Shown here in pieces: positions 1 to 29,966 of a stretch of 29,966 bases of DNA. Origin of the DNA: a virus. The translations under genes and the position numbers were made by a program. How positions within the stretch are numbered: the first letter of the stretch is position 1; every line of letters starts with the position of its first letter. The stretch lies in IMG/VR virus record IMGVR_UViG_3300015199_000014, positions 1-29,966 of that record. One strand, written 5' to 3'. The notes under the pieces are model-generated. The model was not told the DNA's origin. It did not search any database and saw only the letters and a list, made by a program, of their open reading frames with translations.

Positions 1-535
1 TGGTCCAAGCCTCGGCAATGGGTTGCTGATATTGCGTCTTGAACTCGTTGCTGCGCTCGAAGGCAGTGTATTTGAGTTGAGTCTCGAATTCAGTGGCCCG
101 TTTGCTGGTGGCTTCAAGATCGGCTTTGTACTTGGATTCAGCCTCGGTGTAGCCAGCCTTGCGAGCTTCAGTGAAGTCTTTCTTCCACTTCTCAACCTCC
201 GCCTTGGTGGTGTTCAATTCCGCGCCACGGGCATCGTAGGCTTTTCGTAATTGAGCGATGTTCTTGGGTTCTTCCGGAACCTTTGGAGCATCCGCAGGTT
301 TCGGAGTGGATGTTTGCGGCGCTGGTCCAGGTGCAGGTGCAGGCTTTGGCGCTGGCGCTTTGGGTACATCCGCCATGTCATCAGCCGGCGTTGGCTCGCT
401 TGAGGCGGCTGGAGGAGCCGCAGCCGGTTCTGGTGCTGGTGCTGGTGTGGGACTGGGTGATGGATCAGGGCTGGTGGCTGCCGGGGCAGCGTCCATGGCG
501 GCGTCGATAGCTTGATCAGCGGTGAGGTCAGACAT
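1..535 (-). CDS. Pro/Ala-rich coiled-coil protein, possible scaffold (3' end outside window)
   Basis: The gene starts with ATG at 535, two bases after the stop of the 98-aa gene, and runs off the left edge, so about 178 residues are visible. Residues 1-20 (MSDLTADQAIDAAMDAA) are followed by a low-complexity linker rich in Pro and Ala to about residue 85. After that comes a charged, helix-forming stretch with heptad-like spacing (KNIAQLRKAYDARGAELN and onward). A disordered N-terminus before a coiled coil, directly downstream of a portal gene, is the usual place and shape of a phage scaffolding protein. No family motif is visible, so the function is inferred from position; it could be another head-assembly protein. 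The high-GC Pro-Ala linker resembles those in the 181-aa and 552-aa proteins of this window. Confidence 0.6.
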   Translation of the reverse strand, partial: MSDLTADQAIDAAMDAAPAATSPDPSPSPTPAPAPEPAAAPPAASSEPTPADDMADVPKAPAPKPAPAPGPAPQTSTPKPADAPKVPEEPKNIAQLRKAYDARGAELNTTKAEVEKWKKDFTEARKAGYTEAESKYKADLEATSKRATEFETQLKYTAFERSNEFKTQYQQPIAEAWT

Positions 536-537
536 AA

Positions 538-834
538 TCAGATTTTGGTTTTCGGCAGGTCTAAATCAGGTGGCGTGAGGTAATCCGGTTCACGCTGGCG
601 CTGGAGCGGTTTCGCATCAGCGATGGTGGTCAGGGTTCGGATGAATTCCAAAGCCCCAGCACGCCGGCTGTTGGCGTCCCAGGACTTCTGCGGATTCTCG
701 CCGGCAGGCAGGTCGAAACAAAACTGGCCAAAAGCCGCGTTCAACGCCCGGATGATGGACTTGGATACCACCATCTCCCGGATCTCCCGGCAAGCATCGG
801 TATCGCGGAGCAGTTCTTCCTTTGGTGATGTCAT
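538..834 (-). CDS. Hypothetical 98-aa protein between portal and scaffold candidate
   Basis: This 98-residue soluble, charged protein (start MTSPKEELLRDTDACREIRE) has no membrane segment and no motif I recognise. Its ATG at 834 overlaps the portal stop in an ATGA junction, and its own stop lies two bases before the start of the Pro/Ala-rich gene. It is therefore translated as part of the head-gene operon. Its central part, around FGQFCFDLPAGENPQKSW, looks like a small folded domain, and its C-terminus is Pro/Asp-rich and probably extended. A head-assembly role is inferred only from position between the portal and the scaffold candidate. That it is a real gene is well supported by the exact fit between two neighbours. 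Confidence 0.7.
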   Translation of the reverse strand: MTSPKEELLRDTDACREIREMVVSKSIIRALNAAFGQFCFDLPAGENPQKSWDANSRRAGALEFIRTLTTIADAKPLQRQREPDYLTPPDLDLPKTKI

Positions 835-3062
835 ACTTCAGCGGGGTTCGTTGCGTTTTCAATCCTGGTTCTGGCCCGTTGCGCCGCCAATTCCACCTGA
901 GTCCGAGCGCCCATGGCTTCAATGTCCGCCGCCGTCTTGGCGTCCTTGTGCTGTAATCCCTGCTCGAATTGAGCCTGTTTGTTGTGCAGTTTCTGGGCAG
1001 CAGCAGCTTCGGAAATCTTGGCGTCAGACTGAGCCGTGATGAGTTTAGTGGCCAATTCCCCATTGGATTGACCATTGGGTTGGGCTTGAACCACTTTCTG
1101 CGCCTCCGCCTTGAGCAGGTTCCGCATCTGTTCCAATTGTCCGATGTACATCTTGACCCGTTCAAGCTGGGATTTGTCGGATTCCAACGATTTCACCACA
1201 CCTTCCACGGTTGTGATGACGTTGCCGATGCCAATGATCCGGCGTTCATCCGGTTTATCGCCTTGAGCGATGTCTTGAAACTCTTTCTCTAGCAACATCA
1301 TCATGGTCTGGATGAACTCGTTGCGGTTCACGTCGTTCGTGAGGATGATGGGCTTGTTATCGAGCAACGTAGCCCATCCGAGTGTGGCTTTTTCCTGTGT
1401 AGACGTGGGTTCCGGAGCTTCCAGAGAAGCCAATTCCCGGGCCATTCCAGGATCGCCTGTGACACCTTCGATGTAGATGTGATCCACCATCACCTGGGAT
1501 CTGGGCGTGAGGTTTGGTCGGATTTCCAGCAGTGCCCTGGCTTCGGCCAGCTGGATGACGCGGTTGCCGCCGCCCATGGCCTTTTCCGGGGTCAATTCCC
1601 AGGCTTCGATGTCAAAAACCGCCTTATCGACGCCATCAGCCTGACAACGAGCCCTGAAAGCGCGGCAATCCGGATGGTTAGTAGTGAACAAACGGCGTAA
1701 AATCTCCCGGTATTGCGGGATCTGACACTTGTAAATCTGTCCAAGCATGGTGGAGAGCAACTGCTGGGCTTCATGCGCTTGGGTAAGGACTTCCGTGGCC
1801 GTTTTTTCCTTACTAGCCGATCCGCTGGTGACATTTTGTGTGTAGGATGAGGAGTTTTCCTGGATACTGTTCTGAAGCATGGTCAGAGCCCCTTCCAGGA
1901 GCGGGTAATTGACCTGCTGCCGTTCGTTTGCTGGCACCCACTGTAAACCGGCTGGGATGATGCCTAAATGACGTAAATCAATCTTCTCGATACGTTCCCG
2001 ATCGCCTTCCTGGATGTTGTGGAAGTAGGTATTGGTCGATTCAAAGACCGCATCGAAGAAACGTGATTGCAGTCGATTGTCGAGGTGAGCGACCCGATAA
2101 AGCAGGTAACCCAAGGAACGAACTGTCCACCAACGGCCTGGGTGAACGACGCAACCGTCGGCAATCTGGGCGTGGAGGATCTGCGAGATGTCTTCTCCAT
2201 AGCTTTTCTCACTGCTATAGAGGAATTTGTCGGACAGATTGTTCCCTGTAAACCCATCAATCCAACGGTCTACGATGATGCGCCGTTTCCAGCATTTCGT
2301 GTCGCTTTCAGCGTCGAAGAAGTAGAAATCGTAACAATGCAGGACCGGGACAGCGTCGCTACCGAGGAAGACGGCGTGTTCCTTGAAATCCTCCTGCCAT
2401 TTCTCCGGGAACCCGGATGAATCGTATCCGCCACTGCCTTGATCATTCTTCCGATCTTTCAGCACTTTTATCGACGCCAGAATGAGTTCCCGATTCCAGC
2501 CTGGATCGGTGAATTTGCCATCGATGTACCGTAGCAATTCAACGATTGTGAAGGTGATTTTGATGGCAAAATAGGTGACATTCGTGAGGGAAAGAAGGGT
2601 ATTTGATGGAACGAATACCTCGTCAATTCCCCGGGCTGTGGGCCACCATTCATCGCAATCCATCCAGGTGGAAGGCCCAATCCCGTGCAGGACGGTCTGG
2701 CCGATGGATGATAGCAGCGCATTATCATAAAGACGGCTTTTCTTCATGATCTTGTTGGCGTTGCGGTTGACCACATCCGCCCATTCAAGCCTTTTGATCC
2801 GAGGCCCGCTGTCGAGTTTGCCACTGAAGAAGTTGGATGGACCCGTCAGCGCGTTGATGGCCTGTTGGCGGGCGCGATGGATCTGGATGGTGCCACGCAG
2901 GAAGTTGGTGTTGGTATGAGAATGGTTGGCTTCAGCTTCCTGGCTGGTTTCAGGCGGGTCGCCATTGAACACCGAATTGATCCGGGCACGGTTACTTGCC
3001 CGAACAGCGCCGACCTGGAGCATCCGGTAAATGATCGACTGCAATTCTTTGGGATCATTCAT
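831..3062 (-). CDS. Phage portal protein (podovirus-like)
   Basis: The 743-aa product fits the size of podoviral portals; the P22 portal is about 725 aa. The N-terminal half is rich in aromatic and charged residues around a conserved-looking core (DNALLSSIGQTVLHGIGPS; FVPSNTLLSLTNVTYFAIK), as in the portal wing and stem. The last 130 residues are a long Ala/Gln/Lys-rich helical region (KISEAAAAQKLHNKQAQF), like the C-terminal barrel helix of P22-type portals. The portal forms the dodecameric ring through which DNA is packaged and ejected. Gene order supports the call: terminase upstream, scaffold candidate downstream, though here the glycan cassette separates terminase and portal. ATG at 3062 follows the methyltransferase stop by 11 bases, with no clear Shine-Dalgarno sequence. 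The identification rests on length, architecture and position, not on a short diagnostic motif. Confidence 0.72.
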   Translation of the reverse strand: MNDPKELQSIIYRMLQVGAVRASNRARINSVFNGDPPETSQEAEANHSHTNTNFLRGTIQIHRARQQAINALTGPSNFFSGKLDSGPRIKRLEWADVVNRNANKIMKKSRLYDNALLSSIGQTVLHGIGPSTWMDCDEWWPTARGIDEVFVPSNTLLSLTNVTYFAIKITFTIVELLRYIDGKFTDPGWNRELILASIKVLKDRKNDQGSGGYDSSGFPEKWQEDFKEHAVFLGSDAVPVLHCYDFYFFDAESDTKCWKRRIIVDRWIDGFTGNNLSDKFLYSSEKSYGEDISQILHAQIADGCVVHPGRWWTVRSLGYLLYRVAHLDNRLQSRFFDAVFESTNTYFHNIQEGDRERIEKIDLRHLGIIPAGLQWVPANERQQVNYPLLEGALTMLQNSIQENSSSYTQNVTSGSASKEKTATEVLTQAHEAQQLLSTMLGQIYKCQIPQYREILRRLFTTNHPDCRAFRARCQADGVDKAVFDIEAWELTPEKAMGGGNRVIQLAEARALLEIRPNLTPRSQVMVDHIYIEGVTGDPGMARELASLEAPEPTSTQEKATLGWATLLDNKPIILTNDVNRNEFIQTMMMLLEKEFQDIAQGDKPDERRIIGIGNVITTVEGVVKSLESDKSQLERVKMYIGQLEQMRNLLKAEAQKVVQAQPNGQSNGELATKLITAQSDAKISEAAAAQKLHNKQAQFEQGLQHKDAKTAADIEAMGARTQVELAAQRARTRIENATNPAEV

Positions 3063-3073
3063 GTCATGAGAGT

Positions 3074-3583
3074 CTACAGCGGTTTCTGGGCAATGAACAG
3101 GATGGAATAGTCACCCGGGAACTGTTCGGTTCTGGCGTCTTTAAGGATGGTCCATCCATGGAAATACTGAGATAATTCACCGGGCGATCCCTCATGTTGA
3201 TGGGCGCAATTGGGTGGTTGCCCTTCCTCAACCGCCTTAGCCCAAAGCACCTTGTCAGGAAGCAGGACGATAAACTTACCTCCCGGCTTTATCACCCGTT
3301 TCCATTCAAAAAGGATCTCATGCCAGGGCCAGAAATCCTCCAAGAGATGGGAACTCAAAACCCAATCCAGTGTCTCATCCTTGAATGGCAGCCATCTGGC
3401 ATCGCAATGGAGATGGATGGGGTTGAGGGGAGGATGATCTGCGTTGTACTTGGCATACGCTTCCGGTGCCAGGTCCAGTGAGATGGCCCATGGAACTACA
3501 GGATCACCACCGGAACCGATGTCAACGCCATCGCCATTGCAGTGTTCGACGACTAGATTACGGTATTTTGGTATTTCGTTCAT
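3074..3583 (-). CDS. Class I SAM-dependent methyltransferase
   Basis: This 169-aa protein has the landmarks of small Methyltransf_11-type enzymes. The SAM-binding glycine loop is VDIGSGGDP (residues 20-28), followed by the acidic strand end LDLAP (36-40). Next come an Asp-Ala pair and a motif II region (DARWLPFKDETLDWVLSSH, about 61-79) and the post-motif strand RVIKPGGKFIVLLPD (96-110). It should transfer a methyl group from SAM; the substrate is unknown, but a sugar is plausible given three neighbouring glycan genes. I chose ATG at 3583 because it overlaps the upstream stop as ATGA, matching the rest of the operon, and has AAGAAAGA upstream. An in-frame ATG seven codons earlier (3604) is possible. 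Domain confidence is high, substrate unknown. Confidence 0.85.
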   Translation of the reverse strand: MNEIPKYRNLVVEHCNGDGVDIGSGGDPVVPWAISLDLAPEAYAKYNADHPPLNPIHLHCDARWLPFKDETLDWVLSSHLLEDFWPWHEILFEWKRVIKPGGKFIVLLPDKVLWAKAVEEGQPPNCAHQHEGSPGELSQYFHGWTILKDARTEQFPGDYSILFIAQKPL

Positions 3584-4317
3584 CGTGTTCTTTCTTTTAT
3601 CCACTCCAAAACTCCAGGTGGGTACGATCCGTTGTATTCACGTAAAGGCTGCTTCCAACCCCAATCAATTTCGTGAACCTTCTTTCCTTCTTTGTTGCCT
3701 TGCTCAAGCCTTGGGTCGACAGATCCATTGTGTGCTGGATGAATCACGGTGCATTTTTCGTAGAAAGCATTTTTGTGTCTTAACAGACCCAGATGGAATA
3801 TTTTGATTCTAGGATTGTCTTTTGATTGTTTGTCTGGCAACAGATAATGATAAGGGTCGCCGTACTGACAATGACTGTACGTTGGAGCAATTCGGATCGC
3901 GAATTCGGTGTGGCAATAATCAATTGGAAGGAGGGTTTTTTCATCTTTGAAAAATATCAGGAGTTTTCCAGCGGTTATGTCATTGGCTTTTTTGACTTCA
4001 GCATGGCATTCGGCTGAATTGTCAAGAACCTCGTCTGCATCCAGTGTGATGTGCATTTTGTGCTGACATTTTTCACGCACAAAGTTTCTCCACTCCGGAC
4101 ACCATAACGGATGGTTTACAGGGTTTGGAACATCGTAATTAATCACACGAGCACCCTGAATCGAATGCATCAATTCAGTGGTGCCATCTGTTGAATTGCT
4201 GTCGCACAGGATGAGTTCGTCCACGACAGGTAATAGAGATCGAGCGGCCAATTCAAGACAGTAATCCAGTTTGATTGCGTTCTTGGCAAAGACAAATCCG
4301 CTGAGACCCTCTTTCAT
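3580..4317 (-). CDS. Family 2 glycosyltransferase (GT-A fold)
   Basis: The 245-aa product carries the GT2 hallmarks. After an N-terminal beta strand (GLSGFVFAKNAIK), the nucleotide-binding segment reads ELILCDSNSTDGT (residues 34-46). The metal-binding DxD motif is DAD (93-95) in ITLDADEVLD. The C-terminal part is rich in His and Tyr (YGDPYHYLLPD; IFHLGLLRHKN), as in acceptor sites of short bacterial GT2 enzymes of the WaaE/KdtX type. It should transfer a sugar from a nucleotide-sugar to an unknown acceptor. Both ends overlap neighbours by ATGA, so it is co-translated with the two methyltransferases. The region looks A+T-richer than the structural genes: 26 G+C in bases 3961-4020 and 27 in 4141-4200, against 33 in 1081-1140. 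That is consistent with acquisition as cargo. Confidence 0.87.
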   Translation of the reverse strand: MKEGLSGFVFAKNAIKLDYCLELAARSLLPVVDELILCDSNSTDGTTELMHSIQGARVINYDVPNPVNHPLWCPEWRNFVREKCQHKMHITLDADEVLDNSAECHAEVKKANDITAGKLLIFFKDEKTLLPIDYCHTEFAIRIAPTYSHCQYGDPYHYLLPDKQSKDNPRIKIFHLGLLRHKNAFYEKCTVIHPAHNGSVDPRLEQGNKEGKKVHEIDWGWKQPLREYNGSYPPGVLEWIKERTR

Positions 4318-4964
4318 AGATGGCTTTTGAACGCAATCGCCTGACCCGTTCCAAGAACAAGAGGTATCGTGTTTGTGTTTGAAAAGAATTCGTCAATTGC
4401 GAGCCTTGCTCCATAGCATTGGTGGAAACCATAGTCATCGAAGACGATTGCACCGCCAACATGGAGTCTGGGCCAGATGAATTTGGTTGATTCGAGAACC
4501 GATTTGTAAATGTCCACATCGACGTGAGCCATGCAAAAACGCAACTGCTCAAGCCCTGAAAAGGAATCCGGAATCAGACCTTGGACCGTTATCAGCTTGT
4601 CCGAATTAACAAACGCTTCAACCTCCACGCAGCTTGTGTCTTTGAAATCTCCCTTTCTATGTTCATCAATCGTCTCGTCTACATCTGGCATTCCAGTGAA
4701 CGTGTCGAATGCATAAATGGTTTTGTTAGACCCTGAATGACGCAAAACGGAATCCATCATCTTCAGGATTCCACCTTTGTAAACTCCGCATTCAACCACT
4801 TCTCCCGGAATGTTTATGCAATTTCTAAGCATCGAAATTATCACATGACATCTTTCTGGAGATACCAGTGTTCCGTTCGCTCCAGTAGCATGGTGTTTCG
4901 TGAAATCGGGATGACCGTTCCACGGTTTAAACATCGGATCGTAAAGGTGAATGTCTGGGATCAT
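4314..4964 (-). CDS. TylF/macrocin O-methyltransferase-like protein
   Basis: This 216-aa protein matches the TylF (macrocin-O-methyltransferase) pattern. Motif I is VVECGVYKGG (residues 56-65) and the acidic strand is IYAFDTFTGMP (about 83-93). The metal-binding acidic centre is AHVDVDIYKS (146-155, Asp149 and Asp151), and GGAIVFDDYGF (170-180) supplies the DDYG motif. Members of this family are SAM- and metal-dependent and often O-methylate sugars on antibiotics or in polysaccharide clusters. The neighbouring glycosyltransferases suggest the target is a transferred sugar, which is inference. Overlaps with the GT9-GT2 fusion upstream and the GT2 gene downstream are both ATGA. The length is typical for compact members, and all key residues are present. 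Confidence 0.87.
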   Translation of the reverse strand: MIPDIHLYDPMFKPWNGHPDFTKHHATGANGTLVSPERCHVIISMLRNCINIPGEVVECGVYKGGILKMMDSVLRHSGSNKTIYAFDTFTGMPDVDETIDEHRKGDFKDTSCVEVEAFVNSDKLITVQGLIPDSFSGLEQLRFCMAHVDVDIYKSVLESTKFIWPRLHVGGAIVFDDYGFHQCYGARLAIDEFFSNTNTIPLVLGTGQAIAFKSHL

Positions 4965-7009
4965 GCCGGGACCGGGTTATGATGAAAATACTTCTGCCAT
5001 TTCCTGAGAAAAACCCTCTGTGAATCGCTCCATAACTGGTCCTTGATTGGACCCGTTGTCTGCGATTCATCATGCACCGCTTTGGCGTCTGCATTGTAAA
5101 TCACCTTCCAACCTTCCTGACGCAGGCGCAAACAAATATCACTGTCTTCGCAGTAGGTGTCGAATTCCTCGTCAAACCCGCGTACTTGATAGAAAGCGGA
5201 TCTCCGAACCAGCACGCAGGCGAAGGTGACGAACTCCATCTCATGTTCGCCATGGAGGCTTGGATTGCGTCTTTTCCAGTCGATATGCCCAAAACCCATG
5301 TCCCCGTTTACGCGGGTTGTACCGCCATGTTGCAGGGTTCCATCTGGATACCACAATTGAGCACCTACCACGGCACATTGAGGATGCCGCCGCATGGTGT
5401 TCAGCATCGCTTCAACGCAACCCGGTTTCAGGTAGCAATCGTCATTCAGGAACAGCAGGAATGAACCAGTGCTGGCGTGGGCTCCGCGCATACAGGTCTT
5501 GCCGAAGCCAGTGCGTTTACCTGTGGAAGGAACGACCGTTACGTCTCTTATTTCACCGTGAAAATCCCCGTCACAAGCCACGATCACCTCTGGACGATCT
5601 CCAAGTTGATTCCAGCACGCAATCAGGCATCGCTTGAATCTTTCGCTTCGTTTGTAAACCGGAATTATCACCGACACCTTCTCCCCATCCAAAGCCGCCA
5701 GTTTTTTGTTTACCGCGTTGGAGATCAATTCTGGAGGAACATCCTGGCAAGGCGGCTTGTCCTTGTCGAATCGGCATGTGAAATCACCACAACGAATGCA
5801 GGTTAACGGGGCATGGACAGCGGTCCAATCGGTCAGGTAACTTAACCGCAACGTCACCGGGATGGCTTGTTCAATGACAACCACCGGTTTGTTAAGTGCT
5901 GCCGCAACGTGCAGCGGGCCGGTGTCCGGGGTCACAACCATGTCCGAGACTGCTATCAAAGCCATCAGATGTCGGAATGTGGGCAGCAGAATCCTCACAA
6001 ACCGTTTCGAGGGTGGATCACCTGTGTACGCCCAGATGACATTGGCATTGATCAGATCAGCGGATTTGACGATGGATTCCTCGGAAATGGTTCTGGACGG
6101 CCAGTAAGCTGACTTGGGAACAAAAGCCACGATCCGACCTTTCAATCCTGATAATTGAAGCCTCATGGCATCCAATTCCTCCCTGGTAAGAGCCAGATGA
6201 GGAACGGCGTTGGATTTGTCCAACGGTGGCAACCCCCTTTTCTTCAACTGATGCTCGGATGATTCCAAAAACAACGTGGCCAGATCCTTGCTTTTTCGTT
6301 CCAGATTATTCTCGTAAGTTTGGTCCAGATCAACATCCACCTTGGCATTTGGGTCCGTGATGAATCCTTCAATGTGCGGATGATGAAGCAACGCCGGTCG
6401 AACCACGTCGCAACATCGCCACCAAACCTTGTAACCCAGAGCGAACAATTTGGTTGCTAACACCGTGGCGGAAATGACATCGCCAAAGGCGCTTTCCCGC
6501 TTGATGGTTATGATGGATTTGACCCCTTCTTCCGGACGCGGGAAGTCGCTCAATAAATAGACCGGGTTTTGCGGGATTCTCTCCAATCGTTGCCAGCAAT
6601 GAGGCGGGAATTTCTCCGGTTCATCTGGTATCAAATTCAATGGCACATGGACCTTGAGTTTCAACTGGCAACCGCACCCGGGAAACTGCGGAGTTCTGCC
6701 ACACACATAAAGCCGGGAATCCAGGGAAGTCCGGATCGACATGAGCGACCTGATTTCAAGCTGTTTACGGACCATTTCAGCCACCGACTCTTCCACCCGC
6801 ATGTAATTGGGTTGGTTATTGGGACATTCAGAGCATATGGAGGCTCTACGTTCCGACAATGATTGCGATACCGGCGTCAACCCTTCTCCGAGCCAGTTTA
6901 TCCCAATAGCCAGTGCCTTGGCGTCGTTCTTAATGCGATGGGCAAGCTCCACAACCTGATTTACGAATGACATTGAGTGATGACGGTGGCGGGTTAAAAT
7001 CTCCACCAT
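4961..7009 (-). CDS. Bifunctional glycosyltransferase: Cys-rich head, GT9 domain, GT2 domain
   Basis: The 682-aa protein has three parts. Residues 50-140 form a Cys-rich head (Cys59, 62, 103, 112, 114, 138, including FPGCGCQLKLKVHVPLNLI) that probably binds zinc. Residues 160-440 look like a GT9 heptosyltransferase fold, with RESAFGDVISATVLATKL near the start and the diagnostic VTPDTGPLHVAAALNKPVV (359-377). That domain also has the C-x2-C-x4-C cluster at 404-412 seen in this family. Residues 444-682 are a GT2 domain, with VSVIIPVYKR, metal site LNDD (521-524) and YCEDSDICLRLRQEGW (619-634). Two transferases in one chain could add successive sugars to one acceptor. ATG at 7009 lies inside the upstream 105-aa gene; ATG at 6973 is an alternative. 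Neither has a good Shine-Dalgarno sequence, so start choice is uncertain. Confidence 0.82.
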   Translation of the reverse strand: MVEILTRHRHHSMSFVNQVVELAHRIKNDAKALAIGINWLGEGLTPVSQSLSERRASICSECPNNQPNYMRVEESVAEMVRKQLEIRSLMSIRTSLDSRLYVCGRTPQFPGCGCQLKLKVHVPLNLIPDEPEKFPPHCWQRLERIPQNPVYLLSDFPRPEEGVKSIITIKRESAFGDVISATVLATKLFALGYKVWWRCCDVVRPALLHHPHIEGFITDPNAKVDVDLDQTYENNLERKSKDLATLFLESSEHQLKKRGLPPLDKSNAVPHLALTREELDAMRLQLSGLKGRIVAFVPKSAYWPSRTISEESIVKSADLINANVIWAYTGDPPSKRFVRILLPTFRHLMALIAVSDMVVTPDTGPLHVAAALNKPVVVIEQAIPVTLRLSYLTDWTAVHAPLTCIRCGDFTCRFDKDKPPCQDVPPELISNAVNKKLAALDGEKVSVIIPVYKRSERFKRCLIACWNQLGDRPEVIVACDGDFHGEIRDVTVVPSTGKRTGFGKTCMRGAHASTGSFLLFLNDDCYLKPGCVEAMLNTMRRHPQCAVVGAQLWYPDGTLQHGGTTRVNGDMGFGHIDWKRRNPSLHGEHEMEFVTFACVLVRRSAFYQVRGFDEEFDTYCEDSDICLRLRQEGWKVIYNADAKAVHDESQTTGPIKDQLWSDSQRVFLRKWQKYFHHNPVPA

Positions 7010-7247
7010 TAACCCATTGCGGATTGTTCAAAAGCCGGTGACAGGTGAAATTGTCCAGTTCCCAGGACACCGAATCAAAGTCGATTGCCAATGGTATGGC
7101 TGGATTGTTTTTACGATGAGCGATGATTTTCCTGACGTTTTCATAAAATCCGCCAACCATCGGATCTGGGATATTCCATCCGGTTTCCGGTTGATAAAAT
7201 TCCCAGCCTCTGGGTGGGAAATTATCTCGGGAAATCAGTTGAATCAT
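6930..7247 (-). CDS. Hypothetical 105-aa protein, overlaps the fusion glycosyltransferase
   Basis: This 105-residue protein (start MIQLISRDNFPPRGWEFYQP) has an aromatic, Pro-rich N-terminus and a compact, mostly helical middle (YENVRKIIAHRKNNP; DFDSVSWELDNFTCHRLL). It ends in a GCGAC cluster. Its ATG overlaps the terminase stop by ATGA. Its 3' end runs 80 bases into the next gene in another frame. I recall related phage or cargo proteins in which a domain of this kind is followed in the same chain by the Cys-rich head of the next gene, so the two may be halves of one protein separated by a +1 shift or by a sequence error. That memory cannot be checked here. No catalytic motif is visible. Confidence 0.65.
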   Translation of the reverse strand: MIQLISRDNFPPRGWEFYQPETGWNIPDPMVGGFYENVRKIIAHRKNNPAIPLAIDFDSVSWELDNFTCHRLLNNPQWVNGGDFNPPPSSLNVIRKSGCGACPSH

Positions 7248-9010
7248 ACGCTGGTAAGGTCGTGGCGTTTTTCAAATTGTCGAGTTTGCTTTTGACGCGA
7301 CAAAAGCCAGGCTGGAATGGCTCTTTTGGATACACCCACTCCAGCTCCAGAAGCGATCTCAAATCCACGGCGTCGGGCGATTTCAATGCCGGTCACCAGA
7401 CTGTCCCACAAGTCGGGGCTTCTTCCCATTCGCAGCTTGGTCTTGTCCTTGGGTTCGACATCCACCTTGCCATTCTTGTTGATACCCCACTCCCGGGAAG
7501 CCCCTTCCAGGGCGCATTCCCTGGAGATCCCACGGAGTTGGCCGGATTCAACAACGAGCCGGCTGGAATACCACAGGGCCGTCACCATTTTCCCGTATTC
7601 TTCAGCCTCAGTTTTGGTGCTATCAGCCCGCACTTTGCGGTTGGTTGGAACACCGCCGAATTCGATTGGAACAACTTCCGGACTCCAAAGTCGACCAAAA
7701 GCACCCATCAAAGTTCCTCGACCGGTTGAGTCAAAACCAACGTTCTCCGGTAAAACCCCATTCTTGATGGCGTAATCCATGACCCAGCGAACGATCTGAT
7801 CCTCCGCTTCCCGTGGGTCCTTGGCGGTGATTGGAACGATGAGTTGAGGCCCATTCTGGGCGAGCACGATCTTGCCGGTGACATCAAGGCCAAACGACAT
7901 GTCGATCAGCACGCAGCGATCGCCACCGACACCACGGTAGGCGGCGTCCAGCCCCAAAACCCTCGTTAACGGTGAGCCGGCCCAGGTGGGGAGTTCAAAA
8001 GCCTGATTACGCTCGCACATGGCCATGGTAACGACGCGCCGGCTGCCTCCATCCTTTGGCATGACACCGAGGTTCATCATGCTGAATTGCATGGAATCCC
8101 GACCGTAATAGGCCAGATCATTCTCGATCTGTTCAGGGGTGATCAGTCCGATGTGAGGATTAAGACCACGAGGATAATCGTAATTAGGAGAATCAGTACC
8201 ACAAAGTTGGATGGCGATTCCGTTGAGTGCCCTGGTTTGCCATGTTCGTGTTGTTTCGGCGTAATCTTGTCCATCCCAACCTCCGATCTTTATGTTCGGT
8301 TCACAAACCAGACCAAGAGCATCCGTTCGATCCTTTGGATTTCCGAGTGCTATCAGTTTGAATGATGGGTTTTTTCTGAGATTAGAAATCGAATCAAAGA
8401 ATGCTCGACTCATTAAGGATGCTTCGTCGGCTACGAGAATTATTCGGTCGTTTTTGAGACCGACGTAGTTAGAAAGTCCAACAAACTCACCTCCAACTTT
8501 ACAGGCTACCCCTATCAGACCCGATCTGAAGTCCTGAGCTTCGTCATTTGAATCCGCCCCGGTGAGCATGTACCGGCTTTCGATGATTCTTCCAGACAAC
8601 CATTTTCGTCTTGTTTTGGCTTTAGTATGGATCTCCTTAATGGCACCCCACACCCGAAGCTGTAGGCCTTCACGGGTGGTGGAGGACATAACAACTGAAG
8701 TTCCCTTTGGCCAGACTTGAAACACGCAATAGGCGAAGGCCGCAGCGCAGTAAGTCTTGCCAGAAGACGCCGGCCCCATCACTCCAACCTCGTCTTTTAG
8801 GACAAAGTTCTCGATCAACAGGCTGGACCACTTGTTCCAATCGAAGTAGGGCAGGAGCGCTGTGATGGCCTTTTTGTAGTGATAAACCAAGCCTTGACCG
8901 TAGCGGATGCCTTGAACGGTGACGTACCCGCCACTTCTGATCATGGACGCCTCGATCAAAAACCGGTCAGCGCCATTCCATTCCAACCCTTTGAGATAGT
9001 CCCCATCCAC
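7244..9010 (-). CDS. terL: Terminase large subunit
   Basis: The 588-aa protein has an ATPase followed by a nuclease, the layout of large terminases that cut and pump phage DNA into the prohead through the portal. Walker A is GPASSGKT (residues 79-86) and Walker B LVADEA (192-197), with the catalytic Glu. The coupling strand ALGNPKD follows at about 221-227. The RNase H-like nuclease has Asp355 in VLGLDAAYRG, Asp427 in VGFDSTGRG and the acidic pair Asp533/Asp536 in RSPDLWDSLV. The start is GTG at 9010; a TAA stop lies two codons upstream in frame, so no earlier start fits. No small terminase gene is visible next to it. It is the first gene of the leftward operon, 30 bp from the divergent tail operon. 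Confidence 0.95.
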   Translation of the reverse strand: MDGDYLKGLEWNGADRFLIEASMIRSGGYVTVQGIRYGQGLVYHYKKAITALLPYFDWNKWSSLLIENFVLKDEVGVMGPASSGKTYCAAAFAYCVFQVWPKGTSVVMSSTTREGLQLRVWGAIKEIHTKAKTRRKWLSGRIIESRYMLTGADSNDEAQDFRSGLIGVACKVGGEFVGLSNYVGLKNDRIILVADEASLMSRAFFDSISNLRKNPSFKLIALGNPKDRTDALGLVCEPNIKIGGWDGQDYAETTRTWQTRALNGIAIQLCGTDSPNYDYPRGLNPHIGLITPEQIENDLAYYGRDSMQFSMMNLGVMPKDGGSRRVVTMAMCERNQAFELPTWAGSPLTRVLGLDAAYRGVGGDRCVLIDMSFGLDVTGKIVLAQNGPQLIVPITAKDPREAEDQIVRWVMDYAIKNGVLPENVGFDSTGRGTLMGAFGRLWSPEVVPIEFGGVPTNRKVRADSTKTEAEEYGKMVTALWYSSRLVVESGQLRGISRECALEGASREWGINKNGKVDVEPKDKTKLRMGRSPDLWDSLVTGIEIARRRGFEIASGAGVGVSKRAIPAWLLSRQKQTRQFEKRHDLTSV

Positions 9011-9040
9011 GCTTTACAGCAATAGGTTGCGACATACCCT
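9011..9040. promoter_or_regulatory. 30-bp divergent spacer between terminase and tail operons
   Basis: Two large operons diverge from here, both beginning with GTG codons (minus at 9010, plus at 9041). In-frame stop codons just inside the spacer fix both starts. Thirty base pairs cannot hold two complete promoters, so the promoters must overlap each other or lie within the opposing coding regions. I see no convincing -35/-10 pair in the spacer. Only a weak AGG about 15 bases before the plus start resembles a ribosome-binding site. Confidence 0.4.
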
Positions 9041-12000
9041 GTGTCTACTGTGGACGACGCGAATACTTTGGTGGATGGCTACCTCTCTTCGGAGGCGGGC
9101 GTCGATTCCGGGTTCGTGCCTTCGTTACTTCCAGAAAACCAATGGTCTTGGGCCATAAACACCACTTTTAGGGGTGGATTTCCAAAACCAAGACCTGGGT
9201 ATCAGTTCCGGCAGATGCTGTTTTCCAGTATCGAAGATCAATCCAATTTCAGTAATGGCTTGTTTCAGGGAGCCGGAACGTACATCGACGATCATCGGAA
9301 CGGGTTCCTGATGGCATCTGTTTCCGGCAGGATCTTCACCATTTCATTGATCGATTTCTCGGTTCGTGACCTGACGATTCCCGGCAATCCAAGTGACGCT
9401 TTTGCTCCTCATGCCTGGTTTCAGCAGGCTGAATCCACCACAGTCGTCCAAAACAAGATCGATGCGCCCTTCTTGTGGAACGGCATTTCAGCTCGCCGAT
9501 CCGACGTTAACACGGAGGTTCCGGTAGGAGGACCCATGGCTTACGGCGGAGGCCGGCTTTGGGTGGCTCAAGGGAACCTGTTTTACGGCGGGGATCTGGC
9601 TTATTCCCACACGCCTCCCAGTCGGGATGATGTGATTGGGTTCACGGAAAACACCTACCTCAATGAAGGAGGGGCTTTTGCGGTGGAACGGATGATCACC
9701 GGGATGATCTTCGGCCAGAACATCGACTCCACTCTTGGGGTTAAAGATCTGCTTATCTTCGAGGAAGAAACCGTTCACGCCTTTGATGCGCCGTCAGATC
9801 GAGCGACTTGGAAGGATTTGCAACGGCCCATTGAACGATTCGCCTTGTTAGGACAAGGCTCTTTGTCGCATGAAGGCATCGTTAATCTCAATAGCGACAC
9901 GATTTTCAGAAGTCTTACTGGCATCAATTCCTTCAAGTACGCTCGATCCGCCTTTTCAGATTGGGGCAACACCCCGATTTCCAGGCAGGTTACGCGGGGA
10001 CTGGCTTACGACACCCAGCAACATCTCAACAAGACTTCAGCGGTCAATTTCGAGAATCGGATGTTGATGACCACATTGCCGGAATTGATCAATGGTCATG
10101 GGATGATTCATCACGGTCTGGCGGTCTTGGATTACGATTTGGTTTCTGGCATGGGCCGAAAGCTGAATCCAGCTTGGGAAGGAGTTTGGACAGGACTAAA
10201 GATCCTTAAGCTCATTACGATCACCCATAAATCATCCAAACGCTGTTTCATTTTCGCTTTAAGCGATGATTCAAAGATTGAACTTTGGGAGGTCACAAAG
10301 GAAGCGCGTTTTGATGTTGGCACAAGCCTTTCGGATACTCGTATCAAATGGGTTTTAGAGAGCAAATCGTTCACTTTTGGCAGGCCCAGGGCCATGAAAC
10401 GGCTGGAATCGTCAGAGACATGGTACAACCAGCTTACCGGCCAGATTGACGCCACCTTCAGGTTTCGCAGCAACCTTTCGGATTGCTGGACACCGTGGGC
10501 AACTCAAACGGATTGCGCCAAGTACAAGGATTGTTCCACGGCAATCGAAGGCTGCAATGTGGTGCGTTATCTGCGGTCGCAATCCCGTGGCAGGTTGGGG
10601 CTTCCCATCCCTCCAGATGTGGTCGATCCACAGTCCGGTAGGTACACCAATCAAGGTTACGAACACCAAGTTCGCATTGAACTTGAGGGATACGCGGTAT
10701 TGAACCGGCTGATGCTCACCTGCAATCTAACCGGCGACATGTCGGTGCCTGACATTCGAGGGGTTGGTTGCATTGATGTGCCGGCTGTGGCCTGCAAAAC
10801 TGGCGATTGCGTGGAACTGGAGTGCTGCGATCCGGACGACTTTACCTATCACGTATCGGCTCCGAACAGTGTATTGGGCTACATCACAGGCCGGGTTTAC
10901 CTGAAATCCAATGGCCAACCTGATACCGGCTTAAACGGGATAACGATCCGGTTATTTGCAGACACGAACGTCGATGGGATACCAGACGGGATGGCGCTTA
11001 AAACTACCAGTACTTCTGGTAACGGGATGTATTCGTTCTCCAGCCTGAACCCGGGTTCCTACGTGGTGGTGGCCACAACCCCGACGGGATACCTGCTCAT
11101 CACCGATGTGGATTCCACGGTGGACAACCCGTTGACTCCGGTTGATGTGCCCAATGTCGTCACTTCGGACGGCATGATCCCGGTGACCTTGGCCCCAGGC
11201 GAATCTGACAGTGGAAACGACTTTTACGTCCGAAACACGCAAGGCTACGTCCAGATAGATGGTTTAGGGATGTCCGTGCTGGTCATGGACTCACTGACAG
11301 TGCCCAGCAATGTGCAATACGTCCAGATCGACGGGCTCGGTATGGCGGCTATTGGTGAACAAACGTCGCCTGCGGTTGAGATCGAAGGCCTGTCCTACAG
11401 CGTCACTGGGCAGCAAACGGACTTGGCCGTTGAGATCGAAGGGTTGGCCCTGAGCGTCACTGGGCAGCAAACCTCCCTGGAAGTTCAGCTCGATGGGTTG
11501 GCGTTAAGTCCGATCGGAGCTGAAACTACGCTTGCCTTGCAATTGGACGGTTTGGCGATGTCCGTGATCGCAATGGAGGACCCGCCAGCACCCCCAGCAC
11601 CGGCTTCCATATTGCTCGATACCTATCCGACAGCGGCAGCGGCCTTCTCCGTGAGGAAACTTCGGACGGCTTATGCCGGATCTTGCCTCCGAATCCGCCG
11701 TTCCTCGGACAATACGGAGTTGGACGTCGGGTTTTCTGGTAACGATTTCGATTCCTCGGCGGCAGCCACATTCTGTTCTGGCACAGACGGTTTCGTATCC
11801 AAATGGTATGATCAATCTGGGAACGTGAATCACTTGGTAATGGCCACATCGGCCAATCAGCCGAAGTTGGTCACTGCCGGGGTGGTCGGAACAGTCGGAG
11901 GAAAGGCGCTCCTGACCTTCGGCACCTCCATTCGGATGGATCTGACGACAAATCTGTCCGGCGCTCCGTCCTGGACCATGGAAACGGTTTGGACCCGTAA

Positions 12001-12376
12001 CTCGACGGCTGACATGTCCATGTTGACCGTTAAAACCACAGGAATACCAGCTGTTCGGTATGGCACGGATTTCTATCTGTACGTCGGAACTGATGGGTTT
12101 TACTCGCGGTACGATGCCACTCTTCCGCTCAGGGCGATCGCTTCATTTGTGGCCACGGCATCTCTCCAGAAAGCATTTCTGAACGCTGCCCAGCTAACGC
12201 CGGCTTTGTCCAACTCGGCGCTGGCTGGCGGTCCAAATTTTGAGTGTCTTGGGCACAATACTGTGTCAACATCTCACATGGGCGGCATTCAGGAAGTTGT
12301 CTTCTGGTCATCGGATAAGTCATCCGATGCGCTTTCCATCAACTCAAACGCGAACGCTTACTTCGCAATATTCTGA
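9041..12376 (+). CDS. Giant tail protein: nozzle-like N-terminus fused to adhesin modules
   Basis: The 1111-aa protein is a mosaic. Residues 1-600 are beta-rich with repeated Gly-aromatic blades (NTTFRGGFPKPRPGYQF; GGPMAYGGGRLWVAQGNLFY). This resembles the propeller-like nozzle or stabilisation proteins of short-tailed phages (P22 gp10, T7 gp12 class), by appearance only. Residues about 610-731 are an SdrD_B/Cna_B-like immunoglobulin domain, with ITGRVYLKSNG, DTNVDGIPDG and the Asp-rich end GESDSGNDFYVRN. Residues 736-849 hold six short repeats. Residues 850-1111 resemble the alpha-L-arabinofuranosidase B catalytic-domain-like beta-sandwich often found in tail fibres (LDTYPTAAAAFSVRKLRTAY; FVSKWYDQSGNVNHL). 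A structural base carrying its own receptor-binding tip is the simplest reading. The GTG start is fixed by an in-frame TAG at 9023. It opens the rightward operon. Confidence 0.75.
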   Translation: MSTVDDANTLVDGYLSSEAGVDSGFVPSLLPENQWSWAINTTFRGGFPKPRPGYQFRQMLFSSIEDQSNFSNGLFQGAGTYIDDHRNGFLMASVSGRIFTISLIDFSVRDLTIPGNPSDAFAPHAWFQQAESTTVVQNKIDAPFLWNGISARRSDVNTEVPVGGPMAYGGGRLWVAQGNLFYGGDLAYSHTPPSRDDVIGFTENTYLNEGGAFAVERMITGMIFGQNIDSTLGVKDLLIFEEETVHAFDAPSDRATWKDLQRPIERFALLGQGSLSHEGIVNLNSDTIFRSLTGINSFKYARSAFSDWGNTPISRQVTRGLAYDTQQHLNKTSAVNFENRMLMTTLPELINGHGMIHHGLAVLDYDLVSGMGRKLNPAWEGVWTGLKILKLITITHKSSKRCFIFALSDDSKIELWEVTKEARFDVGTSLSDTRIKWVLESKSFTFGRPRAMKRLESSETWYNQLTGQIDATFRFRSNLSDCWTPWATQTDCAKYKDCSTAIEGCNVVRYLRSQSRGRLGLPIPPDVVDPQSGRYTNQGYEHQVRIELEGYAVLNRLMLTCNLTGDMSVPDIRGVGCIDVPAVACKTGDCVELECCDPDDFTYHVSAPNSVLGYITGRVYLKSNGQPDTGLNGITIRLFADTNVDGIPDGMALKTTSTSGNGMYSFSSLNPGSYVVVATTPTGYLLITDVDSTVDNPLTPVDVPNVVTSDGMIPVTLAPGESDSGNDFYVRNTQGYVQIDGLGMSVLVMDSLTVPSNVQYVQIDGLGMAAIGEQTSPAVEIEGLSYSVTGQQTDLAVEIEGLALSVTGQQTSLEVQLDGLALSPIGAETTLALQLDGLAMSVIAMEDPPAPPAPASILLDTYPTAAAAFSVRKLRTAYAGSCLRIRRSSDNTELDVGFSGNDFDSSAAATFCSGTDGFVSKWYDQSGNVNHLVMATSANQPKLVTAGVVGTVGGKALLTFGTSIRMDLTTNLSGAPSWTMETVWTRNSTADMSMLTVKTTGIPAVRYGTDFYLYVGTDGFYSRYDATLPLRAIASFVATASLQKAFLNAAQLTPALSNSALAGGPNFECLGHNTVSTSHMGGIQEVVFWSSDKSSDALSINSNANAYFAIF
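11246..11587 (+). repeat. Six in-frame tandem repeats, 18-residue (54-bp) unit
   Basis: Units begin at 11246, 11318, 11372, 11426, 11480 and 11534, with pattern (V/L)(Q/E)(I/L)(D/E)GL followed by a variable tail. The first unit is 24 residues and the others 18. Units three and four are nearly identical at the DNA level: a 20-base block at 11399-11418 recurs at 11453-11472. They link the SdrD_B-like domain to the C-terminal sandwich of the tail protein. The unit number could change by recombination, altering fibre length. Confidence 0.9.
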
Positions 12377-12382
12377 ACTTTT

Positions 12383-13630
12383 ATGGCAACCAAAGTAGTA
12401 ATCGACTTCGACTGCAATCTGGTAACAGGCCAGTCCACGGCACCAACGAGCTGGGAGAACTGCGCCAAACCGGTCGGGGTGTATGCTATGGCCGGCATTC
12501 TGACGCTAAACCCTAATGTCGCCAACGCCGGCATGGAGGCTATGATCGCGCCAGGTCGACACGCGGCCAGCTCTGGGTACGGAAAGGCGGGCGACCCCAT
12601 TACCGCAGTAGGGGCCCCCTCAAATGGGGACTTCACTGTGGGGGGCATGCAGGTGGGAGTGAGCCGCGCTGTGTATTCGATTGGAGCAGAGCTTTGGGCA
12701 ACGTTCGATGTCAGCTATGTGCTGCCGACGGTCTCAAGCGATCTCCCTATAGGGCTTGTGGCCACGTCTTCCCAAGGCATATTCAGGTGGGGTGACGTTA
12801 CCGTCAGGGTCAATTCCGTCACATTTACGAGCCCCTCTTACACGGTGGTTTATGGGATTTACAATGGGGCCAGCCTGGTTGCCACCGTCACTATCCCGGA
12901 CACAACGGAGGCGGTTTGGCACTACTGCAAGATCCACGTCAAGTTGCATGGATCGACAGGTCTGATCGAGGTTAATATAGACGGCCACGCTCAGTCTGTC
13001 GCTTACGTAAATCAAAATACCGTAAGCATAGTTTCCGAGGCGTCGACCGGGACGTTGGCTTCGGCCGATTTTGTTTATTTTGGAACTCCATTTTTCCGCA
13101 CATTTGGAAGCATGGCGTGCATAGGAGTTTTAGACAACGTTGGCCTGTTCGATGTCGGCTTCCCCGCAGGCCGCCTGAACGCCCGTCGCTGGACGATGGG
13201 CACCACATCGATTGACTCCAACTTCGCCGCTGTCGGAACAGGAGCCACGACCATCCCGGATGCGCTCCTGCTCCCGGACGACGCCAAGGCCGCCCGAGGA
13301 ACCGGTATTGGTGCTAACACCCTTATCACGATGGCTACTGGGTTCGATTTCACCGGGCTTCTTACCGATCTCATCGGGGTGAATGTTTACCTGAAACGAC
13401 CCGCTCAACTGGATGCATTCGGGGCCAATCGACATATCGCAATCGGGCTGTCCCGTTCTGGAGTTCACACCATGGAACCGGTGGTTGTGACCCAGCCGTT
13501 GCACGTCGATAACGTAATTACACCGCCCAACCAGAACTACACGTTTGGCGGGCTTGGCGCAGGCGTGTTCGAGTCAACGCTGACGCAGGCGAACTTTAAT
13601 AGCACTGCAATTCGGTTGTTAGTTTCCTAA
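12383..13630 (+). CDS. Probable tail fibre or appendage protein with LamG/ConA-like sandwich
   Basis: The 415-aa product is beta-rich, with few charged helices and many Thr, Ser, Gly and Val residues. Residues about 85-255 resemble a concanavalin/LamG sandwich: alternating strands (LWATFDVSYVLP; VWHYCKIHVKLHG; IEVNIDGH) and the typical closing strand GVLDNVGLFDV. The N-terminal 80 residues (KVVIDFDCNLVTGQS) and the C-terminal 150 residues are also strand-rich and of unknown fold. A carbohydrate- or surface-binding appendage is likely from composition and from its place after the tail protein. It starts six bases after the preceding stop with no clear Shine-Dalgarno sequence, so translation is probably coupled. 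No catalytic residues are visible. Confidence 0.65.
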   Translation: MATKVVIDFDCNLVTGQSTAPTSWENCAKPVGVYAMAGILTLNPNVANAGMEAMIAPGRHAASSGYGKAGDPITAVGAPSNGDFTVGGMQVGVSRAVYSIGAELWATFDVSYVLPTVSSDLPIGLVATSSQGIFRWGDVTVRVNSVTFTSPSYTVVYGIYNGASLVATVTIPDTTEAVWHYCKIHVKLHGSTGLIEVNIDGHAQSVAYVNQNTVSIVSEASTGTLASADFVYFGTPFFRTFGSMACIGVLDNVGLFDVGFPAGRLNARRWTMGTTSIDSNFAAVGTGATTIPDALLLPDDAKAARGTGIGANTLITMATGFDFTGLLTDLIGVNVYLKRPAQLDAFGANRHIAIGLSRSGVHTMEPVVVTQPLHVDNVITPPNQNYTFGGLGAGVFESTLTQANFNSTAIRLLVS

Positions 13631-13634
13631 TCCA

Positions 13635-14696
13635 ATGAGCGCCACGGTAACACTTGCCCCGGGCACGCTGATTCCACCAGCGTGTTACACTGATGAACAG
13701 GCCCGGTTCAATGCCTACGTGGCTGCCATCATCGCGACGGTAACCGGAACCCGGGAGGTTTACATCGGGTCAACGGTTCCAACGGGTCCTGGAGCCACTT
13801 CATTGCTCTGGATAAAAACATCAAGTGAAACGGGTTATCCGATTGCCATTTTGACCTACTCACCAGATGCCGCTGCCTGGGTTCGGGTGGCTGAAATACC
13901 GACTTGGGGCGGTCTTTCATCCGGGTCTGGAGCCTCCTATCACATCACTAATTCACCGCCTTACCTCACGGACATCTCAGCGTATGTGGTGGGGAAAACC
14001 TATCATTTCATCGCCAACCACGCTTCGACTGGGCCGTCCACGTTCCAAGTCGATTCGTTGGCGATCAAGAACATCAAAATCAGGGGGACAGCGGATCTCA
14101 TTGCTGATTCCATTGTCAATAATCAGGTGGTGGACCTGACGTATGACGGCATCAACATGCAGATGATCTCTGCGGTTGGATCGTTGCCTCCAGTTGCGCC
14201 TGTTCCTCCTCCGCCGCCTACGCCAACACCGCCAAACATCGTTTCGGCTTTGATTAATCTCCCGGCAAGCTGGTTTGCGTTCGCGGTTGATTACAACGTT
14301 GATCTCACTTACCCGCATAGATTGGCAGCTCGACCGGCGCATGTCTCTGGCGCCTTTGTTTGCAAGACGAACATAACACTCACTGGAATACAATCTCCGA
14401 TGTCTTCTTTGGCTGGGAAAACCACCATACCTCTCGAAATGGTTCAATCCGAGATTTATTATTCAGGCATTTATTACCGTGATTACCAACCTTTCGACGT
14501 GTCCTGGGATCAAACCAATGTTTACCTGAAACTTCGGATTCGATTCGAAAATCATTTCCCGCAAGGACCTTCAAGCGAAATGCTGTTCTTTGCCCGTTAT
14601 TTGGGGGGAATCCCTGGAGCCGGTCCTGGGTTTGGTCTTCAGAATATCATCAATGACTTTTGGCAGGTTCAGTTCACCATTTTACCGGCTGTATGA
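13635..14696 (+). CDS. Probable tail fibre/collar protein
   Basis: The 353-aa product has three parts. The N-terminal 90 residues include VYIGSTVPTGPGATSLLWIKTSS, a common opening of phage tail proteins. Residues about 101-180 hold a small beta domain typical of fibres (YHFIANHASTGPSTFQVDSL ending in VVDLTYDGINMQMIS). A Pro-rich linker at 185-200 leads to a C-terminal domain of about 150 residues that I do not recognise (IVSALINLPASWFAFAVDYN at its start). It probably forms part of a trimeric fibre, with the last domain as tip. It starts four bases after the preceding stop, and its stop overlaps the next start as ATGA. The fibre call rests on domain appearance and neighbours. Confidence 0.68.
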   Translation: MSATVTLAPGTLIPPACYTDEQARFNAYVAAIIATVTGTREVYIGSTVPTGPGATSLLWIKTSSETGYPIAILTYSPDAAAWVRVAEIPTWGGLSSGSGASYHITNSPPYLTDISAYVVGKTYHFIANHASTGPSTFQVDSLAIKNIKIRGTADLIADSIVNNQVVDLTYDGINMQMISAVGSLPPVAPVPPPPPTPTPPNIVSALINLPASWFAFAVDYNVDLTYPHRLAARPAHVSGAFVCKTNITLTGIQSPMSSLAGKTTIPLEMVQSEIYYSGIYYRDYQPFDVSWDQTNVYLKLRIRFENHFPQGPSSEMLFFARYLGGIPGAGPGFGLQNIINDFWQVQFTILPAV

Positions 14697-15739
14697 TCAC
14701 CCTGGGCAACATCAAGAACGATTACGATCTGGGTTCCAGCGTTGCGCTGGCTCCGTGTGATGCGCGTTTTATCAATCTGGTTAACCGCGCCCAGAGTCGT
14801 CTGGCCATGATGGGCCGGTGGTGGGGGACGTTCAAAAAGATCCGGATTTGTGTTACCCAAAACTGCATTACATGGCCCGCCGGCGTCATCAATGTCGAGG
14901 GATTCAACATATGCGGCGTGACGATACCGGTTCGGAACGGTTGGTACGAATTTCAGGACATCGTTCGCACGCCCAGGGTGGGTCAATGTTCCTGTGACGA
15001 AAACCAGCTTCTGGATCGTGGCATGACCCCGCAATACCTCGATCCATTGGTCAATTCACGCATCAAGATTTACGCGGTAAGCTCATCTGATTGGGGCAAG
15101 AAAGTGTTGATTCAAGGCACTGACAACAATGGCAACCCGATTCGTGGCAGTGACACTGGCGGCTGGTTTCAAGGTGAGAAACTGACCTTGGCCAACCCGG
15201 CGGTCACCAGTGCATCGATCTTCCGGCCTCCGGGCATTTTGGGCGTTCAAAAGCCCATCACCAATTCCTATCTCAACGTGTTTGCGGTCAATTCGGTGAC
15301 CTTGCAGGAGACCCAGATTGCCGTTTGGGGACCGGGCGAGACCAACCCCTTGTACCGGAGGACGGCCTTAGTTCGGTTGCCGGCAGCTTGCCAGAATACA
15401 ACCGGCAACTGGTGCCAGGACGCTGGGGACGGATGCTCGGCTCCAGTTCCAAACTGTCCTACGGTGGTGGCGGAAGCCATGGTTCGATTGGGAGTGATCC
15501 CGGCGGTAGTGGATAGCGACTGGCTTTTGATTGGGAACCAGGATGCGCTTCGGAGCCAGATGAAAGCGTTGCAACTGGAAGACAAACGGGATTACGCCAA
15601 TGCAGCGGTGGAACAGACCAACGCGATCCGGTTCCTTCGCTCTGAACTCAACGCCTTTGATCCACCGGAAAGGGTTCAGGTCAATTCTGACGTTTACGGG
15701 TACGCCCCGATTCGTAGTGTATTCCAGGGAATGATATGA
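14693..15739 (+). CDS. Phage structural protein of unknown role (possible head-tail adaptor)
   Basis: The 348-aa protein begins MITLGNIKNDYDLGSSVALA. An N-terminal helical segment, about residues 25-45 (ARFINLVNRAQSRLAMMGRW), is reminiscent of the helical start of podoviral adaptor proteins. It is followed by a Cys-containing beta region and a long middle beta domain (KVLIQGTDNNGNPIRG; TETQIAVWGPGE-like strands). A C-terminal helix has heptad-like spacing (QMKALQLEDKRDYANAAVEQ), and the protein ends VFQGMI. I believe similar proteins occur in metagenomic phage genomes but cannot assign a role; adaptor is a guess from the N-terminal helix and the short-tail context. I chose ATG at 14693 for its ATGA overlap with the preceding gene; a TTG eleven codons upstream (14660) is less likely. 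Its stop overlaps the sulfotransferase start. Confidence 0.65.
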   Translation: MITLGNIKNDYDLGSSVALAPCDARFINLVNRAQSRLAMMGRWWGTFKKIRICVTQNCITWPAGVINVEGFNICGVTIPVRNGWYEFQDIVRTPRVGQCSCDENQLLDRGMTPQYLDPLVNSRIKIYAVSSSDWGKKVLIQGTDNNGNPIRGSDTGGWFQGEKLTLANPAVTSASIFRPPGILGVQKPITNSYLNVFAVNSVTLQETQIAVWGPGETNPLYRRTALVRLPAACQNTTGNWCQDAGDGCSAPVPNCPTVVAEAMVRLGVIPAVVDSDWLLIGNQDALRSQMKALQLEDKRDYANAAVEQTNAIRFLRSELNAFDPPERVQVNSDVYGYAPIRSVFQGMI

Positions 15740-16275
15740 TCTTCCAGATAGCAGGTTATCCACGGAGCGGAACAGCATGGTTGAGCACCATGTTCAACCT
15801 GGCCCCTGAAGTGATGGCTTTCCATGAACTGGCGATGACGGATAAGAACTGGAAACGAACCATCCTAGAAACAGTAAGATACGGCAAGATTGTGGGTGAT
15901 CTCGGCACATACCAATACTTTCCAAAAGCGGTGGTTGAAGATATCAAGCGCGTCTTTATCTGGCAAAACCCATGGGATTCCAGGGATAAATGCCAGGAAG
16001 AAATCGGTTTACCCATTAGCAATGATACCGTGAACCTTTGGATTTCCATGTCTAACGAGTGGAGATACCGAAAAGATCCAATGATAGTCATGTTCACCGA
16101 CCTTTTCAACATCGATACATTGGAAGAAATTTGGACCCATTGCCTTGGTGAATGGAACGTCCGTTTTCCAAGGCAAAAAGTGGAGCAATTGCTGCATTTG
16201 AATATCCAATTTCATGATCCTTCCAAGTACTTGGTTAACCCGGATGTCATCGCGAGGATGGCGGAACTACTCTAA
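15736..16275 (+). CDS. Sulfotransferase-like protein
   Basis: The 179-aa protein starts with a textbook PAPS-binding loop, AGYPRSGTAWLSTMF (PRSGTAWL at residues 9-16), the 5'-phosphosulfate motif of sulfotransferases. The strand VFIWQNPWDS (73-82) aligns in pattern with the 3'-phosphate-binding strand (usual form VRNPRDVxxS), but the usual Arg is replaced by Gln. MIVMFTDLFNIDTLEEIW (116-133) matches the conserved strand that normally reads (V)RYEDL, again without the Arg. It is shorter than most members (commonly 250-300 aa). Transfer of sulfate to a sugar or tyrosine is the family role. Here the substituted residues leave activity open, and it could be a degenerate P-loop protein. It is embedded by ATGA overlap among virion genes, so it is expressed late. 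Confidence 0.75.
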   Translation: MIFQIAGYPRSGTAWLSTMFNLAPEVMAFHELAMTDKNWKRTILETVRYGKIVGDLGTYQYFPKAVVEDIKRVFIWQNPWDSRDKCQEEIGLPISNDTVNLWISMSNEWRYRKDPMIVMFTDLFNIDTLEEIWTHCLGEWNVRFPRQKVEQLLHLNIQFHDPSKYLVNPDVIARMAELL

Positions 16276-16278
16276 TTT

Positions 16279-17013
16279 ATGCCCTACGCTGCTTTAATCG
16301 GTACAGTCGTAAAACTCGTTGGCGGTGCTGGCGGAGCTTACCTGCAAGGCCGCGCTGGTGACATCCAGAAGAAGGAACTTCAACGAGTCGCTGACATCCC
16401 TGGGGTTGACCCGAACGCCGTCTACAGCACGGCTCTTGGTGCTAATCAAGCCGCCAACCCGCAGGCACAGGCCATTGCCAGTCAACAGAACACCTTCAAC
16501 CAATCTGAACTGGACAAGCAACTGGCCCAGGAGATACCTGGATACCAGGGTGGTCAGGCGCAACGAACCCAGAATGCCATCTCTGAATTGCACGGGGAAA
16601 TCCCGTTGGACGTATCGCAACAGGTCCAGCGCAACACGGCTTCCCAGGCAGCTTCTGGTGGTTATGTTGGAAGCCCCTTCGCCAGGGCTTTGAATGCCCG
16701 TGATTTGGGTAAAACCAGCTTGGACCTGACCAATCTTGGCGGCCAAAACTTCGCCTCAATAATCGGTTCAACGCCACGGGCTCCATTGGTCACTTCCGGG
16801 TCGTTGCTCGACATTGATCCCAAGACGGATCTGGCTTTGCAGGATCACGAGCGTTCTCAACGGTTGGATATCCTACTGAAACGCGCCGGGGTCGGAGGTC
16901 AGACTCAGGCTTGGGCGAATTACCTTGGAGCCGCCTCCGGAACAGCAGGAAATGCCGCACAAGGTGTTGCGGCGGGTTCTCCCGGGTTTGGTTCCGCATT
17001 GGGATTGGGCTAA
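16279..17013 (+). CDS. Probable internal virion (ejection) protein, Gly/Ala/Gln-rich
   Basis: The 244-aa protein begins with a hydrophobic, Gly/Ala-rich segment (AALIGTVVKLVGGAGGAYLQ) that could insert into membrane. A Gln/Ala/Asn-rich helical middle follows (QAQAIASQQNTFNQSELDKQ), and the C-terminus is flexible and glycine-rich (GTAGNAAQGVAAGSPGFGS). Small, low-complexity, Ala/Gln-rich proteins of this kind precede the larger ejected proteins in podoviruses (P22 gp7, about 229 aa; T7 gp14). These leave the capsid at infection and build a conduit across the cell envelope. The assignment rests on composition, size and position before two larger proteins of similar character. It starts three bases after the sulfotransferase stop. 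Confidence 0.6.
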   Translation: MPYAALIGTVVKLVGGAGGAYLQGRAGDIQKKELQRVADIPGVDPNAVYSTALGANQAANPQAQAIASQQNTFNQSELDKQLAQEIPGYQGGQAQRTQNAISELHGEIPLDVSQQVQRNTASQAASGGYVGSPFARALNARDLGKTSLDLTNLGGQNFASIIGSTPRAPLVTSGSLLDIDPKTDLALQDHERSQRLDILLKRAGVGGQTQAWANYLGAASGTAGNAAQGVAAGSPGFGSALGLG

Positions 17014-17016
17014 CTT

Positions 17017-18675
17017 ATGGCTACCTCTACTGACTACTGGCTGCAAGGGATGCAGGTCGCGGATAGCGAGCACAAAAACTATCTAGATAACCAGCAAAAG
17101 AACCGAGATTACGCGGCCAAGCATAAGGAGTATTACGGCGAAGATTGGCGCGGAGATGAGAAAGGGAACACGGATTTTGGAGCTTCAGAGGCAGCCCGGA
17201 AAGCCAGGATGGACGAGGATGCCTTGGCGGCAGCCAATGTGTACCTGAATCCTTCATCGAATTCGTTTGGAAAAGCATCTGATTCAAGACCGGTCGAGGG
17301 GACGACTTTATCTGATTACGGAGTCCCTAATCCAGATGTCCCCAGGGCGGTTCCAGTCAATGATTTGGGAGCACACTCGGCAACTCCGGCAGCTCCGGTT
17401 AAGGTGGTGACGCCTCCTGTTTTGCTCAACACCGATTCAGCGTTGCCAAGATCCAGTTTTGATTGGTCGAACAAGGTTTTGCCATCAACACAGGTTCAGC
17501 CTGATGCGCCTCGATACATCCCCGTTCAAGGTGATCTGGGATCGCCTCCGGCGGCTCCTGCTATCATAGCACCGGCCCTGCCCGCTCCTGTTATCACAGC
17601 ACCGGCACCGGCTCCGGCTCCGGCCCCAGCTCCGGTCAATGTAGCGCCTGCGATCACGCAGGACTTTGGGTTATCATCGGCCCCGTCGGCTCCAGTAACG
17701 CCACGGTCTCCAGTTCCGAACACCAGCAATTTTGGGGTGCCATCAGAGTCCTTGCCTACCGCGCAGCAAATTTACGATCGGGTTGATCCGGCTATTCGCA
17801 GCAAACCGGCGTTCCTGAATGAACTCAGGAAATACGAACAGAACCGAATTGCCAGTGTTGAAAAGCAGAACATTTACGAATCATTGGCTCGCACCCGTGG
17901 TGACCAGGCGGTTGAAGCAATTCGCGCGCGAGGCGAGGAAGCTCGTCTAACGAATGAAGAGAAATCCAGCGTAGCCATTCAAATTGCCGCGGAGCATGAT
18001 CGAAGCCGACTTGAAGGAATCAGGTTAAACACAGCCTCCAGGGAATTGATTTCCAAAGATAAAGCTGAAGCCGCAGGGGTTACACTGGAGAAGTTTGATA
18101 ATCATCTTGTGACCAAGTATGCCAACGAATATGCCGATAAGGATTTGGCAGACAAGATCATCGATTCGGACCTTGGAATCATTGAAAACCCATCTACTCC
18201 AACACCCATCAAGTACGCAACGGCGTACAACATGTACAAGACATTGAACAGTTCATCTTATGGACGTGATGCGGTGAACGGGGAAGAGGCTAAACGGGTC
18301 GGCTTCCTTTTGGAAGCAAATTGGAACCCTGCGAAGATGATTTGGACTGGTCACGGACCTATTCCTGATTTGAATGGGTTTGTTCAGGAAGCGAGGCTTA
18401 AACAGCAGGGAATTCAAAAGCAAAAACAGGACATCCTGAATCAAAAGAATGAAGTTTACCGTGCGGCTTACAGAAAGGCAGGTATGGATTACGATACCAA
18501 CACCAAATTAAGCCAGCCTCCCGCTGTTTCTAATCCGTCGGTATCTCCGTCTCCTACTAGCATCAATGTGCCATCTTCCAAACCGGTAAGTGTTAATAGC
18601 CAGAGCGAATATGATGCCCTTCCCAAAGGTGCTCAATACATTGACTCGAATGGCAGGTCGGCAACCAAGAGGTAA
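17017..18675 (+). CDS. Probable internal virion protein with Pro/Ala-rich linker
   Basis: The 552-aa protein has a charged helical N-terminus (GMQVADSEHKNYLDNQQKNR) and then a long disordered region, about residues 70-250, rich in Pro, Ala, Ser and Val with runs of Ala-Pro. From about 255 to 490 it is strongly helical and charged (ELRKYEQNRIASVEKQNIYE; ERTRGDQAVEAIRARGEEAR-like heptads). The C-terminal tail is Ser/Pro-rich and ends ALPKGAQYIDSNGRSATKR. It sits second in a row of three large virion-like genes, the place of the middle ejection protein in P22-like genomes. No enzymatic motif such as a lysozyme is visible. The role is inferred from order and composition. It starts three bases after the preceding stop. 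Confidence 0.58.
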   Translation: MATSTDYWLQGMQVADSEHKNYLDNQQKNRDYAAKHKEYYGEDWRGDEKGNTDFGASEAARKARMDEDALAAANVYLNPSSNSFGKASDSRPVEGTTLSDYGVPNPDVPRAVPVNDLGAHSATPAAPVKVVTPPVLLNTDSALPRSSFDWSNKVLPSTQVQPDAPRYIPVQGDLGSPPAAPAIIAPALPAPVITAPAPAPAPAPAPVNVAPAITQDFGLSSAPSAPVTPRSPVPNTSNFGVPSESLPTAQQIYDRVDPAIRSKPAFLNELRKYEQNRIASVEKQNIYESLARTRGDQAVEAIRARGEEARLTNEEKSSVAIQIAAEHDRSRLEGIRLNTASRELISKDKAEAAGVTLEKFDNHLVTKYANEYADKDLADKIIDSDLGIIENPSTPTPIKYATAYNMYKTLNSSSYGRDAVNGEEAKRVGFLLEANWNPAKMIWTGHGPIPDLNGFVQEARLKQQGIQKQKQDILNQKNEVYRAAYRKAGMDYDTNTKLSQPPAVSNPSVSPSPTSINVPSSKPVSVNSQSEYDALPKGAQYIDSNGRSATKR

Positions 18676-18680
18676 TTCAA

Positions 18681-21449
18681 ATGGCATTTACAGCCCCAGC
18701 ATCGGACCTGGAAACAAAAGGGTTTTCAGCACCCGCTTCGGATCTTGATGGCTCACCCTCTGGTGATGGCGGAATTGGTGATTTGAGAAAGCGCGAGGGG
18801 ACGTGGCAGATTCAATCTGCTCCTTACGATCCTCCATCGAGACCATCCTTGTTTTCTGATCCGTCTGCTGGTGGTGAAACTACCGTAAACGACCTAATCG
18901 GACCCGATGCTGTTCCTGGGTTGATGGAACAACGGATCAAAGGCGCAAAGCAACAAGCCGCTTTGGCTGCATCGTTTATTCCAATTCCAGGTGCTCAGGC
19001 TTTGGGGATTGGTAGAGTTGTTGCCGAAGGAACGCCTTGGGCCATTAGAACGCTCAAGTCAGCCAAGGATTTGGCGGCTACTGGTGCCTTTTCTGGAGCT
19101 ACTTCACGAACGGCTGAACGGGTGACTGGTGAACTGACTGGAGAACACAAAAGCCTTCCTGAGACAGCCAAGGAGATTGGAATTGACGCTGCTATTGGAG
19201 GGGTAGCCGGTCCTGCGATAGGGGCAGTTGGTTCCACTTTGGTTGGCGCTTCCAACCTGCCCGTTATTCGAGGACTCATTCCAGCCGCCAAAGAGGCGCT
19301 TACGCCGGGTCCCGATTACTTTGGCCGAATCGGTGCTAGTTACTTCCGGAGATCCAGCACTCCGGCACAGGAGGGCCTTTCCGCTGCCCGCAGCGCCATC
19401 GAATCTGTTACGGGCGAGAAAGTGCCAATCTCGATCGGAGAAGCCATCGGAAACCCGGCTAAAGCTCACGAACTGGGTATTGAAGATAAGGCACTCGATA
19501 CCAAAGCCATGGAGGTGGTCAAGCGATCTGTCCTGTTCGCAGCCGCCAAGCTCAATGGAATTAAAGTCACTGCCTCTGAATTGGCTGACGAAACGGTTGG
19601 GTTGCTGACAAGTGAACTCGAAAAGGTGTCGGCACCGGCCAAGGAAGCCATCGCCAAGGTGGCTGCCGATCTTCATCCTGCTATCACAACGGCCAACGAT
19701 GTGGCTGAACAAATGGCTAAGAATCTGGTTCCAGGCACTGGAGCCACTGCTGAAGCGACCGGAAAAGCGTCTCAGTCCATTATTCGTAGTGCTTTCAAAG
19801 ACATTTCCGATGAGGTAAAGCCCCTTTACAAGGCGGTTGAAACGCATCCTGATTACCCACAAGTGCCCGGGTTAATGGACAAGCCAAAGGAATGGATGGA
19901 TGACGTAATAGATTCTTCTCTCAAAACTTCATCTGGCCAACCAATCCCAAGTTCCATGTCGGAGTCATTGCCTCCTTTGGTAAAAATGATCCATGAGGCC
20001 GGGCCTGTTCAGTCCCTGGATACGCTCAGGAAGTTGAGAACAAAGGTTTACGATTCCATTGGAAACGACAGTATTTACCCTGGAACAAGCAACTTTCAAA
20101 AGGGCAAACTCGGAGAGGCTTTAACGGAGGAAATCAACAATGCGGTTGATTCGCTTCCAACCAGCGACTTAAAAAACAAGCTCAAGGCTGCAAACGACCT
20201 TTACTCCGAGAAGATGGACAGGTTCAAGGGTGAACCTGTTGAGCAATTCCTGCGTAACTTTGGAGAAGAAGGAGGCCCGACTGCCGAGTCTTTGGCTGCC
20301 AAGTTAACCAAACCCGGCGGTCATGAATTGTTCTTAGCATTGCAAAAGGCAGCTGGCCCTCGCGCTGCTGAAATCAAGAAGACGGTGGGTGATTTCCTTT
20401 TCCATAATGCTGCCGAGTCTGGACGTGGCATCAAGACCGGAGCCGTGTCGGCTGGTAAGATCCTTGAAAACATCGAAGGATTGTCGCCTGAACTTCAAAA
20501 GGAGTTCTTCCCGAATTTGGCGTATGTCAGGTCCTTGGCTCAGCGCGAATCGAGGATTGCCGGACTTCAATCGGCCACTTCCGGCATCAAATCCTCCGCT
20601 GATCCTCTCAAAGTACTGAACAGGCTTCAGATTGATGACCCGGCATTGCTGATGGACGCTCTTGGACCAAATGCCAGTGCTGATCTTGGCGCAAAGATTG
20701 CGGATGCATTCAAGAAATCTGCCGATCTTGAATCCCAGCTAAACGGGTCCATTCTGGGCGATCTCAAGGCCGGTGATGCAGCCGGGTTGGCAGAGAAAAT
20801 AGCCAAGAATCCCGAGCATTGGATGGATGGCATTTTGAATGGAACCTTTGGAGTTCAACAGACCCAGAAGATGGTGGATTTGGTATCGAAAGTGGACCCG
20901 CCTCTGCTCCACAAGATGCAGTTCCGGTACGTCTCGCAATTGCTGGAGAAATACGGCGGTAAGAATATCGATGTATCCAAGCTGTCCCGTGATCTGGCGC
21001 TTGGAGCGGACAGGATTGGGAAAGAACGCCAACTGTCCCGGGTTTTTCTTGATAGCAAGTCGGCTGATGATTTGGAAACTGTCTTGAAAGGATTGTCTAC
21101 GTTCGATGAAGCCAGGACGCATCTCGATCCGAATGCGTCGCTCCTAATGGCCGCAGCCAGAGCAACCGGGGAAGCTGTTGCCATGACGGGTGCCATTCCC
21201 GGAACCGGAACTATGGGTGGTGGAACTCTGTTTTCCAGCACGACCCGATTACTTCAGAAGATGCGTTTCGCGGTTGCTTCCAGCATTTTGACTACGCCAG
21301 AGCTTCGGTCCCTGGCAAGAACCCCGGTTTCCCGCATTACGCCGGACCAATGGCAATCCATCTTCCGCGCCACGGCTAGAGCAGCCATTGGAACCTACGT
21401 CTCCAAGGATTCTCCTGAAGCTGAAACCTTGAACCGTTTGTCCCACTAG
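18681..21449 (+). CDS. Large probable internal virion (ejection) protein
   Basis: The 922-aa protein is the last gene of the rightward operon. Its N-terminus carries two copies of an F-x-APASDL motif (residues 3-10 and 15-22), then a disordered segment. Hydrophobic Gly/Ala-rich stretches follow (ALAASFIPIPGAQALGIG; IGGVAGPAIGAVGSTLVGAS) that could be membrane-active. From about residue 240 to the end it is mostly long helices rich in Lys, Glu, Ala and Leu (LTSELEKVSAPAKEAIAKV), as in the large ejected proteins of podoviruses (P22 gp16, T7 gp16). I see no transglycosylase signature, so any cell-wall activity is not shown. Its TAG stop shares four bases (CTAG) with the TAG stop of the convergent minus-strand gene. 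Confidence 0.6.
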   Translation: MAFTAPASDLETKGFSAPASDLDGSPSGDGGIGDLRKREGTWQIQSAPYDPPSRPSLFSDPSAGGETTVNDLIGPDAVPGLMEQRIKGAKQQAALAASFIPIPGAQALGIGRVVAEGTPWAIRTLKSAKDLAATGAFSGATSRTAERVTGELTGEHKSLPETAKEIGIDAAIGGVAGPAIGAVGSTLVGASNLPVIRGLIPAAKEALTPGPDYFGRIGASYFRRSSTPAQEGLSAARSAIESVTGEKVPISIGEAIGNPAKAHELGIEDKALDTKAMEVVKRSVLFAAAKLNGIKVTASELADETVGLLTSELEKVSAPAKEAIAKVAADLHPAITTANDVAEQMAKNLVPGTGATAEATGKASQSIIRSAFKDISDEVKPLYKAVETHPDYPQVPGLMDKPKEWMDDVIDSSLKTSSGQPIPSSMSESLPPLVKMIHEAGPVQSLDTLRKLRTKVYDSIGNDSIYPGTSNFQKGKLGEALTEEINNAVDSLPTSDLKNKLKAANDLYSEKMDRFKGEPVEQFLRNFGEEGGPTAESLAAKLTKPGGHELFLALQKAAGPRAAEIKKTVGDFLFHNAAESGRGIKTGAVSAGKILENIEGLSPELQKEFFPNLAYVRSLAQRESRIAGLQSATSGIKSSADPLKVLNRLQIDDPALLMDALGPNASADLGAKIADAFKKSADLESQLNGSILGDLKAGDAAGLAEKIAKNPEHWMDGILNGTFGVQQTQKMVDLVSKVDPPLLHKMQFRYVSQLLEKYGGKNIDVSKLSRDLALGADRIGKERQLSRVFLDSKSADDLETVLKGLSTFDEARTHLDPNASLLMAAARATGEAVAMTGAIPGTGTMGGGTLFSSTTRLLQKMRFAVASSILTTPELRSLARTPVSRITPDQWQSIFRATARAAIGTYVSKDSPEAETLNRLSH

Positions 21450-21643
21450 CGTAAAAGGTCATTGAACAGCAGGCCCAAAGCGATTATCCATCCCATCGAA
21501 GCCATCCAGATAAGCAGTTGGCAAAGATCCCGGCTCTGATCCAGAGCTATCCTGATATTTAGATTCTGTTGATACAAACTGTCAGACCGATCTGCGGGTG
21601 CCACGCTTTCGAGTGGCAAGAATTTTACAGGTTCGTGATTCAT
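21446..21643 (-). CDS. Small single-helix membrane protein, last gene of the minus-strand operon
   Basis: The 65-aa protein has a polar, acidic N-terminal 40 residues and a C-terminal hydrophobic helix, LLIWMASMGWIIALGLLF (about residues 43-60), ending NDLLR. This tail-anchored shape resembles single-span phage membrane proteins such as XhlA-type lysis helpers, small holins or superinfection-exclusion factors, but nothing in the sequence decides between them. Its ATG overlaps the stop of the 46-aa gene (ATGA), and its stop is shared with the convergent 922-aa gene. It is probably expressed with the replication operon rather than the late genes, which makes a lysis role less certain. Confidence 0.6.
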   Translation of the reverse strand: MNHEPVKFLPLESVAPADRSDSLYQQNLNIRIALDQSRDLCQLLIWMASMGWIIALGLLFNDLLR

Positions 21644-21780
21644 CGGCGTTTACTTTCTTTTTGGTCTAGGTATTCAAAGCATGGAACACAAACCTTAAAA
21701 ATACCCCATGAAATTGCGACTTTTTTCATTTTCAGGCATCTTTGACATTTGATTCCTTTAGTCTTTTTAATGGTTTTCAT
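21640..21780 (-). CDS. 46-aa zinc-ribbon-like small protein
   Basis: This short gene reads ATG at 21780 to TGA at 21640-21642. The product is very basic at both ends and has two Cys pairs: C-x2-C at residues 12/15 (KCQRC) and C-x2-C at 31/34 (CVPC). Hydrophobic strands lie between them. Two CxxC knuckles about 15 residues apart are the pattern of a single zinc ribbon. Both ends fit ATGA overlaps, with the 64-aa gene upstream and the 65-aa gene downstream, so the frame is well supported despite the short length. Lys-rich zinc ribbons often bind nucleic acid or RNA polymerase; the partner here is unknown. The gene is A+T-rich relative to its neighbours. Confidence 0.72.
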   Translation of the reverse strand: MKTIKKTKGIKCQRCLKMKKVAISWGIFKVCVPCFEYLDQKESKRR

Positions 21781-21971
21781 TTCATCAACAGAGCTATTTT
21801 GTATGTGTCAGGATAATGCTCCTTAGCCCACTGTTCAGCCTCGTTTTTGGCTTCCATCAAGGCATGTGGCGGGGTGTTTTGTTTATCGAAAAACCCCAAT
21901 AACGCCAGTCTTTCCTCAATTCTGTGATGAATCTCTGCATTCAATTCAGATGGCATCAACCTTTGTTTCAT
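21777..21971 (-). CDS. Hypothetical 64-aa helical protein
   Basis: The 64-aa product (start MKQRLMPSELNAEIHHRIEE) is predicted helical and charged, with two amphipathic stretches (AEIHHRIEERLALLGFF and MEAKNEAEQWAKEHYPD). It has no membrane segment and no Cys or His cluster. It starts in an ATGA overlap with the 98-aa gene and ends in an ATGA overlap with the 46-aa zinc-ribbon gene. I do not recognise the family. Small helical proteins at the end of phage early operons often bind and redirect host enzymes, but nothing here shows a target. Confidence 0.6.
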   Translation of the reverse strand: MKQRLMPSELNAEIHHRIEERLALLGFFDKQNTPPHALMEAKNEAEQWAKEHYPDTYKIALLMK

Positions 21972-22264
21972 ATTTCCATGATTAAGGCATCGTACTCCCG
22001 GCTGTAACTCACCCCGCAGCGGATCAAATCAATCACCTGCTGTTCGGTGGCCAGTGTTTCCACGTCGTGAATAGACGGCTCGAACACCAGATTGCAGGTG
22101 TCATCGGATACAGCGCAGTTAATGACGCAGGTATTGTGATGTGCCATGAACTTGGACAGGATCAACATGGCGCACAGATCCCGGTGCGTGCTTGGCGGGT
22201 TTGTGATGCGATCGAATTTGCCACGCTCCGAATCGCGTCGGACCATGAATTGTTTTAGGTTCAT
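21968..22264 (-). CDS. Hypothetical 98-aa protein downstream of the helicase
   Basis: The 98-aa protein has a basic N-terminus (MNLKQFMVRRDSERGKFDR), a middle with five Cys and His residues (LCAMLILSKFMAHHNTCVIN), and an acidic C-terminal half (FEPSIHDVETLATEQQVIDL). It is not a recognisable zinc finger because the Cys spacing is irregular. The hydrophobic middle is too short and polar for a clear membrane span. ATGA overlaps at both ends place it in the operon between the helicase and the 64-aa gene. I do not recognise a function. Confidence 0.6.
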   Translation of the reverse strand: MNLKQFMVRRDSERGKFDRITNPPSTHRDLCAMLILSKFMAHHNTCVINCAVSDDTCNLVFEPSIHDVETLATEQQVIDLIRCGVSYSREYDALIMEI

Positions 22265-23787
22265 TTTATTTTATCTGCAATCTGCTTGAAACTAAGTGAT
22301 TCATATTCACTGGTGAAATCGATGCCAACAGTCTGATCGCCCAAAGCCTCTTTGATGTTGATGGATTTAAGCGCGAGCTTGTCGTCCCGGACCTCGTCCA
22401 CATCCCCGTACTGAAGCCAGTAACTGGTGCAAGGCAGCTTCTGCCCATCCCGATCGATTCGCGCTTCGCATTGCTCCGTGTCCCCAGGCGTCCAAGGCCG
22501 ATCAATCAGGATGACGTAACAAGCGGCGGTCAGGGTGAGGCCAAGGCCGCCTGTCTGGGCGGTGCTGACCCATACCCGGATGCTCGGATCAGACTGGAAC
22601 CGGTCCACCAAACCCTGCCTTGCAGTTATAGGAGTGTCACCAGTAAGAACCAGAGCGCGTTTCTCAAACGCCCTGGCGACCTGATGGACCGGTTCAAGAT
22701 ACTGAGAGAACACGACCACCTTATGGCCTTGTTCAAGAATGTCTTCAATCAACTCGATTGCGTATGGTACCTTAGCTAACGAAGCTGCTTGGTAAGTCTT
22801 GTCAACGAAACCTTTGGCGTCGATGCTGGTTTTCTTTGATGTCAACCAGCCGGTTCTGGCGCTTTGGCAGCTTTGTTTGTACAAAGTGGCATGGCTCGCA
22901 TCCACTTCGGCGTGGACCATGACCCGGGTCATCTTGGGCAGGTCGAGGCAATCCCGCTTCAAATGGCGCAGGATGTACGGCTTTGTGGCGGTCCGTAGTT
23001 CATCCAGGTTGGAACATCCAGTGATATCCCACCGGGACCATCTTGTGCGTTTGGCATCGCAGAAATGTTGCTCGTACCAGGATTTACTTTTGGCCACCGG
23101 AGCCTTCACGGCCCGGAGCAGTGGGTAAAGGTTCGAGGGCCGACCGTTCTTCATGGGCGTTCCGGTGAGCAGGATGCAGGCGACGCAATTGGGAGCAGAC
23201 GTGATGTCCAGGAACGCCTTCCCTCGCTGGGTCTTGGACCCGCCCTGGGAATGACTCGCCTCGTCTGCTATCAGGATGAAATCTGCCTTCTCCGGCCACC
23301 GGATGTTGGACCAGGAACAGATTTCAGGGATTTTATCCAGTTCCATCATTTTGGCTATGGACCTCCACATGTCACGAAGTGTAACTGGGGAGATAATCAC
23401 CATGAAAGCATTCAGGTCTTCAGACAGCTTTTTAGCTGCAACAATGGAAGTGAGCGATTTTCCAAGCCCCATCTCTGCTGCGAGAATCAGCCGTCTCTTC
23501 TCCAAAATGGCTCTCACACCTTCCTGCTGATGTTTCCTCAGGATCTTGCCGTCCGGCAACGGCAATGTCAGGTCCAGTTCCTCCTTCAATGATGCTATCT
23601 CCTGTAACGGGATCGAGTTCAAGTAGGGATTGGACAGCACCCTGGCTTTCTTTTCCAATGGCCAGCACCAGCCAAGTTCACAAGGCTTGCCTCCGGTACC
23701 GATTATTTCGCGCCATTGATTCATTGGAATATGAACCGAAGCGGACAGGATCAGGTGATCTTTGGACGTGAAGAAACGATGGCTCAT
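22261..23787 (-). CDS. SNF2-family DNA helicase/translocase
   Basis: The 508-aa protein has both RecA-like lobes of superfamily 2. Motif I is AAEMGLGKS (residues 103-111), motif II ADEAS (174-178, a DEAS variant of DEAH) and motif III LTGTP (207-211). In lobe two, VVFSQYLEPV is followed by motif V STAQTGGLGLTLT (408-420) and motif VI EQCEARIDRDGQ (438-449), which is close to the SNF2 QAEDRxxRxGQ form. An N-terminal domain of about 80 residues (SASVHIPMNQWREIIGTGGK) resembles the HARP-like or substrate-binding heads of small SNF2 phage helicases. Likely roles are fork remodelling, recombination or protein displacement on duplex DNA. I chose ATG at 23787 for its ATGA overlap; an in-frame start 13 codons earlier would overlap the neighbour more. 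Size is normal for phage members. Confidence 0.9.
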   Translation of the reverse strand: MSHRFFTSKDHLILSASVHIPMNQWREIIGTGGKPCELGWCWPLEKKARVLSNPYLNSIPLQEIASLKEELDLTLPLPDGKILRKHQQEGVRAILEKRRLILAAEMGLGKSLTSIVAAKKLSEDLNAFMVIISPVTLRDMWRSIAKMMELDKIPEICSWSNIRWPEKADFILIADEASHSQGGSKTQRGKAFLDITSAPNCVACILLTGTPMKNGRPSNLYPLLRAVKAPVAKSKSWYEQHFCDAKRTRWSRWDITGCSNLDELRTATKPYILRHLKRDCLDLPKMTRVMVHAEVDASHATLYKQSCQSARTGWLTSKKTSIDAKGFVDKTYQAASLAKVPYAIELIEDILEQGHKVVVFSQYLEPVHQVARAFEKRALVLTGDTPITARQGLVDRFQSDPSIRVWVSTAQTGGLGLTLTAACYVILIDRPWTPGDTEQCEARIDRDGQKLPCTSYWLQYGDVDEVRDDKLALKSINIKEALGDQTVGIDFTSEYESLSFKQIADKIK

Positions 23788-23999
23788 TGCGTGATGGGTT
23801 CCAGTTTCACCTTCTCCACCTCCCAAAACATCTCACCTGATTCGATGACTTTGATGCAGGTGCTTTTGAGTTTACTGTAGCAATCGGCGCACATGAAGGC
23901 TTGGTTCATCTTGGTTGCACGCGGCTTGCCACCCAGCTCGTGCAATCCCCATTCCACCCGGACCAGTACCGGTTTTACGCAGGCCATGTAGCAGGTCAT
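23784..23999 (-). CDS. 71-aa Cys-rich protein, possible zinc-binding
   Basis: The 71-aa product begins MTCYMACVKPVLVRVEWGLH and has two Cys groups: C-x3-C at residues 3 and 7, and C-x2-C in FMCADCYSKLKSTC with a further Cys seven residues on. This suggests one zinc site, possibly of the HNH or ribbon type but without the His residues. I chose ATG at 23999 because it overlaps the DnaC-like gene's stop by ATGA; an in-frame ATG at 24038 would overlap more. Its stop overlaps the helicase start by ATGA. Small zinc proteins next to loader and helicase genes may help assemble replication complexes, but that is only inferred from position. Confidence 0.65.
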   Translation of the reverse strand: MTCYMACVKPVLVRVEWGLHELGGKPRATKMNQAFMCADCYSKLKSTCIKVIESGEMFWEVEKVKLEPITQ

Positions 24000-24622
24000 A
24001 GTCTTCCTTTCAGCCGATAATCCGGCGCATCGATCCATACCGACACAGCCCGCCGAAGCAGGGACGCCACCCGATCGCCATACCTGCCGGCGTACCAGTC
24101 AGGATTCAGACTGGTCGTGGCGAACAACCACTTCTTCTCACACAGTTCAAGGACTTTAAGCAGACGATCAACGCCGGTGCTGGACCAGTCATGTTCAGCA
24201 CCAATTCCATCGATTACAACGAGCATGGATGCCCTAATTGAGCTATCCAGATACTCGTTGAAATACTGCTCAGAATGCTCTTTGGACCACAACTCCACCC
24301 ACTTGATCAGGTGAGTCTCTGGCGTAGTCAGGGTCTTCCTGGATTCCTTGATTTGACGCAACAATGTCTGGCTCAAGCCACAGCGCAGCACCACCTGCGA
24401 TAGCATGGTCTTGCCGGTCCCGGTCAGCCCGCCTATTACGCGCCAGCAGCCTTTGGAAGCGTCACCCGCCACGTAGCGGTTGATAAAGCGGTTGGTCAGG
24501 TCGGCAGCTCGGACGCGGTCCGGATGTTCTTGAGTATCGAAGCCGAACGGGCTGGTGAAGTCGATCAAGACAGGGTTGACTTCGGTGCTTTTCAGAGGAT
24601 CTTGCATTGTTGTTGTTTCCAT
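23996..24622 (-). CDS. DnaC/IstB-like AAA+ ATPase, probable helicase loader
   Basis: The 208-aa protein has the AAA+ core of helicase loaders. Walker A is GLTGTGKT (residues 65-72), Walker B MLVVIDGIGAE (about 133-143) and sensor-1-like FATTSLN (167-173). A C-terminal Arg-rich helix contains a candidate arginine finger (RVASLLRRAVS). DnaC-type proteins load the replicative helicase onto origin DNA. No replicative helicase gene is visible here, so the partner may be the host enzyme or lie outside. The start is uncertain: ATG at 24622 is preceded by a hairpin region, ATG at 24607 is also possible, and a longer form from 24712 would overlap the 54-aa gene by 40 bases. Its stop overlaps the next gene by ATGA. 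The ATPase call is strong, the loader role inferred. Confidence 0.85.
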   Translation of the reverse strand: METTTMQDPLKSTEVNPVLIDFTSPFGFDTQEHPDRVRAADLTNRFINRYVAGDASKGCWRVIGGLTGTGKTMLSQVVLRCGLSQTLLRQIKESRKTLTTPETHLIKWVELWSKEHSEQYFNEYLDSSIRASMLVVIDGIGAEHDWSSTGVDRLLKVLELCEKKWLFATTSLNPDWYAGRYGDRVASLLRRAVSVWIDAPDYRLKGRL

Positions 24623-24633
24623 GAGTTGTTGCG

Positions 24634-24674
24634 GCGGCGTTAGGTTCCTTTCCACCTGACGCCGCTTTTTCTTT
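24634..24674 (+). terminator. Plus-strand intrinsic terminator, antisense within the minus-strand operon
   Basis: On the plus strand a 12-bp stem (24634-24645 pairing with 24654-24665, one G-U pair, the rest Watson-Crick, mostly G+C) closes an 8-base loop and is followed at once by TTTTTCTTT (24666-24674). This is the classic rho-independent form. Read on the minus strand the stem has an A-C mismatch and is followed by a mixed sequence, so it works as a terminator only rightward. All genes here run leftward, so it would stop antisense transcripts. As minus-strand RNA the imperfect hairpin lies in the leader before the DnaC-like gene, with GGAAAGGA in its loop. Confidence 0.75.
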
Positions 24675-24837
24675 AGCCGGTGCCTACCTTGTGCCCCTTT
24701 TTGCGGTGCCAAGCTCGGAAATTCTCTTTAGCTGCCCGGATCTTGGCCTCCGACTTGGACCGGCCACCGACCATGCCCATTTTGCTGAGATGCTTTCGCA
24801 TCACTTCGGGTACATTGCTTAATTCGCTTCGTTTCAT
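24673..24837 (-). CDS. 54-aa basic small protein
   Basis: The gene runs from ATG at 24837 to TAA at 24673-24675, with a good Shine-Dalgarno sequence (AAGGTGA) five bases upstream, overlapping the end of the 221-aa gene. The product begins MKRSELSNVPEVMRKHLSKM and continues through GMVGGRSKSEAKIRAAKENF to a Lys/Arg-rich tail. The GG-R-SKSEAK-x-RAAKEN pattern is like many tiny phage and plasmid proteins with a Gly-Gly-(K/R)-(A/S)-(K/R) core, function unknown. The strong RBS and exact fit between genes make it a real gene. Its high positive charge suggests nucleic-acid binding. A related-looking 55-aa protein lies at 28864 in the other early operon. Its stop codon falls inside the T-run of the antisense terminator. 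Confidence 0.72.
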   Translation of the reverse strand: MKRSELSNVPEVMRKHLSKMGMVGGRSKSEAKIRAAKENFRAWHRKKGHKVGTG

Positions 24838-24841
24838 AAAT

Positions 24842-25507
24842 TCACCTTGGCCTCGCGTTATTCACCCGCCGACATACCACGCCCGGGATGGCTCCGTTTT
24901 TGGCCGAAGCCAGCGCCTTGAGCACACTGATCCTGGCCTCCATCTTGACGGCTTCTGGGTGTGCCGCGTACAGGGTGGCGTAATCCATCACCTCGATCTC
25001 CCAATCCTGTTTCACATTGACCGTGGGCTTGGGAGTCTCAGCGACTGTCTTGATCTCCAATGCCGCCACGCTGCGGCTGTGGTCTTCGTTGATCTGATCA
25101 ACTTCCTCGACGGAAGCGGCGGTGGTGATTGCATCCATGCGCTGTTGTTCCAAGGCCGTCTTTTCCTCTGATTCCCGGGCCAATTCAGCCCGTTGCTTGG
25201 CACCTTGAAGAGCGCCCCAATCGCCAATGAGACGATTGAGGCGCGTGCGCTCGTTGCTCAGGGTGCCTACGAGCCTTTTGGCCGTATCATTGACGAAACG
25301 CTGGGCATCCACATGCGGCCTGACTGCTGCCAGCCGTTTCTCCTCAACGGTGCTCATGAAGCTGTGGATAGCTGTCATGGTCTCCACGGCGTCATGCTCA
25401 TTGAGTTCGTCCACCTCGGTGATCTGAGCCGCATCAATGGCGAGCCCGTTGGCCCGCTCGATGAGCGGACCGCCGAGGCTTTCGATGGTGGCGATTTGGT
25501 TGTCCAT
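24842..25507 (-). CDS. Coiled-coil protein of the recombination/replication operon
   Basis: The 221-aa protein is mainly helical. Residues about 20-150 form a long charged coiled coil (HDAVETMTAIHSFMSTVEEK; ERTRLNRLIGDWGALQGAKQ; ALEQQRMDAITTAASVEEVD). A short C-terminal domain follows, reading KQDWEIEVMDYATLYAAHPE and then VLKALASAKNGAIPGVVCRR. That C-terminal pattern (W-x-(I/V)-E-(V/I)-x-D-Y/L ... IPG(V/L)) recurs, as I remember, in phage coiled-coil proteins next to recombination or SSB genes, but I know of no established function. ATG at 25507 is two bases after the 181-aa gene's stop. It carries the ribosome-binding site of the next gene in its last codons. A structural or scaffolding role in a replication complex is inference. 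Confidence 0.65.
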   Translation of the reverse strand: MDNQIATIESLGGPLIERANGLAIDAAQITEVDELNEHDAVETMTAIHSFMSTVEEKRLAAVRPHVDAQRFVNDTAKRLVGTLSNERTRLNRLIGDWGALQGAKQRAELARESEEKTALEQQRMDAITTAASVEEVDQINEDHSRSVAALEIKTVAETPKPTVNVKQDWEIEVMDYATLYAAHPEAVKMEARISVLKALASAKNGAIPGVVCRRVNNARPR

Positions 25508-25509
25508 GA

Positions 25510-26055
25510 TCAGACCTTCACGTTATCCGAGTTCTTCAGGATTTCCGCCACGTCAGCCACGAAGATCGCAAGCTGGCTCCGGGTGATTGGCTGGTTGAGT
25601 TGCCGCAGGTCTTCCGGCTTGTGGACGCCGCAAGCGGACAGGAAATCGGCCTCGGAAAGCTCCGATTCAGCCAACGCCTTGCGCCAGGCATCAACCCGGC
25701 GCTTGAGTCCATCTGCGTCAACCGGAGCCGGGGTTGACAGAGCCGCCGGGACCACTTTGCCGGTGAACGTAGGCGAAGGGACAGGCTTGGAGGCAGGGGC
25801 GGGTGCGGGTGCGGGTACTATCGCCACATCAGCTGCCCGGGCAACCCGGTTCTCCACGCCCGCCTCTGCCGCAGCGAAGGCGGCGACCAGTATCTCCGTG
25901 GCACGAGCCATGCAGGATTCCGACGTATCGCCGTCTTCGGGCGTAATGACGATCGAAGCGGTACTGTGTTGGTAGCCGGAACCGTCCCGGCGACCACCGA
26001 TGGTGATGGGTCCTAGTTTCATGAGTTTAGATTTTTTCTTTGGTTTAAGTTTCAC
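25510..26055 (-). CDS. Hypothetical 181-aa protein with basic start and Ala/Pro linker
   Basis: The 181-aa protein starts from a GTG whose GTGA overlap with the SSB-like gene's stop fixes it; a later ATG eleven codons in is the alternative. The first 15 residues are strongly basic (KLKPKKKSKLMKLGP). Residues 15-75 may form a small alpha/beta domain (ITIGGRRDGSGYQHSTASIV; SCMARATEILVAAFAAAEAG). A Pro/Ala linker follows (VPAPAPAPASKPVPSPTFT). The C-terminal 70 residues are helical (GLKRRVDAWRKALAESELSE). I do not recognise the family. Its place between the SSB-like and coiled-coil genes suggests a replication or recombination accessory protein, possibly DNA-binding through the basic N-terminus. 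Confidence 0.6.
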   Translation of the reverse strand: MKLKPKKKSKLMKLGPITIGGRRDGSGYQHSTASIVITPEDGDTSESCMARATEILVAAFAAAEAGVENRVARAADVAIVPAPAPAPASKPVPSPTFTGKVVPAALSTPAPVDADGLKRRVDAWRKALAESELSEADFLSACGVHKPEDLRQLNQPITRSQLAIFVADVAEILKNSDNVKV

Positions 26056-26744
26056 AGGGGCACTTCGTCCTCTTCGGGCTGGCCACCGTTTAGATCGGGT
26101 TCCGAATCCAGCTTGGCACCGCCCTGGGGCGGAGCGATCCGGTTTCCACGTTCATCAAGTGCTAGCAAGTTTTCAATGGCCCAGTCGTTAATATAGTCGA
26201 TGATCCAATTCTCCCGGGGTTCCCAGTTGAGAACCTTCTTCCCGTCCTTGAGGAGCGGCTTGCCATTGGCGAGCATGACTTCCTCCGGTTCCGGCAGGAT
26301 ACACTCTTCGTTTTGATGGTCGAGTTCCGGGTGCTTTACCAGCTTTACCCCATTCTGTTTCCAGGACCAGCCAACGATATCACGCCCGTCTTTCTCGGAC
26401 GTGAACATCCACGGCACGCAGGTCAGTGGCTTGGACAAATCTATGCCGCGAATAATTTGAGCGAAGGAAAGCAGGTAGCTGCCCTTTGCGTTGACGCTGA
26501 TGACGATCTTGTCATCGAACCCGATATTGAGGGTCAATCCGAACTTGCCACCCTTGATTTGGACCGAGGTGAGCATCCCGGAATACCCGAAGGCTTTCTG
26601 TCTGTAACTGGTCACCCCAGCCTTTTCGCCCTTGGTCGGAACGTAAGGCTCAGCACCTTCGTCGCCTTCCTTGCAGGTGTGCCACAGAAACCCTCCAGCG
26701 GGTCTCCAGAATGACGTGCGATTTTGTTCTGTAATGAATCCCAT
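26052..26744 (-). CDS. SSB-like protein (candidate single-stranded DNA-binding protein)
   Basis: The 230-aa protein begins with a strand-rich domain (AGVTSYRQKAFGYSGMLTSV; GGKFGLTLNIGFDDKIVISV), compatible with an OB-type barrel. It ends in a flexible tail closing with QPEEDEVPL. An acidic C-terminus ending in hydrophobic residues is the hallmark by which SSB proteins recruit partners (usual form DDDIPF), and phage SSBs keep variants of it. The segment SFAQIIRGIDLSKPLTCVPW recalls SSB-like proteins of other phages, from memory. The presence of a nuclease, helicase and loader in the same operon supports the role. The call is inferred, since no diagnostic motif other than the tail is visible. 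ATG at 26744 lies 38 bases from a perfect operator palindrome. Confidence 0.5.
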   Translation of the reverse strand: MGFITEQNRTSFWRPAGGFLWHTCKEGDEGAEPYVPTKGEKAGVTSYRQKAFGYSGMLTSVQIKGGKFGLTLNIGFDDKIVISVNAKGSYLLSFAQIIRGIDLSKPLTCVPWMFTSEKDGRDIVGWSWKQNGVKLVKHPELDHQNEECILPEPEEVMLANGKPLLKDGKKVLNWEPRENWIIDYINDWAIENLLALDERGNRIAPPQGGAKLDSEPDLNGGQPEEDEVPL

Positions 26745-26781
26745 AACAATGATTTTGTTTAATGTTTACTCAGTAACGGAG

Positions 26782-26796
26782 ACCAATCTGATTGGT
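26782..26796. promoter_or_regulatory. Perfect 15-bp palindrome, operator candidate upstream of the SSB-like gene
   Basis: ACCAATC-T-GATTGGT is a perfect inverted repeat with seven-base arms. It lies 38 bases upstream of the SSB-like start and touches the stop codon of the VRR-NUC gene. The same half-sites occur twice in the divergent control region at 27724-27790. A TTGACA lies close by on the minus strand (26812-26807), but 18 rather than 9 bases from GATTGG, and no clear -10 follows. It could mark an internal promoter of the operon. Confidence 0.6.
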
Positions 26797-27209
26797 TATT
26801 GGCGGTTGTCAAATGCGAATTCTGAAAAGAAGCATTTCACGTCGTCAAGACAGTATGCGATGCATGTTTTCATGCCAGCTATCATGGCTTTAGCGAGATG
26901 TTTACACTGTTCATCGGAAGGTTTTTCTCCAGGTCGTTTCGCTTCAATCGCGAATGCAACTCCGCGCCAAGCCCCAACGAAATCTGGCGTGCCTATCGCG
27001 CATGTTGTCCGCATATCGGTACGGTGCCATACGTAGTAACACTCCCCGATGGAATCCAGATGACGGGCGATTTCCTGTTGGATGACCTTTTCGAGTGGCC
27101 GATTCTTTCGGCTTACTTTAACAGGAGGGGCTGGTGCCGGCATAGTCTTCAGCCAGCCGCGCTGCTTGGCCAGTTGCGATTCGTACCAGTCGGAAGTGAA
27201 TTGGCTCAA
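26796..27209 (-). CDS. VRR-NUC domain nuclease (Holliday junction resolvase-like)
   Basis: The 137-aa protein contains the VRR-NUC form of the PD-(D/E)xK fold. Glu40 lies in the first helix (RPLEKVIQQEIARHL). GTPDFVG (residues 73-79) supplies the metal-binding Asp76, and AFAIEAKRPGEKPSDEQ (85-101) supplies Glu89 and Lys91. Stand-alone phage members of this size are thought to cut branched DNA such as replication or recombination intermediates; the substrate here is not shown. A Pro/Ala segment (MPAPAPPVKVSRK) precedes the domain. The start is TTG at 27209, overlapping the preceding stop as TTGA in the same style as the neighbours. The next gene downstream is the SSB-like gene. Confidence 0.88.
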   Translation of the reverse strand: MSQFTSDWYESQLAKQRGWLKTMPAPAPPVKVSRKNRPLEKVIQQEIARHLDSIGECYYVWHRTDMRTTCAIGTPDFVGAWRGVAFAIEAKRPGEKPSDEQCKHLAKAMIAGMKTCIAYCLDDVKCFFSEFAFDNRQ

Positions 27210-27532
27210 TTGATTGAGATTGCTGATTGTTGGTTTATTTCCAACCAGAAAGAACCTGTAGATCTAATTCCACGTCCAACGGATATTTTCATGCCGTCAC
27301 GCAAATAAACACAGGAGGCCATAGCGCCATCACCAGATCTGGTGATGAGGGTTATGCATGGCCGACTCATGGCTTCTTGCCACGCTGTCCATGCAAGCTG
27401 TATTGATTCGGATATGTAGTCTCCTTTTGTTCCGTGTTGAGAACTTTCGATCCATCTAGATGGAGTTCCCTGCACTGCCGCAGGAAGAGACGAAATCCAC
27501 TTCTCAAACGCTTTTCTGGTTGATTCACTCAT
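27206..27532 (-). CDS. Conserved-looking phage hypothetical protein, 108 aa
   Basis: The 108-aa protein begins MSESTRKAFEKWISSLPAAV and includes a helix, YISESIQLAWTAWQEAMSR (about residues 40-58), with the W-x2-W pattern. FE-x-W near the start followed by a later AW-x-AW-(Q/E)-A helix is a common arrangement in small phage proteins of early regions, with no known function. The C-terminal half is a beta-rich segment (TLITRSGDGAMASCVYLRDG). ATG at 27532 overlaps the stop of the two-helix membrane gene (ATGA). A 20-bp perfect palindrome lies within its coding sequence. Translation continues by overlap into the VRR-NUC gene. Confidence 0.65.
   Translation of the reverse strand: MSESTRKAFEKWISSLPAAVQGTPSRWIESSQHGTKGDYISESIQLAWTAWQEAMSRPCITLITRSGDGAMASCVYLRDGMKISVGRGIRSTGSFWLEINQQSAISIN
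27328..27347. repeat. 20-bp perfect palindrome inside a coding region
   Basis: The half CATCACCAGA is followed immediately by its exact reverse complement, with no spacer. The palindrome lies in the middle of the 108-aa gene, where it encodes part of TLITRSGDG. It differs in sequence from the CCAATC-type operators. It could be a protein-binding site within the operon or chance; no -35/-10 pair is seen next to it. Confidence 0.5.
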
Positions 27533-27714
27533 TTGTGACGCAGGAAAAGGGCGAGGATCATGGCGACGTGGAGCAGGAACGGGCTGCACGACATGACGGC
27601 GGTAATCCATGCGTTGATCTCGTTTTCAACGGCTGAGCAATACACGATGATACCGGTGATCACCGACATTAGAGTGCTGGCCCCGAGGAGCATGAAGAAG
27701 ATTCCACTGGACAT
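27529..27714 (-). CDS. 61-aa two-helix membrane protein, first gene of the leftward operon
   Basis: The 61-aa product consists almost entirely of two hydrophobic helices, GIFFMLLGASTLMSVITGIIV (about residues 4-23 and on) and AVMSCSPFLLHVAMILALFL (about 39-58), joined by a short polar loop (SAVENEINAW). It ends in LRHK. The hairpin shape fits small class II holins, but also anti-defence or superinfection-exclusion membrane proteins made early. As the first gene after the divergent control region it is probably early, which favours the second idea. ATG at 27714 is chosen because longer forms would run back through the operator arm. If the minus-strand promoter is read as TTGACA plus 17 bases, transcription would begin almost at this ATG, giving a leaderless message. 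Confidence 0.65.
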   Translation of the reverse strand: MSSGIFFMLLGASTLMSVITGIIVYCSAVENEINAWITAVMSCSPFLLHVAMILALFLRHK

Positions 27715-27723
27715 GAGAACGAG

Positions 27724-27790
27724 GCTAAACCAATCAGATTGGATTGTCAAGAAGGTGTTTCTTTTGACAAACAAAACTGATTGGTTAGGC
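27724..27790. promoter_or_regulatory. Mirror-symmetric divergent promoter/operator region
   Basis: Two 27-bp arms, 27724-27750 and the reverse complement of 27764-27790, match at 22 of 27 positions around a 13-bp centre. Each arm contains a perfect -35 box TTGACA (minus strand 27750-27745, plus strand 27764-27769). At equal distance inward to its own gene each carries an operator: ACCAATC-A-GATTGGA (27729-27743) and ACAAAAC-T-GATTGGT (27771-27785). The operators fill the spacers where -10 boxes would follow. The -10 candidates are poor (TAGCCT on minus, TAGGCT on plus, 3 of 6). The operator centres are 42 bp apart, four helical turns, so two dimers would lie on one face of the DNA. Confidence 0.75.
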
Positions 27791-27792
27791 TG

Positions 27793-28641
27793 ATGGCGCA
27801 AATCAATTGCACAACATCAATGAAAATCAACGTATCGGCAGAAATAACGAAAATCACCCCGGAAACCGCCACCGAATGGCTGGTTGAAAAGTGGGGAGAA
27901 CAACGGGTTGTCCGCAAAGGTCACATTGACCGGCTGGCGGCTGACATGGAATCGGGCCGTTTCAAGATCAGTCCCGATGCCATATTGCGAATCAAAGGCA
28001 AGCTGGCCAACGGTCAGCATCGCCTGAGTGCGGTCATTCAGTCTGGCAAGCCCCAGCATTTCCTGGTCATGGAATCAAATGACGAGGAACTCTACAAAGT
28101 AATCGATGCCGGTTTGCGCCGAACTGTGTCCGATGGATTGATTGGTGTTCATTTCGCCAAATCGGTGCCATCAATCGCACGCTGGGTGCAAGGCTATGAG
28201 TCAGGGTTCATTAAGACGAGCGGTAGAACTGCCAGTGAAGCGGGACGGAATGGATCTCATAATCCAACCCAATCCGAACTGATCGATTATTGCCTGAGCA
28301 ATCAGGATATCCTGGTAGAAGCCGCCAGCTTCACCAATCCACTCTACAGCCAGACCAAGCTCCTGCCGCTGTCCATTGGAGCAGCGGTGTACGTCATCGC
28401 TGTAACCCGGACCGGGCAATCGGACAAGGTGAAAGCGTTTTTAGAGCAAGTGTACGTCGATGGCGGCAACACCTCCGCCGGTGATTTGCGCAATCGGTTG
28501 ATAGCCAATCATGGAGCGCGCGCAAAACTCCAAAAAGGTTATGTCTTTGGAATCACCATCAAAGCACTCAAATCCTACCTGAACGGCACCCGCCCTGGCG
28601 TCCTGAAATGGACCAGCGATGAAGGATTGCCCGTCATTTAA
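27793..28641 (+). CDS. ParB-like (ParB/sulfiredoxin fold) phage protein
   Basis: The 282-aa protein has an N-terminal ParB-like fold of the kind widespread in phages. It shows ITPETATEWLVEKW (residues 21-34), HIDRLAADMESGRF (44-57) and the signature NGQHRLSAV (73-81), in which GQHR corresponds to the nucleotide-binding loop GxxR of ParB. A strand and helix with DAGLRRTVSDGL follow. The C-terminal half is helical and less characteristic (LLPLSIGAAVYVIAVTRTGQ; GITIKALKSYLNG). Phage members are annotated as ParB-like nucleases or transcription factors, but few have a proven role; NTP binding and DNA contact are likely. ATG at 27793 has a weak AGG upstream. If the plus-strand promoter is as proposed, the later ATG at 27820 is the real start. 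No partner ParA is seen. Confidence 0.82.
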   Translation: MAQINCTTSMKINVSAEITKITPETATEWLVEKWGEQRVVRKGHIDRLAADMESGRFKISPDAILRIKGKLANGQHRLSAVIQSGKPQHFLVMESNDEELYKVIDAGLRRTVSDGLIGVHFAKSVPSIARWVQGYESGFIKTSGRTASEAGRNGSHNPTQSELIDYCLSNQDILVEAASFTNPLYSQTKLLPLSIGAAVYVIAVTRTGQSDKVKAFLEQVYVDGGNTSAGDLRNRLIANHGARAKLQKGYVFGITIKALKSYLNGTRPGVLKWTSDEGLPVI

Positions 28642-28820
28642 TGACCAAGGACCAACTTCCTTGGATTCCCATCGCAAAGCTAGTCCTGATGGGCTTCTAC
28701 GACGAAGCCCCGCGTTCTGTCCAGCAAGCCGTGGCGATGGGGGTGAGGACCATTAACGACCCGGATTGCCAAGCGGCCTGGGAACGGCTCAAGGAATCGT
28801 TGCCCAAGACCAAGCAGTGA
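28641..28820 (+). CDS. Hypothetical 59-aa protein
   Basis: The gene runs from ATG at 28641, sharing one base with the TAA of the ParB-like gene (TAATG), to TGA at 28820. The product begins MTKDQLPWIPIAKLVLMGFY and is helical and amphipathic, with no Cys cluster or clear membrane span. The later part (VAMGVRTINDPDCQAAWERL) ends in a Lys-rich tail. The one-base overlap implies translational coupling with the ParB-like gene. I do not recognise the family. Confidence 0.6.
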   Translation: MTKDQLPWIPIAKLVLMGFYDEAPRSVQQAVAMGVRTINDPDCQAAWERLKESLPKTKQ

Positions 28821-28863
28821 GGGGCGGGTGAAATGGGGGTTGACAACGTAACCGGGTAGCTTT

Positions 28864-29031
28864 ATGGATTACGAAATGCTTAACGAAGAGGCTAAAAAGT
28901 TCTTTCGGGAACAAGGCGCAATCGGTGGGGCGAAGGTCCGCGGAAAGAAAAAGAGGTGTTCCGCAGCCCATTACCGGCGGATGGTGGAGATCCGGAAGGC
29001 CAATGCGGCCAAGCGAAAGGGGGCGGCATGA
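28864..29031 (+). CDS. 55-aa basic small protein with Gly-Gly core
   Basis: The gene runs from ATG at 28864 to TGA at 29029-29031, its stop overlapping the HNH start as ATGA. The product has an acidic N-terminus (MDYEMLNEEAKKFFREQG), then AIGGAKVRGKKKRCSAAHYR and a Lys/Ala-rich end. The GG-x-(K/A)-x-(K/R) core followed by a basic helix resembles the 54-aa protein at 24673-24837 and many tiny phage or plasmid proteins of unknown function. DNA or RNA binding is plausible from charge. The preceding 43 bases (28821-28863) contain a TTGACA but no acceptable -10 box. Confidence 0.62.
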   Translation: MDYEMLNEEAKKFFREQGAIGGAKVRGKKKRCSAAHYRRMVEIRKANAAKRKGAA

Positions 29032-29534
29032 GCGAAAGAAGCTACAGTGACAAGTTGCGCGATCCGAGATGGCAGAAGGTCCGATTGAAAGTGATGGAGC
29101 GGGATGGGTTTAAGTGTCGTGATTGTGGGAATGATAAGGAGACACTGCACGTACACCATTGCTTTTACGAGCGAGGAGATCCGTGGAAGACTGGCGAGGC
29201 GTTTCTTTTGACGCTTTGCGAGAAGTGTCATTTCGACCGCGATTCTCTCGAAACTGACGGCAGAAGGATGCTTGGCCAGATGTTTTCCAAAATTTACGTC
29301 CAAGAAGGACTGTGCGAGAATGATTTAAGGGAGTTCGTCATATCTATGGCATTAGGCGTAACTGGGCTCTTTAATGAACCTGAATACGATCCGCCGATAG
29401 TTGTCGGAGCATCTAAATTTGATTACTTGAATGATTTACGTTGGTATCTGTACGCCTGTGATCACCCGGAGGCGCGTAAGGCTTACGAAGAGGTTACCGG
29501 GACCCATCCTGAATGGAGAAAGTTCAACCGATGA
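29028..29534 (+). CDS. HNH endonuclease
   Basis: The 168-aa protein has a complete HNH nuclease site with a structural zinc. CRDC (Cys30, Cys33) is followed by LHVHHCFY (catalytic His residues at 41-44), and CEKCH (Cys64, Cys67, His68) completes the site. The N-terminal lead YSDKLRDPRWQKVRLKVMER is typical of stand-alone HNH proteins in phages, where they act in packaging, homing or DNA nicking. The C-terminal 100 residues are helical with no second recognised domain (FDYLNDLRWYLYACDHPE). The chosen ATG at 29028 overlaps the preceding stop by ATGA; an in-frame start 24 codons upstream is unlikely. Its stop overlaps the initiator gene. Being in an early operon, it is more likely a replication or homing nuclease than the packaging HNH seen beside terminase genes. 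Confidence 0.9.
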   Translation: MSERSYSDKLRDPRWQKVRLKVMERDGFKCRDCGNDKETLHVHHCFYERGDPWKTGEAFLLTLCEKCHFDRDSLETDGRRMLGQMFSKIYVQEGLCENDLREFVISMALGVTGLFNEPEYDPPIVVGASKFDYLNDLRWYLYACDHPEARKAYEEVTGTHPEWRKFNR

Positions 29535-29966
29535 GAATCCGAGCCATCAAGCCAGAATTCTTCCTGCACCACTCACTTTTCCGTGCCGAGGTTGAGACCG
29601 GGCTTCCACTCCGGCTGGCCTTCATTGGACTCTGGTGCGCCGCCGATCGCGATGGGAGATTCAAGTGGGAACCTGAGCGCCTGGGCGTGGAGATTTTACC
29701 CTACGACAAAGTGGACTTTTCACGCGTGCTCGACGCGTTGACAACGCGTGGATATCTAGAAAAGTACCGGTGCCAATCCTGGATTTTCGGTTGCATTCCT
29801 TCGTTCCTGAAGCATCAGCACATCAATCCCAAGGAGAGGCCGTCGCAAATCCCTAACAAGTCGGAAGGTGAGATGTTAACGGTTGAAGATAAAGAACTTA
29901 CGACGCGTGAGTCACGCGTAAACCACGCGATACCTGACTTGGAATATCCTTTTGCTCAGGAAGGGA
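29531..29966 (+). CDS. Replication initiator/organiser-like protein (3' end outside window)
   Basis: The visible 145 residues begin MRIRAIKPEFFLHHSLFRAE and continue with RLAFIGLWCAADRDGRFKWE, then ILPYDKVDFSRVLDALTTRG and FGCIPSFLKHQHINPKERPS. This is the familiar start of phage replication proteins of the O/DnaD-like class, which bear an N-terminal winged-helix domain and bind the phage origin. Asp-Arg-(D/E)-Gly-Arg-Phe and PYD-x-VDF are the recognisable motifs. The C-terminal part, where a helicase- or loader-binding domain would lie, is beyond the edge. ATG at 29531 overlaps the HNH stop as ATGA. Its coding sequence contains two clusters of ACGCGT repeats that may be its own origin, as in lambda gene O. 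Confidence 0.8.
   Translation, partial: MRIRAIKPEFFLHHSLFRAEVETGLPLRLAFIGLWCAADRDGRFKWEPERLGVEILPYDKVDFSRVLDALTTRGYLEKYRCQSWIFGCIPSFLKHQHINPKERPSQIPNKSEGEMLTVEDKELTTRESRVNHAIPDLEYPFAQEG
29722..29930. repeat. ACGCGT repeats at 11-bp spacing, candidate origin iterons
   Basis: ACGCGT occurs at 29722, 29733 and 29744, exactly 11 bp apart, and again at 29903 and 29914 with a one-base variant ACGCGA at 29925, also 11 bp apart. The five bases between copies vary. Since 11 is not a multiple of three, the copies fall in different reading phases of the initiator gene and cannot be explained by a protein repeat. Such short direct repeats on one helical face inside an initiator gene resemble origin iterons. 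Confidence 0.65.

Follow-up and report, generated by a model that had tools for sequence, protein, structure and literature searches.

Repressors and MerR-type activators commonly bind in the spacer between the −35 and −10 elements, and the operators of lambda are 17-bp dyads of 8-1-8 geometry. The closest described case to the locus reported here is the operators of the mycobacteriophage BPs gp33 repressor. The BPs early-promoter operator OR is placed between the −10 and −35 elements, within a divergent intergenic region, and other gaps contain additional palindromic and degenerate operator copies (PMC4557955). Two other systems bear on the genes beside our locus: DndB of Salmonella, a DGQHR-family protein, binds to a pair of palindromes in the promoter of its own gene (PMC4507180), and KorB of plasmid RK2, a ParB-family protein, represses transcription of replication genes at dispersed operators (PMC11790492).

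The window, which is the whole 29,966-nucleotide stretch of a virus record (IMGVR_UViG_3300015199_000014), contains a 67-base mirror-image stretch at 27724 to 27790 that separates two oppositely transcribed early gene sets of a phage. The earlier note had described two inverted arms, each with a TTGACA, and recomputation gave the same result: the reverse complement of 27724 to 27750 (TTGACAATCCAATCTGATTGGTTTAGC) and 27764 to 27790 (TTGACAAACAAAACTGATTGGTTAGGC) are identical at 22 of 27 positions. Nowhere else in the window does a pair of inverted 27-bp arms 0 to 40 bp apart attain 22 matches, and in 30 windows simulated with a first-order Markov model the best pair never exceeded 21 of 27, with most at 18 to 20. 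The spacing given in that note also holds, since the putative operator centers at 27736 and 27778 are 42 bp apart, or 4.0 helical turns at 10.5 bp. The mirrored arms and the palindrome that they share are thus a genuine observation. The control elements are the following:

27728 to 27744, no strand assigned: putative operator L, AACCAATC-A-GATTGGAT, center 27736
27770 to 27786, no strand assigned: putative operator R, AACAAAAC-T-GATTGGTT, center 27778
26781 to 26797, no strand assigned: putative operator 3, GACCAATC-T-GATTGGTT, perfect 13-bp core, center 26789
27745 to 27750, minus strand: −35-like TTGACA of the leftward promoter, by consensus match only
27722 to 27727, minus strand: weak, putative −10-like TAGCCT, 17 bp from TTGACA
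27764 to 27769, plus strand: −35-like TTGACA of the rightward promoter, by consensus match only
27786 to 27791, plus strand: weak, putative −10-like TAGGCT, 16 bp from TTGACA
26807 to 26812, minus strand: −35-like TTGACA preceding operator 3, within the final part of the VRR-NUC-like gene

The core of operator L is a perfect 13-bp palindrome (CCAATC-A-GATTGG), and the inner half of operator R is degenerate (CAAAAC-T-GATTGG, two mismatches). The third copy, GACCAATCTGATTGGTT at 26781 to 26797, was absent from the earlier note; it lies about 950 bp from the mirrored arms in the gap before a gene, where it overlaps the VRR-NUC-like gene's stop codon and stands 36 bp before the next start codon (ATG, 26744). 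Three sites within 3 mismatches of AACCAATCWGATTGGTT are present in the 30-kb window versus 0.12 expected, a number reached in none of 100 shuffles. Perfect 6-n-6 palindromes that repeat within the window form two families, one of them CCAATC-N-GATTGG, and any repeated 6-1-6 palindrome appeared in 3 of 100 simulations. Our own gene calls put coding sequence at 98.7% of the record (noncoding, 1.3%), with only five gaps that measure 20 nt or longer, and two of these hold the three sites within them or at their edge, each site upstream of a gene. Because many neighboring genes overlap by a few bases, the gap at 26745 to 26795 inside the leftward operon is conspicuous, and it is the only other gap of that operon upstream of its replication and recombination genes. 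A terminator scan gave no terminator at operator 3, and searches for RNA families and tRNAs found none.

TTGACA occurs 14 times on the two strands of the window, and a copy on the promoter strand stands upstream of all three palindromes. The window thus has dyad sites downstream of TTGACA at three putative early promoters, with the same palindrome recurring at 27728, 27770 and 26781. At operator 3 the palindrome stands 9 bp farther from TTGACA than it does in the arms, so these two behave as separate elements, as a −35 and an operator would. The −10 boxes are as poor as the earlier note had said: TAGCCT (left) and TAGGCT (right) are the best in the arms, both fitting a relaxed TAnnnT, the third site offers at most 3 of 6, and no −10 better than 3 of 6 is present at any of the three sites. 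Transcription is predicted to start near 27715 leftward, i.e., at the ATG at 27714, and near 27798 rightward; the leftward message is possibly leaderless. Few genes of the record have a recognizable Shine-Dalgarno sequence, and the host probably does not rely on one. A further TTGACA at 28840 to 28845 (plus strand) lies in the gap before a 55-aa basic gene and has no operator.

The genes of the two operons are arranged as follows:

27529 to 27714, minus strand: leftward gene 1, 61 aa, looks membrane-bound by eye; a homologue search gave none
27206 to 27532, minus strand: leftward gene 2, 108 aa, weak phrog_343 match, ATGA overlap with gene 1
26796 to 27209, minus strand: leftward gene 3, VRR-NUC-like nuclease (weak Pfam match, PHROG endonuclease)
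26052 to 26744, minus strand: 230-aa orphan, first gene past operator 3
22261 to 26055, minus strand: rest of the leftward block, including small open reading frames and a 181-aa protein
24842 to 25507, minus strand: exonuclease-family protein
23996 to 24712, minus strand: DnaC-like loader
22261 to 23826, minus strand: helicase
27820 to 28641, plus strand: rightward gene 1, ParB-like protein (DGQHR-type, phrog_5931)
29028 to 29534, plus strand: HNH endonuclease
29531 to 29965, plus strand: replication initiator, cut by the record end

The rightward order is ParB-like protein, two small proteins, HNH endonuclease and replication initiator, inside whose gene the record, a fragment, ends. The 230-aa orphan is possibly a single-stranded-DNA-binding protein, which is a guess. 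Two small basic proteins encoded at 24673 to 24837 and 28864 to 29031 look alike by eye (GGxxxRxKxR), although BLASTP finds no alignment between them.

The locus resembles the gp33 system of BPs in having a palindrome in the promoter spacer, a divergent region, extra copies in gaps, and both perfect and degenerate sites. In BPs, however, the region is bordered by the repressor gene, and the repressor is made from one of the divergent promoters, whereas no such gene is recognized here; the arms of our locus are mirror images, and the BPs operator differs in sequence (CGACATATGTCG). Short dyad sites of 17 bp and 8-1-8 geometry, overlapping divergent putative early promoters, are likewise reminiscent of OL/OR of lambda, P22 and 434, but here each promoter has a single site rather than three, no CI/Cro pair is recognized, and the third site lies inside the leftward operon.

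On the evidence of this arrangement, the region is probably the early control region of a tailed phage in which one dimeric, phage-encoded regulator represses three early promoters. The proposal of the earlier note that a single regulator serves both operons is supported and can be extended, as the same palindrome occurs a third time and TTGACA precedes each site. Back-to-back promoters with a consensus −35 and a weak −10 would start a leftward unit (a small, possibly membrane-bound protein, a nuclease, and replication and recombination genes) and a rightward unit (ParB-like protein, HNH endonuclease and initiator). The presumed dimer would bind the 13- to 17-bp palindrome that fills the −35/−10 spacer and exclude RNA polymerase at both divergent promoters, and operator 3 would cover an internal promoter before the second leftward block, so that all three units could be switched off or on in concert. 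Operators L and 3, the perfect sites, would be filled before the degenerate site R, which implies that the initiator operon would be the last to be repressed. No repressor or helix-turn-helix (HTH) protein was recognized among the early proteins searched of this fragmentary record. In phages with related initiators, a recognizable regulator (CI/Cro or a small HTH protein) adjoins the initiator operon, and in the lambda-like ones the initiators stand downstream of such regulators. Most likely, the gene of the regulator lies in the part of the genome that the record lacks.

Other explanations of the same sites were weighed against repression by one such dimer. The palindromes are unlikely to be activator sites at promoters whose firing requires a phage activator or a modified polymerase: the consensus −35 paired with so poor a −10 at all three sites speaks for it, but MerR promoters need spacers of 19 to 20 bp, at which no −10-like hexamer is present here, and TAGCCT and TAGGCT may serve as −10 boxes of a relaxed TAnnnT type. 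Autoregulation by the ParB-like protein, which would bind the palindromes itself as DndB or KorB does, is quite unlikely. Its gene adjoins the operators; the protein carries an NGQHRL motif and matches ParB/Srx-type N-terminal domains with weak scores, 4 of the family's 49 members touch the Pfam DndB model (best E value, 2.5e-4), and a confident AlphaFold model (pLDDT 93), helical in its C-terminal half, has a bacterial ParB as its best solved match (probability 0.94, E value 0.038). This structural match is weak (TM 0.32), however, and no full-length match to ParB was obtained. The DndB motif is TACG-N10-CGTA, and DNA binding by the protein of our window is hypothetical; KorB has a DNA-binding domain and a KorA partner, which are hypothetical for the protein here. 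Comparison with relatives does not support the earlier note in naming this protein as a possible regulator: the 9,178-base record of a 71% identical homologue (L003/G003) lacks a site at up to 2 mismatches, relatives at the 39% level lack such an operator next to them, and the relative in phage phiAH14a is found in mid-operon, behind a separately annotated repressor/Cro pair. It is very unlikely that this DGQHR-type, ParB-superfamily phrog_5931 protein represses through the mirrored palindromes and the third site, perhaps as a CTP-dependent sliding clamp, in an early switch without a CI/Cro-type repressor.

A replication origin or a partition/centromere site in the mirrored region is highly unlikely, despite the ParB-like and initiator genes nearby and the ability of the 67-nt arm pair to fold as a long hairpin (DNA z score, −5.5). 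All five ACGCGT copies of the window are found in the initiator gene, in two clusters of exact 11-bp period (29722, 29733 and 29744; 29903 and 29914), and ACGCGA follows at 29925, which makes 29722 to 29930 iteron-like. The initiator genes of MW202482 and of Vibrio phages VvAW1 and 1.131.O show the 11-bp spacing of ACGCGT/CGCGT as well, and the Bordetella and Pseudomonas initiators checked lack it. Given these iterons, the initiator gene probably contains the origin, and the control-region palindromes do not serve as iterons of it; direct iterons were not found at the arms. Moreover, the remote third palindrome precedes a gene, the ParB-like proteins differ from canonical ParB, and no ParA turned up among the proteins searched. 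Some temperate phages use the LexA of their host, and the phage might have borrowed the sites of such a host regulator, but the chance of this is slim: AACCAATCNGATTGGTT is found in 71 stretches in 257 Gb versus about 60 expected by chance (our own estimate), scattered over phyla and in no case with the arm architecture, and no host regulon of the motif was seen in 85,000 genomes. Chance symmetry, for which nothing speaks beyond the small number of sites, is contradicted by the shuffles, by the arm and palindrome simulations and by the placement in gaps, and its probability is negligible.

A homologous control region was found neither in viral contigs, among the matches listed, nor in phage records at the DNA level. 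TTGACANNCNANNCNGATTGGTT matched 12 stretches in viral contigs, none of them with the palindrome, and these look like chance matches in coding sequence; ACCAATCNGATTGGT occurs in viral contigs at 80 loci at least, none with the mirrored architecture among the matches listed. In viral contigs, no relatives were found of the replication helicase, of the orphan that follows operator 3 or of the initiator, and bacterial genomes yielded none of the ParB-like protein. Palindromes upstream of 46 genes of the ParB-like family (32 versus 15 in shuffles) were discarded as candidates; they overlap, are phage specific and are probably mixed with terminators. The record of the terminase relative (G001; 66%) has structural genes only in common with the window and contains no site better than 2 mismatches, and the terminase gave weak matches or none in sampled genomes (the G005 and G006 phyla and the G010 class).

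Several features outside the control region were also recorded. The G001 record (L017, 61.9 kb) has two diverged tail-gene sets, and two palindromes at about 10.9 kb in it have second copies at about 61.8 kb, each offset by 50,878 bp, which suggests a repeated segment. In the window, a 1,111-aa virion protein (9041 to 12376; phrog_10356 match) has central repeats of the type DGLxxSVxGQQTxxAVEIEGL. A glycosyltransferase-like gene (4961 to 7009) and its neighbors, together 3074 to 7009, are inserted between the gene of a 743-aa structural protein (831 to 3062) and the terminase-like gene, and this insert is partly common to G001.

The proposed switch is of an ordinary phage type, and its operator sequence is new. 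Should the ParB-like protein be the regulator after all, phrog_5931, a phage family without a function, would gain one. The three palindromes provide a clear operator candidate for a phage lineage of which few relatives are available, and the operator sequence would be a way to recognize the missing regulator once the remaining genome is known.
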